Below, in pieces: positions 1 through 64,000 of a DNA stretch of 64,000 nucleotides (within the stretch, counting starts at the first letter, position 1; each line of letters opens with the position of its first letter). The notes under the pieces are model-generated. The model saw only the letters and a program-made list of their open reading frames with translations, was not told the origin of the DNA and ran no database searches. The translations under genes and the position numbers were made by a program. Origin of the DNA: Virgibacillus ndiopensis (GTDB lineage Bacteria > Bacillota > Bacilli > Bacillales > Amphibacillaceae); NCBI RefSeq assembly GCF_900187325.1, contig NZ_FZMZ01000004.1:310001-374000 (forward strand), given 5' to 3'.

Positions 1-439
1 TAGCTAGAAGGATGCCAGGGAAGGCAAACAACAAATCTACAATCCGCATTACAAAACCATCAATTTTTCTATAAAAACCAGCTAGAAGACCTAAAGTAAG
101 ACCTCCAATTAGACCCAAGGCTACAGATGACAATCCTACAATAAGAGATATCCTAGCACCATAAACCAGCCGTGACCACATATCTCTTCCATAGTTATCC
201 GTTCCAAGAATATGTCCTTCCTCTCCGATTCCAAGCTCAGTCACTGCCAAATTTTGCTCATATGGACCATAACTCGTTAAAATAGGAGCAAATATAGCTA
301 GGATGATTTGTATGCTAATAATAATAATTCCTATAAATGCTAGTTTATTCTTGAGTACCCGTTTAAGAGTTTGAACAATATACCTTTCTTTTTTCTTAGG
401 TGTTATATTTTTCTCATTAAACGCTACATCAGCAGGCAT
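1..439 (-). CDS. Oligopeptide/dipeptide ABC transporter permease, DppC/OppC type (partial, C-terminus beyond window)
   Basis: This gene encodes the second membrane permease of a peptide (or nickel) ABC importer. About 146 residues are visible. A short basic cytoplasmic N-terminus (KNITPKKKERY) is followed by a transmembrane helix near residues 35-58. The OppC-type signature around GHILGTDNYGRDMWSRLVYG precedes the first helices of the binding-protein-dependent transport domain. The start is set by a strong ribosome binding site (AGGAGGTGA) just upstream. The reading frame runs open through the left edge, so the C-terminal half is missing only because the window ends. It lies 22 bp after the DppB-type gene in the same operon. 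The substrate cannot be told from the permeases alone. Confidence 0.9.
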   Translation of the reverse strand, partial: MPADVAFNEKNITPKKKERYIVQTLKRVLKNKLAFIGIIIISIQIILAIFAPILTSYGPYEQNLAVTELGIGEEGHILGTDNYGRDMWSRLVYGARISLIVGLSSVALGLIGGLTLGLLAGFYRKIDGFVMRIVDLLFAFPGILLA

Positions 440-461
440 CAGCTTCACCTCCTTACTATTT

Positions 462-1403
462 TTAGTTGTAAGTTATTCTAGGATCAATAAACGCGTAAAT
501 TAAATCTACTATTAAATTAACGAGTACAAATATAGCAGCCACTAATAGTACAGTCCCCTGTACGATTGGAAAATCCCTTGATGCAATTGCATCAATCATC
601 AATCTGCCAATCCCATTAATAGCAAATACTTGCTCTGTAATAATGGTACCGCCCAATAATCCACCAAAATTTATTCCGATAACTGTAACAACGGGGATCA
701 TTGCATTCCTCAAAGCATGAATCCAAATCAACGAACGCGGCTTGACACCCTTTGCTTTTGCAGTACGAATATAATCTGACCTAATCACCTCTAACATTGC
801 CGATCTGCTCATTCGGGCGATTAAAGCTGCTGAGGCCGTTCCTAATGTAATAGCTGGTAAAATCAATTCTTTCATACCCTCAATGGTATATATGGGGGCA
901 CTTAATCCTCCAACTGGAAGCCATTGTAAATTTACAGCAAATACAAGTATTAACATTGTGCCTAGCCAGAAATTCGGTATTGATACCCCCGCCAATGCGA
1001 AGGTCGTACTTGACAGGTCAATCCAAGAATTTTGCTTTATTGCGGAAACTATACCTGTAACTATTCCAATTATTATTGCTACGATCATACTTGCAGTTGC
1101 AAGCTTTATCGTATTTGGAAATCGAGTTAAGATGGCATCTGTTACCGGTTGACCTGTTTGGAAGGAATAACCAAAGTCTCCTTGCAAGATTCCACCTAAA
1201 TAATCTGCATATTGGACAATTACTGGTCTATCTAATCCCAAATCATTCCTAATCGCCTCTAGGTCTGAAGCACTTGCAGTTGGTCCGCCAATTATAGTTG
1301 CTGGATCTCCTGGAGCAATATGCATACTCATAAATACTAAGAATGAAATACCTAGTAGTAGTAAAACTAGTTGAAGAAATCTCCTAACTATTAACCCAAT
1401 CAC
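462..1403 (-). CDS. Oligopeptide/dipeptide ABC transporter permease, DppB/OppB type
   Basis: First permease subunit of a peptide/nickel-type ABC importer, about 313 residues with about six membrane helices. The N-terminus (GLIVRRFLQLVLLLLGISFL) is typical of DppB/OppB. The permease EAA-type loop is seen near residues 200-240 (SRSAMLEVIRSDYIRTAKAKG). The frame extends upstream, but the GTG at 1403 has an AAGGAGGG site at the right distance and matches the family start, so I place the start there. No substrate-binding protein gene lies upstream. The gene is divergent from an Lrp-type regulator, which is a plausible controller. ATPase genes presumably lie left of the window. Confidence 0.92.
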   Translation of the reverse strand: MIGLIVRRFLQLVLLLLGISFLVFMSMHIAPGDPATIIGGPTASASDLEAIRNDLGLDRPVIVQYADYLGGILQGDFGYSFQTGQPVTDAILTRFPNTIKLATASMIVAIIIGIVTGIVSAIKQNSWIDLSSTTFALAGVSIPNFWLGTMLILVFAVNLQWLPVGGLSAPIYTIEGMKELILPAITLGTASAALIARMSRSAMLEVIRSDYIRTAKAKGVKPRSLIWIHALRNAMIPVVTVIGINFGGLLGGTIITEQVFAINGIGRLMIDAIASRDFPIVQGTVLLVAAIFVLVNLIVDLIYAFIDPRITYN

Positions 1404-1659
1404 CCTATCCCTCCTTTTATTATGACTTTTATTATTTTTCACACTATTTATTAAATTATTAACATGATACAAAAGGAAGAATTAAATGTCAATATAATTA
1501 TGAACAAAAGTAAACTATAATTCAAAAATAACTTTCATATATGAATATAATTTCACAAAAACGATTTCATTTTGTATAATATATTTATATCTTAGAGAAA
1601 ATCTTTTGATAGTTTTTTACTTTATGATAAATAAAATAATAGTATTAGGAGAAAAGTCT

Positions 1660-2109
1660 ATGAAATATGATGAAATTGATCACAAACTTTTAGATGAATT
1701 AATTAAAGATGGAAGAATATCGTACGTAGAATTAGCGGAAAAAGTAGGATTATCAAGGGTAGCAGTAAAAGATAGAATTCAAAATCTCAAAAATGAGGGG
1801 GTAATTGAGAAGTTCACAGTTGTCATAAATTCTGAGAAATTCGGGAAAAAGGTATCAGCATTTTTTGAAGTAGATGTCGAACCGAAACAGCTTCAGGAAG
1901 TTGCACAAAATCTTGCAGATAACCCTAACGTTGCTAGTATTTATCAAATGACAGGACCTAGTACCTTACACATGCATGTTCTAGTAGAAGACTTTAAAAT
2001 GCTAGAGATATTTATTAATAATGAATTATACTCAGTTGAAGGCATAACAAGAGTAGAAAGTTCTGTTCTTTTAAAAAGATTTAAAAGCCGAACTGGTTAT
2101 AAACTCTGA
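1660..2109 (+). CDS. Lrp/AsnC-family transcriptional regulator
   Basis: A 149-residue DNA-binding regulator of the leucine-responsive (feast/famine) family. The N-terminal winged helix-turn-helix starts with KYDEIDHKLLDELIKDGRIS, and the recognition helix region reads LAEKVGLSRVAVKDRIQNL. The C-terminal RAM ligand-binding domain spans about residues 65-145 and includes the family-typical QMTGPSTLHMHVLVED segment. The ATG at 1660 follows TAGGAG at normal spacing; an upstream in-frame ATG at 1606 has no ribosome binding site. The gene is divergent from the peptide permease operon across about 256 bp, so local control of peptide or amino-acid uptake is likely, but this is inferred from position. 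Confidence 0.9.
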   Translation: MKYDEIDHKLLDELIKDGRISYVELAEKVGLSRVAVKDRIQNLKNEGVIEKFTVVINSEKFGKKVSAFFEVDVEPKQLQEVAQNLADNPNVASIYQMTGPSTLHMHVLVEDFKMLEIFINNELYSVEGITRVESSVLLKRFKSRTGYKL

Positions 2110-2261
2110 TACATTAGAAGTGGCAATCTCCATAAGGGGAGTGGCACACGTTTTACCTGTCTGGTTTTTCCCCCAATTGAGGAATTGCTATGGATATAAT
2201 GTATAACCCTACTTCAATCAGCTTGTTAACTGCTTAACATGTCCGATAAACATGGCAAAAA

Positions 2262-2304
2262 ATAATTCCTCATGAGCTCTAAACATGGCCATTTGAGGAA
2301 TTAT
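2262..2304. repeat. Inverted repeat (11-bp perfect arms) in intergenic region
   Basis: ATAATTCCTCA at 2262-2272 is exactly complementary to TGAGGAATTAT at 2294-2304, with a 21-nt loop. It lies about 150 bp after the Lrp gene and has no clear T-tract. It may be a transcription stop or a leftover of a mobile repeat. A related GAGGAATTGC string occurs near 2178. Confidence 0.5.
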
Positions 2305-2333
2305 AATTTGTACTGAGAAGGGTGGGTTATAAT

Positions 2334-2538
2334 ATGGCAAGTACAATTGCCATAATAATTTTAGTTAAGTATTGGCAATAGCTTATCAACTGAGTAAAGG
2401 TATATCGAAAAAGAAAATATGTCATCTGAGAAATACTACAATATTAGCAATTACACCATTATTATCTTGGTTACTCAGTATTACGCAACTATTGAAGACA
2501 GTGGATGGGTAGCAGTTGTATTCACACTAATAGAGTGA
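2334..2538 (+). pseudogene. Possible decayed small membrane protein gene (two frameshifts)
   Basis: An ATG at 2334 with a GGGTGGG-like site opens MASTIAIIILV. A one-base shift near 2366 is then needed to continue as VLAIAYQLSKGISKKKI and a hydrophobic stretch ITPLLSWLLSITQLL. A second shift near 2505 leads to WVAVVFTLIE and a stop at 2536-2538. Stitched together it looks like a two-helix membrane protein of about 65 residues, but no single frame is open. The family is not recognised. A coincidental run of hydrophobic codons is possible. Confidence 0.35.
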
Positions 2539-2718
2539 TGGATTCTTCGGCAATAACGCAGCAAGTATCAAATAAGCAAATATAGAAACTGGGAGAAAGA
2601 TAAATATTAATCTTACAATTATCGGTTCAATTCTAAAAAACTCAGCAAACCCAGCACAAACTCCAAATAAAGCCTTATCCGTCGATGATTTCATTAATCT
2701 ACTCAATTCCAACACCAC
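2527..2718 (-). CDS. PspC-domain small membrane protein
   Basis: A roughly 60-residue protein made almost entirely of one PspC domain. The text STDKALFGVCAGFAEFFRIEP matches the family's conserved amphipathic start, and the membrane helix follows (VRLIFIFLPVSIFAYLILAALL). PspC proteins sit in the membrane and are linked to envelope stress or anti-sigma-like roles; the role here is unknown. The exact start is uncertain. GTG at 2718 and 2715 and TTG at 2712 and 2706 all lie just behind AGGTGG, while the ATG at 2694 would cut into the domain. Confidence 0.8.
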   Translation of the reverse strand: MVLELSRLMKSSTDKALFGVCAGFAEFFRIEPIIVRLIFIFLPVSIFAYLILAALLPKNPSLY

Positions 2719-2759
2719 CTATTCTGTTTAGTTAACATAGGTTAATGAATTACAAATAC

Positions 2760-3227
2760 TCACTGCACTTCCGCCACAAAAGTATAGGAAGCATCACCAT
2801 TTGGCCAATTTGCAAAAATTTCTATGACATGTTTTCCACTTTGAGACGGCAATGTTAATTTTGACTCATTTAATGATAAACGTTTTCCTCGGACCTCTTC
2901 TTCCCATATATATGCCTCCAATTGTGGTTTGGAACCATCAGTAAATTTGACATTAGCTATTGAACCTTTTTCCACCAGTTTCGCTGCCATATCTTCGGCT
3001 AATTGATACGGTGCGGCTGCATCAGCTATAACACTACTGTTAGATAATAGTCCTTTTGTTTCCCAACTATAGGAACCTTTCGTTGTTTGGATATTTTTAT
3101 CATTTATCTGTACTTTCGCTTCAGGTGGTTCCTCTTTGGTTGGCACTTCTTTGGTTACATTTGAACAACCTGCTGTTATACAGAATAATAACATGAAAAA
3201 AAACATTATACACTGATTTATTTTCAC
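2760..3227 (-). CDS. Putative lipoprotein of unknown function
   Basis: About 155 residues starting with a short basic region, a hydrophobic helix (MFFFMLLFCITAGC) and a lipobox with Cys around residue 21, so the product should be lipid-anchored outside the membrane. A Pro/Glu/Lys-rich linker (KEVPTKEEPPEAKV) leads to a mainly beta C-terminal part ending HVIEIFANWPNGDASYTFVAEVQ. I do not recognise the family. The GTG at 3227 has AAGGGGA eight bases upstream; the more upstream ATG start would place 22 extra residues before the signal peptide and has no good site. No operon partner is evident. Confidence 0.65.
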   Translation of the reverse strand: MKINQCIMFFFMLLFCITAGCSNVTKEVPTKEEPPEAKVQINDKNIQTTKGSYSWETKGLLSNSSVIADAAAPYQLAEDMAAKLVEKGSIANVKFTDGSKPQLEAYIWEEEVRGKRLSLNESKLTLPSQSGKHVIEIFANWPNGDASYTFVAEVQ

Positions 3228-3300
3228 GACTAACATCCCCTTTTTCCCCGTTAGACGTTTATTTGTCAGTAATGTTACATGGTTACAAGCCATTTTCTAT

Positions 3301-3432
3301 TTATTTCCTTATTTCTTCTAATAAAGAAATAACCTTCTCATTTTGTTCAATCATTATATCGTTTTGCTTTCGAATTCTTGCAAAATCAAACAGAAAGATG
3401 ATTAAGATTACTGCAATAAAATAAATAAACAT
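3301..3432 (-). CDS. Small single-pass membrane protein (43 aa)
   Basis: An ATG at 3432 with a perfect AAGGAGG site opens a 43-codon gene. The first about 18 residues (FIYFIAVILIIFLF) form one membrane helix, and the rest is a charged cytoplasmic helix ending EKVISLLEEIRK that resembles a coiled coil. No family is recognised. The strong ribosome binding site and the helix-plus-coil layout, common among small Bacillaceae proteins, support expression. Confidence 0.6.
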   Translation of the reverse strand: MFIYFIAVILIIFLFDFARIRKQNDIMIEQNEKVISLLEEIRK

Positions 3433-3627
3433 TCTATAAACCTCCTTATTTCTTCCCTGCTAGGTATTGGCCAATTTCTTTTATTTCATAAAATAACTCG
3501 TTAACAAGGAACCAATCATTGCTATAAGTGAACGATCGCAAAAAATGTACTCCTAGATAACCACAGCATTCACACTAATACACAATGAACCATCTTCTGT
3601 CAAAATCACCCCGAGTCAGCTAAACGG

Positions 3628-3921
3628 CTAATTTCTAAACGATAACCCAGTTTCCTTTAATGCTGACTTAAGCTTAGGTAAAGAAGCTGGCCCCATACCG
3701 TGTAATTGTAAAATCTCTTTCTCACTATATTTTGATAGTTCTTCCAATGAGGTTATCCCGTTGTTTTCCAGCGCTCGTCTTGCTGGTGCTGAGAGCAATG
3801 AAAGAAATCCATTTCCAGGTTTACGTTCTTGCTCACAGGTCGGACAGGTTGGGCAATCACTACTTTTATAATACTTGTGTCCTTTATCGCAGATCCTTAA
3901 TGTTTTCTCTGAATCTGGCAT
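3628..3921 (-). CDS. Zinc-ribbon plus helix-hairpin-helix protein (RNAP alpha-CTD-like)
   Basis: A 97-residue protein with two parts. Residues 10-30 carry CDKGHKYYKSSDCPTCPTCE, a Cys/His cluster that should bind zinc. Residues 44-92 (PARRALENNGITSLEELSKY and HGMGPASLPKLKSAL) form a helix-hairpin-helix fold like the C-terminal domain of the RNA polymerase alpha subunit, which binds DNA. Similar small proteins are annotated in bacilli as alpha-C-terminal-domain-containing. The start has AAGGAGG. The biological target is unknown; a DNA- or polymerase-associated role is an inference. Confidence 0.8.
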   Translation of the reverse strand: MPDSEKTLRICDKGHKYYKSSDCPTCPTCEQERKPGNGFLSLLSAPARRALENNGITSLEELSKYSEKEILQLHGMGPASLPKLKSALKETGLSFRN

Positions 3922-4102
3922 TTAAATCCTCCTTTATTATGCATGTTCATAACGATCAATTTCGCTTCCTCACTCTAGATCAATAGTAACATAATATTTC
4001 TACTTCCAGTCATGAAGGATAGTAATTGTCTGAATAATTAGCGAAAAGGTCAACATAAAGAATGTACTTTTCTATTATTTCACCGTTAGAAAGAGTTATT
4101 TC

Positions 4103-4131
4103 GAAAAAAAGAAGCAGAGATACCTGCTTCT
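4103..4131 (-). terminator. Rho-independent terminator of the ABC-F gene
   Basis: On the minus strand AGAAGCAG pairs with CTGCTTCT across a 6-nt loop and is followed by seven or more T. It sits 5 bp after the stop codon of the ABC-F gene. Confidence 0.85.
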
Positions 4132-4135
4132 AACA

Positions 4136-5599
4136 TTAGATCCTTAACTTTAATTTTAATTCTTCCATGACATATACACAATCAGCTACACGATCAATAA
4201 AAGTACGATCATGTGATACGAGAAGAACTGTTCCTTCATATGCTTTCAAAAAGCGTTCTAACGCTACAATACAAAATATATCCAAGAAATTCGTCGGCTC
4301 ATCTAAAATCAACACATTATATCTGCCCAAAAAAAGCTGACACAATACTAAACGAATCGCTTCCCCACCACTTAAATCTTGCACATTCTTTTTTATGTCA
4401 TTACCTGTAAAGTTCATTGCATGAAGGACTGCACGTATTTTACTTTCATCATAGTTACTTCTCTCCTTCATATATACTAGTACACTTTCACTCTTTTCAA
4501 ATTGATAACCCTTTTGTTCATATGATCCCATGACAGCCTTTGGGGAAATAATAACTCCCTCTCCATGTTGTAAAATATGTCGGAACAGGGTTGTTTTGCC
4601 TGAACCATTATTTCCTGTAATCACAATGGTATTACCTAATGGAAATTGGAAATTTGCTTCTTCAAGAAGTGTTTTGTTTCCTGCCTTTAAAGTCAATCGA
4701 TCTCCCATAATTGGAAACTTATTGTGTAGCTTTAGTGTGTTTGGCTGATGAAAACGAATTGTTTGATCTTCTTTTGGCGCCTCCACTGCTTCAAGTTGTT
4801 CCACCCGTTGCTCCATTGCTTTTGCTGCACGTTGAACTGACTTTTGACTTGTATCTTTTGATTTTGTCATAAACATTTTATTCGCTTTAGCTTTCGTTTC
4901 CTTTTTTGATATATGTCTATTTGCCTGCGTAATTTTGTCAGCTTTTTTCATTTTTTCCTCTGCGGCATTTATTAGACGAGATTTTTCTTTTAAATACTTT
5001 TCATGCTGATCTAGTTGTTGTTTTCGCTGAAGCTCTTTTTGTGCCTCGTAATCTGAATAGTTTCCTGTGTATTCTGCTACGCTGCCCCCTTCAACTTCCC
5101 AAATTTTTGTCACGAGTTTATCTAATAAATACCGATCATGACTGACAAGAACGAGTGCACCATAATAATAAGTCAATTCTTCGATGAAAAATTGTGTACC
5201 AGCTACGTCAAGATGAGTAGTTGGCTCATCAATCAATAAACCTTCATGATAGGTTGAGAAGAATTGAGCTAACTTCATCCGTGTTTGTTCACCACCACTT
5301 AAATTTTCAATTTCTGTTTGCGGAATGGACAGCTTTCCTACTAATTCATAATCTACTTCTTTTTCAATTGGTGATGTTAGCTGATCGAAATACGCAAAAT
5401 CAGCAAAGCTTTTTACTTGCCCTGTATCTGGTGTGATTTGACCATTCATTAGTTTTAATAGTGTACTCTTCCCGGCACCATTTTTTCCAACAATACCGAT
5501 ACGATCAAACTGATGCACTGCTAGGCGTGGGATATTTAATATTAATTGATCAAAAAATGAGAGTTCAATATTTTCTAATTCAAGACATACTTTTTCCAT
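4136..5599 (-). CDS. ABC-F ATPase, Msr/Vga-type ribosome protection protein
   Basis: A 487-residue cytoplasmic protein with two ATP-binding cassettes and no membrane segments. Cassette one has Walker A GKNGAGKST (about 38-46), signature LSGGEQTRMKLAQ and Walker B LLIDEPTTHLD. Cassette two has GNNGSGKTT, LSGGEAIRLVL and LILDEPTNFLD. The interdomain linker (about residues 185-285) is long and Lys/Gln-rich, as in antibiotic-resistance ABC-F proteins. The length matches the Msr(A) size class, about 490. These proteins bind the ribosomal E site and dislodge macrolides, lincosamides or related drugs. The leader upstream, with an ErmD-type macrolide arrest peptide, makes a macrolide-inducible role likely. 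The drug range cannot be read from sequence. AGGAGG precedes the ATG. Confidence 0.9.
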   Translation of the reverse strand: MEKVCLELENIELSFFDQLILNIPRLAVHQFDRIGIVGKNGAGKSTLLKLMNGQITPDTGQVKSFADFAYFDQLTSPIEKEVDYELVGKLSIPQTEIENLSGGEQTRMKLAQFFSTYHEGLLIDEPTTHLDVAGTQFFIEELTYYYGALVLVSHDRYLLDKLVTKIWEVEGGSVAEYTGNYSDYEAQKELQRKQQLDQHEKYLKEKSRLINAAEEKMKKADKITQANRHISKKETKAKANKMFMTKSKDTSQKSVQRAAKAMEQRVEQLEAVEAPKEDQTIRFHQPNTLKLHNKFPIMGDRLTLKAGNKTLLEEANFQFPLGNTIVITGNNGSGKTTLFRHILQHGEGVIISPKAVMGSYEQKGYQFEKSESVLVYMKERSNYDESKIRAVLHAMNFTGNDIKKNVQDLSGGEAIRLVLCQLFLGRYNVLILDEPTNFLDIFCIVALERFLKAYEGTVLLVSHDRTFIDRVADCVYVMEELKLKLRI

Positions 5600-5660
5600 T
5601 ATTTGCTACCTCCTATTCGTTTTTTTACTTGGTCATTTTTTCTCTTCCTTTCGAAACTGA

Positions 5661-5687
5661 AAAAATCACAGGCAACTGCCTGTGATT
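5661..5687 (-). terminator. Intrinsic terminator inside the ABC-F leader (attenuator)
   Basis: AATCACAGGCA (5664-5674) pairs with TGCCTGTGATT (5677-5687). On the minus-strand RNA the stem is followed by a run of six U. It lies between the leader peptide and the ABC-F start, so it would stop transcription when the drug is absent. Confidence 0.85.
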
Positions 5688-5926
5688 CAGAGTAAACGGA
5701 AGAAGATCCATCCTTATTAGGTTAAGGGCTGTAAAAAAAACGCCAGCAAAATAAACCTCTTTTGAAAACAAAAGAAGAAAATAGCAAACATAAATAAAGA
5801 AAGGCAGAACAATCCGTCTTTCTGGACATTACATATTTTTTATATGAAATGAAGATTATTAAAAAAGGACAGACTAATCCCGTTTACCCTGTATATACAA
5901 ACAGAGCCTTTGAACGTATTTAATTA

Positions 5927-5968
5927 CTAGTTCAAAGTTGGGAATCGAAGTCTCATAGCATGTGTCAT
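5927..5968 (-). CDS. Leader peptide MTHAMRLRFPTLN, ErmD-leader-like
   Basis: A 13-codon gene with its own strong ribosome binding site (AAGGAGG, 11 bases upstream of ATG). The peptide MTHAMRLRFPTLN is nearly the same as the ErmD leader peptide (MTHSMRLR...), whose Arg-Leu-Arg segment is the +X+ macrolide arrest motif. Macrolide-bound ribosomes are expected to stall at RLR. The stop codon and last codons fall in the left arm of an inverted repeat with GTTCAAAG downstream, so stalling would reshape the RNA. Identity of the motif is seen directly; drug response is inferred from the family. Confidence 0.88.
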   Translation of the reverse strand: MTHAMRLRFPTLN

Positions 5969-6057
5969 TTTTTAATAATCCTCCTTAACGTTTAAAAGTA
6001 TGATAATTATTATAGATTCTATTTTAGAAAAAGTCAAAGGGAAAAAAGTTGGTTATT

Positions 6058-6636
6058 TTACTTCCTCAATTCACTATACTGTATATGAATTCTGTTTTCT
6101 GGCTTTTTGTCCACTGTATATAATGTAATAAGAAAGAGCCATTCCAACGGTTTCATTAAGAGATATACGCTATCTGCAGACCATTTTGAATTAATATGTT
6201 TACTGATTGGATAGCCATACCTATCGTAAAAGTTCCGGATAACTTTATGGAATGTTGGTAAATATTGTTCAAGTATATTTTCAAAGGCATTGGCAATTAG
6301 CAACTGGCGAGTGACCGAAATTCTTCTCCCTCTCCTAATACCTGATCTGACTGGTTTGACTAATTTTTTATGTCCCTTTGCAGAAACTGTACACAAATAA
6401 TGTCCGTCCCCCTCCACTATATCAGGTTTTGGCGCTGGGATAATCGAATAGTTAAAAGAGCTTGTTTCAAGAAATACACGAATAAAACTATCTGGTCGTT
6501 GTCCAAACAGAACTAAAATTAGTTGGATGATGACCAAGATTGGAAACAAACTTATAGCCCACAGTTTTGGCATTTTTTGATAGTTATACGATATTTTAAG
6601 TAGCGTGTCTAAATGTGAGATTGCACGTTTTTTCAT
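6058..6636 (-). CDS. DUF6688-family membrane protein
   Basis: A 192-residue conserved protein of unknown function. One membrane helix lies near residues 26-45 (LWAISLFPILVIIQLILVLF), followed by the conserved GQRPDSFIRVFLETSSF. The central HYLCTVSAKGHKKLVKPVR and RQLLIANAFENILEQYLPTF and the end MKPLEWLFLITLYTVDKKPE agree with my memory of DUF6688. The ATG at 6636 has no clear ribosome binding site, and its first codons (AAACGTGCAATC) are themselves a copy of the degenerate repeat found upstream. The N-terminus may therefore have been reshaped by the repeat, or the true start lies downstream (for example Met22). Expression level is doubtful. Confidence 0.7.
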   Translation of the reverse strand: MKKRAISHLDTLLKISYNYQKMPKLWAISLFPILVIIQLILVLFGQRPDSFIRVFLETSSFNYSIIPAPKPDIVEGDGHYLCTVSAKGHKKLVKPVRSGIRRGRRISVTRQLLIANAFENILEQYLPTFHKVIRNFYDRYGYPISKHINSKWSADSVYLLMKPLEWLFLITLYTVDKKPENRIHIQYSELRK

Positions 6637-6835
6637 ATTTATTGCGTGCTACTCTCTGGATACTGCGCGCTCTTTCCTCGTTATTGCACGTTTTTTCTCT
6701 TTATTGCGCGTTACGTGTTAGTTACTGCACACTTTCTTCTCTTTGTTGCACGCTTCAGGATGCTGCACGCTACTCTCCAATTACCGCGCCTTCCACCTCG
6801 TTATTGCACGTTCAACCCAATTACCGCACGCTCCC
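6620..6835. repeat. Degenerate tandem repeat with core TTATTGCRCGTT
   Basis: About eleven copies of a short element with core TTATTGCRCG (variants ATACTGCGCG, TTACTGCACA, ATTACCGCAC) are spaced about 20 bp apart, separated by pyrimidine-rich spacers such as TTTTTTCTC. The array begins inside the first codons of the DUF6688 gene. It codes for nothing convincing on either strand. It looks like an intergenic repeat family rather than an operator cluster. Confidence 0.6.
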
Positions 6836-6911
6836 AAGAATAGTATATATACACGGCCAACCCAGCCCAACAAACTCATTCTACCACAAATTTTCAGAAT
6901 ATAATTTTAAA

Positions 6912-6947
6912 ATCAAAAAATGACTACCAAATCAATGATTTGATAGC
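6912..6947 (-). terminator. Terminator of pepF
   Basis: The minus strand carries CTATCAAATCA pairing with TGATTTGGTAG, followed by ATTTTTTGATT. It lies about 35 bp after the pepF stop and is a usable intrinsic terminator. Confidence 0.7.
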
Positions 6948-6981
6948 CATGTCGTAGTTCATATTCCTTTACAGACTGATC

Positions 6982-8793
6982 TTACTTTAAAAGCATTTGC
7001 TCCATTTCACTCAATTTTTCTTCAAATACATCGAGCGCTGCTAAGATTGGCTGTTTAGATGTCATATCAACACCTGCTTTTTTCAATACTTCAATTGGGT
7101 AGTCACTGCTTCCAGCCTTTAAGAAATCGAGATAACGGTCAACTGCACCTTCTTCGCCGGAAAGAATTTTACCAGCTAGTGCTGTTGCGGCTGAATAGCC
7201 TGTTGCATATTGATAGACATAATAATTGTAGTAAAAATGTGGAATTCGTGCCCATTCCAATCCAATTTCTTCATCTGACACAACAGCATCCCCAAAATAT
7301 TTTTTGTTGAGATCGTAATAAATTTCGGTTAGTTTTTCCGCTGTTAATGCTTCACCATTTTGCATGCGAACATGAATGTCGTGCTCGAATTCAGCAAACA
7401 TCGTTTGACGGAAAACTGTACCACGAAAGCCTTCAAGGAAATGATTTAGTAAATAAAGCTTTTGTTTTTCATCGTCTAAGTGCTTCAGCATGTAATCATT
7501 TAATAATGCTTCATTACAAGTTGATGCTACTTCTGCAACGAAAATTGAATAATTCCCATAACGGAAAGGCTGTGATTTTCGTGTATAATAACTGTGTAAT
7601 GAGTGGCCTAATTCATGTGCCAAGGTGAACAAATCATTTACGTTGTCCTGCCAGTTTAATAAAATGTACGGATTTGTTCCGTATGCGCCAGAAGAATATG
7701 CTCCACTGCGTTTACCTTTGTTCTCTTCAACATCGATCCAGCGATTTTCGAATCCTTCTTTTAATACATTTAAATAATCTTCACCAAGCGGAGCTAATCC
7801 ATCCATGACGTATGCTTTAGCCTTTTCATACGGAATGTCCATGTCAACGTTTTTCACTAATGGTGTATATACATCGTACATGTGTAGTTCATCCACTTCT
7901 AACACTTTTTTACGCAATTCCGTGTAGCGGTGAAGGAGTGGCAGCTTTTCATTTACCGCTTCTACCAAGTTATCGTAAACCTGCTCATCAATGTTGTTAT
8001 TATCAAGTGCTGCCTGTCTCGCCGAATCATAATCACGGACTTTTGCATGAAAGTTATCTGCTTTCACTGTTCCTGTTAATGTGGATGAGAACGTATTTTT
8101 AAATTTACCGTACGTATCATACATCGCTTTAAATGCTTCCTCACGTACACGACGATCCTTTGACTCTAAAAATCCAACATAACGTCCATGTGTAAGATCT
8201 ACTTCTTCTCCCTTTTCGTTTGTAATCGATGGGAAAGTTAAGTCTGCATTGTTCAGCATGCCAAATGTCGTTGATGCATTGGATAGTGGCTCTGACGCTT
8301 CAGCTAAAAGTGCTTCTTCACGTTCACTTAAAATGTGGGCGCGCTGACGAGTAATTTCATCTAAAGTCTTGCTATATAATTTTAGTTCTTCTTTTTCTTC
8401 AAGGAAACCTTTTAATTTAGCTTCACCAATCTCCAGAATTTCAGGAACAATATAACTCATTGAACTAGAAGCAATTGTCAAAACGTTCTCCGCTTTGGAA
8501 TTCATTTCTTGATATTTTGAATTTGTGGTATCCTGATCATACCGCATATGTGCATATGTAAACAATTTACCAAGTCGTTCTGAAATATCATCCTGTAATT
8601 TAAATAAGTCGTATAGATTATCAGCTGATTCGGCAATCTTTCCTTGATATTCCTCCACTTTTGGAATATCCGCTTTTAAACTCTTAAATTCCTCTTCCCA
8701 TGCTTCATCCGTTGCGAAAATATCTTCTAATTTCCATGTACGCTCTTCAGGTAATTCACTACGTTTCGGTAATTCTTTTGTTCCTTTAGCCAA
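6982..8793 (-). CDS. pepF: Oligoendopeptidase F (M3B metallopeptidase)
   Basis: A 603-residue cytoplasmic zinc peptidase that cuts medium-size oligopeptides. The catalytic motif LAHELGHSLHSYY (HExxH) lies near residues 388-400, with the third zinc ligand in the following VAEVASTCNEALL (Glu). The N-terminal PepF/M3 domain covers about residues 10-190. The length matches PepF (about 600). Translation starts at TTG behind AAGGAGGAAG. It is the last gene of the conserved yjbC-spxA-mecA-coiA-pepF block. In B. subtilis overproduction of PepF affects sporulation signalling peptides; here a peptide-recycling role is the safe statement. Confidence 0.96.
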   Translation of the reverse strand: MAKGTKELPKRSELPEERTWKLEDIFATDEAWEEEFKSLKADIPKVEEYQGKIAESADNLYDLFKLQDDISERLGKLFTYAHMRYDQDTTNSKYQEMNSKAENVLTIASSSMSYIVPEILEIGEAKLKGFLEEKEELKLYSKTLDEITRQRAHILSEREEALLAEASEPLSNASTTFGMLNNADLTFPSITNEKGEEVDLTHGRYVGFLESKDRRVREEAFKAMYDTYGKFKNTFSSTLTGTVKADNFHAKVRDYDSARQAALDNNNIDEQVYDNLVEAVNEKLPLLHRYTELRKKVLEVDELHMYDVYTPLVKNVDMDIPYEKAKAYVMDGLAPLGEDYLNVLKEGFENRWIDVEENKGKRSGAYSSGAYGTNPYILLNWQDNVNDLFTLAHELGHSLHSYYTRKSQPFRYGNYSIFVAEVASTCNEALLNDYMLKHLDDEKQKLYLLNHFLEGFRGTVFRQTMFAEFEHDIHVRMQNGEALTAEKLTEIYYDLNKKYFGDAVVSDEEIGLEWARIPHFYYNYYVYQYATGYSAATALAGKILSGEEGAVDRYLDFLKAGSSDYPIEVLKKAGVDMTSKQPILAALDVFEEKLSEMEQMLLK

Positions 8794-8895
8794 TTAAACT
8801 TCCTCCTTTTTGTCTATACACTATACCTTTCTCCAAAAAAGCTGGGAATTCCTTTAAAAACTTTATTATTTCTAGTATAACGAATATCTTCTTAA

Positions 8896-10086
8896 TCATG
8901 CTTGTATTTTGTTTGGAATGTTTGTTAGTAAGGCATTGATTATTTTCTCATCTGCTTCTAACGCTTCCTCAACATTTTTATGAAAAGTAATCTCTTTTAA
9001 TTTAATAAACTGTTGGGCAGCAAACTGTTTTATCACACACAGCTGTGTTAAAAGCTTTAAATATTCCTGAATTGGATTTGCATTTGATTTTATAAGAGGA
9101 AAGTAATTTGGAGAAATTAGTTGATTGCGTAGTATATGTTTACAGGTAGCGATAGAAAATTGTCCTCCGATTGGCAAAGGATTCACTACATCGATTAGAA
9201 GACGACTTTGCCAATCCCATGGGGCACTTCGCATTAAATATTGGGAAGATACTGGAAGATGGACAATTGATGGGAGAAACTCCAAGTGGGTTTGTTTGAG
9301 ATATAACCATTGATGCCAGGCAAGCTCTCGTCCACGGAGATGTTGGCGCTGTTTAAGCCGAAAAAGTCGTTTTTCTATTTTCCATAGGTGGTGAAGTTTA
9401 TATTGGCCAAGTAAATTATGTTGAAACAAATCGGTAAATGTCAGCTTGTTTAGTGAAACAATATGAAATCTCCCTATTGCTTGATTTAGCCTAGTAAGCT
9501 GAATATCCTGAAATACTATGAATTGATTGGTGTTGGGACAAAAGAAATAAAGTGTTTGCGGAAAATTTGGTGAAAACTGATGAATGAAATGGAGGATAAA
9601 TTGATCAAGTTTTAAATGGTGTTCCTTTAAACGAGTAAATCGATTTGCACCTAGGATCCAGATTGGTGTAATTCCTGCTCGTATATATCCGTCGTTACGA
9701 CTGTTGATTTGCTCAACTGGTACTCTAGCACATTGAAATTCTAGGGCAATTATTTTTTTACCGATATGAACAAGCAAATCTGGCCGTTGATTAATTTCCG
9801 GTAAATAAACTTCTAACGCTACATCAAGCTGCTGCTGTTGAAGCCATTGAAACAAAATATGTTTTCCATTTTCATGATAGTGTCCTTCCCCACTTTCATG
9901 TGAAGGGCAATTTCGTTTTGATCGATGGGCAAAGTGTGGTATCATTTTTGCCCCTGCCTTCAAAGTCACTTGTTCCTTGCATGTTGGACAGAAAAATTGT
10001 TGATTTTCTTTAGCATACGCTATCTCAGCTTTTGATAACGAAGCAGGCGTTACCAATTTCCCTTCTTTAGTTTTTGCTTGCAGCAT
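8896..10086 (-). CDS. coiA: Competence protein CoiA
   Basis: A 396-residue competence-linked protein needed for handling incoming DNA in transformation. An N-terminal zinc-ribbon-like piece (FFCPTCKEQVTLKAG, HFAH) is followed by a nuclease-like core: NGKHILFQWLQQQ, then RPDLLVHIGKKIIALEFQCA, which holds the D...ExK-type residues of the PD-(D/E)XK fold. The open frame extends 73 codons upstream into mecA, but the ATG at 10086 has a CGGAGG site and matches the family start (MLQAKTKEGK). It lies between mecA and pepF, the same context as in B. subtilis. Confidence 0.93.
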   Translation of the reverse strand: MLQAKTKEGKLVTPASLSKAEIAYAKENQQFFCPTCKEQVTLKAGAKMIPHFAHRSKRNCPSHESGEGHYHENGKHILFQWLQQQQLDVALEVYLPEINQRPDLLVHIGKKIIALEFQCARVPVEQINSRNDGYIRAGITPIWILGANRFTRLKEHHLKLDQFILHFIHQFSPNFPQTLYFFCPNTNQFIVFQDIQLTRLNQAIGRFHIVSLNKLTFTDLFQHNLLGQYKLHHLWKIEKRLFRLKQRQHLRGRELAWHQWLYLKQTHLEFLPSIVHLPVSSQYLMRSAPWDWQSRLLIDVVNPLPIGGQFSIATCKHILRNQLISPNYFPLIKSNANPIQEYLKLLTQLCVIKQFAAQQFIKLKEITFHKNVEEALEADEKIINALLTNIPNKIQA

Positions 10087-10213
10087 ATATTCTAAACACC
10101 TCCGTATATCTATACAATTCGACAAAGACTGACAAAATCCTGTTTTTTCAGAAAGAATGTTTTTAAAATTATTGTTGCTTAGGAATGAGTCAGAGCTTGT
10201 ATAAAATCCAAAT

Positions 10214-10237
10214 AAAAAAAGACACCCAATGGATGCC
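10214..10237 (-). terminator. Terminator after mecA
   Basis: The minus strand reads GGCATCC-ATTG-GGGTGTC followed by seven T, beginning at the base after the mecA stop codon. The stem contains G-U pairs, so termination may be partial and coiA could still be read through. Confidence 0.65.
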
Positions 10238-10936
10238 TTATAGTTGTGCCGGGAAAAACGATTTAACTTGTGAAAATGTGTTGTTCTCAAACACCTTTTT
10301 CCCATATTCTTCTAGAAAATGAATGGTTATATCTGTATCATTGCCAAACTCTAGAATTTGACTAATTAAGTCTTCCTGGTCATCTTCTTCGAGTATACCT
10401 TGTGAAAATTCGATATAGAGATAATAATCATTACTGTAATGGAATAAACTATCCTCTTCAATGCCTGAACTGATCTCCTGAAAATAGTGACTCAATTGAA
10501 TGACATCTTCAAAGTCGCTAAAGCTTACAATCAAAGATAAATTACCCTCATCATCTGTACTATCTAATTCCGGATAGTCATTATCATCACTTTTTCCATA
10601 TTTATTATCTAACATGTTTTCAATATTTTCATCTTCAGACAGATCAATCATTTTACCATTCTCAGTTGGGATCTCAATATTCTCACCATTTTTGGATACT
10701 TGTGCTTTGGTTACAAGAATTTCTAAACCTTTTTCCAAAGCCTGCACTTGAATCCATAATGGACCTTCGACACTAAAATCCTCTTTATAATTAACTTCTT
10801 CCATCATTTGCCAGAATAATTGTTCGCTGCGTTCACGGTTATACCAAATTTCTTCTCTGCCAAAACCGCGATCTTCAATATCGATATAAGAAATATAAAA
10901 TTTTATTGTGTTTTCGTTAATTCTTTCTATATCCAT
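10238..10936 (-). CDS. mecA: Adaptor protein MecA
   Basis: A 232-residue adaptor that delivers ComK, SpxA and other targets to the ClpC/ClpP protease. The N-terminal substrate-binding part starts MDIERINENTIKFYISY with the family text IEDRGFGREEIWYNRERSEQLFW. An acidic linker (about residues 85-125: ENGKMIDLSEDENIENM) joins it to the ClpC-binding C-terminal domain, which contains FSDFEDVIQLSHYF and ILEEYG-like text at the end. The start has GAAGGGAGAG upstream. MecA and SpxA, its partner substrate network, are adjacent here as in B. subtilis. Confidence 0.96.
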   Translation of the reverse strand: MDIERINENTIKFYISYIDIEDRGFGREEIWYNRERSEQLFWQMMEEVNYKEDFSVEGPLWIQVQALEKGLEILVTKAQVSKNGENIEIPTENGKMIDLSEDENIENMLDNKYGKSDDNDYPELDSTDDEGNLSLIVSFSDFEDVIQLSHYFQEISSGIEEDSLFHYSNDYYLYIEFSQGILEEDDQEDLISQILEFGNDTDITIHFLEEYGKKVFENNTFSQVKSFFPAQL

Positions 10937-11162
10937 CCTAATTCTCTCCCTTCTCTATAATAGTTAGGTGGAAGAGACAACTTCACCTTCAATTATGCTG
11001 AATACATTGCTAACCATTCATCTTTATCTATATTGTCATTGTATGACAGAAAGTAGCATTTTGAAAATTTAAATGCCTATAATAGTTAATTTTATATTTT
11101 AACGTATGTTATTTGTTTTGTCATTACATATTTTGATTTTTTTATAAGATATAATGAAAGCA

Positions 11163-11198
11163 AAAACGCAGACCTAAACTCAAAGGTTCTGCGTTTTA
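11163..11198. terminator. Strong bidirectional terminator between spxA and mecA
   Basis: AAAACGCAGA pairs exactly with TCTGCGTTTT and the inner CCT pairs with AGG. T-runs are present on both strands. It ends spxA transcription, so mecA likely has its own promoter in the roughly 220 bp that follow. Confidence 0.85.
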
Positions 11199-11233
11199 TT
11201 GTTGTATCAAAGTTCTACATCGTTATTGAAAAA

Positions 11234-11629
11234 TTAGTTTACCATGCGTTGAGCTTCGCGTAATTGAAACGTACGCACAGTTCTAGGTAGGAAACGACGA
11301 ATCTCGTCTTCATTATATCCAACCTGTAGACGTTTTTCATCAAGAATAATGGGTCTACGTAATAATCCAGGATTTTGTTGAATTAAATTAAACAAATCCT
11401 TTAAAGGCAATTGATCAATATTTACGTCTAATTTTTGAAATACTTTAGAACGGGTTGAGATAATCTCATCAGTTCCATCTTCAGTCATACGCAATATTTC
11501 TTTGATCTCATTTAGCGACAACGGCTCTGAGAATATATTTCGTTCAGTGAACGGTATCTCCTGTTCTTCAAGCCATGCTTTTGCCTTTCTGCAAGATGTA
11601 CAACTTGGTGAGGTATAAAGTGTTACCAT
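11234..11629 (-). CDS. spxA: Transcriptional regulator SpxA
   Basis: A 131-residue ArsC-like regulator that binds the RNA polymerase alpha C-terminal domain and switches on the disulfide-stress response. The redox switch CTSC (Cys10-x-x-Cys13) is visible at the start ([19 protein letters not shown]). The alpha-CTD-contact region, with the family's [31 protein letters not shown], follows. The length equals B. subtilis Spx. It is preceded by yjbC and followed by mecA, whose product targets Spx for degradation. An AGGAG site is at normal spacing. Confidence 0.97.
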
Positions 11630-11880
11630 GAAACTTCACTCCTCATTTCTATAAGTGTAGGGTCATTTCATAAACTTTGAAAAACTTATCAGATTAAAAT
11701 AAGTTTAAATAACCTTATATGTATAATTATACTACATTTGTCAAGTAAAAGGTAGAGGGTATCCATGAAAAGTTAGTTGAAATTCAAATGTTCACGAAAT
11801 GTTAATATTTATGATTAAGATACCCGTTTTATTTTCAATTAAACCCTTTATTTGAAAAAATATTTACTTTTTATTTGTAT

Positions 11881-11907
11881 AGCCCCTTACCCGTGGAGCA
11901 AGGGGCT
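11881..11907 (-). terminator. Hairpin after yjbC
   Basis: AGCCCCTT at 11881-11888 pairs with AAGGGGCT at 11900-11907, ending 7 bp from the yjbC stop. There is no clean T-tract, so termination may be weak and yjbC-spxA co-transcription is possible, as in B. subtilis. Confidence 0.6.
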
Positions 11908-11914
11908 ACTTGTA

Positions 11915-12508
11915 TCATGCTTTTTCAGGTTCTCGCAAGCCTTCAAAAATATTATTTGATTCCCGGTCTTCATCATAACTTAAAACCTCTTCAACTGGTT
12001 GATATGACTTCCCGTAAATTTCTTCATCTTTATACGTATGAATATCTTCATACATTTTCTTCATCTTCTCATAAATGACATCTTCGGAATCTTCGTTTGG
12101 AGACCAAAATAGAATTTCCATTGGAGTTTCTTCATTCGTAGCGAGTGACCGACGATTATAACCGATAGACTGCGCGTGGGTGAATCCTTCTCTTTGATAA
12201 AAATGAAGTCTTTTCTCTGTATCAGAGTCCTCATAATCAACAGGCTCCACTTCTAAGATAATTGGCTTGTTTTTTTGTTTTAGCTTCTCAATTAACTTAT
12301 GTCCAATCCCTTGACCTCTCGATTTTGCCGAAACATATACATAATCTATAAAGATAAATGTGTCAAATTCAGCATACATTAAAACGTGATAAGGACCTTC
12401 ATCCTTATAATACACGTCTCCTTTTTCCTTTAGAAGCATTTCCATATGTTCTTTAGATTTCATTTCTTCTACAGGAAAATACTTGTTTAACTTTTCATAC
12501 CAATTCAT
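11915..12508 (-). CDS. yjbC: GNAT-family N-acetyltransferase YjbC
   Basis: A 197-residue acetyltransferase-fold protein. The acetyl-CoA loop is at about residues 60-80 (YVSAKSRGQGIGHKLIEKLK, the R/Q-x-x-G-x-G/A motif), followed by IILEVEPVD and FYQREGFTHAQSIGYNRRS, the usual late strands. A charged C-terminal tail of about 60 residues ends it. The substrate is unknown. In B. subtilis yjbC lies directly before spx in a stress-responsive unit, and the same order is kept here. The ATG is behind AAGGAG. Confidence 0.9.
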   Translation of the reverse strand: MNWYEKLNKYFPVEEMKSKEHMEMLLKEKGDVYYKDEGPYHVLMYAEFDTFIFIDYVYVSAKSRGQGIGHKLIEKLKQKNKPIILEVEPVDYEDSDTEKRLHFYQREGFTHAQSIGYNRRSLATNEETPMEILFWSPNEDSEDVIYEKMKKMYEDIHTYKDEEIYGKSYQPVEEVLSYDEDRESNNIFEGLREPEKA

Positions 12509-12709
12509 AGATCTACTCCTTTTTTAGTAGTCCTCCTTATTATAACGAAAGATTCACAATTTGTTAAATCGCTGAGAAAATGGAACTGGACATGTCAACA
12601 TGCTATAGCCAAATTTATATCTATAGATCACCTTTTAGAAAAAGCTTCATACTTAGTTTAACCTAACAATGTGTTTTAAAACGTTTTTGTTTTTTCTAAT
12701 ACAAACAGA

Positions 12710-12746
12710 AAATGCCCCAAAAAAGCTGCAAGCCCTTGGGACATTT
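12710..12746 (-). terminator. Hairpin after the putative glycoside hydrolase gene
   Basis: AAATGCCCCAA pairs with TTGGGACATTT (one mismatch) over a 15-nt loop just beyond the stop codon. The T-run that follows is short. Confidence 0.5.
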
Positions 12747-12752
12747 CTCACA

Positions 12753-13970
12753 TTAATTCATTGGGGTATAATCAACATTCTCCGTATAAATGTTACCAGC
12801 ATTCCAAATTAAAAATTCGTTTATGCCATTTTCCTGCAAAGCTTTTATTTGTGCTTCCACTTCTTCTTTGCCATATTGTTTCGGTGCTCCATCGTATAGC
12901 CATGGTGCTTCAAAATCCTGGATCCACGGTCTTGATGTTGGCCTGTTTTCAAGTTTTCCTAATACGTCATTTTCCACTTTGGCATATTCCGTCACTAATT
13001 TATATGGTTCTTTGTCTGGAAATTCAATTCCGAAATAAGTTGTCCAATGACTTGGATAAATCATCGATGAAATAACATCCACATTGCTAGATATTTTTGA
13101 GAAGTTTTGCCCAATACCTGGTGCTTCCGGAATTGTTGCTGAATAGCCAAAAATATCAACAGCTACATCAACACCATAATATGCTAACTCCTTTTTTGCA
13201 TAAGAAACAAAATCGGTTACAGCTTTTACTCGGCGCTGAACATTACTTATATCCTCATTTTTATAGTCTCCTTGGTCGTAATTCAGGTTTTTTTCATACC
13301 GTTCGAACCCTTCAGGAAAACGAACATAATCAAACTGAATTTCCTGGAAACCTAGCTCTGCCGCTTGTTTTGCAATGTCCACATTATATTTCCAAACCTC
13401 TTTTTGAAAAGGACTTACAAAAGCTTCCCCTTTTCCATTCGTCCATACCTTTCCATTTTCAGTAAATGACAAATCTGGACGTTTTTTTGCTAAAACAGAA
13501 TCTTTAAAAACGACAATCCGGGCAATTGGATAAATTCCTTTTTTCTCAAGTACCTTAAGCATTTTTCTTGGTTCATTAATATAATTAAGCGCGATATCTT
13601 CGTACGGTGACCCTTCTTGAGGTTTTATAGTAAGGTTACCATGGTCCTCTTTTATATCGATTACCATTGCATTTAAATCTGTGTTGTCCACTAATTTGAG
13701 AAGTTGATCAAACCTGCTTCCACCAGCTGATGGACCAGTAACATAAATTCCTCTTACCGCATCAGGGTATTCGAAATTCAGGCCTGAATTATATGTAAAG
13801 CATTGGAATTTTTTTGAAGTATCTATTTTTTCCAAACTTGTCTCTTTTGTTGTATGTAATTTTACGAAATGTGATTCATCTCCACTACTTTTATGAATAG
13901 TAAACGGTATACCGATCCCTAATAGGAGAATTCCAATGAATGTATATATCTTAAGTTGTTTTTTCCCCAT
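12753..13970 (-). CDS. Putative glycoside hydrolase (DUF4015 / COG1306 type), membrane-anchored
   Basis: A 405-residue protein with an N-terminal hydrophobic anchor or signal (LKIYTFIGILLLGIGIPFTI) and an extracellular domain. The region GIYVTGPSAGGSRFDQLLKL, the strand NAMVIDIKEDHGNLTI, PIARIVVFKD and the conserved EIQFDYVRFPEGF are hallmarks of this TIM-barrel-like family, related to GH13-type folds, with acidic residues suited to catalysis. It ends in EFLIWNAGNIYTENVDY. The substrate is not known; action on cell-wall or capsule glycan is a guess. The start ATG at 13970 is ten bases after AGGAGA; a TTG three codons upstream overlaps that site. Confidence 0.85.
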   Translation of the reverse strand: MGKKQLKIYTFIGILLLGIGIPFTIHKSSGDESHFVKLHTTKETSLEKIDTSKKFQCFTYNSGLNFEYPDAVRGIYVTGPSAGGSRFDQLLKLVDNTDLNAMVIDIKEDHGNLTIKPQEGSPYEDIALNYINEPRKMLKVLEKKGIYPIARIVVFKDSVLAKKRPDLSFTENGKVWTNGKGEAFVSPFQKEVWKYNVDIAKQAAELGFQEIQFDYVRFPEGFERYEKNLNYDQGDYKNEDISNVQRRVKAVTDFVSYAKKELAYYGVDVAVDIFGYSATIPEAPGIGQNFSKISSNVDVISSMIYPSHWTTYFGIEFPDKEPYKLVTEYAKVENDVLGKLENRPTSRPWIQDFEAPWLYDGAPKQYGKEEVEAQIKALQENGINEFLIWNAGNIYTENVDYTPMN

Positions 13971-14077
13971 ATCTATCAATCTCCTATTCTCATTTTAATT
14001 CTATTATAAAGGACGAACTAAAATTTTTGAACGGATAATTGAAGATTTATGTCGAAATTTTGTATTTGTTGCTATAA

Positions 14078-14118
14078 AAAACACTTGCAAAATTCGTTGT
14101 GAATTTGCAAGTGTTTTA
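14078..14118. terminator. Terminator of the 3D-domain gene
   Basis: AAACACTTGCAAAATTC pairs with GAATTTGCAAGTGTTTT over a short GTTGT loop, with T/A tracts on both sides. It is a strong stem that lies 39 bp after the stop of the 3D-domain gene. Confidence 0.85.
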
Positions 14119-14156
14119 TGCACTTGATAAAACTCATTTGATAATTCGTATGCCCA

Positions 14157-15344
14157 TCATTGAATCGTCACTTCAATAGTACGTACTCCCCATTCCATTG
14201 CGGCTTGTTCGGTTGGAACATAAACATCAATTTTGTTACCATTAATTGCACTGCCAATATCGCCTGCAATCGCATAACCATATCCTTCTACATGGACAAC
14301 TGACCCCAACGGAATAACATTTGGATCGACTGCGATTACTTTCGTGTTCGGATTTTCCCTTAAATCGATTCCAGTGTAAGTCATTCCAGAGCCTCCAGCG
14401 CTATCCAGTGTATAGGCTGTTGCAGTAACAGTAAATGTTTTTTTGCCATCGTTGTCTTGTTTTTCCTGTTTAGGTTCTTTTATCTCTGTTATTGCTTCTT
14501 TTTCTGATTTTGATTTAGCTTCTGCTTCCGCCTTTGCTTTTGCTTCATTTCTTCTTTCTGCTGCTTGTTCAGCTTGCAATGCTCTTTTTTCTGCTGCTTC
14601 AATATTATGTTTTACTTCCATTTCAAGTGAAGCAAGACTTTTATCTTTAGTTTGTAACTTCTCTATTAATGCAATCAACTCTTGCTGTTTCTTTTCTAAT
14701 GTCGCTCTATGCTGCTCATTTTGCAGCTTTTCTTCTTTAATTTGCGTCAGTGTTTTCTCCTGCTTTTCTTTCATCGCGTTTAATTCATCAAGCTTTTCCA
14801 GTGCAAGCTTTTGCTTTTTTGCTACTTTATGTATATCATTTTCGAGATTGTCTATTAAAGACTCATCGGATTCTGTAATTTTCGTGACGATCGAAACACG
14901 GCTAATAAAATCACTAAAACTTTGGGCACCAAAAATAACTTCTAAATAACTCATCTTACCACCCGATTTTTGATAAGCAGCAATTCGATTCTTTAAAAGT
15001 TCCTGGCGTTTTTCAATATCTGCCTCTAATTCTTTAATTTCATCCTGAAGGACTCTAATATCTTCTATTATAGTTGTAGTATTCTGTTCCGTTTTTTCAA
15101 TCAGATCTTGCTTTTCATTTAATGATTGATTTACTCGTTCAATTTCTTTATTCAGGTCTTCTATCTCAGCCATAAGGTTAGCAACCTGTCTATCTGCTTC
15201 TGATAGATTTTCTTTAACATTCTTGCGTTGTTCCTGAATATTTTCTAAGTCTTGATTTGTGTCTGCATAGCTATAATTGCTAAAAGATAAGCTTCCTAAA
15301 ACGATTGAAGTTGCTAGGGTAATTACAGTTAATTTTCTCGTCAA
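14157..15344 (-). CDS. Exported coiled-coil protein with 3D domain (cell-wall hydrolase-like)
   Basis: A 395-residue secreted protein. It has a signal peptide (about residues 1-27, ending SNYSYADT), a long coiled coil (about 28-270, of the PcsB/CwlO type) and a Lys/Glu/Ala-rich linker (about 250-300). The C-terminal 3D domain (about 305-395) starts VTATAYTLDSAGGSGMTYTG and holds the three conserved Asp segments (VIAVDPNVIPLG, GDIGSAI, KIDVYVP). 3D domains resemble the MltA/RlpA lytic transglycosylase fold. The protein probably trims peptidoglycan at the surface. Translation starts at TTG behind GCGAGGGA. The gene stands alone between two terminators. Confidence 0.88.
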   Translation of the reverse strand: MTRKLTVITLATSIVLGSLSFSNYSYADTNQDLENIQEQRKNVKENLSEADRQVANLMAEIEDLNKEIERVNQSLNEKQDLIEKTEQNTTTIIEDIRVLQDEIKELEADIEKRQELLKNRIAAYQKSGGKMSYLEVIFGAQSFSDFISRVSIVTKITESDESLIDNLENDIHKVAKKQKLALEKLDELNAMKEKQEKTLTQIKEEKLQNEQHRATLEKKQQELIALIEKLQTKDKSLASLEMEVKHNIEAAEKRALQAEQAAERRNEAKAKAEAEAKSKSEKEAITEIKEPKQEKQDNDGKKTFTVTATAYTLDSAGGSGMTYTGIDLRENPNTKVIAVDPNVIPLGSVVHVEGYGYAIAGDIGSAINGNKIDVYVPTEQAAMEWGVRTIEVTIQ

Positions 15345-15498
15345 CTTTTTCCCTCGCTTCCCATTTTTAGTTAGTATTTTTCCTCCAATAGTATATCATC
15401 TCAAAATGACACTATTATTATGATGATATTACATTTATATTTCACTAGGTAAATCAATTGGGAAAAATAAGTCTAAATTTTATTATAATCGAAAGCAT

Positions 15499-15529
15499 AT
15501 AAAAGGAGCTCAACAAGAGCTCCTTTTAT
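15499..15529. terminator. Terminator after the carboxymuconolactone decarboxylase-like gene
   Basis: ATAAAAGGAGCTC pairs with GAGCTCCTTTTAT over a 5-nt loop, giving a long perfect stem with T-tracts on both strands. Confidence 0.8.
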
Positions 15530-15579
15530 ATAGATTCGTTGACTTTTTTAAAAATTCATATTACTTAGCCAAACACGGT

Positions 15580-15954
15580 TTAATGTTTTGTAGAGTCAAG
15601 CTCTTCCATTGCCTCCTGAACAAGTGTTACAGACTGACTCATAGATGCTCCACCGCCAAAAGCAGAAGAAACACCGATTGCTTCATAGATTTCATCCTCT
15701 GTACATCCCTGATCAAGGCAACCCTTTGTATGATAAATGATACAATACTCATTCTGCTCATTTACACTAATAGCTAAAGCAATAAGCTGTTTATGTTTTT
15801 GGGTTAAGCTTCCTTCTTGAAAACAAGCCTGCGTGAAATCATTATACTTTTTTATGATATTAGGCATCTTATCGGTAAAATGTCCAATCCCTTCTTTGTA
15901 ATGTATTAATGAGCTTTCAATTGAATTAATTGATTGCTGCTCCTGACGCATCAT
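15580..15954 (-). CDS. Carboxymuconolactone decarboxylase-family protein (AhpD-like)
   Basis: A 124-residue all-helical protein. The family motif ExxCxxxH is present as NEYCIIYHTKGC (about residues 68-79), followed by EIYEAIGVSSAFGGGASM. In AhpD-type members the Cys pair carries out thiol-dependent peroxide reduction, whereas true decarboxylases lack it. The Cys and His here suggest a peroxidase-like or redox role, without proof. A GAGGAGG site precedes the ATG-ATG start; the first ATG is used here. It is not in an operon. Confidence 0.88.
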   Translation of the reverse strand: MMRQEQQSINSIESSLIHYKEGIGHFTDKMPNIIKKYNDFTQACFQEGSLTQKHKQLIALAISVNEQNEYCIIYHTKGCLDQGCTEDEIYEAIGVSSAFGGGASMSQSVTLVQEAMEELDSTKH

Positions 15955-16072
15955 TTTCGCCTCCTCGTTTAAATAACTATATTATTTGGCGAACCTCCCT
16001 TTTTATGCTTAGTTTTTCAGTTATATACTATAATTAATTGCATAATACTCACTCGAATACTAAATAATACAA

Positions 16073-16109
16073 GAAAGGATGTCTCATTTAGCTGCATCCC
16101 TTCTTTTTT
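16073..16109 (+). terminator. Intrinsic-terminator-like hairpin with no upstream gene
   Basis: GAAAGGATG pairs with CATCCCTTC (one mismatch) and is followed by TTTTTT on the plus strand. No plus-strand gene precedes it, so it may end a short unannotated RNA or act as a leader attenuator for the next small gene. Confidence 0.4.
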
Positions 16110-16143
16110 AATTGTTATACAATTTGTTCATAGAGGTGATAAC

Positions 16144-16428
16144 TTGAAAATAGTATTGATTTTTGGAATCATCCTATTACCTTTAATAATGTTCTTTGCC
16201 CAAAAATACTTGATAAAATTTCGACTTATTTTTAATATAGGTGCCTTAATATCCACATTTGTTTTTGGAAATATTACTTCATTATCGATTTACCAAATTA
16301 TTAAAGATAATACCGTCTTGATGACAAATATTCATGCTGTATTCTTAAACCCGTTTTTCTTAATTACTGGTTCTTATATGGGGGTGTACATCCTTTACCG
16401 GTTACTAATCGTGACCGCAAAAGAATAA
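16144..16428 (+). CDS. Small membrane protein, about four hydrophobic segments
   Basis: A 94-residue protein with hydrophobic stretches at about 3-19, 26-44, 52-60 and 63-88, so it is a membrane protein. The start is TTG behind GAGGTGATAAC. I do not recognise a family. It ends three bases before the convergent splB gene, which leaves no room for a terminator between them. Confidence 0.65.
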   Translation: MKIVLIFGIILLPLIMFFAQKYLIKFRLIFNIGALISTFVFGNITSLSIYQIIKDNTVLMTNIHAVFLNPFFLITGSYMGVYILYRLLIVTAKE

Positions 16429-16431
16429 CAA

Positions 16432-17460
16432 TCATGTAAAATATTCAATCTTTGCTTCAGGAAAAAACTTATGAATATACCCTCCTAAAGTATCTTTAAT
16501 ATCCTCTTGTTCCTCATTTGTATAAACGTATTTACCAATTCCATACCTTCCCCATTTCCACTTCCGTTTCGACTCATCCAGTTCAAGTTTTGTCATTGGA
16601 TAATTTTCTTGAATAACACGCTTTGCCGGTTTCGTAAATTGGTGCTGAATCATTTCAAAAGTAAGATCTTTTTTCACAAATTCCGGTAGTGCAGCCTTTA
16701 ACTTTTCTAACATTTCATGGTAGCCAGTTTTCCAACCATCATGTAAATAAATTGGAGCAATAATGAACCCTAAGGGGTAGCCTGCTTCAGCAACTTTCAC
16801 AGCTGCATTAATCCGTTCGTTTAGCCTTGAGGTTCCTGGTTCAAAATATTTAATAATATAATCGTCATTAATACTAAAACGAAAACGCGTCCTACCATTG
16901 TGTTCGGCATCTAGAAGATGATCTACATGTTCAAATTTCGTTACGAAACGAAGCTTTCCATACTCCGATCTGCCAAAGAATTCAATTGCTTTTTTTAATG
17001 TATGCGTTAAATGGTCCACACCTACTATGTCAGAAGTACAAGAAGCCTCGAATCTTGTTGTTTCAGGTGCACGTTCTTGCATATATACTTCTGCGGCATC
17101 AAAAATTTCATCCGTATTTACATAGGTCCGAATATACGGTTTACTCCCCATCGTTGTTTGCAAATAGCAATAATGACAATGCCCCATACAGCCTGTTGCA
17201 AAAGGAATCGCATACTCCGCTGAAGGCTTCGATGTATCAAATTTTAATGTTTTACGAATACCAATAACGAGGGTTGATTTCGCATTCCGATACTTTTGAA
17301 AATGATTCTCCCCTGGCAAGTTTCTGATTTGGTTATGGGAAGTGGTTTCCCTTATTTCAATTCCCATTTTTTCAAACTTATTAGTAAGTTCTCTACCAAG
17401 TGAGTATTCTAACGCACGAGGTTCAACATAAATTAATTGGGGGACAAAGGCTTTAACCAT
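16432..17460 (-). CDS. splB: Spore photoproduct lyase
   Basis: A 342-residue radical-SAM enzyme that reverses the UV-induced thymine dimer of spores (spore photoproduct) during germination. The iron-sulfur motif CMGHCHYCYL (CxxxCxxC) is at about residues 90-99, within AIPFATGCMGHCHYCYLQTT. The conserved ASCTSDIVGVDHL and FRFSINDDYIIKYFEPGTS follow. The length equals B. subtilis SplB. The frame runs further upstream, but the ATG at 17460 has GAAGGTGGA and overlaps the end of splA by a few bases, as in B. subtilis. Its presence marks the organism as a spore former. Confidence 0.97.
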   Translation of the reverse strand: MVKAFVPQLIYVEPRALEYSLGRELTNKFEKMGIEIRETTSHNQIRNLPGENHFQKYRNAKSTLVIGIRKTLKFDTSKPSAEYAIPFATGCMGHCHYCYLQTTMGSKPYIRTYVNTDEIFDAAEVYMQERAPETTRFEASCTSDIVGVDHLTHTLKKAIEFFGRSEYGKLRFVTKFEHVDHLLDAEHNGRTRFRFSINDDYIIKYFEPGTSRLNERINAAVKVAEAGYPLGFIIAPIYLHDGWKTGYHEMLEKLKAALPEFVKKDLTFEMIQHQFTKPAKRVIQENYPMTKLELDESKRKWKWGRYGIGKYVYTNEEQEDIKDTLGGYIHKFFPEAKIEYFT

Positions 17461-17709
17461 AGATTCCACCTTCCTCAGGTGAACCAAATGCTTCATAAAA
17501 TGCTTTTTCCGCTTCCGACTCTGTTTTAAATACAGCAAGTTCATCTGTCAAAGGGAAGTAATTCTCATGTGAAAACAGTGCTAGTTCAGTGGGGTTATCT
17601 GGATTCTGTACTACAGCCGCCTGTTGTACATTAGCTACATCTTGAGCATGGGGATTACGAATGATTATATATACGACCTCACCAGTGTATATATTTGATT
17701 AATATTCAT
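17453..17709 (-). pseudogene. splA: SplA regulator gene with a frameshift near codon 6
   Basis: The minus strand encodes TGEVVYIIIRNPHAQDVANV, then QQAAVVQNPDNPTELALFSH and ENYFPLTDELAVFKTESEAE. These match SplA, the small TRAP-like regulator that precedes splB in B. subtilis (about 79 residues). This frame has no usable start: an in-frame TAA lies just upstream. The ATG at 17709, with AGGTGAAAT at ideal distance, opens MNINQ in another frame. One missing base near 17690-17695 would join them. It is either a true frameshift or a sequencing error. It ends inside the splB start. Confidence 0.75.
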
Positions 17710-17779
17710 TATTTCACCTAATTTCTTTGAATTTTCCCTCCTATTATTCCGCTATTATATTTAATTATGTTCGAGTTTT

Positions 17780-17786
17780 TAGTATG
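17780..17786 (-). promoter_or_regulatory. Candidate sigma-G -10 element for splAB
   Basis: The minus strand carries CATACTA, the textbook -10 of sigma-G promoters, about 70 bp before the splA start. No good -35 (TGMATA-like) is found at the proper spacing, so this is only a candidate. B. subtilis splAB is known to be forespore (sigma-G) controlled. Confidence 0.35.
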
Positions 17787-17848
17787 AAAAAAGTATTACG
17801 GTAAAAAATAAATATGACTCTTATCAATTCATGGGAAAGGGTGTTGTT

Positions 17849-18022
17849 ATGAAAAACATTCGAGAGGGAATGATTCCAACTGTTTTAGGAACTGCGGTTA
17901 CAACAACTGGATTAGCCCTTCGTAACAATAGAAACATGAAACCGATTTTCACTGGATCGATAATCGGATTTGGGGTTGCCCATGTTGTGTTAGGAGCAAT
18001 TGATTTAGTCGAAAATCGCTAA
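17849..18022 (+). CDS. Small membrane protein (57 aa)
   Basis: A 57-residue, glycine-rich, two-helix protein (TVLGTAVTTTGLALRNNR, then FTGSIIGFGVAHVVLGAIDL). The ATG at 17849 follows GGGAAAGGG; an in-frame ATG 18 bases upstream would overlap that site. I cannot assign a family. It lies 50 bp before the DUF378 gene on the same strand and probably shares its transcript. Confidence 0.65.
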   Translation: MKNIREGMIPTVLGTAVTTTGLALRNNRNMKPIFTGSIIGFGVAHVVLGAIDLVENR

Positions 18023-18072
18023 ACGTATTGTAAACAGATCCTCTTATCAACTTTTTTGGAGGTGAAAAGGAT

Positions 18073-18390
18073 ATGGACACACTAAAGCGTATAGCTCTAG
18101 CTCTTGTTATCATTGGGGCCATAAACTGGGGACTAATTGGTTTTTTCCAGTTTGATTTAGTTGCAGCAATTTTTGGTGGCCAGGATGGTGCCCTAGCAAG
18201 AGTTATATATGCACTTGTCGGATTGAGTGGTTTATATTGCTTAACGATGTTATTTGATCCGATAGGGGACAAGGAAGAAGATAACTCCACTCAGACTGGA
18301 AGATTGAATTATGGAACTGAGTTCGGAGAAGAAACTGACTTATCTAATCTAAAGAATCATGACCAAGAAACGTTTAATAAAAACGAATAA
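18073..18390 (+). CDS. DUF378 family membrane protein
   Basis: A 105-residue protein. Residues 1-66 form the two-helix DUF378 domain (ALVIIGAINWGLIGFFQFDL, then ARVIYALVGLSGLYCLTMLF), as in B. subtilis YuzA. An acidic tail of about 40 residues follows (EEDNSTQTGR to NKNE), longer than usual for the family. The function is unknown. A GGAGGTG site precedes the ATG. A perfect hairpin follows directly after the stop. Confidence 0.88.
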   Translation: MDTLKRIALALVIIGAINWGLIGFFQFDLVAAIFGGQDGALARVIYALVGLSGLYCLTMLFDPIGDKEEDNSTQTGRLNYGTEFGEETDLSNLKNHDQETFNKNE

Positions 18391-18430
18391 ACAAGTTAAA
18401 GCCATACATTTTGTATGGCTTTAACTTGTT
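18391..18430 (+). terminator. Perfect 18-bp hairpin after the DUF378 gene
   Basis: An 18-bp arm (ACAAGTTAAAGCCATACA) at 18391-18408 pairs with its exact complement at 18413-18430 over a 4-nt loop. It ends with TTGTTAT rather than a long T-run. Confidence 0.8.
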
Positions 18431-18502
18431 ATAATAAGATGAAGCAATTTCACTCTATTAACCATCCTGTTATCTAATTCATACAGTAATTCAGGGGGGA
18501 TA

Positions 18503-19444
18503 ATGATGGAGTCTGCTGGAGCATTTTTACAAGAAATGTTTGTACTTTATGGAATTGCAATGTTGGGATTTGTCGTTAGAAAAATAGGAATTCTAAATGA
18601 AAATGCAAATGATGTTCTAACACAACTTATTTTATATATTACATTACCTGCCCTTATTTTATTCTCCCTAGATATCTCTTTTTCCATAACCTTAGTGAAA
18701 GAATTTATATGGCTTGTATCTATGTCAATATATGTACTGGTGATATCCTGTTTTTTGGCCAATTGGATGACACAACGCTCTAATCTTCCAGAGCAGCAAA
18801 AAAGTGTTTATGAAGGTCTAATTATTTTTGGCAACCAAGGCTTTATAGGTTATGCCATCAGTTTTATTCTTTTGGGAGAGCAAGGAATCGTTTATTTAAC
18901 CATGTTTAACCTATGTTATTTAATTCTCATATGGACCTATGGGATATACTTGTTCAGTAAAAATTCAGATACGATTAACTGGAAAAATATTTTATTGAAT
19001 CCAGGAATACTTTCCACCTTAACAGGACTAGTCATTTTTTTCTTACCAATAAGTTGGCCAGTTATGATCTCCAGCGGACTAGAAAGTGTTGGCAAAATGA
19101 CCATTCCCCTTTCCATGATGCTGATAGGAAGTTTAATCGCAAATGTAAAGTTCAAGGATTTTATTTTATTGATAAAAAACAGCTACCTGTGGAAGTCAGC
19201 GGTAACTAGATTAATTTTTATTCCTATACTCTTAATTCCTTTTGCTGCTCTGTCTGTACCATTTTCTATCCTTCTGATCGCTGTAGTAGTCTCCGGGATG
19301 CCTTCTGCTCCAACAATTTCCGTTTACTCACAAAAATATGGTGGTGATACTTTATTTGCATCATTCGGCGCACTATTGACTACATTATTATGTATTATTA
19401 CCATTCCATTCCTTTATTTCATTGTAAATATTGTAAGTAACTAA
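18503..19444 (+). CDS. Auxin efflux carrier (AEC) family transporter
   Basis: A 313-residue membrane carrier with about ten helices. The N-terminus (YGIAMLGFVVRKIGILNENA) and ILYITLPALILFSLD are typical of AEC/MdcF-type permeases. Helices are seen at about 12-30, 38-58, 65-88, 110-135, 135-155, 165-185, 195-215, 230-250, 252-275 and 285-310. Such carriers export or exchange organic anions such as malonate, malate or other carboxylates. No neighbouring metabolic gene hints at a substrate. A GGGGGGA site precedes the ATG-ATG pair. Confidence 0.9.
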   Translation: MMESAGAFLQEMFVLYGIAMLGFVVRKIGILNENANDVLTQLILYITLPALILFSLDISFSITLVKEFIWLVSMSIYVLVISCFLANWMTQRSNLPEQQKSVYEGLIIFGNQGFIGYAISFILLGEQGIVYLTMFNLCYLILIWTYGIYLFSKNSDTINWKNILLNPGILSTLTGLVIFFLPISWPVMISSGLESVGKMTIPLSMMLIGSLIANVKFKDFILLIKNSYLWKSAVTRLIFIPILLIPFAALSVPFSILLIAVVVSGMPSAPTISVYSQKYGGDTLFASFGALLTTLLCIITIPFLYFIVNIVSN

Positions 19445-19467
19445 AGTTCTTCCATTTTAAGAAGCCA

Positions 19468-19619
19468 TTATAAAATAATACCTTTTCGTCTTAGATTTTT
19501 AATACATTCCTGTAGATAATCTTCATTATGCTCAGGATATTCTGAAGTTTCATCTGTCGATTTAAACATTCAGTACAAATCTTCATGCCACAACCGCATT
19601 TTATATCCCCTTCTCCCAT
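19468..19619 (-). pseudogene. Possible small zinc-ribbon gene broken by a frameshift
   Basis: From the ATG at 19619 the frame reads GEGDIKCGCGMKICTECLN, with four closely spaced Cys that look like a zinc ribbon. A shift near TTTAAATCG would be needed to continue as STDETSEYPEHNEDYLQECI and KNLRRKGIIL before a stop at 19468-19470. No ribosome binding site precedes the ATG. The two halves fit together plausibly, but neither alone is a known protein. Confidence 0.3.
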
Positions 19620-19655
19620 CAAGTGTTCGAATTTCTTGCTAAAATAGTTCTGTAA

Positions 19656-20048
19656 AACCATGCAGGTGATGGAGAGCTAAGGAAATTACTTCAAGAATCT
19701 ATTCAAACTGGGCAACAAGAAATTAAACAGATTGAAGCACTACTAAAAGAAAACGGAATTGGTTTACCAACAACTCCACCGGAACGTCCTAAAGCAAACG
19801 CAGAAGACATTCCAGTTGGAGCTCGTTTTCAAGACCCCGAAATAGCAGCGTATATTGCAAAACAAAATGCTGCAGGACTAATTTCATGTAGTCAGATTAT
19901 GGGTGAATCAATTCGTGAAGACATTGCAATGATGTTTGGGCAATTCCACACACAAATAGCTGCTCTGGGTGTAAAGATTCTTAAGCTTAATAAAGAAAAA
20001 GGTTGGCTAGTCACTCCACCGTTACACCAAAATAAAGTTGAAAAATAG
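19656..20048 (+). pseudogene. DUF3231 protein gene, N-terminally truncated
   Basis: The open stretch encodes NHAGDGELRKLLQES, then PPERPKANAEDIPVGARFQD, PEIAAYIAKQNAAGL, SIREDIAMMFGQFHTQ and LKLNKEKGWLVTPPLHQNK. These match the C-terminal two-thirds of DUF3231 proteins, helical and often spore- or stress-linked in bacilli. An in-frame TAA (19653-19655) stands exactly where the upstream part should join, and the N-terminal about 40 residues are missing. No start codon with a ribosome binding site exists, so the gene is broken. The coding part is otherwise well preserved, which suggests recent decay. Confidence 0.75.
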
Positions 20049-20229
20049 AGCAAAAAAAGAAATATATGAGGTAACCCTCAGACATGGAATTTAGTCTTTT
20101 TAACATATGACGAATTATTATTAGTATCACATCTTTACCTAAGTTAATTCGGCTCATAACTTTCTCTAACTCACCATATGACATATGTAGTGGTTACTAC
20201 GATATTGACGTAATAATTATGAAAATATA

Positions 20230-20264
20230 AGGACACTAAACAAGCTTTTGCTTTCTAGTGTCCT
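20230..20264 (-). terminator. Terminator of the YozQ-like gene
   Basis: AGGACACTA pairs with TAGTGTCCT, and an inner AAGC/GCTT pair extends the stem. The hairpin lies 38 bp beyond the stop codon of the YozQ-like gene. Confidence 0.65.
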
Positions 20265-20301
20265 TTAGTTCATCAATAAGGTCTTTTAACTTTTGGTTTT
20301 C

Positions 20302-20550
20302 TTATTCCTTGAAACCTTTTCTTCGTATATTCTTTCCATCGTGCGTTTTTAATTCATCATTACTATCTACCTCATCTATTTTCCCATCAATGGTCCCTTC
20401 CATATAATCATCCGAGACCTGTTCATGTGTTATTGCTATGCCTTTGTCTAACTGATTTTTGCTATCATAATAAGAAACATCATACATTTTTCCGGCTACT
20501 TTATTAGCGTTTTCTATTGTTTCTTTATCATTTTGATCGTTGCCCATCAT
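20302..20550 (-). CDS. YozQ-like (DUF4025) small acidic protein
   Basis: An 82-residue soluble acidic protein. The conserved core GIAITHEQVSDDYMEGTIDG and the tail RRKGF match the DUF4025/YozQ family as I remember it. Members are small proteins of sporulating bacilli with no assigned function. The start is the ATG at 20550 behind AAGGAGGACAAA; an upstream in-frame Met has no such site. It stands alone between terminators. Confidence 0.75.
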   Translation of the reverse strand: MMGNDQNDKETIENANKVAGKMYDVSYYDSKNQLDKGIAITHEQVSDDYMEGTIDGKIDEVDSNDELKTHDGKNIRRKGFKE

Positions 20551-20727
20551 TTTGTCCTCCTTTTCCCCATTATGATTGCCAATCAAGAGAAAAATATGTT
20601 TAACAGATAATTATAAATTTGTAAGCTTAATTTGTTCATCTATAATCTAAAACATTACCTTTGATACATATGATACGATATGTATCATTTGACTCATGGA
20701 AACGTTACTAGTTGAATGTTTCTACTA

Positions 20728-21372
20728 TTACTGTTGTTTATTCTGATGTTCTTCTTGTTTTCGAACACCTTGCCAAAATAACCCGATTATCTGCTCTGCA
20801 ACCTCCTCTATTGTCGAAAAGATTTGTTTTTTTTCATTGTTATAATTACTTACCTTTAAAAGTGATAAATAGGTTTGTGCAAGAAATGTCGGATTCATTT
20901 CACGTATTTCGTTTTTTGCAATTGCATCAATAAAAGCATTCTCTATTGCTTCATACATACTTGCTTCTGCTTGTTTTATTTTTACTTTTTGATCTGCTGA
21001 TAATGTATTTTTTGTCCCCTTCATAAATCCATCCATTTTAACATCAACGGTGCCTTTTAAGTGTGACTTTGTTATATTCAAAAGACGTTCTTTCAAAGGA
21101 AGGTTCTCTTGAAGCAGCATACGTATTTTTTCACGAATACGAACCATCATCTGAACCATTGTTTGAGTAAATAATTCAGCTTTACTAGCATAATAATAAT
21201 AGACCGTCGCTTTCGTCACATTGCATTTTTCAGCGACATCATCAATAGATACATTTTGATAGCCATTTTCCATAAACAACAACGCTGCTACCTGGATAAT
21301 TAATTCATTTGTAGGTTGTTTTTTATCAGTTTGTCGTGGTCTGCCCAATGGGCGTTGCTGCTTCTCATTCAC
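20728..21372 (-). CDS. TetR-family transcriptional regulator
   Basis: A 214-residue repressor. The N-terminal helix-turn-helix is at about residues 22-65 (LIIQVAALLFMENGYQNVSI, then DDVAEKCNVTKATVYYYYAS). The helical C-terminal ligand domain follows and ends in a Gln/Glu-rich tail. Translation starts at GTG behind GGAGAGAG. It is divergent from an MMPL transporter gene with a 142-bp gap, so it very likely represses that pump and perhaps itself. The inducer is unknown, probably a hydrophobic compound or drug. Confidence 0.93.
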   Translation of the reverse strand: MNEKQQRPLGRPRQTDKKQPTNELIIQVAALLFMENGYQNVSIDDVAEKCNVTKATVYYYYASKAELFTQTMVQMMVRIREKIRMLLQENLPLKERLLNITKSHLKGTVDVKMDGFMKGTKNTLSADQKVKIKQAEASMYEAIENAFIDAIAKNEIREMNPTFLAQTYLSLLKVSNYNNEKKQIFSTIEEVAEQIIGLFWQGVRKQEEHQNKQQ

Positions 21373-21514
21373 CTTAGCTCTCTCCTTGTATTGTTCTTTT
21401 TGCTAAATTATATCATAATTTATTTCATTTTCATTGATAATTAACTAACCAGTATATATAATTAATTCATTATATCTTTGTACTTTTTAATTAATCCTTA
21501 GAAAGGGGGATTGG

Positions 21515-23722
21515 ATGTATAACTTTTTAACGAAATGGGGAAAAATAATTGCAGGTTCAAAGAGCCGCTTCGCAACACTAGTTATCTGGATTCTTGTTAT
21601 TGGAATTCTTACCTTTTTTTGGCCACAAGTAAATAAAGAAGAAACAGCTTCAACAAATTTGTTACCAGCTGATGCCATGTCTGTTGAGGCAGGAAAAATT
21701 ATGGATGAACAATTTCCTAATAACACTGGTGTGCCGTTGCTACTTGTCTGGTATCGTGATGGTGGATTAACCGAAGCGGATTATCAAGCTGTAAAATCTC
21801 TCTATAAACAATTAAGGCAGGACCCACTTGCCCAGCAAGTGTCAGTACCAGATTTTGGAGAAACTCCTGTAAAGGTATTAAAACAATCTGCTTCAAAAGA
21901 TGGTGAAGCTTTGACAACACCAGTTTTTTTTGAAAAAAGCTCTTCTACTGAAACATTGCAAAAATCATTAGATTCGTTAAAAGATAATGTCATAGATATA
22001 ACAACAGATCAACCATTCACCGGAAAATTAACAGGTGATAGTTTACATGTCCGTTTTACTGGTCCAGCAGGAATTCAAACAGATGCAACCGAATTATTTA
22101 GTCAAGCAGATATTACGTTATTAATAGCAACGGTTATTCTAGTATTAATACTACTTATTGTTTTATATCGTTCTCCAATTCTAGCTGTCGTTCCATTAAT
22201 CAGTGTTGGAATTGCATATGGTCTAATCAGTCCTTTGCTTGGATTTATGGCAAATCAAGGTTGGATTGAAGTAGATGCGCAAGCAATATCGATTATGACT
22301 GTATTATTATTTGGCGCTGGAACAGATTATTGCTTATTCCTGATTTCCAGGTATCGTGATGAATTGCAGCTGGAAACAAACAAATATACTGCGCTTCATA
22401 ACGCAATTGGTCATTCTGGAGGAGCAATTATGATGAGCTGTCTAACGACTGTTATTGGTCTTTTTACATTATCACTAGCACAATATGCCTCCTATGACAG
22501 GTTCGCTGTTCCGTTTGGCTTGGCAATTTTTATAATGGGTATTGCTGTACTTACTTTATTGCCTTCTATTTTATCAATGCTTGGCCGTATCGCCTTCTTC
22601 CCTTTCATTCCTCGTACGGAAAAAATGGCCCAGGAATTGGAAGAGAAAAAAGGCAAACCTGTTCGACACCCGAAAACAAGAAGCCGTTTTAGTAAATCAG
22701 TCGGTCGATTGGTTACAGAGAAACCATGGCGCATTATTATTATTTGTACAGTTTTCTTAGGAGCTCTAGCATTAGTAGTACCAAAAATTTCGTTTTCCTA
22801 TGGCGTTCTTGATTCTTTTCCTGAGGATATGCCTTCACGGGAAGGATTCACGATTATTACTGGGCACTATCCACCTGGTACAATTGCACCTGTCCAGGTA
22901 ATAGTAGATACGGAGGGTAAAGATGTCTCGTTACAGGATAAGCTTGACTCATTAGATATAACTGAAAGTGTCACTACTCCAAGGATTGGAAAAGTGAATA
23001 CAGATTATCAAGTTTATGAGATGACATTAGCAATTGATCCATATTCGCTTGACGCCGTCGACCAAATTCCAGAAATAAAGGCTACTGTAACAGAAATACT
23101 GGAGAACGCAAGAATCGATAATGCTAATGATAACGTTTGGATTGGTGGAGAAACGGCAACCCTTTATGATACGGAAGAAGTTACAAGTCAAGATCAAAAC
23201 CTGATCATTCCAGTGGTATTGATTATTATTGCGGCTCTACTACTTGCTTACCTGCGATCTATTGTGGCAATGATTTATCTCTTACTAACGGTCGTATTGT
23301 CTTATCTTTCCGCACTGGGACTAGGTTGGTTAGTGATTCATTATGGATTTGATGCTCCTGCGATGCAAGGATTGATTCCGCTATATGCATTTGTCTTTCT
23401 TGTGGCGCTAGGTGAGGATTACAACATCTTTATGATATCAAGCATTTGGAAAAATCGTAAACATATGTTGATGAAGGAGGCTATTTCAGAAGGTGTTGGC
23501 CAAACAAGTGGTGTAATCAGTTCGGCCGGTTTAATTTTAGCTGGAACTTTCTCTGTATTAGCTGTTCTGCCTCTTCAAGTACTCGTACAATTTGGTACTG
23601 TAACGGCAATTGGTGTTTTACTGGATACATTTATCGTCAGACCATTACTTGTTCCATCCATTACAACGGTACTGGGTAGATTTGCATTTTGGCCAGGCAG
23701 CTTTTGGAATGGTGATGGGTAA
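21515..23722 (+). CDS. MMPL-family RND transporter
   Basis: A 735-residue membrane protein with twelve helices in two similar halves. Helix 1 is at about 18-38, an external loop spans about 40-185, then a bundle (187-360). The second half repeats this: helix at about 405, loop to about 560, bundle 565-720. The motif GAGTDYCLFLISRYRDEL in half one and GEDYNIFMISSIWK in half two are the MMPL/RND Asp-Tyr motifs. Relatives in B. subtilis are YdfJ and YdgH. It probably exports lipids or amphipathic drugs using the proton gradient. Its divergent TetR neighbour is the likely regulator. Confidence 0.93.
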   Translation: MYNFLTKWGKIIAGSKSRFATLVIWILVIGILTFFWPQVNKEETASTNLLPADAMSVEAGKIMDEQFPNNTGVPLLLVWYRDGGLTEADYQAVKSLYKQLRQDPLAQQVSVPDFGETPVKVLKQSASKDGEALTTPVFFEKSSSTETLQKSLDSLKDNVIDITTDQPFTGKLTGDSLHVRFTGPAGIQTDATELFSQADITLLIATVILVLILLIVLYRSPILAVVPLISVGIAYGLISPLLGFMANQGWIEVDAQAISIMTVLLFGAGTDYCLFLISRYRDELQLETNKYTALHNAIGHSGGAIMMSCLTTVIGLFTLSLAQYASYDRFAVPFGLAIFIMGIAVLTLLPSILSMLGRIAFFPFIPRTEKMAQELEEKKGKPVRHPKTRSRFSKSVGRLVTEKPWRIIIICTVFLGALALVVPKISFSYGVLDSFPEDMPSREGFTIITGHYPPGTIAPVQVIVDTEGKDVSLQDKLDSLDITESVTTPRIGKVNTDYQVYEMTLAIDPYSLDAVDQIPEIKATVTEILENARIDNANDNVWIGGETATLYDTEEVTSQDQNLIIPVVLIIIAALLLAYLRSIVAMIYLLLTVVLSYLSALGLGWLVIHYGFDAPAMQGLIPLYAFVFLVALGEDYNIFMISSIWKNRKHMLMKEAISEGVGQTSGVISSAGLILAGTFSVLAVLPLQVLVQFGTVTAIGVLLDTFIVRPLLVPSITTVLGRFAFWPGSFWNGDG

Positions 23723-23730
23723 TTTATAAA

Positions 23731-23767
23731 TAAAATGAAGGGACTTCAATCAAGCCCCTTCATTTTA
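23731..23767. terminator. Bidirectional terminator between MMPL and copZ
   Basis: TAAAATGAAGGG pairs with CCCTTCATTTTA (one bulge), and T-runs are present on both strands. It serves the two convergent genes. Confidence 0.85.
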
Positions 23768-23771
23768 CGTT

Positions 23772-23978
23772 TTAAACCACATCATAACCTTGATCTTCAA
23801 TAGCTTCTTTCATTTTTTCTTTATCTACTTTACCCTCATCATAGTTGACTTCAACTTTACCTGTTTCTAAGTTTACTTCCACATTACTAATGCCTTCTAA
23901 GTCTGTGAGCGCACCATTTACAGCCATTTTACAATGTCCACATGTCATACCTTTTACATCAAGTGTTACATTTTTCAT
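23772..23978 (-). CDS. copZ: Copper chaperone CopZ
   Basis: A 68-residue heavy-metal-associated domain with the copper site MTCGHC (Met-x-Cys-x-x-Cys, residues 11-16). The beta-alpha-beta pattern continues with ISNVEVNLETGKVEVNYDEG. It carries Cu(I) in the cytoplasm to the ATPase CopA. The gene is the last of csoR-copA-copZ, 27 bp after copA, with a TAGGAGG site. The length is typical (about 69). Confidence 0.97.
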   Translation of the reverse strand: MKNVTLDVKGMTCGHCKMAVNGALTDLEGISNVEVNLETGKVEVNYDEGKVDKEKMKEAIEDQGYDVV

Positions 23979-24005
23979 TATTAAATACCTCCTATAATCG
24001 TTATT

Positions 24006-26399
24006 CTATATTTTTACACGTTTTAAACGCAAAGCATTTGAAACGACAGAAACAGAACTAAATGCCATTGCCGCTCCAGCAATCCATGGTTGAAGAAGTC
24101 CTAGTGCTGCAATCGGAATACCTGCAGTGTTATAAGCTAATGCCCAAAATAGATTTTGCCGGATATTTGTCATTGTCTTTCTACTTAACCCAATCGCTTT
24201 TGGAATATTGATGAGATCCCCACCAACTAAAGTTATACCTGCAGTCTCGATTGCTACATCGGTTCCAGTACCAATTGCTATACCAATGTCAGCAGTCGCT
24301 AGAGCAGGTGCATCATTAATGCCATCTCCTACCATCGCAACTTTCTTGCCTTGTTCTTGAATTGATTTTACATGATTTGCCTTATCCTCTGGTAAAACCT
24401 CTGCAAATACATGGTCAATACCTACCTGTTTAGCAATTGCTTTAGCAGTTCGTTCATTATCACCAGTAATCATATAAACTTCAATAGCATGGGCTTTCAA
24501 CTGTTCTACTGCTTGTCTTGCATTTTCTTTTACTGTATCCGCAACAGCAACAATTCCAGCTAGTTTGCCATCTATTGCAAACATCATAGCCGTTTTACCT
24601 TCCATTTCATATTGTGAAACCTGACCCTCATGGGTATCATACACAATATTGTTTTCGTTCATTAACTTACGCGTACCAACAAGGATTTCTTTGTTGTCGA
24701 TTAGAGCCTTTATCCCATGACCAGGGATTGCTTCAAAGGTCTCTACTTTCACTGGTTCAACATTCTCTTTCTTTCCGTATTCGACAATAGCTTCTGCAAG
24801 TGGATGTTCTGATGAACGTTCTGCAGCAACTACATATGGTAATAAATCTTCTTTGGTAAAATACTGAATATCTGTTACTTCTGGTTTACCTTTTGTTATG
24901 GTACCCGTTTTATCTAATACAATTGCATTAATCTTGTGTGCAGCTTCTAAGTGTTCACCTCCTTTAAAGAGGACACCTGATTCAGCGCCTTTTCCTGTTC
25001 CAACCATTATCGATGTTGGTGTAGCTAATCCTAACGCACAGGGACAAGCAATCACGAGAACTGCAATTGCTGCTTCAAGCGCTGAGGGCCAACTTTGCGG
25101 ATCAACTATAAAGAACCAAACAAGAAATGTTAGTACTGCAATTCCTACAACAATTGGAACAAAAATACCTGATATGACATCAGCCATACGTTGAATTGGC
25201 GCTTTTGATCCTTGAGCATCTTCTACAACTTTAATAATTGCTGCTAAAGCCGTATCTTTACCTACTTTTGTTGCCTCCATTTGTAATGTTCCATTTTTAT
25301 TTATCGTAGAGCCAATTAAATTATCTCCAACACTCTTTTCAATTGGAATGGATTCTCCCGTTATCATTGATTCGTCAACAGCAGATTTTCCAAAAACAAT
25401 TTGTCCATCAACAGGAATCTTCTCACCAGGTTTGACAACAATTCTATCTCCGACGATAACCTGTTCTAATGGTACTTTTATTTCTTGACCACCACGAATT
25501 ACCGTTGCATCCTTTGCTTGCAGGCTCAAAAGCTTTGAAATAGCAGCTGTTGTTCGGCCCTTAGCCATCGCTTCAAAAAGTTTTCCAACTAAAATAAGTG
25601 TGATTAACACGGCACTAGTTTCATAGTATAAATGTGGTTCATAGCTTGGATCAAAGCCTGCGTGAATTCCTTCCACTAAACTATAAAAATATGCCGCGGA
25701 CGTACCTAAGGCAACGAGCACATCCATATTTGCACTTTTGTTCCTAAGATTTTTATAGGCGCCAACATAAAACTGCCAACCAATATAAAATTGAACCGGT
25801 GTAGCGAAAAGAAATTGCACCCATGGATTCATTAGAAGTTCAGGCATTGGCAATCCTAAGTCCCATGGAATGTGTCCAATCATAGAATATAGAAGTGGTA
25901 GTGTTAAAAGACTTGAAATCAATAGTTTGATTTTTTTATCATGAATTTCCTCTTCTTTATGATTTCGTTGTTCATCACGACTTTGACTAAGTTTTGCTTC
26001 ATAGCCAAGTTTGGCCACTCTTTCGGTTATTTCGTTGATCCCCACTAGACCAGGTTCGTATTCAATCAACCCTTTTTCAGTTGTTAGATTAATTGAAGCA
26101 TTTACCCCGTCCATTTTATTTAATGTTTTCTCAATTCGAGTAGAACAAGCTGCACACGTCATCCCATATATATCAAGCTCCGCCTTTTCTTTCTGTACGC
26201 CATATCCAAGTTTTTCGATATGGTTGGAAAGGTCACGAGGAGTTACTTTTTCTTCATCATAGTTGACAGAAGCTTTTTCCATCGCAAGATTAACATTTGC
26301 TTCTACTCCGTCTATCTTATTGAGTGTCTTTTCGATCCTGGAAGAACAGGCTGCGCACGTCATTCCGGTAATCCCCATCTTTACATGTTTACTTGACAT
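24006..26399 (-). CDS. copA: Copper-exporting P1B-type ATPase CopA
   Basis: A 797-residue membrane pump that exports Cu(I). Two N-terminal metal-binding domains carry MTCAACSSR (about residues 13-21) and MTCAACSTR (about 81-89). The membrane copper site CPC is in [20 protein letters not shown]. The phosphorylation motif DKTGTITKG, the SEHPLAEAI nucleotide motif and the [12 protein letters not shown] hinge are all present. The size and double-HMA layout match B. subtilis CopA (about 800). It shares an operon with its regulator CsoR (upstream) and chaperone CopZ (downstream). GAGGGGTG precedes the ATG. Confidence 0.97.
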
Positions 26400-26415
26400 A
26401 AGCTAATCACCCCTC

Positions 26416-26712
26416 TTACTTTGAAAATTGCTGCACTACTTTCATTAATTCTTCAATTGATTCATCACCTGTCCCTGTATTAATGGCATGGGAGACACAA
26501 TGATGCATATGCCTTTCCATTAATTGAAATCCGGTGTTTTTCAGTGCTGAATTAATAGCAGATATTTGAACTAGTATATCGATACAATAACGATCTTCTT
26601 CGATCATTTTTTGAATACCTCTAACTTGACCTTCTATACGTTTTAAGCGATTGATCACTTTTTGTTGTTCTGACTCCGTACGTGGTTTGATTGGCTTTTT
26701 TTCTTGATCCAT
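26416..26712 (-). CDS. csoR: Copper-sensing repressor CsoR
   Basis: A 98-residue all-helical repressor. The Cu(I) ligands Cys-His-Cys are visible: Cys in EEDRYCIDILVQ, and His and Cys in MERHMHHCVSHAI. Binding Cu(I) releases the operator and turns on copA-copZ. The ATG at 26712 lies behind GGAAGTGGGG; the longer frame upstream lacks family similarity. An operator-like palindrome sits 28 bp ahead. The order csoR-copA-copZ means the repressor is self-controlled, unlike B. subtilis, where copZA and csoR are transcribed separately. Confidence 0.95.
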   Translation of the reverse strand: MDQEKKPIKPRTESEQQKVINRLKRIEGQVRGIQKMIEEDRYCIDILVQISAINSALKNTGFQLMERHMHHCVSHAINTGTGDESIEELMKVVQQFSK

Positions 26713-26739
26713 ATCCCCACTTCCTTTCTTTTTATATTT

Positions 26740-26756
26740 ATACCCTACCATGGTAT
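26740..26756 (-). promoter_or_regulatory. CsoR operator candidate
   Basis: The 17-bp sequence ATACCATGGTAGGGTAT (minus strand) has inverted ATACC/GGTAT arms and a GC-rich centre, which is the form of known CsoR sites. It lies 28-44 bp before the csoR start codon. Confidence 0.7.
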
Positions 26757-26951
26757 CGTATTGAAAACAACTAAAAAGTGTTACAAGTTTATTTATCACT
26801 ACTTTATTATGTATCTATCTAGTTGATTTCTATTCATAATTGCTACTCATTCGTAGTGACTAATTCACCTGTACTTATATAACAAATTCAGTTTAAGTAC
26901 ATACATTATTATGAAATAACCAATGACCTATTGACGGAAGGTGGAAACTAG

Positions 26952-27479
26952 ATGGCAGATTTACCTGCTGTAGATCTTGGGATAATGGCGGAACATTTGT
27001 CTAGCCATGAGGGTGTAATTAATAAATTGAAGGTTTATTATGAGAAAGTAACAACTATTGAATTAAAAGAGATTATCGCTTTACAAGTGAACATGATGCG
27101 TGTTCACGTCAGGGTTATGTTAGCTTTAATTGATCCACGGAATGACGATTATGTTGAAGTTCCAGATTTAAATGTTTACAGGGGAAAAAATTATACAAAC
27201 TGGGAAGGAAAACCAAGGATTGATTATGACGATAAATGGATTACATTAGAAGCACATACCACCGCTAAATGTATGTCAAATGAGAATTATGTATCTGCAT
27301 TAATGATGAAGGACAGTAATGTTAGAAATGCACATGTTAGAATGGCATTACAACAATTAGAGGTTCAACAAATGTATTCTAAGTTTATCAATAAAATGGG
27401 TTGGTCATTTGTTCCCCATGTATCTGTTCAGGATCAAATGAATACTTACGGGCATTTTCAACACATGTTAAATCATTGA
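26952..27479 (+). CDS. Spore coat protein, CotF type
   Basis: A 175-residue protein with the ferritin-like helical pattern of CotF/coat proteins. Helices are seen at about 5-30, 35-58 (LKEIIALQVNMMRVHVRVML), 100-120 and 122-150 (RNAHVRMALQQLEVQQMYSK). A short Tyr/Pro-rich loop lies between (VPDLNVYRGKNYTNWEGKP). It is probably a structural coat protein. The start has GGAAGGTGG. It lies just before the polysaccharide block, so it may belong to a spore-surface gene region; that link is positional only. Confidence 0.85.
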   Translation: MADLPAVDLGIMAEHLSSHEGVINKLKVYYEKVTTIELKEIIALQVNMMRVHVRVMLALIDPRNDDYVEVPDLNVYRGKNYTNWEGKPRIDYDDKWITLEAHTTAKCMSNENYVSALMMKDSNVRNAHVRMALQQLEVQQMYSKFINKMGWSFVPHVSVQDQMNTYGHFQHMLNH

Positions 27480-27573
27480 AAAAACATTTGAAACAAATAA
27501 AGGGTAATCATAAAGCAATTTGTTACGATTAAAAAGGATCTGTTAAAGTTCAATGTTGATATTAAGCGTAAAG

Positions 27574-27641
27574 ACATACTAAGATTAGTGGGTAAAATCA
27601 TCCGTCGATGAGCTTACCCACTAATCTTAGTATGTTTTTAA
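27574..27641 (+). terminator. Very strong hairpin (22-bp perfect arms) after the coat gene
   Basis: Bases 27574-27595 (starting ACATACTAAGATTAGTGGG) are exactly complementary to 27614-27635 over an 18-nt loop, followed by TTTTTAATTATT. The arms are unusually long for a terminator. It could be a terminator or a terminal-repeat remnant of a small mobile element. Confidence 0.7.
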
Positions 27642-27690
27642 TTATTAAACTAAACCACCCGTTTTGTACAACAAGCATAAGAAATGTTAT

Positions 27691-27765
27691 CGTTTTACAG
27701 GATGTTCATTATCAACCTGTGACCGTCTAAGTACTCCTTCACACAGGTAAATACTTCATCAACGC
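27691..27765 (-). pseudogene. Remnant of an OmpR-family response regulator gene
   Basis: About 70 bp match the response-regulator gene at 42280-42969 around its linker. A run of about 30 identical bases starts AGGATGTTCATTATCAACCT, and flanking bases are similar. Translated with one missing base it would read VDEVFTCVKEYL then SQVDNEHP-like text. It has no start or stop context and is too short to function. It is a leftover of a duplicated copy or a recombination scar. Confidence 0.6.
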
Positions 27766-27807
27766 ATCTCCATAAGATTCGTGCCGTGAAAATTTGAGCA
27801 CTACTAA

Positions 27808-28908
27808 CTAATCAATCCCCTCATCCTCCAGAATCCTTGACAATTTTTTCACATCAACCACAAGGTTTTTGATGACTTCATGTGCATTGGATACGGGATT
27901 CGCAATCCTACACTTCAAAAAATAGTAATCCAAACCTAAATAATGCCCAATTTTTATAAATTCGTCTGAAGTTGACGTAAATAACTGAATAATTTTCGTT
28001 CCCGGTTGACAGAACATAATATTTGCGAGCCCGGCACCATTCGGGCTTATGATAACTTTGGCTGAAGAAAAAATATTGATTTGTTCCTGTACGGTTAGAG
28101 AACTCAAAATAACTTTTCTGAATCCCTTTTTGTTCAAAAGTGTCATAAGTTTGGATTCATTGGCAACCTTTCTCCACGAGGCATCTTCCCGGCTGACATA
28201 GATACGTTCAAAATCACTTGAGCTTGTATGGGATTTTGATTTAAGAAATGAATCCCTGAGAAATTCAATTGTCCACTTCACACATGTTCCTGCGTTAAAC
28301 GGAACAGATGGTAAAATCAAATTTTCAGCTTTCAAGTGCTTTCCTGGGGGAAGCTGTAAGATTTTATTCTCCGGGATGCCAAGCATTTTAACCGTCTCCC
28401 GCTGAAATGGCAATGTCAGAAGCGGTAGGACATATTTATCGATCTTAAAGCCGCTAAGCTGTAGCAAATGATAACGCCCTAGTGTATCGTGTAACCAATG
28501 CCAGTAATTGGAGTGACCAGCCCAGGCTAGAACGCCCAAATTACCATAATAAGGGGTGGCAGAAGGGATTTTATCGACTGCAACCTTTTCAAAATACTTC
28601 CAATATAGATGAAATACCATATCATGCAAACACTTGTGATCTGGCGTCAATGCATAAACCATGCCCTCCCCTTTATCACTCATCCATATACTTCCATTTT
28701 CTATCTTCGAAACATAAGATTTGCCAAACTTGTGATCCTCCCCAAATCTTGGGGGATCTACCCAATCAACCCATTGCGGCTGATCCCCTTTTGGCAGCGT
28801 ATATTTTACCGTTTCATTTGTATAAAATTCCTTATATACATCTTGTATATCTGATTTTGGGGTTGCTTTTTCAATCCAATCTTTCGTATGAATAAATATA
28901 TCTGTCAT
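27808..28908 (-). CDS. Glycosyltransferase family 61 protein
   Basis: A 366-residue protein of the GT61 (DUF563) type. Typical segments are AGHSNYWHWLHDTLGRYHLL (about residues 130-150), then ERIYVSREDASWRKVANESK. The C-terminal nucleotide-sugar part has FSSAKVIISPNGAGLANIMF and PGTKIIQLFTS. No membrane helix is seen, so it acts at the cytoplasmic face. The ATG at 28908 follows AAAGGAGAT; the longer frame adds 37 unrelated residues. It is divergent from the CapF-like gene and is probably part of the same surface-polysaccharide cluster. Its sugar specificity is unknown. Confidence 0.88.
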   Translation of the reverse strand: MTDIFIHTKDWIEKATPKSDIQDVYKEFYTNETVKYTLPKGDQPQWVDWVDPPRFGEDHKFGKSYVSKIENGSIWMSDKGEGMVYALTPDHKCLHDMVFHLYWKYFEKVAVDKIPSATPYYGNLGVLAWAGHSNYWHWLHDTLGRYHLLQLSGFKIDKYVLPLLTLPFQRETVKMLGIPENKILQLPPGKHLKAENLILPSVPFNAGTCVKWTIEFLRDSFLKSKSHTSSSDFERIYVSREDASWRKVANESKLMTLLNKKGFRKVILSSLTVQEQINIFSSAKVIISPNGAGLANIMFCQPGTKIIQLFTSTSDEFIKIGHYLGLDYYFLKCRIANPVSNAHEVIKNLVVDVKKLSRILEDEGID

Positions 28909-29068
28909 ATATATCTCCTTTTCAATAAGCGACCTTGGCCTATGCCCTATTTTTGCACATATCTTTGAATACTCCATAATATGTAGAAAAGTCATTAACA
29001 GTGTTAAACTATTGTCCAACTATACCAACTGGATAAATGGTGATAAACAGGAACGGGGGAACCATTAA

Positions 29069-30211
29069 ATGATAAACGTACTAGTAACCGGTGCAGGCGG
29101 ATTTATCGGTAAAAATCTTATCGATAGGTTGCACAAAGAAAAAGGAGTCTCTGTCAAACAGTATCATCGCGGGGATGACCCGTCACTTCTGTATAGACAT
29201 TTAAACGAATCGGATATCATCTATCATCTTGCTGGGGTGAACAGACCCCAACGCAACGCGGAATTTGCAAGAATTAATAGTGGGCTTACTGAACTAATCG
29301 TCAACTATTTAAGAGAGAATCAAAAGACGCCGAAAATCGTTTTTTCCTCCTCCACCCAAGCAGCATTTGATACACCTTATGGTTTAAGTAAAAAAGCTGC
29401 CGAAGAAGCGCTTAAAAATTATAGTAATGAAACCGGTGCAGAAGTTTACATTTTTCGACTGCCAGGTGTCTTCGGCAAGTGGTGTAAACCGCATTATAAC
29501 TCAGTCGTTGCTACTTTTTGCCATGAAATTTCTCATGATAATGAAATCGAGATCCATGATGCGAACAAGACGCTTGAACTTGTATATATTGACGATGTTG
29601 TAGACAATTTTATAGATTGTCTTACGCGGAAAAAGACAGAAGAGAAATTCTATTATCATATCAGTCAAATCTTCCATACAACGGTAGGAGAACTGGCTCG
29701 TCAGCTCTACGAAATAAAGGGCACGCGAAAATCACTAATAATACCTGATATGTCTGACAAATTAACAAAGTACTTGTATACGACTTATCTATCTTATTTA
29801 GACGAGAATAATTTTTCATATGATTTGCCGGTATACCAAGATGAACGAGGAAGTCTGGTTGAGTTAATCAAATCACACCAGGCAGGTCAAGTCTTTATCT
29901 CAACATCACGAAAGGGTGTCATAAGAGGAAACCATTATCACCATACAAAAGTAGAGAAATTTTGTGTCATCAAAGGAGCAGCAACCATTAAATTAAGAAA
30001 GATCAATTCCGATGAACTGATCACTTATACGGTCTCAGACCAAAACATCCAGATTGTAGACATACCTCCAGGTTTTACCCATTCGATTGAAAACGTAACA
30101 GATGGTGAGATGATTGTTTTGTTTTGGGCCAATGAACTTTTTGATCAGGATAACCCGGATACTTTTCCCTTGAAAGTGCAGCAGATCAAAGATGATGAAA
30201 AGAAAGGATGA
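29069..30211 (+). CDS. CapF/FnlB-like bifunctional SDR epimerase-reductase with C-terminal cupin
   Basis: A 380-residue two-domain enzyme. The N-terminal Rossmann domain has GAGGFIGKNL (residues 8-17) and the active-site region SSSTQAAFDTPYGLSKKAAE (Ser...Tyr-x-x-x-Lys). The C-terminal cupin (about 265-370) has KGVIRGNHYHHTKVEKFCVI with the metal-binding His and Glu residues and PPGFTHSIENVTD. CapF reduces a 4-keto-6-deoxy sugar nucleotide on the way to UDP-N-acetyl-L-fucosamine after CapE. A CapE-like gene lies at 32050-33054. The third enzyme, CapG (2-epimerase), is not in this window. The stop overlaps the next gene's region, suggesting an operon with the sulfotransferase. Confidence 0.9.
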   Translation: MINVLVTGAGGFIGKNLIDRLHKEKGVSVKQYHRGDDPSLLYRHLNESDIIYHLAGVNRPQRNAEFARINSGLTELIVNYLRENQKTPKIVFSSSTQAAFDTPYGLSKKAAEEALKNYSNETGAEVYIFRLPGVFGKWCKPHYNSVVATFCHEISHDNEIEIHDANKTLELVYIDDVVDNFIDCLTRKKTEEKFYYHISQIFHTTVGELARQLYEIKGTRKSLIIPDMSDKLTKYLYTTYLSYLDENNFSYDLPVYQDERGSLVELIKSHQAGQVFISTSRKGVIRGNHYHHTKVEKFCVIKGAATIKLRKINSDELITYTVSDQNIQIVDIPPGFTHSIENVTDGEMIVLFWANELFDQDNPDTFPLKVQQIKDDEKKG

Positions 30212-30216
30212 TAACC

Positions 30217-30954
30217 GTGTCAACAGACAGGACATATACATTTCAGGAAGACGATATTTGTATTGTAGCCTATCCTAAATCAGGGAACAATTTCCTATTA
30301 TTTCTCGTCGCCATGCTATTGTACCGAAAAAAAATGGATTGGGCCACAAAAGGTGAAATGATTCAAAACGTGTCAAGCAAACCAATCGAAAACTTGCCAT
30401 CCCCACATCTTGTATGGAGTCATGATAGTTACGACCCATCCTATCCCAAAGTCATTTACCTAGTAAGGGATCCCAGGGATGTTGTCATTTCCTATTATCA
30501 TCATTTCAAGAAGTATTATGGTGAAAGCCGTGATTTTGATAAATTTTTTGAAGCATTTATGGATGGAAAAATTGGTCATGGAAAATGGGATACAAATATA
30601 GAAAGCTGGATTGATAATCAGAAAAAGGTTAAAAATGGTTTTCTACTTGTTAAATATGAGAACCTTCTTCAAGATACTACCAAAGAAGCGCACAGGATTA
30701 TTAGCTTCTTAAACTTAGATAGAACAGAACAAGAAATCAACGAAGCAGTGAATTGGGCTTCTTTCGATAATATGAAAACATTGGAACAGAAACAGCAGTC
30801 TCATTTAAACGGCGATTCACCGATCGTCAATCGAACCATGCCTTTTGTAAGGGAAGGTAAAGCAAATAAGTGGAAATCTGTTTTGAGCAAAGAGCAGCAG
30901 CAGCAGATCAATCAAACATTTAATAAGACTTTAACAAGGTTAGGGTATAAATAA
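30217..30954 (+). CDS. PAPS-dependent sulfotransferase
   Basis: A 245-residue enzyme that moves a sulfuryl group from PAPS to a hydroxyl or amine. The 5'-phosphosulfate loop is CIVAYPKSGNNFLLFLV (family PKSGTTW-like, about residues 14-30). The 3'-phosphate-binding segment is VIYLVRDPRDVVISYYHHF (about 80-98). The C-terminal VREGKANKWKSVL matches the RxGxxGxWK-type motif, with its final Gly replaced. GTG at 30217 is nine bases after AAAGG; the ATG at 30208 would touch that site. It directly follows the CapF-like gene, so the acceptor is probably a cell-surface sugar. PAPS would come from sat-cysC at 34-38 kb. Confidence 0.9.
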   Translation: MSTDRTYTFQEDDICIVAYPKSGNNFLLFLVAMLLYRKKMDWATKGEMIQNVSSKPIENLPSPHLVWSHDSYDPSYPKVIYLVRDPRDVVISYYHHFKKYYGESRDFDKFFEAFMDGKIGHGKWDTNIESWIDNQKKVKNGFLLVKYENLLQDTTKEAHRIISFLNLDRTEQEINEAVNWASFDNMKTLEQKQQSHLNGDSPIVNRTMPFVREGKANKWKSVLSKEQQQQINQTFNKTLTRLGYK

Positions 30955-30967
30955 AGCGCTCATTCTA

Positions 30968-30997
30968 AAAGCCTTCTAATTATGGAGGGCTTTTTTA
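30968..30997 (+). terminator. Terminator between sulfotransferase and CgeB-like genes
   Basis: AAAGCCTTC pairs with GGAGGGCTTT and is followed by six T. It lies 14 bp after the sulfotransferase stop and about 20 bp before the next start, so it may be leaky or may separate two units. Confidence 0.75.
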
Positions 30998-31019
30998 TTT
31001 CAGGAGGTGTGGATAACCG

Positions 31020-31946
31020 ATGCTAAAATTATTGCTGATTGTGGCCGATACTTCTCATTTTACAAATAATAATTATTACTATTTAGAGAAGGAATTAGCA
31101 AAAATAACGATGCTAATGGTTTATCGAAAATCCGGTCCTATAAACAAAATATTACGAAACATTCCCGAAAAGCCGGATTACATCTTAATAGTAAATGACG
31201 TAGGGAAAACGTTTGCTCCTGTCGTTACCGGTTTATCCGATATCAGCATACCTGTCGGGCTGATAGTAAACGATGCGCACCGGTTTGTGGGACAGCGAAG
31301 AAGGTATATTACAAATAATCATATCAGGACATTCTTTGTCATATGTCGTCATAATTTTTACAATCATTATCCCCGTCAAAGGCATGATCAGGTATACTTT
31401 CTCCCTCAATTTGCCAATACCTCAATTTTTAGAGATTACGGTGGTGAAAAAACGATCGATTTAATGATGTTGGGAGAAGTTTCTCTTCCACAAATCTACC
31501 CATTAAGAGAAAAGATCTTACAGCATTATACAGATACCCCCGGATTTTTTAACCGTCCTCATCCAGGATGGAGAGATTTTACAACGAAACAGGCAGAAAA
31601 AGCTTTGATAGGTGAAAACTATGCCAGGACCATTAATCAGGCAAAACTATTTTTTGCCTGCGGGTCTGTTCGTCAAGTTGTGACATTTAAATATTTTGAA
31701 GTGCCAGCGTGTCGTACATTACTAATGGCTCCTGCCTTACCGGAACTTGAGGAGATTGGCTTGATACCAGGTAAGCATTTTGTCGATATAAACGAGGAAA
31801 ACTTTTCAGAAAGAGCTAAATACTATTTAAAAGATACTAAAGAGCGCGAAAGGATTACCGAAGAGGGGTATCGCTTCGTTTATAACCATCATTCAACCGC
31901 TCATCGGGCAAAGCAATTAGTCCAGCAGATAAAGAGGGTTTTATAG
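31020..31946 (+). CDS. CgeB-like glycosyltransferase
   Basis: A 308-residue protein with a two-Rossmann glycosyltransferase layout. The middle has VICRHNFYNHYP and YFLPQFANTSIFRDYG. The C-terminal nucleotide-sugar half ends in ACRTLLMAPALPELEEIGLI, GKHFVDINEENFSERAKYYL and EGYRFVYNHHSTAHRAKQLV, the CgeB/Glyco_trans_1_2 signature. CgeB of B. subtilis is a late mother-cell gene needed for the spore outer crust. This homologue is about the same length. With a CotF-type gene nearby, a role in spore-surface polysaccharide is plausible but not shown. CAGGAGGTG precedes the ATG. Confidence 0.82.
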   Translation: MLKLLLIVADTSHFTNNNYYYLEKELAKITMLMVYRKSGPINKILRNIPEKPDYILIVNDVGKTFAPVVTGLSDISIPVGLIVNDAHRFVGQRRRYITNNHIRTFFVICRHNFYNHYPRQRHDQVYFLPQFANTSIFRDYGGEKTIDLMMLGEVSLPQIYPLREKILQHYTDTPGFFNRPHPGWRDFTTKQAEKALIGENYARTINQAKLFFACGSVRQVVTFKYFEVPACRTLLMAPALPELEEIGLIPGKHFVDINEENFSERAKYYLKDTKERERITEEGYRFVYNHHSTAHRAKQLVQQIKRVL

Positions 31947-31967
31947 AACGGGGGTATTAGCGTCCTT

Positions 31968-32005
31968 TAAAATCCCTTACCATTTTTATAATGATAAGGG
32001 ATTTT
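31968..32005. terminator. Bidirectional terminator between convergent CgeB-like and CapE-like genes
   Basis: AAAATCCCTTACCAT pairs with ATGATAAGGGATTTT (one mismatch) around a 7-nt loop. Confidence 0.8.
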
Positions 32006-32049
32006 GTTGGATATTTGACTGCCTTTTGTGTCTCTACTGATCGCTCGCA

Positions 32050-33054
32050 TTAAAAAAGAGCTTGTGTTGTGATAACATTTGCTTTCATAAGAATTTGTTC
32101 AATTTCGTTGGATGTCATTAATTCATCATTGGATTGATATCGTTTGAAGGCGACCTTTGGTAAATTCTCGTACCTTTTCTTTACATCCTCTGAAGCATTG
32201 ACAGGTAAAATGACATAGTAATTCTCATCAAATTTATAAGTGTCCCGGGATTCGGCATTTGACACTAACACCTCGTGGAATTTCTCACCTGGACGTATCC
32301 CAATCTCATTTATGACAATATCTTTTGCGGCAAAATGTCTTTCTAGAACACCAATCAAATCGACAATCCTGCATGCTTTCATTTTCATGACAAATGTTTC
32401 CCCGCCAATCGCTTGTTCAGATGCGTGTATCAGTAAATCAATGGCTTGAGAAACAGTCAAGAAAAAGCGTGTCATTTCCCTGGATGTAAGTGGAACTGTA
32501 TGATGGGTTGCAATCTGTTCTTTAAAAAATGGAATCACACTGCCATTTGTCCCAATAACATTGCCACCACGAATACAGACAAAACGTGTATGACTGCTTA
32601 ATTGATTGGCGTGAATGATTAGTTTTTCACCGATCGCTTTCGTAAGTCCATAAAAGTTGATTGGTTCAACAGCTTTATCTGTCGAAACATCAATGACTTT
32701 TTTAACCTTTTGATTTAAACTTGCTTTGATAATATTCTCCGTACCATATACATTGGTTTTTAAAGCTTCTGAAGGCTGATCTTCACATATTGGTACGTGT
32801 TTGAGAGCAGAAAGATGGAATATATAATCAACATTTTTTGCTGCTTCGTTCACTGCTTCAAAATCTCTTACATCACCAATCACAAATTTTAAATAAGGAT
32901 TATCTGAGAATATCCTTTTCATTTTCACCTGAGCAAATTCATTACGTGAAAAGATTCTTATTTCCTTCGGTTGAAATGAAAGCAGTTTCTTGACGAGTTC
33001 ATATCCCCAGGAACCTGTCCCTCCGGTAATCAATATTGTTGTATCTTGAAACAT
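32050..33054 (-). CDS. CapE/FnlA-like UDP-N-acetylglucosamine 4,6-dehydratase
   Basis: A 334-residue extended SDR enzyme. The nucleotide-binding loop is TILITGGTGSWGYELVKKLL (residues 6-25), the acidic residue VIGDVRDFEAV binds the cofactor, and the catalytic segment is DVSTDKAVEPINFYGLTKAI (Thr/Asp/Lys and Tyr-x-x-x-Lys). The FLTVSQAIDLLIHASE and GIRPGEKFHEVLVS segments are typical of CapD/CapE/FnlA proteins. It would make the 4-keto-6-deoxy sugar that CapF then reduces. It is transcribed toward the CgeB-like gene. The start has no strong site (GGGAGTTGTTTAAAT-like upstream), so the exact N-terminus is slightly uncertain. Confidence 0.92.
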   Translation of the reverse strand: MFQDTTILITGGTGSWGYELVKKLLSFQPKEIRIFSRNEFAQVKMKRIFSDNPYLKFVIGDVRDFEAVNEAAKNVDYIFHLSALKHVPICEDQPSEALKTNVYGTENIIKASLNQKVKKVIDVSTDKAVEPINFYGLTKAIGEKLIIHANQLSSHTRFVCIRGGNVIGTNGSVIPFFKEQIATHHTVPLTSREMTRFFLTVSQAIDLLIHASEQAIGGETFVMKMKACRIVDLIGVLERHFAAKDIVINEIGIRPGEKFHEVLVSNAESRDTYKFDENYYVILPVNASEDVKKRYENLPKVAFKRYQSNDELMTSNEIEQILMKANVITTQALF

Positions 33055-33730
33055 ATTTAAACAACTCCCTACAGTGATAATGCCTATTCTTTATAATCAT
33101 CAGAATAATAGATACATTCGAACACGGCTGATGACTTGGATAACAGGAATTCTACTCAAATAGATTTCCAAATTGATTCGTTTATACGCTATTTGATAAC
33201 CGACATCATTACATTCAAATAGGTTATACCTTAATTTATGAAGAAAATAGTAGATTGTATATGATATACGTTTAAGTAAAGACAAAAGAGGCAATTGCTA
33301 GGAGTCCAAATACGTCATATGGAGTACAAGAAAATCTGACCGCTTTGGAGAGACGTGCAATCAGATCATAAGAAAAAAAGTTGGAGGGATTATCGCTATT
33401 AATTGACGCTCAGTTGAGCTGGAATTTGGCCATAGAGGCATCACTTTACTTCCATGGCGTTTTTACTTCAGCTTGATATTCCCTGCTTCCGGTTAGTGTG
33501 GTTCATCCAGGGGGCCACCAGTACAAAAACGCAAGCGCTCGTTTAGAGATGTGTGGACTGCACCCTGCTAAGCAAGGTAGTTCGGTGTTGCCACACATAT
33601 CGGTTTTAACCGATTATTCCTACCGCAGGAGATAAGGGAAGTGCATCAGTCGTTGGGTGCTGGAGCTGGCCGTGACTGATACAGTTGTTTAGTTATCCAC
33701 TGTAATCAAATTTTTAATTTCCTAAGCAAT
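33055..33730. other. Long gene-free stretch with a GC-rich, hairpin-rich segment (33340-33710)
   Basis: No convincing gene is seen in this 676-bp gap. The part from about 33400 to 33690 is clearly richer in G and C than its surroundings and holds several inverted repeats. ATCAGTC/GACTGAT enclose a 30-nt segment near 33645-33685. GTGTGG/CCACAC enclose a segment near 33550-33598. TTGAGCTG and CAGCTTGA lie near 33412 and 33471. It could be a structured RNA, a decayed mobile element or an intergenic repeat. No known riboswitch core was recognised. Confidence 0.5.
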
Positions 33731-33731
33731 T

Positions 33732-33759
33732 AAAAAACAGGACAAATTATTTGCCCTGT
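33732..33759 (-). terminator. Terminator of the sat-SLC13-cysC-cysQ operon
   Basis: The minus strand reads ACAGGGCAAAT, a short loop, then TTGTCCTGT and TTTTTTAATT. It starts five bases after the cysQ stop. Confidence 0.85.
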
Positions 33760-33764
33760 CACGA

Positions 33765-34565
33765 TTACCGCTTTACCAAAAACCAGCCATTCTTCAAATT
33801 TTCCCGGTTATAATAAAGGCGCTCATGATCCTCATACCGCAGCATAGTTCCACCAGCAGCTTCAACAATCGCCTGGCCCGCGCCGGTGTCCCATTCCATT
33901 GTTGGGGCATAGCGCGGGTAGTAGTCAGCTTTTCCCTCTGCCACAAGACAAAATTTCAGGGAGCTTCCGGCTGTTACCACATCGACTTCATGGTCACGCT
34001 GCAACTCTTCAATAAATACCTCGGTTTCTTCTGACATGTGGGAGCGACTCGCGACAACATTGACAACGCCACTCGGGTCAGCAACCGGCAACCGTATACT
34101 TTGCTTAATTAGCGCCTCATCATCAGCCAAATCCACACGTGACGCATCTTCCAATTTAAAAGCACCCAGACTGACCCGTCCAAAGTAAAATGAATCCAGC
34201 ACCGGAGCATAAATGACACCCATCACAGGATAGCCGTTCTCAATCAACGCAATATTCACCGTAAACTCATCATTTTTTTTAATGAACTCTTTCGTGCCAT
34301 CCAACGGGTCTATCAGGAAAAATAAAGTCCAATCCTTGCGTTTGGCATACGGAATCTCACTGCCTTCCTCGCTTAAAACAGGAATTCTGCTATATGCCTC
34401 CCGAATTCCGTTAATAATCGACTGATGCGAACGCCGATCAGCCTCTGTCAGAGGTGAGTCGTCTTCTTTCGTCTCAATCGAAAATTCCTGATTGTAAACG
34501 TCCAGAATTTCCCGGCCGGCATCCAATGATATATCCAGCATTGTCTTTAAGCTCACATCAATCAT
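33765..34565 (-). CDS. cysQ: 3'(2'),5'-bisphosphate nucleotidase CysQ
   Basis: A 266-residue phosphatase of the inositol-monophosphatase fold that hydrolyses PAP (and PAPS) to AMP (APS). Metal-binding motifs are seen in order: EEGSE (about residue 67), DPLDGTKEF (about 85-93) and EWDTGAGQAIVEAAGG (about 215-230). PAP is the toxic by-product of PAPS use. The gene starts at the final A of the cysC stop codon, so the two are translationally coupled. It is the last gene of the operon. Base composition is richer in GC than the flanks, shared with the rest of the operon. Confidence 0.94.
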   Translation of the reverse strand: MIDVSLKTMLDISLDAGREILDVYNQEFSIETKEDDSPLTEADRRSHQSIINGIREAYSRIPVLSEEGSEIPYAKRKDWTLFFLIDPLDGTKEFIKKNDEFTVNIALIENGYPVMGVIYAPVLDSFYFGRVSLGAFKLEDASRVDLADDEALIKQSIRLPVADPSGVVNVVASRSHMSEETEVFIEELQRDHEVDVVTAGSSLKFCLVAEGKADYYPRYAPTMEWDTGAGQAIVEAAGGTMLRYEDHERLYYNRENLKNGWFLVKR

Positions 34566-35167
34566 TATTCCAGGTATCCTTGCGTTTTCAAATATGACAT
34601 GATCGCCCGTACCGATTCCTCAATGCTCTGGTTATCTGTATTCACCGTGATTTCCGGGTTCACCGGTGCTTCATATGGTGCATCAATCCCCGTAAATCCT
34701 TTAATTTCACCCGCGCGTGCTTTCTTATAAAGTCCTTTTGGATCACGTGATTCACACGTTTCTATACTTGCATCGACAAACACCTCAATGAATTCACCGG
34801 TGTCCAGCAATTCACGTATTTCATCACGGTCTTCGCGATACGGTGAAATGAAAGCGGACAATGTAACCAATCCGGCATCAACCATCAACTTGGATACTTC
34901 CCCAATGCGCCGAATGTTTTCTTTCCGATCTTTCGGACTGAAACCAAGATTTTTATTCAGACCATGGCGGATATTGTCCCCATCTAAACGGTACGTCCGG
35001 ACACCCACATTATGCAGTTCTTTTTCCAGTTCAACCGAAATAGTCGATTTGCCGGAACCGGACAGGCCGGTGAACCACACCACGGCACTCTTATGATGAT
35101 TCAAATGCCTTCGATGTTCTTTCGTGACTTTCGAATGATGCCATTCAATATTTTCTGATTCAGCCAT
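34565..35167 (-). CDS. cysC: Adenylylsulfate kinase CysC
   Basis: A 200-residue kinase that phosphorylates APS to PAPS. The P-loop is [17 protein letters not shown] (about residues 32-48). [20 protein letters not shown] and [11 protein letters not shown] bind APS. The lid region [20 protein letters not shown] and YEAP are conserved in the family. The ATG at 35167 lies eight bases after AGGAGG; an ATG two codons earlier touches the site. It stands between the permease and cysQ. Confidence 0.96.
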
Positions 35168-35179
35168 AAACATTTCCTC

Positions 35180-36958
35180 CTAAAACCATACATAATAAAT
35201 GATCAAAACAGACGTCACCATCACTAATAAACTAAGCGGGAACCCAACTTTTACGTAATCTGTAAATTTGTAGCCGCCGGGGCCATACACGATCAAATTC
35301 GTCTGGTAACCGATTGGTGTGATGAAACTAGCCGAAGCGGCTATCGCAATAAGGACAGCTATTCCCATCGGCTCGACAGCAAGAGATTGCGCGATTTCAA
35401 TCCCTATCGGAAGCATCATGACGGCTGCGGCGCTGTTGGTGATAATCTCCGTAAACACATTTGTCAGGATATAGATGATAAACAGAATGACCACTAGTCC
35501 CAATGGCTCGCCAAAATCTAATAGTACGTTCGCAATCCATTCCGCAAGTCCCGTTTTCCTCATGGCAGTGCCAATTCCAAGCGAACTGGCAATCAATAAT
35601 AAAACATTAAAGTGAACATATTCCTTGGCTTCCTGAGGTGTAATAACTTTCGTAGTCAAAAATACCAAGACAGCCAGTGCCATCGCTTTAAACATGCTGA
35701 GCCACCCCATTGTCACCATCACAATCATCGAAAGTAGTATGATGATGGAAAACCAACCTTTCTTAGAGCTCTGATTCAGGGCAGCCGGTGTATCCAATGG
35801 CGATACAACAAAAAAGTCTTTCGATTGCTGATATTTTTCGACAAAGTCAGTACCCGCCACAAGCAATAATGAATCCCCAGGTTTTAAAACGATGTCCCCG
35901 ATCTTACTCCTGATCCGCTCATTATTCCGGTGTACCGCAATGACACCTGCATCATACCGTGATCGAAACTGCGAACGTTTAATTGACTTGGATAAAAGTG
36001 ACGACTGGTCTGACACAACGGCATCCACTAATTTGGTCGATCCATCCTTAAGATCATCAAGATCAATGTTCGTCCCTGTTTCGAGCTCCAGACCTTTCAT
36101 CTTCTGCAAGTCAGCAATGGTTGAAATCAAGCCAGTGAAAATCAACCGGTCACCACCATGAATAACCGTTGTTGACCTGACCGGTGAGATCCGTTCATCA
36201 CCGCGGATAATCTCAATCAGGTAAAGGCCATTCAATTCACGCAGCCCAGCTTGCTCGACACGCTTACCAAGATGCCCGAAATCTTGTGTTACCAGCATTT
36301 CAGCAATGTATTCTTTGGAATCCTCCTTAATCCGCTGGCCGAAGCCTTTGTTATCCGGCAATAATTTATATCCGATTGTAAATAAATAAATGAGCCCGAT
36401 TAGTGCAATCGGGATACCAACGGAAGTTAATGTAAATAATGAAAAACCCTCCAATCCGAAGTCCAGCAGCAAGCCATGAACAACGAGATTCGTGGACGTT
36501 CCCATTAAAGTTATCATTCCGCCCAAAATCGTGGCATATGATAATGGGATCAAAAACTTGGAAGGAGCAATCCCGCGGTCTTCACACCATTTTTTAATAA
36601 TTGGTGTAAACGTCACAACAATCGGCGTATTGTTCAAAAAAGCCGAAAACGCAGACGTCGGCACAAAAAAGCGTAGCATCGAACCTTTATGAGAATGACT
36701 ATTCTGTAGCCATTTTCCCATCATTTGATCAATCAAACCGCTCTTTTGTACAGTCCCTGCAACGATGAACAGTAACGCGATCGTCAACATCCCTTCATTG
36801 GAAAAACCACTCAATGCCTCATCAACTGTCAAGATGCCGGACAACAATAATATAATCAATACTGAAAAAATAACCATGTCAGGCCGCGCCACTTCGAAGA
36901 TCAGCATGGCAAACATGGTCAACAGTAAAATCAGAACAAACATCATCTCTAACGACAT
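35180..36958 (-). CDS. SLC13 (DASS)-family permease with two TrkA-C domains, probable sulfate importer
   Basis: A 592-residue membrane transporter. The two substrate-loop motifs are SAFLNNTPIVVTF with TSTNLV in the first half and ITNSAAAVMM with GYQTN in the second. Two RCK_C/TrkA-C domains (about residues 215-375) sit in the middle, with NGLYLIEIIRGDERISPV and KIGDIVLKPGDSLLLVAG-type text. This layout is common for sulfate uptake carriers coded next to sat/cysC. About ten to twelve helices are predicted. The start is the ATG at 36958, behind AGAGGA at a somewhat long distance. The substrate is inferred from the operon. Confidence 0.9.
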   Translation of the reverse strand: MSLEMMFVLILLLTMFAMLIFEVARPDMVIFSVLIILLLSGILTVDEALSGFSNEGMLTIALLFIVAGTVQKSGLIDQMMGKWLQNSHSHKGSMLRFFVPTSAFSAFLNNTPIVVTFTPIIKKWCEDRGIAPSKFLIPLSYATILGGMITLMGTSTNLVVHGLLLDFGLEGFSLFTLTSVGIPIALIGLIYLFTIGYKLLPDNKGFGQRIKEDSKEYIAEMLVTQDFGHLGKRVEQAGLRELNGLYLIEIIRGDERISPVRSTTVIHGGDRLIFTGLISTIADLQKMKGLELETGTNIDLDDLKDGSTKLVDAVVSDQSSLLSKSIKRSQFRSRYDAGVIAVHRNNERIRSKIGDIVLKPGDSLLLVAGTDFVEKYQQSKDFFVVSPLDTPAALNQSSKKGWFSIIILLSMIVMVTMGWLSMFKAMALAVLVFLTTKVITPQEAKEYVHFNVLLLIASSLGIGTAMRKTGLAEWIANVLLDFGEPLGLVVILFIIYILTNVFTEIITNSAAAVMMLPIGIEIAQSLAVEPMGIAVLIAIAASASFITPIGYQTNLIVYGPGGYKFTDYVKVGFPLSLLVMVTSVLIIYYVWF

Positions 36959-37027
36959 GGGATATCAAATCCTCTTTTAGTGCGTGTTCAAAAAGAAAAA
37001 TAGAGCTACCTTTTTCAACAGCCTTTC

Positions 37028-38179
37028 TTAATTTTTCTGCATTCCTCTGATCAGCACATTCGCAACTTCTGGACGTGAAAATTCTTTTGGCGGACGTATA
37101 CCGTTCTGAAGCATTTCACGCACTTTTGTACCACTTAAGTGGACATGATTTTCCTTGTCGTGCGGACATGTTTTTGCGGATGCCATATTTTCACAGACTT
37201 TGCAGTAAAACGCATGTTCAAATTTGAAAATCTGAATGCCAAGTTCCTCTTCATATTGAGCTATCAGCTCTTGAGCTTCATATGTCCCATAGTAGTCACC
37301 GACACCAGCATGATCACGTCCGACAATAAAATGTGTGCAGCCATAGTTTTTTCGCACAATTGCATGTAGGATCGCTTCTTTCGGTCCCGCATAGCGCATG
37401 GCCGCCGGATAAATAACAAGACGTACACGATCTTTCACATAATAGTTTTCTAAAATCGTTTTATAGCTTTCCATCCGGATGTCCGCCGGTATATCATCAG
37501 ATTTTGTTTCGCCAACAAGCGGATTCAGCAGCAAGCCATCCACAGACTCTAGTGCTGTCTTTTGAATATGTTCATGCGCACGGTGAACCGGGTTACGTGT
37601 CTGGAAGCCAACGATTGTTTTCCAGCCTAGGCCTTCAAACATCTTACGTGTTACTGCCGGATCCATATAATGTTCTGCAAACTGACTGTGATCCGGACGA
37701 TTAAGCAGTGTAATCTTTCCGCCAAGATACATATTTTCTTTCTCATAGACTTTCTTCACACCGGGATGCGCCGCATCAGTCGTGCCATAGATACTTTGTA
37801 CTTCCTTCTTTTTATCATATGCATATTTTTCGGCCAGGGTGAGAGTTCCATAGATGATGTCATCTTTTCCCCTAAGAGCAATTTGTTCACCAATGGTAAG
37901 GTTTTTAGCCTGTTCTTCGGTTACCGGTAGTGTAATTGGAATACTCCAGATCATCCCATCCGCAAGACGCGTATTGTTAACGACATTCTCATAATCAGCC
38001 TGCACCATAAATCCTGTCAGTGGACTGAAACCGCCTATCCCAATCAATTCCATATCAGAAATCACCCAGGAATTGACAGTTATTGACTGAAGCTTTTCAG
38101 CATTCTTGATTGCCTCATTTCTATTCAGTCCAGTTAATTCGCGGCTGATTAATCTCCCACCATGTGGTTGATTGACCAT
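37028..38179 (-). CDS. sat: Sulfate adenylyltransferase (ATP sulfurylase), Sat/MET3 type
   Basis: A 383-residue monofunctional enzyme that makes APS from sulfate and ATP. Active-site motifs are [15 protein letters not shown] (about 197-211) and [12 protein letters not shown] (about 290-301). The zinc-binding [15 protein letters not shown] (about 318-332) is typical of bacterial Sat. The length is that of the family (about 380-390). AGGGGGG lies before the ATG. It is the first gene of the sat-SLC13-cysC-cysQ operon. No S-box riboswitch motif is seen in the 400 bp upstream, unlike many sulfur-assimilation operons. Confidence 0.96.
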
Positions 38180-38593
38180 ACGATCCCCCCCTAAACTTTA
38201 ATTTCCATACACTAACATATTGAATAAAGAAGTAAGTTGGAACAGCCATTGACTCAATTTCGCGTTACTGATGGTGCAAAAAAGGCATTGCCGGATCAAT
38301 GGAGGATGGTTCAATCTATTCATCATGACATTGTCAGTCGGGACCTGATTCAAAAAAATAAGGCACCTAAATGGCACCTTATTTTTTAACTTACTCATAT
38401 TTTTCATCCCATGTTAGTGAGGATAGAGAAGCCACCAGTCGTTTCCATCCTTTTACAAAAAGTAGACTAAGTTTAAGGGATTACTATCCATTTTAATTTT
38501 AAAAATAACAATTTGCTTAAATCATAATTTCACAAAGAAATTGTATTATTATTTGTAAACATCCAACAAATTCCACTTCCACTCACCTTATTC
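38180..38593. other. Gene-poor gap between the sat operon and the PrsA-like gene
   Basis: This 414-bp gap should hold the sat promoter. A terminator-like hairpin (AAAAAATAAGG, 38353-38363, with CCTTATTTTTT, 38377-38387) has T-tracts on both strands. The plus strand carries about 45 codons without start (QFRVTDGAKKALPDQ...KAPKWHLIF) ending at the hairpin, and the minus strand an equally short frame. Neither has a ribosome binding site or a recognised family. Either could be a gene fragment. Confidence 0.4.
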
Positions 38594-39463
38594 TTAATCT
38601 TTCTCTAAATTATTTTCAACATCGTACCCAGCCAATGTTTCTTGCATCCATGTATCATATAATTCCTGCACTTTTTGTTCGAATAATGTCTCTTTAATCT
38701 CCTCCTTTGCATCTTCAAAAGTTGCCTCTTTAGCTTGATTATGGTCTGTTACCTTAATAATATGGTAGCCATATTCCGTTTTTACTGGTTCACTATATGT
38801 GTCTACTTCTAACGAGAAGGCAGTATCCTCAAACGCTTCTTCCATTTCTCCTTTTCCAAAGTAGCCTAGTTCTCCTCCACTTTCAGCAGTAGAAGTATCG
38901 GTGGAATATTCTGCTGCTAGTTCCGCAAAATCCTCTCCTGCATCCAATTTTTCTATCACTTTATTCGCAGTTTCCTCATCATCTAACAAAATATGACTGG
39001 CTTGTACTTCTTCTTGCTGCGAGAAACTATCTTTATTCTCTTCAAAATAGGTTTTCATTTCTTCATCGGTAATTTCAATATCATCAGCCATCAATTTGTT
39101 CGTTGCAAGGTACAGCTCGATATCTTTTTCAACTGTTGAGATATCTGTTCCATTGGATTCCAATACCGATTGAAAAGCCTCTTCTCCGCCATAATACTCT
39201 TCATATTCCGTCATTTCTTCATCAATTTCTTCTTGCGATACTTTAATACCTTCTTTTTCAATTTCTGCCTCAATTACCTTTTGATTAATCAATGAATTTA
39301 ACACATCTGGACCATACTGGGAAACAAGCGTTTCGTTTAACTCATCTTTACTAATTTTTTCACCATTAACCCTTGCTACATAAGAATCTTTATTTAATAT
39401 GAAGATACAAACTATTAGTGCAACAGCAATAACTGCCCCACCTATCCAATATAAAACTTTCAT
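38594..39463 (-). CDS. PrsA-like membrane-anchored parvulin peptidyl-prolyl isomerase
   Basis: A 289-residue exported foldase. A membrane anchor (residues 3-27, VLYWIGGAVIAVALIVCIFI) is not followed by a proper lipobox, so it is probably signal-anchored rather than lipidated. An N-terminal SurA-like helical part carries VNGEKISKDELNETLVSQYG. The parvulin domain (about 155-250) has QASHILLDDEETANKVIEKL, GGELGYFGKGEMEEAF and VKTEYGYHIIKV. It helps secreted proteins fold outside the membrane. It lies directly after htrA, whose stop overlaps the upstream region, so the two are co-transcribed: foldase and protease for secretion stress. Start ATG at 39463 behind GAGGG. Confidence 0.92.
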   Translation of the reverse strand: MKVLYWIGGAVIAVALIVCIFILNKDSYVARVNGEKISKDELNETLVSQYGPDVLNSLINQKVIEAEIEKEGIKVSQEEIDEEMTEYEEYYGGEEAFQSVLESNGTDISTVEKDIELYLATNKLMADDIEITDEEMKTYFEENKDSFSQQEEVQASHILLDDEETANKVIEKLDAGEDFAELAAEYSTDTSTAESGGELGYFGKGEMEEAFEDTAFSLEVDTYSEPVKTEYGYHIIKVTDHNQAKEATFEDAKEEIKETLFEQKVQELYDTWMQETLAGYDVENNLEKD

Positions 39464-39473
39464 GATTATCCCT

Positions 39474-40724
39474 CTATTCATTTATTTGTTGCGTACTTTC
39501 TAGTGTTACATCTACTTCCGAGAATTCACCATTGCGATAAAATTGAATGGTAGCAACATCACCTACCGCAAGCTTCGTATACAAATATTGTCTAAGTTCA
39601 CTAGAATCGGATATTTTCTGATCGTTGATAGAAACGATGATATCTTCCATTTGTAATCCCGCTTGGGCAGCCGTACTATTTTCATCAACAGCTGCTACCA
39701 CAACACCATCTGTGATATCACGAGATATATTTTGCAAATAGTATTGTGGAATTTCTGATAGATTTACCATGGAAACTCCTAGATACGGGCGAACAATTTG
39801 GCCATTTTTGGTTAATTCATCTATAATCGTAACGACATCATTGCTCGGTATAGCAAAGCCCAATCCCTCTACATTTTCTTCTGCTATTTTCATGCTGTTA
39901 ATCCCTACTAGTTCCCCTGAAGTATTAATCAGTGCTCCACCGCTATTTCCAGGATTAATTGCTGCGTCTGTTTGAATAACTTCCGTTTCCCAAGCTCCAG
40001 CTGAATTAGAAGTTTCAATTGTTCTGTTCACAGCACTTACAATTCCTTGCGTAACCGTTCCATATAAATCGAGTCCTAGGGGATTTCCGATTGCAATGAC
40101 CTTATCTCCAGCCCTTAGTTCTGATGAATCACCAACTGCTACTGGTGTAATATCATAGCTTCCATTTACTTTCAATACGGCAATATCTGTTAACGAATCG
40201 GATCCAACCAATTCAGCTGTTACAACACTTTCATCATAGAGTGTCAATTCAATCTCTGTGGCACCTTCAATGACATGATGATTCGTCACTATGTATAGTA
40301 CGTCATCCGTTACCTTGTAAATGACACCTGAACCTGTTCCACTTGCAACTTCCCCGCCATTTTGATTTTGACCGAAGCCATTACCAAATGGATTAACTGA
40401 TTGCTGATTTTGGATATTTGTTATGCCTACGATTGCTTTGGATGCCTTTTCCACAATATCTGCGGTGGAAGTGGAAGTTGTAGTCGCTGTAACCTGTTCT
40501 ACATTTACAGAAGAATTATCCTGTTCAGTTGCGGTCACTTCTTTGAGGACTTCCGTTGTTTTATCATCACTGAAATAATCTAATTGAGGAGCTATGGTTA
40601 ATGTCAAAACAGAACCAATCACACCTGCTCCCAAGGTCGTACAAACACATTTGAACATGGGTTTTTTCGCCTTTCTTTTTTCATCGTTTGATTCTATTGT
40701 TTGATTTTCTTGATTCTCTACCAT
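39474..40724 (-). CDS. htrA: HtrA/DegP-family membrane-anchored serine protease with PDZ domain
   Basis: A 416-residue surface protease and quality-control factor. Residues 1-20 are cytoplasmic, and a membrane helix is at about 25-47 (CVCTTLGAGVIGSVLTLTIA). The trypsin-like domain has catalytic His in YIVTNHHVIEGA, Asp in LVGSDSLTDIAVLKV and Ser in INPGNSGGALINTSG. The PDZ domain (about 315-405) has RPYLGVSMVNL and AAQAGLQMEDIIVSINDQKI. A 22-bp box shared with assT and the VTC operon lies 67-88 bp upstream. The adjacent two-component system is the likely regulator, as CssRS is for HtrA in B. subtilis. Confidence 0.95.
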   Translation of the reverse strand: MVENQENQTIESNDEKRKAKKPMFKCVCTTLGAGVIGSVLTLTIAPQLDYFSDDKTTEVLKEVTATEQDNSSVNVEQVTATTTSTSTADIVEKASKAIVGITNIQNQQSVNPFGNGFGQNQNGGEVASGTGSGVIYKVTDDVLYIVTNHHVIEGATEIELTLYDESVVTAELVGSDSLTDIAVLKVNGSYDITPVAVGDSSELRAGDKVIAIGNPLGLDLYGTVTQGIVSAVNRTIETSNSAGAWETEVIQTDAAINPGNSGGALINTSGELVGINSMKIAEENVEGLGFAIPSNDVVTIIDELTKNGQIVRPYLGVSMVNLSEIPQYYLQNISRDITDGVVVAAVDENSTAAQAGLQMEDIIVSINDQKISDSSELRQYLYTKLAVGDVATIQFYRNGEFSEVDVTLESTQQINE

Positions 40725-40790
40725 TTATATCCCTCCATAGATATGATCAAGTAAATATTGCTATCTCTTACAACACTTACTTTAATACGT

Positions 40791-40812
40791 GAATGTGTCA
40801 GGTAAATGTCAG
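40791..40812 (-). promoter_or_regulatory. Shared 22-bp regulatory box upstream of htrA
   Basis: On the minus strand CTGACATTTA is followed by CCTGACACATTC: two TGACA half-sites 11 bp apart. The same box stands upstream of assT and of the VTC operon. The spacing suits a response-regulator dimer of the OmpR family. Confidence 0.75.
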
Positions 40813-40858
40813 CAATAAAATATTTTATTTCATTGTACGAATAGAAATAGGAGAATAA

Positions 40859-40888
40859 AAATAACAGCTAACGAATGTTAGCTGTTAT
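40859..40888 (-). terminator. Terminator of the two-component operon
   Basis: ATAACAGCTAAC pairs exactly with GTTAGCTGTTAT over 4 nt, then TTTTTATT on the minus strand. The stem overlaps the histidine-kinase stop codon. Confidence 0.88.
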
Positions 40889-42296
40889 CTTTTGGCAAAT
40901 AGATACGAAAAGTTGTACCATCGGATGAACTTTTTTGTAACACCAAATCTCCATCTAATGCTTGGGCAATCATTTTACTTAAAGACAATCCCAGACCAAG
41001 TCCTCTTACTTTATATTTCTTGCCTTTTCCTCGGTAAAACCGTTCAAATATAAATGGTTGTTCATTTTCAGGTATGCCATTTCCTGTATCTGTAACATCA
41101 ATCATTATTTCTGTTTCTTGTTCGGTTACCGTAATACTTATTTGGCCCTGGTTCAACATCGCTTGGGTAGCATTGTTAAGCAAATTCGTCATAATTTGTT
41201 GAAACCTTATTGGATCAATGCTTATTTGAGTTGGTTTTTCAGGTAAAGAAAGTTCGATTTGCATTGAACCATTATCTTGAGCAACTTTCCAGCTATATAC
41301 AGCCTCTTCCACTATATCATGGGTAGAATGCATTGCTTTATTTACTTGTACCGCATTAGTGGCAAATTGGTTAAATGCAAGCAAGTCCTCTACCATTTTT
41401 TTCATTTTTTCTGTTTCGTTTAGCGATATAGTTAAAAACTCTTTTGCTTCATCTCCTGTTACTACATCATCTTTTATTGCTTGGAGCAATCCACTGATGG
41501 AAGTAACAGGAGTTTTTAACTCGTGTGTTACACCTGCTAACAGTTCTGTACGAAGAGACTCCAGCTTTTCCAGCTTTATTGTCATTTCCTTAAAAGAATG
41601 GATAAGTTCATGTACTTCTTTTTCTTTGCTTTGATCTGGAAGCTCAATTTGATAATTCCCTTCTGCAACAAGTATAGCAGCATTTGCAACGTCCTTAATC
41701 GGTTTTGATAAACGATTTGATAAAATGTATATGGCAGCCCAACCAAGCAATGCAAGACTTATGATCATAATTGCCAATTGCGTATATTCCTGGTTTACCC
41801 GTGATAAATTTTGTTCAGATTCAATCATGACTACCCAACCAATAATCGTTTCATCTACTTCTATCGGAGCTTTTACAGCGTAAAAATTCTTATCTTTAAT
41901 TGCAAGTTCTTGAATCGTATTATCATTTTCTAGAATGGACGGATATAATTGCTGATCCATTGGACCTCGTCGTGGATCACTTGAAATAATTTTTCCTTCC
42001 GCATCAACAATATACGTAAATGGATCACTTTCCAATTCGACTTTCGCCTTTCTGTCTTCAAAAAATTTGGGCATATTCCGATCAGGGGAAGGTCCATGTT
42101 CTTGCGTCGTAACAATCCTGTCTGCCATGCTCCTTGCGACAATAGACATCATATCTAACCGATTTTCCAATGTATTATGCCGTATCCATAATGCAGAAAT
42201 AATTGCAATGACAATGAGTCCGATACAGAGGGTTAATAGATATCGGCTTATCCAATATCTTCGTAATGAAACACGTTTGTTATTTTTTGTAAACAC
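40878..42296 (-). CDS. Membrane sensor histidine kinase
   Basis: A 472-residue sensor. It has a first membrane helix at about 13-38, an external PAS/CACHE-like domain at about 40-172 (FTYIVDAEGKIISSDPR) and a second helix at about 173-193. HAMP follows (about 194-247). The HisKA phospho-site is LAGVTHELKTPVTSISG (about 254-270). HATPase motifs are QIMTNLLNNATQAM (N box), DTGNGIPENEQPFIFERFYRG (G1/F) and RGLGLGLSLSKMIA (G2). It starts at GTG inside the end of the regulator gene, so translation is coupled. It probably senses envelope or secretion stress, from its neighbours. Confidence 0.94.
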   Translation of the reverse strand: MFTKNNKRVSLRRYWISRYLLTLCIGLIVIAIISALWIRHNTLENRLDMMSIVARSMADRIVTTQEHGPSPDRNMPKFFEDRKAKVELESDPFTYIVDAEGKIISSDPRRGPMDQQLYPSILENDNTIQELAIKDKNFYAVKAPIEVDETIIGWVVMIESEQNLSRVNQEYTQLAIMIISLALLGWAAIYILSNRLSKPIKDVANAAILVAEGNYQIELPDQSKEKEVHELIHSFKEMTIKLEKLESLRTELLAGVTHELKTPVTSISGLLQAIKDDVVTGDEAKEFLTISLNETEKMKKMVEDLLAFNQFATNAVQVNKAMHSTHDIVEEAVYSWKVAQDNGSMQIELSLPEKPTQISIDPIRFQQIMTNLLNNATQAMLNQGQISITVTEQETEIMIDVTDTGNGIPENEQPFIFERFYRGKGKKYKVRGLGLGLSLSKMIAQALDGDLVLQKSSSDGTTFRIYLPKDNS

Positions 42297-42969
42297 TAAA
42301 CTGATACCCCAATCCCCGAAGTGTTTTAATTTCTCCTTCCGAATTCGGCCAATCCTTTAAGGCTTTTCTAATTCGTTTTATTGCAAGGTCTACAGCACGA
42401 TCACTACCGTTATAATCCCATCCCCAAATATGCTCAATTAATTGCTCTCTAGTAAAGGTTTGATTCGGATTTTCTGCTAAAAAGATAAGCACCGACAAGT
42501 CTCGTGGTGTAAGAATGACGTTCTTTCCATCAACTGTTATTTGATGTGCCTTTAAATTTAATTCCAATTGTCCATATCGTTTTATAGGATGTTCATTATC
42601 AACCTGTGACCGTCTTAACACAGCTTTCACACGAGCAACTACTTCATCCGCAACAAATGGTTTAGAAATATAATCATCTGCTCCTTCATTTAAGCCCTCT
42701 AATCGATAGTTCACATCCCCAAGAGCAGTAAGCATAATAACCGGGCAATTGCTCTTCAGCCGAATTTCTTTTAAAATTTCCCAGCCATCCTTATTCGGTA
42801 GCATAACGTCTAACAATACAAGATCAGGATAGCCTGTATGAAATTTTTCCAATGCTTCCTCCCCATCAAAAGCCTGTTCAACCTGATAATTAACCTTCTG
42901 CAAATACGCTTTCAGCACTTGGCTGATTGCATATTCATCTTCTACAACTAAAATCTTGACTGCCATCAT
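42280..42969 (-). CDS. OmpR-family response regulator
   Basis: A 229-residue regulator. The receiver domain has the acidic pocket VVEDE, phospho-Asp in LVLLDVMLPNKDGWEIL and the Lys in ADDYISKPFVADEVVARVKA. The winged-helix DNA-binding domain (about 130-229) ends with REQLIEHIWGWDYNGSDRAV, DLAIKRIRKALKDWP and LRGLGYQF. It is co-transcribed with the kinase. It is the best candidate to bind the three 22-bp TGACA boxes. The start is ambiguous between closely spaced GTG and two ATG codons after AGGTGG/AGGTG. About 70 bp of this gene recur as a decayed copy at 27.7 kb. Confidence 0.94.
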   Translation of the reverse strand: MMAVKILVVEDEYAISQVLKAYLQKVNYQVEQAFDGEEALEKFHTGYPDLVLLDVMLPNKDGWEILKEIRLKSNCPVIMLTALGDVNYRLEGLNEGADDYISKPFVADEVVARVKAVLRRSQVDNEHPIKRYGQLELNLKAHQITVDGKNVILTPRDLSVLIFLAENPNQTFTREQLIEHIWGWDYNGSDRAVDLAIKRIRKALKDWPNSEGEIKTLRGLGYQFSVYKK

Positions 42970-43080
42970 CGACACCTGTCACCACCTGAATTCCGATAAA
43001 TTTTCACGATATTTCTTCTTTCTAACAATAATACACAAACACGGCAACATAAAGCCATCTAATCACCCACCTATAAAGAA

Positions 43081-43111
43081 AACGTGATGACATAAAAATG
43101 GTCATCACGTA
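43081..43111 (-). terminator. Terminator of assT
   Basis: ACGTGATGAC pairs with GTCATCACGT, then TTTTC on the minus strand, seven bases beyond the stop. Confidence 0.85.
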
Positions 43112-43117
43112 TGAATC

Positions 43118-44806
43118 TTATTTACCAATTTCATATTCCCATTTATCATTGTAAAGCGAATATCTTTCAGCGCGATAGCCCCATGCTCCTTCTGGAAAGT
43201 CTGTTACGTAAGCTTCCATTAGCGTGTTCCCAGCTTCATCCACTTCAAAAATACTGCTCTTTAGACCTTCATTCATATGACCAAAGTCAATCAAGCGATT
43301 TCCTGTTTTAGACATATAACGAGCACTTCCTATAATGTTCGTAAAGTATGCTTTGCCGAATTCTTCACCGAAACTCCAAACTTCTTCCACTGTTTTTTCC
43401 ATTTCGTTAATCCGATACTGAACTGCACGGCTAAAGTCCTTTGATTGATCTTCGTCCCCACGGGTTACAACCGTATTATTGTCATACAATAGAATGTCAA
43501 TGGTATTTTCGTTGTTATCTTGATCTGGTAATATGATCGGTGCATGTTGTCCAGCAGAGAACTTAACACCATCATCCGTTGGCATTAACAAATAATTTTG
43601 ATATTCTCCCTGCCATCCTTCTTCGTCTGCCATTATCCATATGATATCCGTTGTTTCATAATCTAATTTCATCACTAAATCCTGGTTTCGGCTAGAAATT
43701 ATGATGCTATCATCTCCTTCATCGTACACAACTGCATTTTGATGAAACCAGTCTATCACTCCATCGTCTCGATTTGTTGAATCATAGTTTTCATAGAATT
43801 CACTTGGTAAAATGTCTTTTAGATCAATGGATTTCACAATTTCTCCTGTTTCACGATCAATTTCAATCATAATATCTTCTATATAATCTCCATCCGTTGC
43901 ACCATTAACTGTCAACAGCAAATTATTATTGGGTAATTCAATTGCATCATGATGTACCATGGTTGATTCTAGTGATCCTCCTTCAGAAATCGTAACGTCA
44001 GCATTTAATTGATACACTTCGTAGTATTTCCCGAGATAATCCATTTCCACTAATTGATTATACGTGCTCCCGTCATTATCTTCTTTTGTCAAATATAAAA
44101 TATGACCATTTTCTAGCTCTTTGAATACATGGCTATTATAACGAGAATTATACCAACGAACATCACCATTGGTATCAAAAGCAAATGCATATTTGGTACT
44201 TGGGACATAAAATGTTAACGTGCTATCATCAAGTTCCATTTCCTCTGTATTAGCTTTTTCTACATTAGTTGTACCAATATAGTCAGGCAATGCTTCAGTT
44301 GTGATATGAAGTGTCTGCTCTGAACGATCACCGCTTTCTGTTTCAACCGTAATCTGTACTCCATTTGTTGTGTCACTAAGTAAGCCGAGAACCGGAATTG
44401 CATGGGTCGTCTTATCATCATTAAATGTATTTGTAATCGCTGTATCATCCGTAGCTCCAGGCACCTTAACAGTTATTTTTGCAGGTTCTTCTGTCTCAAA
44501 TAAAACAAGTGCCGTTAGTGGAGAATTTCCATATGGATCTTGAACAACTAACATATTATCTTCCGTATATGCCCCCTTTTCTAATTTCTTTAAATAAGAT
44601 TGTTCCAGTTCTTCCTGTTTATCAATTTTCTCTTCTAGCATGGTAATTGTAATTCCATGTGTGTCCACTCCTAAATTGTTTGTTATATGTTTAGACTCAT
44701 CCACGATATCTTCCTTACTAGTTTCTGCCATTGTGTTGCTAATCACTAAAGTTGTTAGCAAGATTATGATAGCAACAATAAGCAGAGGTTTCATTTTTTT
44801 CCACAT
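43118..44806 (-). CDS. assT: Exported arylsulfate sulfotransferase (AssT type)
   Basis: A 562-residue secreted or membrane-anchored enzyme that transfers sulfate between phenolic compounds without PAPS. A signal/anchor is at about 6-27 (LLIVAIIILLTTLVISNTMA). An N-terminal beta-sandwich (about 85-175) is followed by a beta-propeller with the active-site segments STMVHHDAIELP, DWFHQNAVVYD, SSRNQDLVMK and SAGQHAPIILPD, holding the His/Asn/Arg residues expected for AssT. The protein has no cysteine at all, whereas the E. coli enzyme needs a disulfide. It is divergent from the VTC operon and preceded by the shared 22-bp box. The donor and acceptor are unknown. AGGAG precedes the ATG. Confidence 0.9.
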   Translation of the reverse strand: MWKKMKPLLIVAIIILLTTLVISNTMAETSKEDIVDESKHITNNLGVDTHGITITMLEEKIDKQEELEQSYLKKLEKGAYTEDNMLVVQDPYGNSPLTALVLFETEEPAKITVKVPGATDDTAITNTFNDDKTTHAIPVLGLLSDTTNGVQITVETESGDRSEQTLHITTEALPDYIGTTNVEKANTEEMELDDSTLTFYVPSTKYAFAFDTNGDVRWYNSRYNSHVFKELENGHILYLTKEDNDGSTYNQLVEMDYLGKYYEVYQLNADVTISEGGSLESTMVHHDAIELPNNNLLLTVNGATDGDYIEDIMIEIDRETGEIVKSIDLKDILPSEFYENYDSTNRDDGVIDWFHQNAVVYDEGDDSIIISSRNQDLVMKLDYETTDIIWIMADEEGWQGEYQNYLLMPTDDGVKFSAGQHAPIILPDQDNNENTIDILLYDNNTVVTRGDEDQSKDFSRAVQYRINEMEKTVEEVWSFGEEFGKAYFTNIIGSARYMSKTGNRLIDFGHMNEGLKSSIFEVDEAGNTLMEAYVTDFPEGAWGYRAERYSLYNDKWEYEIGK

Positions 44807-44851
44807 GTCTTACACTCCTATCTATCTTTCATACTTCCATTTATATAGGAT

Positions 44852-44873
44852 GAATAAGTCAGGAATATGTCAA
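44852..44873 (-). promoter_or_regulatory. Shared 22-bp regulatory box upstream of assT
   Basis: The minus strand reads TTGACATATT then CCTGACTTATTC, with TGAC half-sites 11 bp apart, 46 bp before the assT start. It is the same box as upstream of htrA and the VTC operon. Confidence 0.72.
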
Positions 44874-44954
44874 AATCTAGCGACGGTTACTTAAATTAAA
44901 GAAGATGCAGTGTTTGAAAAAGCCATTTTTCCAGATAACGTATAAAAAAATTGC

Positions 44955-44976
44955 TTGACATTTTCCTGACACATTC
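44955..44976 (+). promoter_or_regulatory. Shared 22-bp regulatory box upstream of the VTC operon
   Basis: The plus strand reads TTGACATTTT then CCTGACACATTC, about 97 bp before the VTC-domain gene and pointing toward it. It is nearly identical to the htrA box. In the same 266-bp gap the assT box points the other way. Confidence 0.75.
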
Positions 44977-45072
44977 GCCTTTTAAACTAGTCAATGTTCA
45001 TAGGGACCAACTATCCTAAAAGAACTTTTTACACATAAGTTTCCACAAAATGATAAAGAAGGAGGGATAAAC

Positions 45073-45774
45073 ATGCCAATTCAAACCTCATTTAATCCAA
45101 ATGGTCGAAATGAGCTGAAGCATGCTGTTTCAGTGGCAGAATATCAAGTATTACGTAGTAAACTTCTGCACTTTATGAAAAGAGATCCAAACGCAGGTTC
45201 AAATGGCCGTTATGTCATACGTTCCACTTATTTTGATAACTTTGATAATAGGATTTTGACCGAAAAGAAAGAAGGCTATCTAAATCGTGATAAATACCGC
45301 GTTCGTACATACGGGAATCATGATTGCATAATTAATCTTGAACGTAAAAGCAAGCGAAACAACTTAACATTTAAAACAAAATGCCACATAACGCACAAGG
45401 AATATGAAGAAATGCGAGTTGGTAACATTCTTTGGATGGAAGAAGACGAACGCGATCTAATCCGTGATTTATTTTCAGAAATGAAATATCGTCAATTAAA
45501 ACCGATTACCGTTGTTGATTATGAACGAGAAGCCTTTATTTACCCTTTTGGGAATGTTCGTGTCACGTTTGATTTGAAGGTAAAATCAAGCTTGCAAAAT
45601 ACAGATATGTTTCATAAACATTTACCAATGGTTGATGTGCTAGAGACGAATCTAGTTATTTTAGAAGTAAAATATGACAAATACCTACCGGATGTGATTA
45701 CCCATTTACTACAGTTTTCAGATACAAGACAAGAGGCGTATTCAAAATATCAATTGAGTCGCATGTATGGATAA
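45073..45774 (+). CDS. VTC-domain (polyphosphate polymerase-like) protein
   Basis: A 233-residue protein consisting of one VTC domain, the catalytic tunnel fold that makes polyphosphate in yeast Vtc4. Conserved basic and acidic tunnel residues are visible: NELKHAVS, YVIRSTYFDN, DKYRVRTYG, INLERKSKRNN, TVVDYEREAF, RVTFDLKVKS and the end LVILEVKYDKYLPDVI. The function in bacteria is not settled; polyphosphate or another phosphate-polymer synthesis is the family-based guess. It starts an operon with a DUF4956 membrane protein and a Cthe_2159-type lipoprotein. A GAAGGAGGG site precedes the ATG. Confidence 0.9.
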   Translation: MPIQTSFNPNGRNELKHAVSVAEYQVLRSKLLHFMKRDPNAGSNGRYVIRSTYFDNFDNRILTEKKEGYLNRDKYRVRTYGNHDCIINLERKSKRNNLTFKTKCHITHKEYEEMRVGNILWMEEDERDLIRDLFSEMKYRQLKPITVVDYEREAFIYPFGNVRVTFDLKVKSSLQNTDMFHKHLPMVDVLETNLVILEVKYDKYLPDVITHLLQFSDTRQEAYSKYQLSRMYG

Positions 45775-45803
45775 ATACATAAAAAATGATAGGAGATTAG
45801 AAT

Positions 45804-46493
45804 ATGGATACAAACACAACAAACTTTTCAGATATTTTTAAATCTAGCTTTTTAGAAACGTCCGGGTCATTCTCTATTGTAGATTCACTGCTTGGACTAG
45901 CGGTAGCATTTTTAATCGGATTGTATATATACGCAATATATAAGAAAACATTTAATGGGGTTATTTACTCCCACTCGTTTAACATTTCATTAATCATTAT
46001 GACAATGACCACATCTTTAGTCATTATGGGAATCAGCCAAAACATAGTGTTATCACTAGGTATGGTTGGCGCGTTATCAATTGTTCGTTTTCGTACACCA
46101 ATTAAAGATCCAATAGATTTAGTTTACTTATTCTGGTCAGTCATTACAGGTATCCTAAGTGGTGCTGGTTTTCTTTTGTTAGCTATCATCGGAGCAATCG
46201 TGATCGGTCTTGTAATTGTTTTATTCGCAAACAAAATAAAGGTGGAAAATCCATACCTATTGGTAATTAAGTTTGATAAAAACCTAGTAGGCAAAGAAAT
46301 TCAACAAATCATCCAAGAAAGAACAAAGAAATTTGCATTAAAATCAAAATCGGTTATCCAAAATCATCAAACGGAAGTAACTTATGAGATTCGCGTAAAA
46401 GAAAATGATTCAAGTATTACATCAGAAATTTCAACTATCAAAGGCGTGCAGTCTGCAGTGATGCTAAGCTACGATGGAAACTTTACAGCGTAA
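45804..46493 (+). CDS. DUF4956 membrane protein
   Basis: A 229-residue protein with about four to five helices in its first 145 residues (about 28-48, 58-80, 85-100, 108-145). The conserved loop LGMVGALSIVRFRTPIKDP lies between helices and is the DUF4956 signature. A cytoplasmic alpha/beta tail (about 150-229) has YLLVIKFDKN and VTYEIRVKE. In many Firmicutes this family is encoded next to VTC-domain proteins, and together they are thought to act as a membrane unit. It lies 30 bp after the VTC gene with a TAGGAGA site. Confidence 0.9.
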   Translation: MDTNTTNFSDIFKSSFLETSGSFSIVDSLLGLAVAFLIGLYIYAIYKKTFNGVIYSHSFNISLIIMTMTTSLVIMGISQNIVLSLGMVGALSIVRFRTPIKDPIDLVYLFWSVITGILSGAGFLLLAIIGAIVIGLVIVLFANKIKVENPYLLVIKFDKNLVGKEIQQIIQERTKKFALKSKSVIQNHQTEVTYEIRVKENDSSITSEISTIKGVQSAVMLSYDGNFTA

Positions 46494-46497
46494 AGAG

Positions 46498-46529
46498 GAA
46501 AGTAGATTTGAATTATCGAATCTACTTTC
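46498..46529 (+). terminator. Hairpin between DUF4956 and Cthe_2159-type genes
   Basis: GAAAGTAGATT pairs exactly with AATCTACTTTC over a 10-nt loop. No long T-run follows, so it may only lower transcription of, or protect the mRNA before, the third gene. Confidence 0.6.
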
Positions 46530-46579
46530 TAAACATATCGTTGTATCAATAAGCATACGTTAAAAAGGATGAATAATAG

Positions 46580-48697
46580 ATGAATAACAGGGTTAATATT
46601 TTTTGCCTTTTATTGTTTAGTGTTGTTTTCATTATTAGTGGTTGTAGTAGCGATACGAAAACAAGTGAATCAGAAACTGATGAGCTTGTACGTAGGCTAG
46701 TTACTTATAACAGTGAAGATAGTTACACTGCTTGGAATGATGAGGACGTCACTTACATTAATTTAAATGAAACAAGCACAACTGCGGATGGAAACGATGG
46801 CGTTATTGTAGATGATAACCAAATAGCCATCCGAACTACAGGAACGTATGTTGTAGAAGGAACATTGGAAGATGGACAAATTCTTGTAGATGCTGAAGAT
46901 GATGGTACCGTTCGAATTGTTTTAAATGGTGCATCGATTCACTCTTCAACGAGTGCACCAATCTATGTGAAACAAGCGAATAAAATGGTGATTTCTCTCG
47001 AAAAAAATACAGAGAATGTGGTTTCTGATGCAACAGAATACGTTTTTGAAGAAGAAGAAACAGATGAGCCAGAAGCTGCTATTTTTAGTAAAGATGATTT
47101 AACGATCAACGGTTCTGGAACATTGACAGTAAACGGAAATTATAATGATGGCATTACAAGTCGAGATGACTTAAAAATTGCTGGAGGTATTATCGAAGTT
47201 ACATCGGTTGATGATGGGATTGTTGGTAGGGACTTATTGGCTATGAAAGGTGCAACGGTATCTGTAACAGCAACTGGTGACGGAGTAAAAGCCTCCAATG
47301 ATGAAGATGAATCGAAAGGAAACATCGTTTTAGAAAGTGGCACTTTGAAAGTCAAGGCGGAAGGTGATGGAGTTCAGGCTGAAAAGACAGTGGCTGCGGC
47401 AGGTGGGAAATACTCCATTGTGTCTGGTGGCGGTAGCCCAGAAACGATTGAGAGTACTGATGAATTAGGTAGAACTGGTAAGGGCCAGTTTAATCCTGGT
47501 GATACTGAAGAAGGAACAGAAGGTATGCCACAAATGCCAAATGGCGACGAACCATCTGCAGGAACAGAAGGTATGCCGCAAATGCCAAATGACGAACCGC
47601 CCGAAGAAACAGAAGATATGCCGCAAATACCAAATGGCAACGAACCGCCTGAAGAAACAGAATCAGAAGATACGATCAGTACAAAAGGTATTAAAGCAGG
47701 TACAGAACTTATTATTGCAGGTGGAACATTTTCAATTGACTCGCTTGATGATGGACTTCATAGTGACCAAAATTTAACTATTTCTGGTGGCAAAATCAAT
47801 ATATCTACTGGTGACGATGCTATTCACGGAGATGAAGATCTAGCGATTAATGGTGGCACAATAGCTATTAAAAAAAGTCTAGAAGGTATTGAAGGTGTTA
47901 ATGTTACGATTGCTGACGGTACGATCCACATCAATGCTGAAGATGATGGTGTCAACGTTAATAGTGGTAGCAGTGACTTCGGAAAACCTGGTATGAATGG
48001 TACCAAAGCTCCTAACGCTAATAAAACAACTGAAGAAACAGCAGACCAAGGTAAATTATTAATCGAAGGCGGCTACTTATACGTTAATGCAAATGGGGAT
48101 GGATTAGATTCAAATACTTCTATAAAAATGACTGATGGGACGGTTATTGTTTATGGTCCAACCTCGTCTGGGAATGGGGCTCTAGATTACGATCAGTCGT
48201 TTCATATCGAAGGCGGTATTTTAGTTGCAGCAGGCAGCAGTGGCATGGCACAGGGAATTTCAGATACTTCGCCTCAGCATGCTGTTATGATGACATTCGC
48301 TGAAATGCAAAAAGCCGGGACTACTGTATATATGGAAGATAGAAATGGTAAACAAGTATTTGCTATCGCTCCTGAAAAATCCTATCAAACCATAATAATA
48401 AGCACACCAGATCTTGCCAATGAACAAACATATACCTTAAATTCAGGCGGTGTGTTGACCGGAAAAAATAAAGACGGATTGTACGAAGCAGCAGAATATG
48501 AGGATGACTCACCATCTGTAGAATTTACATTATCCGATATGATGACATACTTAGATGAATCTGGTGTAACAGAAGCACCGTCAAATAGTATGTTTGGCGG
48601 GCGCGGTCACAACGGCATGGAAGGCGTAGAACGATTTAACACTGATCAAAAAAAGAAAACTGAAGAAGACAAAGTAATCAATAATTATATAAAATAG
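46580..48697 (+). CDS. Cthe_2159-type beta-helix lipoprotein (carbohydrate-binding domain)
   Basis: A 705-residue exported lipoprotein. The signal peptide ends with lipobox ISGC (Cys at about 22). Beta-helix repeats follow (about 70-290 and 370-600) with recurring motifs such as DDLTINGSGTLTVNGNYNDG, DDGLHSDQNLTISGGKINIS and DGVNVNSGS, rich in acidic loops suited to calcium or glycan binding. Between them, about 300-365, lies a Pro/Glu/Met-rich repeat linker (GMPQMPNGDEP, GMPQMPNDEPP, DMPQIPNGNEP). The family binds acidic sugars such as polygalacturonate in the one studied case. A Gly/Met-rich tail ends it. It forms an operon with the VTC and DUF4956 genes. Confidence 0.87.
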   Translation: MNNRVNIFCLLLFSVVFIISGCSSDTKTSESETDELVRRLVTYNSEDSYTAWNDEDVTYINLNETSTTADGNDGVIVDDNQIAIRTTGTYVVEGTLEDGQILVDAEDDGTVRIVLNGASIHSSTSAPIYVKQANKMVISLEKNTENVVSDATEYVFEEEETDEPEAAIFSKDDLTINGSGTLTVNGNYNDGITSRDDLKIAGGIIEVTSVDDGIVGRDLLAMKGATVSVTATGDGVKASNDEDESKGNIVLESGTLKVKAEGDGVQAEKTVAAAGGKYSIVSGGGSPETIESTDELGRTGKGQFNPGDTEEGTEGMPQMPNGDEPSAGTEGMPQMPNDEPPEETEDMPQIPNGNEPPEETESEDTISTKGIKAGTELIIAGGTFSIDSLDDGLHSDQNLTISGGKINISTGDDAIHGDEDLAINGGTIAIKKSLEGIEGVNVTIADGTIHINAEDDGVNVNSGSSDFGKPGMNGTKAPNANKTTEETADQGKLLIEGGYLYVNANGDGLDSNTSIKMTDGTVIVYGPTSSGNGALDYDQSFHIEGGILVAAGSSGMAQGISDTSPQHAVMMTFAEMQKAGTTVYMEDRNGKQVFAIAPEKSYQTIIISTPDLANEQTYTLNSGGVLTGKNKDGLYEAAEYEDDSPSVEFTLSDMMTYLDESGVTEAPSNSMFGGRGHNGMEGVERFNTDQKKKTEEDKVINNYIK

Positions 48698-48725
48698 TAG
48701 TACAAATGAAAGTTTGTACTACTAT
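48694..48725 (+). terminator. Hairpin ending the VTC operon
   Basis: ATAGTAGTACAAA pairs exactly with TTTGTACTACTAT over a 6-nt loop (13-bp arms), overlapping the stop codon. The T-run after it is short. Confidence 0.75.
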
Positions 48726-49069
48726 TCCTTTAATACACGCATCAATCCATACCTTTTTTTGCGCTTCCACTGCCTTGTTTTAGAAATATGATCCTTACCA
48801 AACTCTTATTGGAGGAGTATATATTGAGTAAAGTTTTTAAGGAACACTACTTGTAATGATTAGAATATGCCAAGTTCAAGTTGGTGGCTATTTTCATCAA
48901 GCTTTCACATTCCTATTATATTATCTAATTAAAACTATCAGTGATCTATAAGTTTCAAATGATTGTATTGTTTGTTCAATTGTTTGACCTAATACACTGT
49001 GTAATGAAACACATTGCATCAATTCTTTTACTGTTCCATTACTATTTCCTCTTTTAAACTAACATTGTG
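48726..49069. other. Gene-free gap; palindrome at its right end
   Basis: No gene is supported in this 344-bp gap; only frames under 35 codons occur. A 10-bp perfect palindrome, TTTTAAACTA (49052-49061) with TAGTTTAAAA (49071-49080), overlaps the end of the TauE-like gene and may act as its weak terminator. Confidence 0.5.
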
Positions 49070-49855
49070 CTAGTTTAAAATATCAAACCAAATTTTTACT
49101 GCTGTCCCTGAAATCAATATCCCCAAGATCCATTGGAGGTAATTCGTATTTACCTTCTTCCCTCTAGTTGCACCTAATGGAGATGCGATTAAACTCGCAA
49201 CGATCATGATCGCTGCTGGTATAAATAATACTTGACCTGTCATTATTTTACTCGATGTGGCACCCATAGACGAGATAAATGTAATGGCCAAAGACGAAGC
49301 AATTGTTATTCTCGTTGGTATCTTCAACACAACCAGCATAATAGGAACTAACAGAAACGCACCCCCAGCACCCACAATGCCGGCACCAATTCCAACAATT
49401 AGTGCAAGTAGTGATGCAATCCATTTATTAAAATTAACGGTATCAAATGATGTTTCATCGCCACCTTTTTTAGGCATGAACATCATGATTACGGCAAGTA
49501 AAGCCAATACACCATATATCACATTTACGCCTTCTTCAGACATATAAGAGGAAAATAATCCTCCTGCAAAACTACCGATTAATACACTTATGCCCATGTA
49601 GCCAATAAGGCTTTTATTTAAATATCCTCCTTTTCGATATGCCCAGACTCCACCTATTGTTGCAAATAGCACTTGAATAGCTGTAATACCCGAAACTTCA
49701 TATACACTAAAATTGGCAATTCCTAAGGCAGCAGGGATATATAACAGCATCGGATAATTAATAATTGCCCCGCCAATCCCAACCATGCCAGATATAAATG
49801 ATCCAACAAAACCAATTAAAAAAATAGAAATAATAAAAACAAAACTAATTTCCAT
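49070..49855 (-). CDS. yrkJ: TauE/SafE-family sulfite or sulfur-anion exporter
   Basis: A 261-residue membrane protein with about eight helices. It shows the two-fold family pattern: [20 protein letters not shown] in the first half and [20 protein letters not shown] in the second. Such proteins export sulfite, thiosulfate or related sulfur anions. It ends the yrk-type operon, the position of B. subtilis YrkJ. The start is the ATG at 49855 after AGGGGGAA; an upstream in-frame start lacks support. Export of products of persulfide oxidation is the likely role. Confidence 0.9.
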
Positions 49856-49901
49856 ATAATTCCCCCTTAACAAGAGGGGACCCAAAGCAAATGGGCCACC
49901 T

Positions 49902-50129
49902 TTATGCCTTTTTTATCCAAAACTTGAGTACACCGTCTTCTTCCGTATTTTCAAGGATTTCATGACCGCCAGATTTTGCCCATGCAGTAAGGTCATTTTT
50001 AGCCCCTTTATCTGTCGCATGAACCTCCAAAACGTCACCAGAATTAATTTCATTCATTCCTTTTTTCGTTTTAACGATTGGCATTGGACATGCTAATCCC
50101 TTTGCATCTAATACTTTTGTTGCTTCCAT
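49902..50129 (-). CDS. yrkI: TusA-like sulfur carrier
   Basis: A 75-residue TusA/SirA-fold protein. The active Cys is in [18 protein letters not shown] (CPxP motif, Cys14), the site that carries a persulfide. It ends [20 protein letters not shown], close to the TusA domain of the YrkF-like protein in the same operon. It probably relays sulfane sulfur between the rhodanese and oxidase components. AGGAGG precedes the ATG. Confidence 0.93.
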
Positions 50130-50146
50130 TATTTCTCCTCCTCTAA

Positions 50147-51277
50147 TTATCCTTCAACCGCACAACGGTTAGGACCTGTTTCCATTTCTTTTTGTTTATC
50201 TGTATCAGGTGTAATTTTTCCCATATTTGTTTTACGAATATCTTCATATGCATTAGGTTGTGGTGGAAGATTTTCGGTTACCATTTTTCTAAATTCATTT
50301 TCATCTTCTACTTGTAAACCTGAATTTCGCCCGTAAAGATCGCCTAAACGAGCCGATACTTTACCACCCTTACCTAGTTCTTCTGCAAATGAATAATGTG
50401 CAGGTAGCACCATTAAATCTTCAGATAACTCTTTATATCGAGAGTAGAGCGTATTACGAAGGTCTCCTACCCAATCTTCTACTAATCCAGCTAAGTCTGG
50501 GCGACCGATTGACTTAACAAAAAGAATATCGCCGGTCAGTAAATACGTATCATCGACAATAAATGACGTGCTTCCAATAGTGTGCCCCGGCGAATACACA
50601 GGTTGTACTTGTACGGAAGTATTTCCTACGATAATGTCCTTACCATCTTCAAGTGGTGTATAATCAAACGTCACTTCTGTAGCGTCTTTTGGTGGCAAGT
50701 AATACTCTCCCTCAACTTTTTCTGCTAATTTGCGTCCACCAGAAATGTGGTCGGCATGTAAATGGGTGTCAATGACATGTTTGATTTGAGCACCTTGTTC
50801 CTTAGAAAAGTCTTCATAAATGTCAATCATACGGTTGGCATCCACAATTGCGGCTTCTCCGTTTGATACGATAAAGTAGGAAAGGCAACCTTTACCAAGA
50901 CGAACAAACTGATAAAGACTTCCTCCGTCACTCAAATCTCCAATTTTTACAGGTTCTAAGTGTTCACTCCATGCTTTCATGCCACCTTCTAGACTATAAA
51001 CATTGGTATAACCTGCTTCCTCAATGAAATCAGCGATCATTTCCGATGAACCGCCTTTTGCACAAACAACAATAATTTCCTGATCCTTTTGTAATTTGTC
51101 GGCTATTGGATCAATACCATCCAATAAGTTAAAGTAAGGCTCATTAATTACTTCAACTTTTTCACCCTCAATTTTCCAATTATCGAATTCGTCTGTATTT
51201 CGCACATCCAAAATTAGTGTTTCTTCGTGATTAATTACCTTTTTTGCCAACTTTTTCGTTGTAATTGTTTTAGACAT
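50147..51277 (-). CDS. yrkH: Rhodanese-metallo-beta-lactamase fusion (persulfide dioxygenase-like)
   Basis: A 376-residue enzyme. The N-terminal rhodanese domain (about 1-105) has the active-site loop [11 protein letters not shown] with a catalytic Cys. The metallo-beta-lactamase domain (about 120-330) has [31 protein letters not shown] and LPAHYS, the metal ligands of ETHE1-like persulfide dioxygenases. The fusion order (rhodanese first) is as in B. subtilis YrkH and reversed relative to staphylococcal CstB. It should oxidise low-molecular-weight persulfides to sulfite or thiosulfate. The second ATG of an ATG-ATG pair fits the GGAGGG site better. Confidence 0.92.
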
Positions 51278-51292
51278 CATTTCCCTCCTAAA

Positions 51293-51691
51293 TTAAAATG
51301 TTAATGTGATATTGGCATCTTTTGCATACTCAATGAATGTGGCTGCCCCGCCAACTTCAATTCCGTTAATAAAAGCATCTTTCTCTAAATTCATGAGATC
51401 CATAGTCATTTGACAGCCAATTAATTTAATCCCCAATTCTTGTGCTATGCCCACTAGTTCTTCAATAGATGGAACGTTTGTTTGCTTAAATCCTTCCTGA
51501 AAATGCTCTTTTCCTTCTGGTAGCGGAAGATTTTTGTGTGCTTCCTTGTGAATTAAATTCAATCCTTCGAATGTGAAGAAAATTCCTACCTCCGCATCAG
51601 ACGCTGCTGCCGCTGTTGCTACGTTAAATACCTTATACGCATCAAATAGAGTTCCGTTTGCTGCAATAATTGCTACTTTTGTGTTTGCCAT
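51293..51691 (-). CDS. yrkE: DsrE/DsrF-like sulfur-relay protein
   Basis: A 132-residue protein of the DsrE/DsrF fold (NTKVAIIAANGTLFDAYKVF, then EVGIFFTFEGLNLIH). A Cys sits in IKLIGCQMTMDLMNLEKDAF, the conserved position of the family. Members pass sulfane sulfur between partners and often occur with TusA and rhodanese genes. The start is the ATG at 51691 after GGAGGAATTTAAA. It lies between the YrkF- and YrkH-like genes, the B. subtilis order. Confidence 0.92.
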   Translation of the reverse strand: MANTKVAIIAANGTLFDAYKVFNVATAAAASDAEVGIFFTFEGLNLIHKEAHKNLPLPEGKEHFQEGFKQTNVPSIEELVGIAQELGIKLIGCQMTMDLMNLEKDAFINGIEVGGAATFIEYAKDANITLTF

Positions 51692-51722
51692 TTTAAATTC
51701 CTCCAAATGTGTTTAATAGTTT

Positions 51723-52295
51723 TTAATTATTTTTTTCAGTTGGGCCTTCCCATTTTGTCATACCGGGTATTACATTTTTTACATTTTCAAAGCCCTTTTC
51801 AGTTAACTTTTGTGCGGCTAAATCACTGCGATTGCCTGTACGGCAAATGACATGAATTTCTTTGTCTTCATCAATTTCTGAAAACCTTTCTTCCAATTCC
51901 CCAAGGGGTATATTTACCGCACCAGTTATATGGCCAAATGCAAATTCAGCAGATTCTCGAACATCAAGTATGGTGATGGATTCTTCTCCGTTTATTTTGC
52001 TTCGCAGTTCTTCTAAGTTAATTACATCCTCATGTTTTGTCTCTTCCTTTGTTTCCTCATCTGTTGCTTTTCGTAAATAATGTTTTAGTACATTATCTTC
52101 TTCTATTGTCCCAAGGTACTGGTGCCCAGTACTACCTGCCCATGCCCTGATATCTGCAGTTGAACCCTTATCAGTCGCTTGAACTTCGATTACCTGACCG
52201 GGTTGTAGTTTCGTTATTGCTTTTTTGGTTTTGACGATCGGCATTGGACACGCTAACCCCTTTGCGTCTAGCGTTTCATTTGCTGTAATGTTCAT
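51723..52295 (-). CDS. yrkF: TusA-rhodanese fusion protein
   Basis: A 190-residue protein. The TusA domain (1-75) has [21 protein letters not shown] charged linker (about 75-95, TDEETKEETKHEDV) follows. The rhodanese domain (about 95-188) has ITILDVRESAEFAFGHITGA and the active loop HVICRTGNRSDLA with catalytic Cys. It should move sulfane sulfur from persulfides to carrier proteins. AAGGAGGAGC precedes the ATG. The TusA part is very like the separate TusA protein of the same operon. Confidence 0.93.
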   Translation of the reverse strand: MNITANETLDAKGLACPMPIVKTKKAITKLQPGQVIEVQATDKGSTADIRAWAGSTGHQYLGTIEEDNVLKHYLRKATDEETKEETKHEDVINLEELRSKINGEESITILDVRESAEFAFGHITGAVNIPLGELEERFSEIDEDKEIHVICRTGNRSDLAAQKLTEKGFENVKNVIPGMTKWEGPTEKNN

Positions 52296-52308
52296 TTAAG
52301 CTCCTCCT

Positions 52309-52404
52309 TTATTTCTCTACTTCATCTTCCCGGACGTCAATAATGGTTATGTTATCTCCGTTTTTTAATTTCTTTGCTAGTTCTCTCGCTGTTATTTCCT
52401 TCAT
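52309..52404 (-). CDS. Truncated rhodanese N-terminus (31 aa)
   Basis: With a good GGAGGGG site and ATG, this small frame codes for KEITARELAKKLKNGDNITI then IDVREDEVEK and stops. It matches the first about 30 residues of a rhodanese domain and lacks the catalytic loop. It is the first frame of the yrk-type operon, and its stop overlaps the ribosome binding site of the YrkF-like gene. It may be a gene remnant kept as a translated leader. I am confident it is a fragment, less so that it matters. Confidence 0.6.
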   Translation of the reverse strand: MKEITARELAKKLKNGDNITIIDVREDEVEK

Positions 52405-52450
52405 TACTTTTCCCCTCCAAATTGTTCATTTTTCTCTTCTCTTTTAGACA

Positions 52451-52478
52451 TTTTAAATACCGATATGGGTATTTAAAA
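52451..52478. promoter_or_regulatory. CstR/CsoR-type operator (28-bp palindrome)
   Basis: TTTTAAATACC (52451-52461) is perfectly complementary to GGTATTTAAAA (52468-52478) around a 6-bp centre. The ATACC...GGTAT core is the form bound by CsoR/CstR proteins. It sits about 50 bp before the first yrk-operon frame, so it probably controls that operon. Confidence 0.78.
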
Positions 52479-52524
52479 CAGCAAAAAATAAATTAATAAA
52501 TCCACATTTATCTTCCACAACATT

Positions 52525-52550
52525 TTATACATATAGGGGTAGGGGTATTT
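52525..52550. promoter_or_regulatory. Second CstR-type operator candidate
   Basis: ATACATATAGGGGTAGGGGTAT is GC-rich in the centre and resembles CsoR/CstR sites, though its arms are imperfect. It lies about 50-70 bp above the first palindrome, within the region between cstR and the yrk operon. Confidence 0.45.
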
Positions 52551-52638
52551 ATGTTTGCTAAAAAAATTGGGTTAACTACTTTTACTTAACCCACATTTTA
52601 TAATAAAAGCTTAAAAATATATTATCAACAAAACCTTC

Positions 52639-52899
52639 TTATCTACTTCTAACAAGTAAATTAACAGCTTCTTTAATCAGGTCTTCAGAGTTTCTGCCGT
52701 TTTCCTTTTCGTCACGAATACATTGTTCTAAATTTTTACTAACAATTAACGCAGCAGTACGATCGATAGCACTTCTGACTGCCGACATTTGCGTCACAAC
52801 ATCCCTACAATCTTTTTCTTCCTCCATCATTTTTAATAATCCTCTAACTTGTCCTTCAACACGTTTTACTCTATTTTTAGTTTGGGGATCGTATTTCAT
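52639..52899 (-). CDS. cstR: CstR-like persulfide-sensing repressor
   Basis: An 86-residue helical repressor of the CsoR/FrmR/RcnR family (B. subtilis YrkD position). Two Cys are placed as in CstR (EEEKDCRDVVTQ and NLEQCIRDEK). The His that CsoR uses next to its second ligand is absent, so it should react with persulfides rather than bind copper. It is upstream of the yrk-type operon on the same strand, with two operator-like sites between. The start ATG at 52899 follows AGGTAGGTG. A second CsoR-family gene (26.4 kb) in the window is the copper type. Confidence 0.9.
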   Translation of the reverse strand: MKYDPQTKNRVKRVEGQVRGLLKMMEEEKDCRDVVTQMSAVRSAIDRTAALIVSKNLEQCIRDEKENGRNSEDLIKEAVNLLVRSR

Positions 52900-53109
52900 A
52901 TAAACACCTACCTTTTCCTTCATCTATAATTAGAAAATATACCAGTTATCACCATTCTTTAGAGGCTGCAACAAACTCATACTACGTTTGCAAAAATGAA
53001 CATTCTACTGATGAAAAATAAACGAATAAGAAAATTAATTTTTATCATAGTACTTATGATCTTGAAAAAGAATGCAAATACACAATATACCCATCTAGGT
53101 ATGTTTGTC

Positions 53110-53160
53110 AACTTCTGTGGCTATGAAAATAAGCATCAAGGGAAATTGGAATCAATTTAA
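53110..53160 (+). other. Fragment resembling T-box stem I of the trpS leader
   Basis: TGTGGCTATGAAAATAAGCA and the following CAAGGGAAATTGGAAT resemble GTGGATGGTGAAAACAAGTA and CCAAGGTAAATTGGAAT in the trpS T-box leader 1.7 kb downstream. No T-box core or terminator follows. It appears to be a decayed duplicate of the leader's 5' part. Confidence 0.4.
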
Positions 53161-53284
53161 AGATTTCTTCTTTGTTTTCCAACCAATTTATGTTTTGTAA
53201 TCTGTTATTTCGTTATTCCATTTCTTTACATTATTGAATATAATAGACTTGATTAACTAAATAAGAGGATGTGGAATAGAAAAA

Positions 53285-54190
53285 ATGCTGTATAAGTCGC
53301 GTACAAAATCAAATGAATTAAAAATTCTAGAACTATTAAACAACCGAATGAAGTTAGATAACAAGGACAAACAACACCTTTTGAATCTAAAAAAAGGTTA
53401 TGAAGGAGAAGTGATTTTTGATAGCTTAACTGAACAACTACAGTGTGAATGCTTGATATTAAATGATTTGTTACTAGAAGTAAATAGTACCACCTTTCAA
53501 ATTGATTCCCTATTTATTGTGCAAGGTAGGATCTACTTTTATGAAGTTAAAAACTTTGAAGGAGATTACTATTACGAGTCTAATAAACTATACAAAAAGC
53601 CTAAATTTGAAATTGTTAATCCACTTGACCAACTTAGTAGAAGTGAATCCTTACTTCGACAACTACTTTTCAACCTCGGTTTTAACCTTCCAATTGAATC
53701 TCTCATAGTTTTCATCAATCCCAATTTCACTTTATATCAAGCTCCTTTAAATAAACCAATTCTTTTCCTTGGCCAAGTTAAAAGACATCTAAATAATTTA
53801 AATACAACCCCTTCAAAATTAACAATAAAACACAAAAAAATTGCAGAACAATTATTTTTATTGCATAAATCTGATTCTCCATATAAACAGATACCTCCCT
53901 ACAATTATGAACAGCTACGAAAAGGAATTATTTGCCCAAAGTGCCAATCACTTTACCAATCTGTTGAAAAAAGAAAGTGCATTTGTCAATACTGTGGACA
54001 AGCCGAATCAGTTGTAGACGCTGTTCTTAGAAATACTAAGGAATTTAAGCTTTTATTCCCAAATGAAAAGATCACGACGAATAAAATTCATGATTGGTGC
54101 CAGGTGGTACAATCGAAAGAAAGGATTAGAAAAGTTTTGAAAAGCAATTTTAAAATTGTGGGGGTTCATCAATGGTCCCACTATGAATAA
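53285..54190 (+). CDS. NERD-domain protein with C-terminal zinc ribbon
   Basis: A 301-residue protein. The NERD (nuclease-related) domain is at about 36-150: KGYEGEVIFDSLTEQLQCEC, LLLEVNSTTFQIDSLFIVQG and IYFYEVKNFEGDYYYESNKL carry the E...D...ExK residues of the restriction-endonuclease-like fold. A zinc ribbon (about 212-240) has ICPKCQSLY and CICQYCGQAE. The role is unknown; NERD proteins are suspected DNA-processing enzymes. The ATG follows GAGGATGTGGAAT. It is not part of an obvious defence cluster. Confidence 0.88.
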   Translation: MLYKSRTKSNELKILELLNNRMKLDNKDKQHLLNLKKGYEGEVIFDSLTEQLQCECLILNDLLLEVNSTTFQIDSLFIVQGRIYFYEVKNFEGDYYYESNKLYKKPKFEIVNPLDQLSRSESLLRQLLFNLGFNLPIESLIVFINPNFTLYQAPLNKPILFLGQVKRHLNNLNTTPSKLTIKHKKIAEQLFLLHKSDSPYKQIPPYNYEQLRKGIICPKCQSLYQSVEKRKCICQYCGQAESVVDAVLRNTKEFKLLFPNEKITTNKIHDWCQVVQSKERIRKVLKSNFKIVGVHQWSHYE

Positions 54191-54261
54191 ATTATTTATT
54201 GTTGGCAAATTTAGATGCCTCTGTCCTCATGATTTAAATTAAGTGCTTTTTATTGGTTCTA
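54191..54261. other. Short spacer before the tandem repeat
   Basis: AT-rich spacer after the NERD gene; nothing supported here. Confidence 0.4.
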
Positions 54262-54730
54262 ATTCTTTAATTTGCTCTTCACGGCATTGATGAAGAGCTT
54301 TTCTTCGGTTTTATCGCTTTAATTTGTTCTTCATGGCATCTATGAAGAGCTGTTCTTCGGTTTTATCGCTTTAATTTGTTCTTCATGGCATCTATGAAGG
54401 GCTGTTTCTTCGGTTTTATCGCTTTAATTTGTTCTTCATGGCATCTATGAAGGGCTGTTCTTCGGTTTTATCGCTTTAATTTGTTCTTCATGCATCTATG
54501 AAGAGCTGTTCTTCGGTTTTATCGCTTTAATTTGTTCTTCACAGCATTGATGAAGAGCTTTTCTTTGGTTCTACCGCTTTAATTTGCTCTTCATGGCATC
54601 TATGAAGGGCTGTTCTTCGGTTCTACCACTTTAATTTGTTCTTCATGGCATCTATGAATAGCCTCTCTTCGATTCTATCGCTTTAATTTGCTCTTCACGG
54701 CATCAAATGTAGAGCAAATTAAAGTTCACT
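54262..54730. repeat. Tandem array of about 8.5 copies of a 52-bp hairpin-bearing unit
   Basis: The unit begins CTTTAATTTGTTCTTCATGG and ends TTCTTCGGTTTTATCG, with about 52 bp per copy. Each copy holds an inverted repeat (TTCTTCAT/ATGAAGAG; in the first copy GCTCTTCA/TGAAGAGC) around GGCATCT or GGCATTG. Inner copies are almost identical; edge copies are more diverged, as expected for an array growing from the middle. No gene or ribosome binding site is inside. The last partial copy ends in GAGCAAATTAAAG, complementary to its start. Confidence 0.88.
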
Positions 54731-54779
54731 TCTTGCATTTCAACACTAAACTATATATAATAAAAAAAAATCAATATCA

Positions 54780-56013
<1,234 letters not shown>

Positions 56014-56018
56014 AATAA

Positions 56019-56050
56019 AAAATCAGTGAGACCTTTCTCACTGATTTTTT
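56019..56050 (+). terminator. Terminator of trpS
   Basis: AAAATCAGTGAGA pairs exactly with TCTCACTGATTTT over a 4-nt loop and is followed by TTTTG. Strong intrinsic terminator. Confidence 0.9.
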
Positions 56051-56137
56051 GTTTTGGCGTTTTATAAACGTTTTCGCTATTTGATTAGAGAAATACTGTC
56101 AATAGGAAAATAAATCCTTACCAGTTTAAAAAAGCCT

Positions 56138-56899
56138 TTATTTAAGTTTTGACGTATCTTGTTCTTGTGTATTCTCAAGTTCCCACATTTTTTCAAGGAA
56201 AGGCTGTCCCTTGATTAATTTTGCACATAAATCCTCATGTGCTTTGCTCCAACCATGCTTTACCCCCTGATATAATGCTTGCCAAACTTTTTCCTCATCC
56301 ATAAATCGTATATATGGGTATTCTTTTGGGTTCCATTCTGTTAACCAATATCGTAGTTCCTCAAGGTTATTCGTCGTATGTAATTGATCAAGTGCCATCA
56401 TGAGTAACTGCTTTAATTGACGTTCTCTTCTCGTTAATCCGACAACGAGTTCCGGTGGCATAGATAGCATATGGTATTCTTTTTTACTAAGACTCTCATC
56501 AAATTTAAACAATTGAGGTTTTGTACCATCAATCATATCAAACACTAATTGTTCCTGTCGTGGAATCAACCTGCTTTTTCGAATTGGAATTTGGTATCCA
56601 ATCGTATCAATAGCAATAATGTCGTTTCCATCTGTCACAACACAAGCATAGTCTAAAACCGTACGTTCTTGTCCCTTTCTAACATATGCGCGTTTATAAA
56701 TAGCATCAAGCATTGGTTTAGGTAAGTCATGCATATCATTTTCAATATAATTGTACAAACTATCGTTTATGTAAAGTAGTGGAACCTGATCTAACAGTTC
56801 AATCCCATCATCTTTACGCCACTCATGAAAAAAACATACGTTGTACCCGTTCTCTTCTCCTTCAAACCAATTCACCCAAACATCGTGTAAATATAACAT
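56138..56899 (-). CDS. yjbA: YjbA-family protein (DUF3603)
   Basis: A 253-residue conserved protein of unknown function found in most bacilli. Recognised segments are [20 protein letters not shown], then [18 protein letters not shown] and [20 protein letters not shown]. Helical C-terminal text follows ([19 protein letters not shown]). It has no membrane segment. The ATG at 56899 follows GAGGG; an in-frame TTG two codons upstream sits inside that site. It is convergent with trpS and near fabF, matching B. subtilis synteny. Confidence 0.93.
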
Positions 56900-56983
56900 A
56901 TACAACCCTCACTTTTTTTGAATGAAATCATTTAAAATACATTATGACCATCATTAAAAAAATTATTCTAAGAGAAACTTAAT

Positions 56984-57190
56984 TTAAGAGTTGTTTGGGT
57001 AACTATAAAGCGCCACTGCTATAATCAGGAAACCAATTGGTAAAAAATAACACTCGGGTCTTCCTAAAACAAAGACAAGGTAATCTCCCCAGCCTAGACC
57101 TGCCGGTAAGAAATTTGTATATGCAATAAGTGTCACTCCACCAGTGACAGCTAGTCCAAATCCTAGCAAAAATAAAAAAATAGAAAACAT
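56984..57190 (-). CDS. Small membrane protein (68 aa) between fabF and yjbA
   Basis: A 68-residue protein with two hydrophobic helices (SIFLFLLGFGLAVTGGVTLI and FLPIGFLIIAVALY) joined by a loop with GLGWGDYLVFVLGRPECY. The ATG at 57190 follows GAGGTG. It sits where other bacilli have yjaZ or app genes; I do not recognise its family. Confidence 0.7.
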   Translation of the reverse strand: MFSIFLFLLGFGLAVTGGVTLIAYTNFLPAGLGWGDYLVFVLGRPECYFLPIGFLIIAVALYSYPNNS

Positions 57191-57374
57191 TATCCATTCA
57201 CCTCGTGCTTGTCCATGCCTTTTGTTCATTTTATGCTTGGAGGAGTGAATACATGATTAATTTATACAATGTAGACAGATTCTTATTAAGTTGTTGAGGG
57301 ATTTGAGTGAATATCAACCGCTTTGCTTGCTTATTAACTAAATGGTTAAGTAAATCATCCGCTTTTGACATCAA

Positions 57375-57422
57375 CAAAAAAGACTATCTCGTCCGGGTAA
57401 ATAAACACCCTTGAGATAGTCT
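57375..57422 (-). terminator. Terminator of fabH-fabF
   Basis: AGACTATCTC pairs exactly with GAGATAGTCT, with an inner GGGTG/CACCC stem, then TTTTTTG on the minus strand. It lies 16 bp after fabF. Confidence 0.88.
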
Positions 57423-57437
57423 CTATACACAAAAAAC

Positions 57438-58676
57438 TTAGTTAAACTTTTTAAATATCAATGCAACATTATGTCCACCAAACCCAAGTGAATTGCTCAT
57501 CACTACATTTACATCTTGTTTACGAGCTTCATTTGGTACATAATCCAAGTCACATTCAGGATCTGGTGTTTCATAGTTTGTTGTGGCTGGAATAATACCG
57601 TCTTCAATGGATTTTAATGCAATCACTGATTCAATTCCACCAGCAGCACCTAGCAAATGCCCTGTCATCGATTTTGTTGAAGAAATCGCGACATCTCGTG
57701 CATATTCGTTAAATACTGTCTTTATTGCTTGTGTTTCAAATTTATCGTTTAAGTTTGTGCTTGTTCCATGTGCGTTAATGTAATCAATATCTGATGGGGT
57801 CATCTCAGCATCATTCAACGCCTGTTGCATGGCTCTAGCTGCACCTTCTCCATCTAATGCTGGTGCAGTAATATGATATGCATCTCCAGTTGCACCATAA
57901 CCAACAATTTCACCATAAATTTTAGCACCACGTTTTTGTGCTGATTCAAGTGTTTCCAAGATGATAATTCCCGCACCTTCACCCATAACAAAGCCATCAC
58001 GGTTCTGGTCGAATGGTCTGCTTGCTTTTGATGGATCTTCATTTAATGACAATGCCTTTGCAGAACTAAATCCGGCAAATGCCATATTAGAAATTGGTGC
58101 TTCCGTTCCACCTGTAATCATATAGTCAGCACCACCGCGCTGGATCACTTTAAATGCATCACCTATTGAATTGGCACCTGACGCACAGGCGGTTGTTGAG
58201 CATGAATTAATTCCTTTTGCACCTAGCTGAATAGAAACTTGACCTGCAGCCATGTCTGGAATCATCATTGGAACAAAAAATGGACTGACTTTACGCGGAC
58301 CTTTTTCTAATAATTTCGTATGTTGATCCTCCCATGTTTGCATTCCACCAATTCCTGAACCAATCCAAACACCAACACGATTAGCAATATCCTCGTTAAT
58401 TGTAAGGTTGGCATCTTCAACAGCCATTTTTGCTGCTGCAACTGCATACTGTGTGAACGGATCCATTTTTCTTGCATCTTTTTTGTCCATATACTTTGTT
58501 GGATCAAAATCTTTTATTTCTGCAGCAACTTTAGCAGGAAAATCATCTTTATTCACTTTTGTGACAAAGTCAATTCCTGAATTTCCAGCTACGATATTAC
58601 TCCATGTAGACTGTACATCATTTCCTAATGGAGAAACTGCCCCAAGGCCAGTGACAACAACTCTTCTTGCTTCCAT
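57438..58676 (-). CDS. fabF: 3-oxoacyl-ACP synthase II (FabF)
   Basis: A 412-residue condensing enzyme that elongates acyl-ACP with malonyl-ACP. The catalytic triad Cys-His-His is seen: Cys in [15 protein letters not shown] (about 163), His in [13 protein letters not shown] (about 303) and His in [13 protein letters not shown] (about 340). The N-terminus [17 protein letters not shown] is typical. The length fits FabF (about 413). It is the second gene of the fabH-fabF operon, 34 bp after fabH, with TAGGAGGAG. Confidence 0.97.
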
Positions 58677-58710
58677 TGGTACTCCTCCTAATCATTCTTG
58701 TCTAGTAGCA

Positions 58711-59649
58711 TTATTTTCCCCAGCGTAATGCAACCGCACCCCATGTTAAACCGCCGCCGAAACCGACTAAAACAAGTAAATCATTATCTTTAATTTTACC
58801 ATTTTTAACATCCTCTGATAAAGCAATTGGTATAGATGCAGCGGATGTATTTCCATATCTTGTTATTGATTTTGCCATTTTATCTTCAGAAATCCCCAAA
58901 CGTTCTCGAGCAGCTTCCATAATACGAATGTTAGCTTGGTGTGGGATAAGATAATCTACTTCATCTTTGTTCAATCCAATTTTTTCAATAACACTTACAG
59001 CTGACTTAGGCATTTGTCTAACAGCAAATTTGAAAACTTCGCGACCATTTTGAATAAGATGTTGTTTCTCATCCTGATATAAATGTTTTCCACCCGCTCC
59101 ATTTGCTCCTAATTCAAACGATAAAATTCCTTTTCCCTCAGAGACATTGCCGATAATAGCTGCACCTGCACCGTCACCAAAAAGGACACACGTATTGCGG
59201 TCTTCCCAATCGGTAATTTTTGAAAGTTTTTCAACACCAACTACTAAAATGTGTTTATACACGTTTGTATCAATAAATTGCTTAGCAGTGATTATTCCGT
59301 ACATAAATCCAGAGCATGCGGCGCCAATATCCATTGCTGCAGCATTTACAGCACCTAAATGATCTTGTATTCGACATGCTACAGATGGAAATGGTGAATC
59401 AGGAGTAACAGTTGCTACTAAGATTAAATCGATCTCTTCCGCTTTTATATCCGCTTCGTTTAACGCTTCTTGAGCGGCAAAGAATGCCATATCTGATGTA
59501 TCAACATCGTCATTAGCGATCCTGCGTTCTTCGATACCTGTTCTTGTTCTGATCCATTCATCACTTGTCTCAACTATCTTTTCCATATCTTTATTTGTAA
59601 CCACATTGGACGGGACATAGTGACCTGTTCCTAAAATACCCACACTCAT
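58711..59649 (-). CDS. fabH: 3-oxoacyl-ACP synthase III (FabH)
   Basis: A 312-residue initiating condensing enzyme that joins acetyl- or branched acyl-CoA to malonyl-ACP. The triad is Cys in [13 protein letters not shown] (about 113), His in [11 protein letters not shown] (about 238) and Asn in [13 protein letters not shown] (about 268). The C-terminus [15 protein letters not shown] is typical. In bacilli it sets the branched-chain fatty acid pattern. The promoter region carries a FapR-like box, as expected for this regulon. An AAGGGGATG site precedes the ATG. Confidence 0.97.
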
Positions 59650-59689
59650 ATTTTCATCCCCTTATGGACTTTTGTTTTGATATCAATTC

Positions 59690-59734
59690 TTATGACTTGG
59701 TACTAATTTTAATGCATTCTTATCCTAGTTGCAA
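59690..59734 (-). promoter_or_regulatory. fabH-fabF promoter with FapR-like box
   Basis: On the minus strand TTGCAA (59729-59734) and TAAAAT (59706-59711) are separated by 17 bp. TTAGTACCAAGTCATAA (59690-59706) overlaps the start region; its left half fits the FapR palindrome (TTAGTACC) fully and its right half partly. FapR represses lipid-synthesis genes until malonyl-CoA rises. Confidence 0.6.
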
Positions 59735-59789
59735 GAAAAACAAATAAAAAGTAATAAAATCAAACCAGGTACTTAACGACTACCAAAAA

Positions 59790-60758
59790 CTATTCCTCTA
59801 TTTCATTAGGCAATAATCCCGTATCAATATAATCCTCTATTGCTTCATTAATTTCATCACGAAGATCTTCAGGAACCTCTGGACTATACTCCCCTAAAGT
59901 GATAACGTCATCTTGAAAATCGAACGTCAATATGTCTCCATTTAATTCGTTATCGTTGAATTTTTCCGCAACAAGCTCGTACAATTTATCAACATGCTGA
60001 ACGGTACTCGTTAGGACAGTTGATTCAGCAATATCCGATTGGTCTGAAACATAACCAATTGCATAAATTCCATCCTTACTTGCTTGTTTAATAATATCCA
60101 CACTATAGGAATCTCCCGATGGATAGATAACATCAATACCATTGTCTAGCATCGCCTTATACATTTCCATTGCAGTACTTTTGTCACTCCAGTTATTAAC
60201 ATATTGAATATGTACCTCTGCAGCAGGATTACGATACTTTACACCCTCATAAAACCCTTCAATTTCTGGTTGCCATTCATAAGCAGCAATAATCCCAACC
60301 TGATTCGTTTTTGTCATCGCTCCCGCTATCATTCCACCAAAAAAACCCATAGCATGAGAATTAAAATTTAAACTGGTAACATTTTTGGCCGAATATCCAC
60401 CATTAAAATAAACAAATTGTACATCTGGGTAAGCCTCCGAAATATCCACGAAGTATTTTCCATACGTACTACTATGCCCAAATATCAGATTTACCCCATT
60501 ATTTACAAACTCGTCCACTGCATCTGTAACATCCTGTTGTGTTTTAATTCCTTCTTTAAAATATACATCAACATCAAATTCTTCACTAATAGATAATAGG
60601 CCCTTGTACCCTTTTTTGCCCCATGATTGATCATGGATTGAGTCCTCAACGAGCATCCCTACTTTTTGAATTTTATCCTGTTCAAAATAGCTACCGCAGC
60701 CTGATAGTAGAATGAATTCAAATGCTATTAAAGAAAGGATGAATAGCTTTTTCAACAT
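59790..60758 (-). CDS. med: Med-like BMP-family lipoprotein
   Basis: A 322-residue substrate-binding-type lipoprotein. The signal peptide ends with lipobox LLSGC (Cys at about 21). The BMP (PnrA-like) domain has KVGMLVEDSIHDQSWGKKGY, GHSSTYGKYFVDISEAYPDV, GFFGGMIAGAMTK and VGIIAAYEWQPEIEGFYEGV. In B. subtilis Med lies just before comZ and fabH and promotes competence by raising comK. The comZ gene normally between med and fabH is absent here. The start is the ATG at 60758 behind AGGAG. Confidence 0.9.
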   Translation of the reverse strand: MLKKLFILSLIAFEFILLSGCGSYFEQDKIQKVGMLVEDSIHDQSWGKKGYKGLLSISEEFDVDVYFKEGIKTQQDVTDAVDEFVNNGVNLIFGHSSTYGKYFVDISEAYPDVQFVYFNGGYSAKNVTSLNFNSHAMGFFGGMIAGAMTKTNQVGIIAAYEWQPEIEGFYEGVKYRNPAAEVHIQYVNNWSDKSTAMEMYKAMLDNGIDVIYPSGDSYSVDIIKQASKDGIYAIGYVSDQSDIAESTVLTSTVQHVDKLYELVAEKFNDNELNGDILTFDFQDDVITLGEYSPEVPEDLRDEINEAIEDYIDTGLLPNEIEE

Positions 60759-60852
60759 GTGCACTCCTAACCATGAACATTGATATAACAACAATTATTT
60801 CTTATATTGTATCGTTTTACCACTTTTACGTAAATGAAATATAACATTACAT

Positions 60853-61479
60853 TTATATTACACTATAAAGCTTTCTAAACTTATTATAATGCGATTGAAC
60901 TACTTTTAAGTTTTCTTGTATAGGTTTATTGTCACGAACGTAGATTGATTTTTTAGGATTATCCCCATTCATTTTTTTATTTACTGAAGATTTTATTTCA
61001 AGAGCTTGTGAAAGATAATCCGATTTTGACACCTGCAACAAACATTGAATGAAATCGTCAATATAAATAGCTTCTGACAAAAATTGTTCTGAGTCAAATC
61101 GGATGAAATCATTTTTATAATAAAAACCTTCTTCATTCATTTCCATCCATTCTCCAAAGAGTAATGGTAATTTAATTGTCACGATGCTCGATTCCTGTTC
61201 ATTTGTAATAGTATCATAACTTAATTGGATTGTGCGTTTCGAGTTAAACGTTTGTTTTGGCAAGGAGGCATCGACTAAAACAGTTGTTTCATATTGTTGC
61301 TCACTTAGCTTGTTTGGATTTAATGAGAATAAATCGTTCCTCCCAAAGAACATGGATAAAACTTCTTTTTTTTCGGAAGAGATTTCATCAAAACCAACAA
61401 CATGGCACCCTTGATTTAATAAATGTTTGACGAGATGAAAACCTACCCACTGAAAACAATTTGTTACGATATAAGTCAT
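60853..61479 (-). CDS. NAD-dependent epimerase-like protein (YjaV-like)
   Basis: A 208-residue protein with a Rossmann-type start (TYIVTNCFQWVGFHLVKHLL) whose glycine motif is degenerate (no GxxGxxG). LPLLFGEWMEMNEEGF and EAIYIDDFIQCLLQVSKS are like late parts of extended SDR epimerases. The catalytic Tyr-x-x-x-Lys is not seen, so it is probably not an active enzyme of that type. In B. subtilis a similar short protein (YjaU/YjaV) precedes med. The ATG at 61479 follows GAGGAGGGGG; the longer frame is not supported. Confidence 0.72.
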   Translation of the reverse strand: MTYIVTNCFQWVGFHLVKHLLNQGCHVVGFDEISSEKKEVLSMFFGRNDLFSLNPNKLSEQQYETTVLVDASLPKQTFNSKRTIQLSYDTITNEQESSIVTIKLPLLFGEWMEMNEEGFYYKNDFIRFDSEQFLSEAIYIDDFIQCLLQVSKSDYLSQALEIKSSVNKKMNGDNPKKSIYVRDNKPIQENLKVVQSHYNKFRKLYSVI

Positions 61480-61653
61480 GTTTATCCCCCTCCTCATACC
61501 TATCCCACATGAACAGTATGCTCCCATAAAAAAGACCTTCTTAGGAAGTTTCACTTTATTACATCTTATTCATCGTATGTAAGAAATACTTTTATTTTTT
61601 GTACTGATTTGGTAAACTAAAATTAAGATTGTTATAAAAATGAGGTGTTATAG

Positions 61654-61830
61654 ATGCGGTTCATTTGGACTTTAATTTGGGCTTTGTTAATCAGCGGCGT
61701 TATATCTTATGTACTAACCAGTATGGGTGGTACTAATTTCAACGTTATGTCCACTGTAACCTTAGCAATTATCATGGCAATAGCTGTGTATATTTTAGGT
61801 GAAGGTATCATTAAACGGGAAAAAGAATAA
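61654..61830 (+). CDS. yjzD: YjzD-family (DUF2929) small membrane protein
   Basis: A 58-residue protein with two helices (FIWTLIWALLISGVISYVLT and STVTLAIIMAIAVYILGEGI) and a basic end. The start MRFIWTLIWALL and the helix layout agree with DUF2929/YjzD. YjzD lies near the fab genes in B. subtilis too. The GAGGTG site fits the ATG. Function unknown. Confidence 0.75.
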   Translation: MRFIWTLIWALLISGVISYVLTSMGGTNFNVMSTVTLAIIMAIAVYILGEGIIKREKE

Positions 61831-61844
61831 CAATACGATTTTAT

Positions 61845-61897
61845 GGGGTCTGTCCCCAAACATTAACGAGAATGTTAATGTTTTAAGGACAGGCCCC
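61845..61897. terminator. Nested hairpin terminator after yjzD
   Basis: GGGGTCTGTCC pairs with GGACAGGCCCC (one G-U pair), enclosing a second stem AACATTAAC/GTTAATGTT. This GGGGTCTGTCC-type element is seen as an intergenic repeat in bacilli. Confidence 0.7.
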
Positions 61898-61923
61898 TTA
61901 CCACGTTAATAACGGTTAGATTC

Positions 61924-62259
61924 TTAATACCATGGCAATATACTTAATGCGGTCAGGGCAGCAAGTGGTAAAACAAGTCGCCTAAATCTTCTTGGAGGAT
62001 AACCGTATCCAAATCCAGGGTATCCATATCCGTACCCTGGATATCCATAACCAAATTGGCGGTCGTCGTAACCATGATTAAAATTACCTTGTGTATGTTC
62101 ATGTTGTTCTATTGGAATTGCAAGATATACATATTCGTCATCCAATCCAGTAACAATGCCGTCTAATTTGGTACCGTCCGTCATTTCAGCAAGTACATAA
62201 GAATGCATATGTTCTTTACACATTTCGTATATATGATGATAATTCTGATTCATTTTCAT
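61924..62259 (-). CDS. Gly/Tyr-rich protein with an N-terminal Sm-like segment
   Basis: A 111-residue protein. The first half (YVLAEMTDGTKLDGIVTGLD then DEYVYLAIP) looks like a small beta-barrel of LSm/YlxS-type pattern. The second has tandem GYGYPGY/GFGYGYP repeats (about 68-88), then RRFRRLVLPLAAL and a hydrophobic end. Gly/Tyr repeats are common in spore coat or surface proteins. No family is assigned. A GAGGAGG site precedes the ATG. Confidence 0.72.
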   Translation of the reverse strand: MKMNQNYHHIYEMCKEHMHSYVLAEMTDGTKLDGIVTGLDDEYVYLAIPIEQHEHTQGNFNHGYDDRQFGYGYPGYGYGYPGFGYGYPPRRFRRLVLPLAALTALSILPWY

Positions 62260-62353
62260 TTTTTATAACCTCCTCACCAACTAGACTATTCAACTATATA
62301 TAGGTTGGTGACTCGTGTTGCTAAATGAAAATAGACATTTCGGGGGTGTTACA

Positions 62354-63175
62354 TTGGAAAATCTTACAGAGCTTTGGCTATTAATTAAATATACAATATT
62401 AGGTATCTTTCAAGGATTTACGGAGCCTATTCCGATTTCTTCAAGTGGTCATTTAGTCATTTTACGTGAATTGTTTAACATTGATATTAAGGGACTTTCC
62501 TTTGAAATTCTTGTTAATTTTGGTTCACTAATTGCAGTATTAGTTATTTATCGTAAAGACATTATTCGCTTAACAACAAATTTTTTCCGTTTTATTTTCT
62601 CCAAAGATGAAGCAGCAAAAGCAGATTTTCAATTTATTATATTTTTAGTAATTGCTACAATACCAACTGGAATCATCGGGGTGTTGTTTGAAGATTATAT
62701 TTCAAGCAAGCTCAGCACTGTTGCTGTAGTTGGTATAACACTCCTCATAACTGGTTTTGCGTTATGGATCATTCGAAACCTGCGTGGTAATAAAAATGAT
62801 CGTGAAATTACAGTCAAAGATGCGATTATTGTTGGATTAGCACAATCCGTTGCATTAATTCCTGGCATAAGTCGCTCAGGCGCTACAATTGTTGCTGCAA
62901 TGCTGATAGGGATGAAGCAGGAAACCGCTCTTAGATTTTCATTTCTACTCTATATCCCGGTAAGCCTTGGGATTACCGTAATGTCTGCTTCAGATATTAT
63001 AAATGACAAGAACTTTGATGCGTTGATGATCCCCTATTTACTAGCATTTATGGCATCAGTGATCGCTTCTTATTTCGCATTAAAATGGTTTATCAACATT
63101 ATGGCTAAGGGTAACTTAAAATACTTTGCGTTTTATTGTTTTATAGTAGGAATTCTTGTTATACTCTTCTTGTAA
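62354..63175 (+). CDS. uppP: Undecaprenyl-diphosphatase UppP (BacA)
   Basis: A 273-residue membrane phosphatase that recycles undecaprenyl pyrophosphate for wall synthesis and gives bacitracin resistance. Motif 1 is [20 protein letters not shown] (about 15-34), and motif 2 is [17 protein letters not shown] (about 170-186). It has about eight helices. Motif 1 reads [12 protein letters not shown] in place of the usual LTEFLPVSSSGH. Translation starts at TTG 62354 behind GGGGGTG; an upstream ATG frame lacks a site. A terminator follows at once. Confidence 0.93.
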
Positions 63176-63176
63176 G

Positions 63177-63207
63177 GCAGTAGTGATTTTATCTACTGCT
63201 TTTTTTA
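63177..63207 (+). terminator. Terminator of uppP
   Basis: GCAGTAG pairs with CTACTGC over a 9-nt loop and is followed by eight T. Confidence 0.9.
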
Positions 63208-63245
63208 CTAGAATTGTCATTCCTTTAAAGGTGGTTTTTTAAATA

Positions 63246-63941
63246 ATGCCTCTTAGACCTAAAATGTCCGATGAATTAAAAAATTTATTAAATTCAGTCG
63301 ATCATATTAAGCCAATTAAAAAAGATACATTTTTATTTTCTGAAGGTGAAAGTGCTGATGAATTATATCTCGTTAAGTCTGGAAGGATTCAAATTGGAAA
63401 GGTATCTCCTGAAGGACGTGAGCTTACCTTAAGAATTTGCCATAAAGATGATATTGTTGGTGAACTTTCTTTGTACTCAGAAAATGTAAAATACATTTTA
63501 AATGCAAAAGTTATTCAGGACGGAGAAGTTGCCGTAATCAAAAAATCTGAATTAGAAAATGAGATGATTAATAATAGCTCCTTAGCTATTGAGTTCATGA
63601 AGATAATGAATGAATATTACCGTAGAGATCAAACAAAGTTTCGTGACCTTGTATTACATGGTAAAAAAGGTGCACTGTATTCTACGTTAATTCGTCTTTC
63701 AAACAGCTATGGAAAAAAACAAAATAACGGTGATATATTCATCGACATTGCCTTAAATAATCAGCAATTAGCAAATTTCGGTGGTACTACAAGGGAAAGT
63801 GTAAACCGCATGTTGAACGATTTAAAGCGTAACAACATCCTATCTATTAAAAATGGACATATCATTATTCATAATTTACAGTACTTGCGAAATGAAATAA
63901 ATTGTGAAAATTGCCCAGTTGTGTTGTGCAGTATTCATTAA
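63246..63941 (+). CDS. fnr: Oxygen-sensing regulator Fnr (Bacillus type)
   Basis: A 231-residue Crp/Fnr regulator. The cyclic-nucleotide-type beta-barrel (about 20-110) has DELYLVKSGRIQIGKVSPEG and ICHKDDIVGELSLYSE. The helix-turn-helix (about 170-215) has NQQLANFGGTTRESVNRMLN. At the end three Cys in NCENCPVVLC form the C-x2-C-x4-C cluster site that B. subtilis Fnr uses for its C-terminal [4Fe-4S] centre, with one Asp as fourth ligand. It should switch on nitrate respiration and fermentation genes without oxygen. The AAAGGTGG site is about 11 bases from the ATG, somewhat far. Confidence 0.93.
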   Translation: MPLRPKMSDELKNLLNSVDHIKPIKKDTFLFSEGESADELYLVKSGRIQIGKVSPEGRELTLRICHKDDIVGELSLYSENVKYILNAKVIQDGEVAVIKKSELENEMINNSSLAIEFMKIMNEYYRRDQTKFRDLVLHGKKGALYSTLIRLSNSYGKKQNNGDIFIDIALNNQQLANFGGTTRESVNRMLNDLKRNNILSIKNGHIIIHNLQYLRNEINCENCPVVLCSIH

Positions 63942-64000
63942 TCTCACCACTAACGCTCCCTTCTATTTCACCAATATCGTTTTAGATTGTGCAATTATTG

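Follow-up and report, generated by a model that had tools for sequence, protein, structure and literature searches.

Computational analysis of a 64,000-nucleotide stretch of the Virgibacillus ndiopensis genome (referred to here as the window) reveals three forward-strand genes coding for a VTC-domain protein, a DUF4956 membrane protein and an acidic lipoprotein of the Cthe_2159 family, together with short repeated boxes located upstream of these and of neighboring genes (Table 1). All three open reading frames lie where an initial annotation had placed them and match the corresponding Pfam families; none of the NCBIfam models named any of the three products. The genes share one strand, with gaps of 29 nt between the VTC and DUF4956 genes and 86 nt between the DUF4956 and lipoprotein genes, and are likely to form one operon, as was first supposed; a 15 bp hairpin lies in the second gap and is possibly an attenuator or a processing site. 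The hairpin downstream of the lipoprotein gene is probably a terminator; it was not picked up by a simple terminator scan, and a promoter and terminator scan of the window gave a result no better than shuffled sequence. The adjacent two-component regulator pair, the link to htrA and the PrsA-like gene, and the kinship of DUF4956 with MgtC were not part of the initial annotation.

Table 1. Features of the VTC operon and its surroundings, with positions in the window.
Feature	Position	Strand	Basis
PrsA/SurA-type foldase (PPIC rotamase), adjoins htrA	38594..39481	-	PF13616 E 6e-28, SurA_N
HtrA/DegP-type membrane serine protease with PDZ, box 5′	39474..40724	-	PF13365, PF13180
Box copy 5′ of htrA-prsA-like genes	40791..40812	-	motif search
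Sensor histidine kinase, HAMP-HisKA-HATPase	40878..42296	-	Pfam; 68% identity to L042 homolog
OmpR-type response regulator, likely box reader	42280..42975	-	PF00072 + PF00486
Arylsulfate sulfotransferase (ASST), box on one side, regulator gene on other	43118..44806	-	PF05935 E 4e-88
Box copy 5′ of ASST-regulator-kinase genes	44852..44873	-	motif search
Box and promoter region of VTC operon (TTGACATTTTCCTGACACATTC)	44955..44976	+	motif search
VTC-domain (triphosphate-tunnel) protein, 233 aa	45073..45774	+	PF09359 E 7e-36
DUF4956 membrane protein, 229 aa	45804..46493	+	PF16316 E 2e-10
Perfect 15 bp hairpin, DUF4956/lipoprotein gene gap	46497..46530	+	-24.4 kcal/mol, z -4.5
Cthe_2159-family acidic beta-helix lipoprotein, 705 aa	46580..48697	+	PF14262 E 3e-100
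Perfect 15 bp hairpin 3′ of lipoprotein gene, weak T run	48693..48726	+	-17.5 kcal/mol, z -6.6

The VTC protein scores 124.3 bits with its Pfam model against a curated cut-off of 23, and its sequence profile matches yeast Vtc4 (3g3q, E 6e-15). The predicted model (pLDDT 90) superimposes on Vtc4 3g3r over 219 aligned residues (VIA Z 18.5, rmsd 3.0 Å), and the list of fold matches is headed by yeast VTC tunnel domains (Z 15.3–18.5), with other tunnel enzymes at 15.0 or below. Fold alone cannot tell VTC activity, because the top matches also include the domains of Vtc2 and Vtc3, proteins not known to be catalytic in yeast. Residues R76, R78, E198 and K225 are invariant in 22 rows from the order to which the window belongs and in 60 rows comprising the window and loci from the best 80 of 579; R76 and R78 align with Vtc4 R264 and R266 in the profile alignment (residue numbers counted by hand), and E198 and K225 were assigned to E426 and K458 from the motif and from the structurally aligned range (11–233 to 195–467). 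Three of these positions are those altered in the catalytically impaired R264A/R266A/E426N triple mutant of Vtc4 described in the accessible text of PMC9911596. Missing active-site residues would, according to the initial annotation, have refuted its reading; they are present. The protein thus keeps the Vtc4 catalytic residues in a genome with no match to PPK1 or PPK2, which is new here, although VTC as a replacement for PPK is no rule, as PPK1 is present alongside VTC in 14 of the order's 20 VTC genomes.

A tunnel enzyme of other activity (a tri- or polyphosphatase, nucleotide cyclase or phosphotransferase) has to be considered, since the invariant residue E14 of the RxExK motif is acidic where Vtc4 has Thr, a half-step towards hydrolase-type sites. 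Further, in the part of PMC4641920 available, only Vtc4p among four tunnel enzymes tested gave polyphosphate. However, R12 and K200, both invariant, are basic in the register of the hydrolase acidic-patch residues (our register, with three of the four patch positions placed), the protein retains the catalytic residues named above and its best fold matches are VTC domains; the combination of an ExExK motif and an acidic patch that marks CYTH-type tunnel hydrolases and cyclases was not found in the window protein, which has RxExK, one patch position being unplaced. We regard a different activity as improbable. Judged by its sequence alone, the VTC protein is a candidate to make polyphosphate from ATP; the literature searched yielded no bacterial VTC of this type shown to do so. 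Neither an SPX nor a transmembrane domain was found in the 233 aa protein, which has a single Pfam domain, and a hydrophobic N-terminus is present in 0 of 71 VTC open reading frames.

The pairing with DUF4956 is strikingly constant. A survey of 150 genomes of the order found 22 VTC loci, and DUF4956 adjoins VTC in all of them; it does so too in 80 of 80 named loci, which are the best among 579 confirmed loci retrieved with one motif. This rules out random co-occurrence, an outcome that the initial annotation had listed as refuting. Matches to both families were also obtained in Bacteroides ihuae, Corynebacterium glutamicum and Methanosarcina acetivorans (three of 14 control genomes, scored for presence only). 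Because this co-occurrence is non-random and the VTC active-site residues are invariant, the original suggestion that the polymer is possibly phosphate-containing is a fair guess.

DUF4956 itself (41.3 bits against a curated cut-off of 30.6) is predicted to have long hydrophobic helices, a short helix (81–95) ending at an invariant basic patch, R95/R97, and a ferredoxin-like C-domain (model pLDDT 78, pTM 0.61). Profile-profile comparison by hhalign shows it to be a distant relative of MgtC (MgtC/SapB family), a relationship new here: P is 2.1e-9 and 1.3e-10 with 18 MgtC rows (an ORF was obtained from only 18 of 30 MgtC loci under the filter used), as against 0.03 or worse for seven other families and for reversed and 10 column-shuffled MgtC alignments. 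The similarity covers 139 columns, reaching from the SLGMVGALSIVRFRT stretch as far as the C-domain, and the RFRxxIK patch, absent by eye from the aligned MgtC consensus, is a feature of DUF4956. The MgtC Pfam model PF02308 gave no match to DUF4956 at E 0.01, and no PDB entry matched DUF4956 by sequence (best E 0.24). The Foldseek and VIA lists are filled by the common ferredoxin-like C-domain alone, not the transmembrane part, and the Mycobacterium tuberculosis MgtC C-domain (2lqj) ranks 12th in Foldseek (E 2.7e-3), behind ribosomal S6 and NikR. A weak PAS_GdpP match (E 0.0045) is under the family cut-off. Effects on ATP synthase and phosphate have been ascribed to MgtC, and MgtC proteins are not known to be channels. 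The link provides a first structural frame for DUF4956.

The third gene is variable. In the best 80 of 579 confirmed loci it codes for the kinase-like CotH in 52 and a Cthe_2159 protein in 21, with neither in seven and both in none. Three of those seven (L061, L090 and L126) are on contigs that stop no more than 1.5 kb from VTC, and in L090 the beginning of a CotH-like ORF can be seen by eye; L080, L095, L108 and L112 are true blanks. By parsimony the partner has switched at least eight times on the VTC tree, a quick tree with a long-branch warning and 36 of 84 inner branches weak. The exclusion operates per locus and not per genome: of 13 CotH-type genomes searched, seven carry Cthe_2159 genes as well, which in five of them sit next to another VTC gene; Cthe_2159 genes away from any VTC also occur. 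No CotH match was found in the four Cthe_2159 genomes of the order or anywhere in the window's genome. CotH, called missing in the initial annotation, is thus not truly so, because Cthe_2159 occupies its slot; we reject simple loss in favor of replacement.

The window's version of this partner is large and acidic as first described (pI 4.1, 125 D+E against 45 K+R), scores 335 bits against a curated cut-off of 25.8, has two Cthe_2159 stretches and matches 4peu/4phb at E 4e-53 over 227 positions with a four-row profile. Read by eye, its lipobox is ISGC, and its linker is P/E/G/M-rich with GTEGMPQMPN repeats. A lipid anchor is not general among partner proteins, since a lipobox is present in only four of 20 Cthe_2159 and two of 50 CotH ORFs from the best 80 of 579 loci, but a hydrophobic N-terminus is found in 50/50 CotH and 18/20 Cthe_2159 ORFs with a called start, compared with 250 of 774 other ORFs. 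Met-rich linkers are frequent in both partner types, which is also new here (background 25 of 433 ORFs of at least 300 aa, a control unmatched for composition and drawn from related loci). Intracellular control of polyphosphate or of ATP and phosphate, with VTC making a cytosolic polymer, DUF4956 regulating in the manner of MgtC through its ferredoxin-like, ACT-like C-domain and the surface protein merely co-regulated, would fit the MgtC kinship, but leaves unexplained why the third gene codes for one of two secreted-type proteins that are mutually exclusive per locus; we consider it quite unlikely.

A further possibility is that the module serves to modify or control an exopolysaccharide, with VTC and DUF4956 supplying glycan phosphate or regulating, and CotH or Cthe_2159 phosphorylating or binding the glycan. 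A pel-type operon runs into cotH-VTC-DUF4956 in seven of 22 loci of the order, its genes being epimerase/GAF, DUF2194, a DUF3492 glycosyltransferase and PelG (named by Pfam at one locus, L037, and by ORF clusters elsewhere). The same accessory set is described beside pel in streptococci, clostridia and bifidobacteria (PMC7112168, in the portion available), NELoc-2 of C. perfringens combines VTC and CotH with a glycosyl transferase (PMC2879425, as excerpted), and Cthe_2159, a glycan-binding family, is reported in the available section of PMC6712302 to bind cellulose and the anionic polymer polygalacturonic acid; its known ligands are glycans. However, PelG, the only glycan gene scored, lies within 6 kb in none of the best 80 of 579 loci, no PelG/PelF cluster members are among window ORFs at 28–57 kb, and the nearest glycan genes (28–33 kb) have no box. 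The earlier notion of a surface polymer is only half borne out: it is supported by the hydrophobic N-termini of most partners and by the pel-type operons, but the window module has no glycan-making gene, and we find the exopolysaccharide explanation somewhat unlikely. A sulfated polymer was also considered and rejected: ASST has no second match among ORFs of 103 other loci compared, and PAPS genes (33765–38179) are near but without a box.

The shared stress box proposed in the initial annotation is real. The sequence TTGACATTTTCCTGACA is found three times in the window when up to three mismatches are allowed (0.32 expected), located 5′ of VTC, ASST and htrA, and TGACATNTNCCTGAC occurs three times in the 3.85 Mb genome, always within the window (reversed control, 0). 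A wider form, TGACATNNNNNTGACA, has four genome matches, of which the two outside the window (by eye, one 5′ of an antiporter-like ORF and one within an ORF) are counted as chance because the reversed control gave three. Regulator homologs with 62–83% identity are present in eight other loci compared, each with a box at no more than one mismatch; search regions of the named loci begin at open frames rather than called starts, and the L054 box fell outside. The 19-promoter consensus is drawn from sites selected by the motif itself. Box targets in the relatives are VTC, the regulator gene, PrsA-like genes (46–50% identity, the first gene 3′ of the box in L055 and L056) and htrA (65% identity in L042), from which we read an envelope protein-quality regulon. 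In 27 of 33 loci with a nearby two-component pair (from the best 80 of 579) the regulator is at most 40% identical or unscored and there is no exact box, so box control is particular to relatives of the window. The box accompanies the neighboring OmpR-type regulator, a new link that is one of association only, and the module is probably switched on by cell-surface stress. CssRS (by description) and PieRS are likewise two-component controllers of HtrA, and PieRS also of PrsA1/2 according to the accessible part of PMC12826053; in the window, by contrast, the VTC operon is a target, and the pair scores far under the curated PieR and PieS cut-offs (147.6 of 450 and 124 of 850 bits).

We tentatively propose, as plausible though short of probable, that these genes constitute a split bacterial VTC, induced by envelope stress, whose polyphosphate is made at the membrane or passed across it. 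The genes, the conserved active site, the linkage, the partner exchange, the box with its targets and the MgtC kinship are computational results, while polyphosphate as product, contact of regulator and box, stress as signal, export through DUF4956 and a role outside the cell are inferred. Envelope or secretion stress would cause the kinase and regulator to act at the TGACA-N6-TGACA boxes, switching on htrA, the PrsA-like foldase and the VTC operon. Cytosolic VTC would add the ATP gamma-phosphate to a growing chain, and DUF4956, through its basic patch, may dock VTC at the membrane and couple synthesis to transfer of the chain outside, like the transmembrane part in yeast. On the outside, the acidic Cthe_2159 lipoprotein, whose place CotH takes in relatives, would hold or use the polyphosphate, which may work there as a chaperone, a store of metal or a matrix. 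A bolder version, which we rate unlikely, is a dedicated secretion machine in which the tunnel polymerase feeds an MgtC-fold exporter, the exported chain being an inorganic chaperone beside HtrA/PrsA or a phosphate donor for secreted CotH kinases lacking ATP outside, with Cthe_2159 an interchangeable Ca-polyphosphate receiver where CotH is absent.

The yeast VTC complex (Vtc1/Vtc3/Vtc4), a coupled polyphosphate synthase and translocase, shares its catalytic tunnel residues with the window protein, and a membrane protein stands beside the bacterial VTC in every locus examined. In contrast to yeast, the bacterial form has neither an SPX sensor nor a fused transmembrane part, the latter being a separate MgtC-like protein, and control would be by a two-component system rather than inositol pyrophosphate. 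The VTC and DUF4956 pair is that of the cotH-PPP-DUF4956(-DUF4832) genes of Gram-positive pel operons (PMC7112168, same portion), so that the core with CotH is already known; the window differs in having neither pel genes nor CotH, and its form, with Cthe_2159 third and a box common to a two-component system with htrA/prsA, is new. Its lipoprotein belongs to the beta-helix family of Cthe_2159 (PDB 4PEU/4PHB) but is a 705 aa lipoprotein with two Cthe_2159 stretches and a Met/Pro/Gly/Glu-rich linker, and is tied to VTC. The available text of a 2025 review of lactic acid bacteria states that active polyphosphate secretion and lysis are still to be told apart (PMC12248826). A tightly linked polymerase and membrane protein pair in Bacilli and Clostridia is a direct candidate for a polyphosphate exit route, and through the regulon the HtrA/PrsA arm of the envelope stress response would gain an inorganic polymer.

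The three genes lie on one strand, and their assignment by the initial annotation to VTC, DUF4956 and a beta-helix lipoprotein holds, each protein scoring above its Pfam cut-off (VTC 124 bits against 23, DUF4956 41 against 31, and Cthe_2159 335 against 26). The Cthe_2159 lipoprotein is acidic, as had been claimed (pI 4.1), and has a lipobox read by eye. Intergenic gaps are 29 nt between VTC and DUF4956 and 86 nt between DUF4956 and the lipoprotein gene; the latter is just 6 nt in the compared locus L042, so the hairpin of this gap is not kept there.

Coordinates of features in the window and in compared loci (L-numbers)
Location	Feature	Coordinates	Strand
Window	Sulfur genes, two parts	33765-38179; 30208-30954	
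Window	OmpR-type response regulator	42280-42975	-
Window	Arylsulfate sulfotransferase (ASST)	43118-44806	-
Window	VTC	45073-45774	+
Window	DUF4956	end 46493	+
Window	Perfect 15-bp hairpin, between DUF4956 and lipoprotein gene	46497-46530	
Window	Cthe_2159-family lipoprotein	46580-48697	+
Window	Perfect 15-bp hairpin, 3' of lipoprotein gene	48693-48726	
Window	TauE and following genes	49070-52923	
L026	LRR-bearing CotH	6411-8867	
L029	LRR-bearing CotH	10322-13420	
L030	LRR-bearing CotH	5582-8608	
L048	LPXTG protein	7033-10074	

Two surveys tie these families together. First, profile matches were collected in 150 genomes of the window's order and 14 control genomes. Within the order, VTC occurs at 22 places in 20 genomes and DUF4956 at 23 places, adjoining all 22 VTC genes; the sole DUF4956 match without VTC beside it scores below cut-off. 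Cthe_2159 matches are present in five of the 150 genomes (four above cut-off, all within 4 kb of VTC) and CotH matches in 40 (39 above cut-off). CotH lies about 2 kb or less from VTC at 15 of the 22 loci and about 15 kb away at one (genome G035), Cthe_2159 is found at four, in genomes without any CotH match, and neither is found at two (G039 and G081). Scored as presence per genome, three of the 14 controls have VTC; the same three have DUF4956, two have a CotH match and the third has Cthe_2159. Second, scanning genomes with the VTC alignment gave 579 confirmed loci. Six-frame profile searches around the best 80 find DUF4956 in all 80 and a partner within 6 kb (CotH in 52, Cthe_2159 in 21, neither in seven, both in none), and 33 of these 80 have a two-component pair no more than 4.5 kb away.

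CotH and Cthe_2159 are separate Pfam families, and a tree of 87 VTC proteins, built by a quick method from the 80 best loci, the window and six more, calls for at least eight partner switches. Six Cthe_2159 loci, the window's among them, form a clade (support 97) nested in a clade of nine (support 99), of which the other three carry CotH. A second VTC adjoins a Cthe_2159 gene in five of 13 CotH-type genomes (G152, G154, G156, G157 and G162). Both partner types look secreted, judging from hydrophobic N-termini in 50 of 50 CotH and 18 of 20 Cthe_2159 ORFs, against none of 71 VTC and 250 of 774 other ORFs, and a lipobox is present in just two of 50 and four of 20. Met-rich linkers (at least six Met in 40 residues) occur in 18 of 52 CotH and 9 of 21 Cthe_2159 ORFs versus 25 of 433 control ORFs (partners pooled, Fisher P 6e-12). 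Such segments can bind Cu(I) or take up oxidants, and metal or oxidant binding by the linkers is possible; those of L049-L128 are also rich in Pro, Gly, Asp and Glu. A further layout has a CotH with leucine-rich repeats (from Pfam in L026 and L029, by cluster in L030) divergent from VTC-DUF4956. L048, from a genome without VTC, encodes a 1013-aa LPXTG protein that matches PAP2, PATR and, weakly, Cthe_2159.

VTC is a candidate catalyst. A PDB search with its profile matches yeast Vtc4 (E 6e-15), and the closest folds to the predicted model (pLDDT 90) are the tunnel domains of yeast VTC proteins, at Z 15.3-18.5, with the remaining tunnel enzymes at 15.0 or below. In the alignment, R76 and R78 pair with R264 and R266 of Vtc4, E198 and K225 correspond to E426 and K458 by motif and aligned range, and all four are invariant in 22-row and 60-row alignments. 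PPK1 and PPK2 have no match in the window's genome. Polyphosphate is reportedly a primordial chaperone, to go by the title of Gray 2014. Passages of PMC4641920 describe four basic residues in Vtc4, with glutamates instead in a tunnel polyphosphatase; in our own register, which places three of the four, two are basic (R12 and K200) and one is acidic (E14).

The predicted DUF4956 model (pLDDT 78, pTM 0.61) combines long helices with a short one (81-95) and ends in a ferredoxin-like C-domain. Comparison with an MgtC profile (18 proteins from 30 loci) gives P 2.1e-9 with 68 rows and 1.3e-10 with 22, whereas seven other families, reversed MgtC and ten shuffled MgtC alignments all give 0.03 or worse. 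R95 and R97 are invariant and by analogy could play a part like that of the basic residues lining the yeast channel entered by the nascent chain, as described in part of PMC9911596.

With its direct repeat, TGACA-N6-TGACA, the box is of the type bound by OmpR-type regulators, and it occurs exactly in 8 of 100 regions around VTC starts (0.05 expected). Nine loci, the window included, have a regulator at least 62% identical to the window's, and all nine have the box with at most one mismatch, before VTC, before a PrsA-like gene running into VTC, or before the regulator gene. The remaining 27 of the 33 two-component loci (among the best 80 of 579) have a regulator 40% or less identical or not scored, and the exact box is absent from all 27. 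L034 and L049 have the box and no such close regulator in the stretch examined. Targets are the VTC operon, the regulator gene (L033, L050, L052, L054 and L055), PrsA-like-VTC (L055 and L056) and htrA (window and L042), and all 19 tabulated sites lie at the same distance from a TATAAT-like element. L042 is arranged like the window except that it lacks ASST, so an insertion of ASST behind the promoter of the regulator gene is possible. Two-component control of HtrA is a recognised hallmark of envelope stress (CssRS, CiaRH and PieRS, in part of PMC12826053).

The window also holds two sets of sulfur genes. Those a short way from ASST (ATP sulfurylase, sulfate-type transporter, APS kinase, CysQ-like phosphatase and sulfotransferase, with polysaccharide genes nearby) form a possible sulfated-glycan cluster. 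The other set starts with TauE, followed by genes read by eye as rhodanese/persulfide dioxygenase-like, DsrE, TusA-rhodanese and a CsoR/CstR-type regulator, and resembles a common type of sulfide-detoxification cluster.

Parts of this arrangement are already published, in the sections of the sources covered: a cotH-PPP-DUF4956 set next to pel (PMC7112168), VTC/CotH genes in C. perfringens NELoc-2 (PMC2879425, PMC11677781), whose neighbors labelled 'tubulin/FtsZ GTPase' in PMC2879425 are probably DUF4956 by size and place, C. thermocellum strains, adapted or engineered, with mutations inside a VTC gene or immediately upstream of it (PMC10503014, PMC7063780), and binding of cellulose and polygalacturonic acid by Cthe_2159 (PMC6712302). 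The two main Cthe_2159 papers do not mention VTC, and the portions covered of the open-licence literature on DUF4956, the VTC domain, Cthe_2159, CotH and polyphosphate polymerase hold no tie of VTC to Cthe_2159 or to a regulator shared with htrA. The module is real, conserved and more sharply defined than in the initial annotation, with a putative product and putative export.
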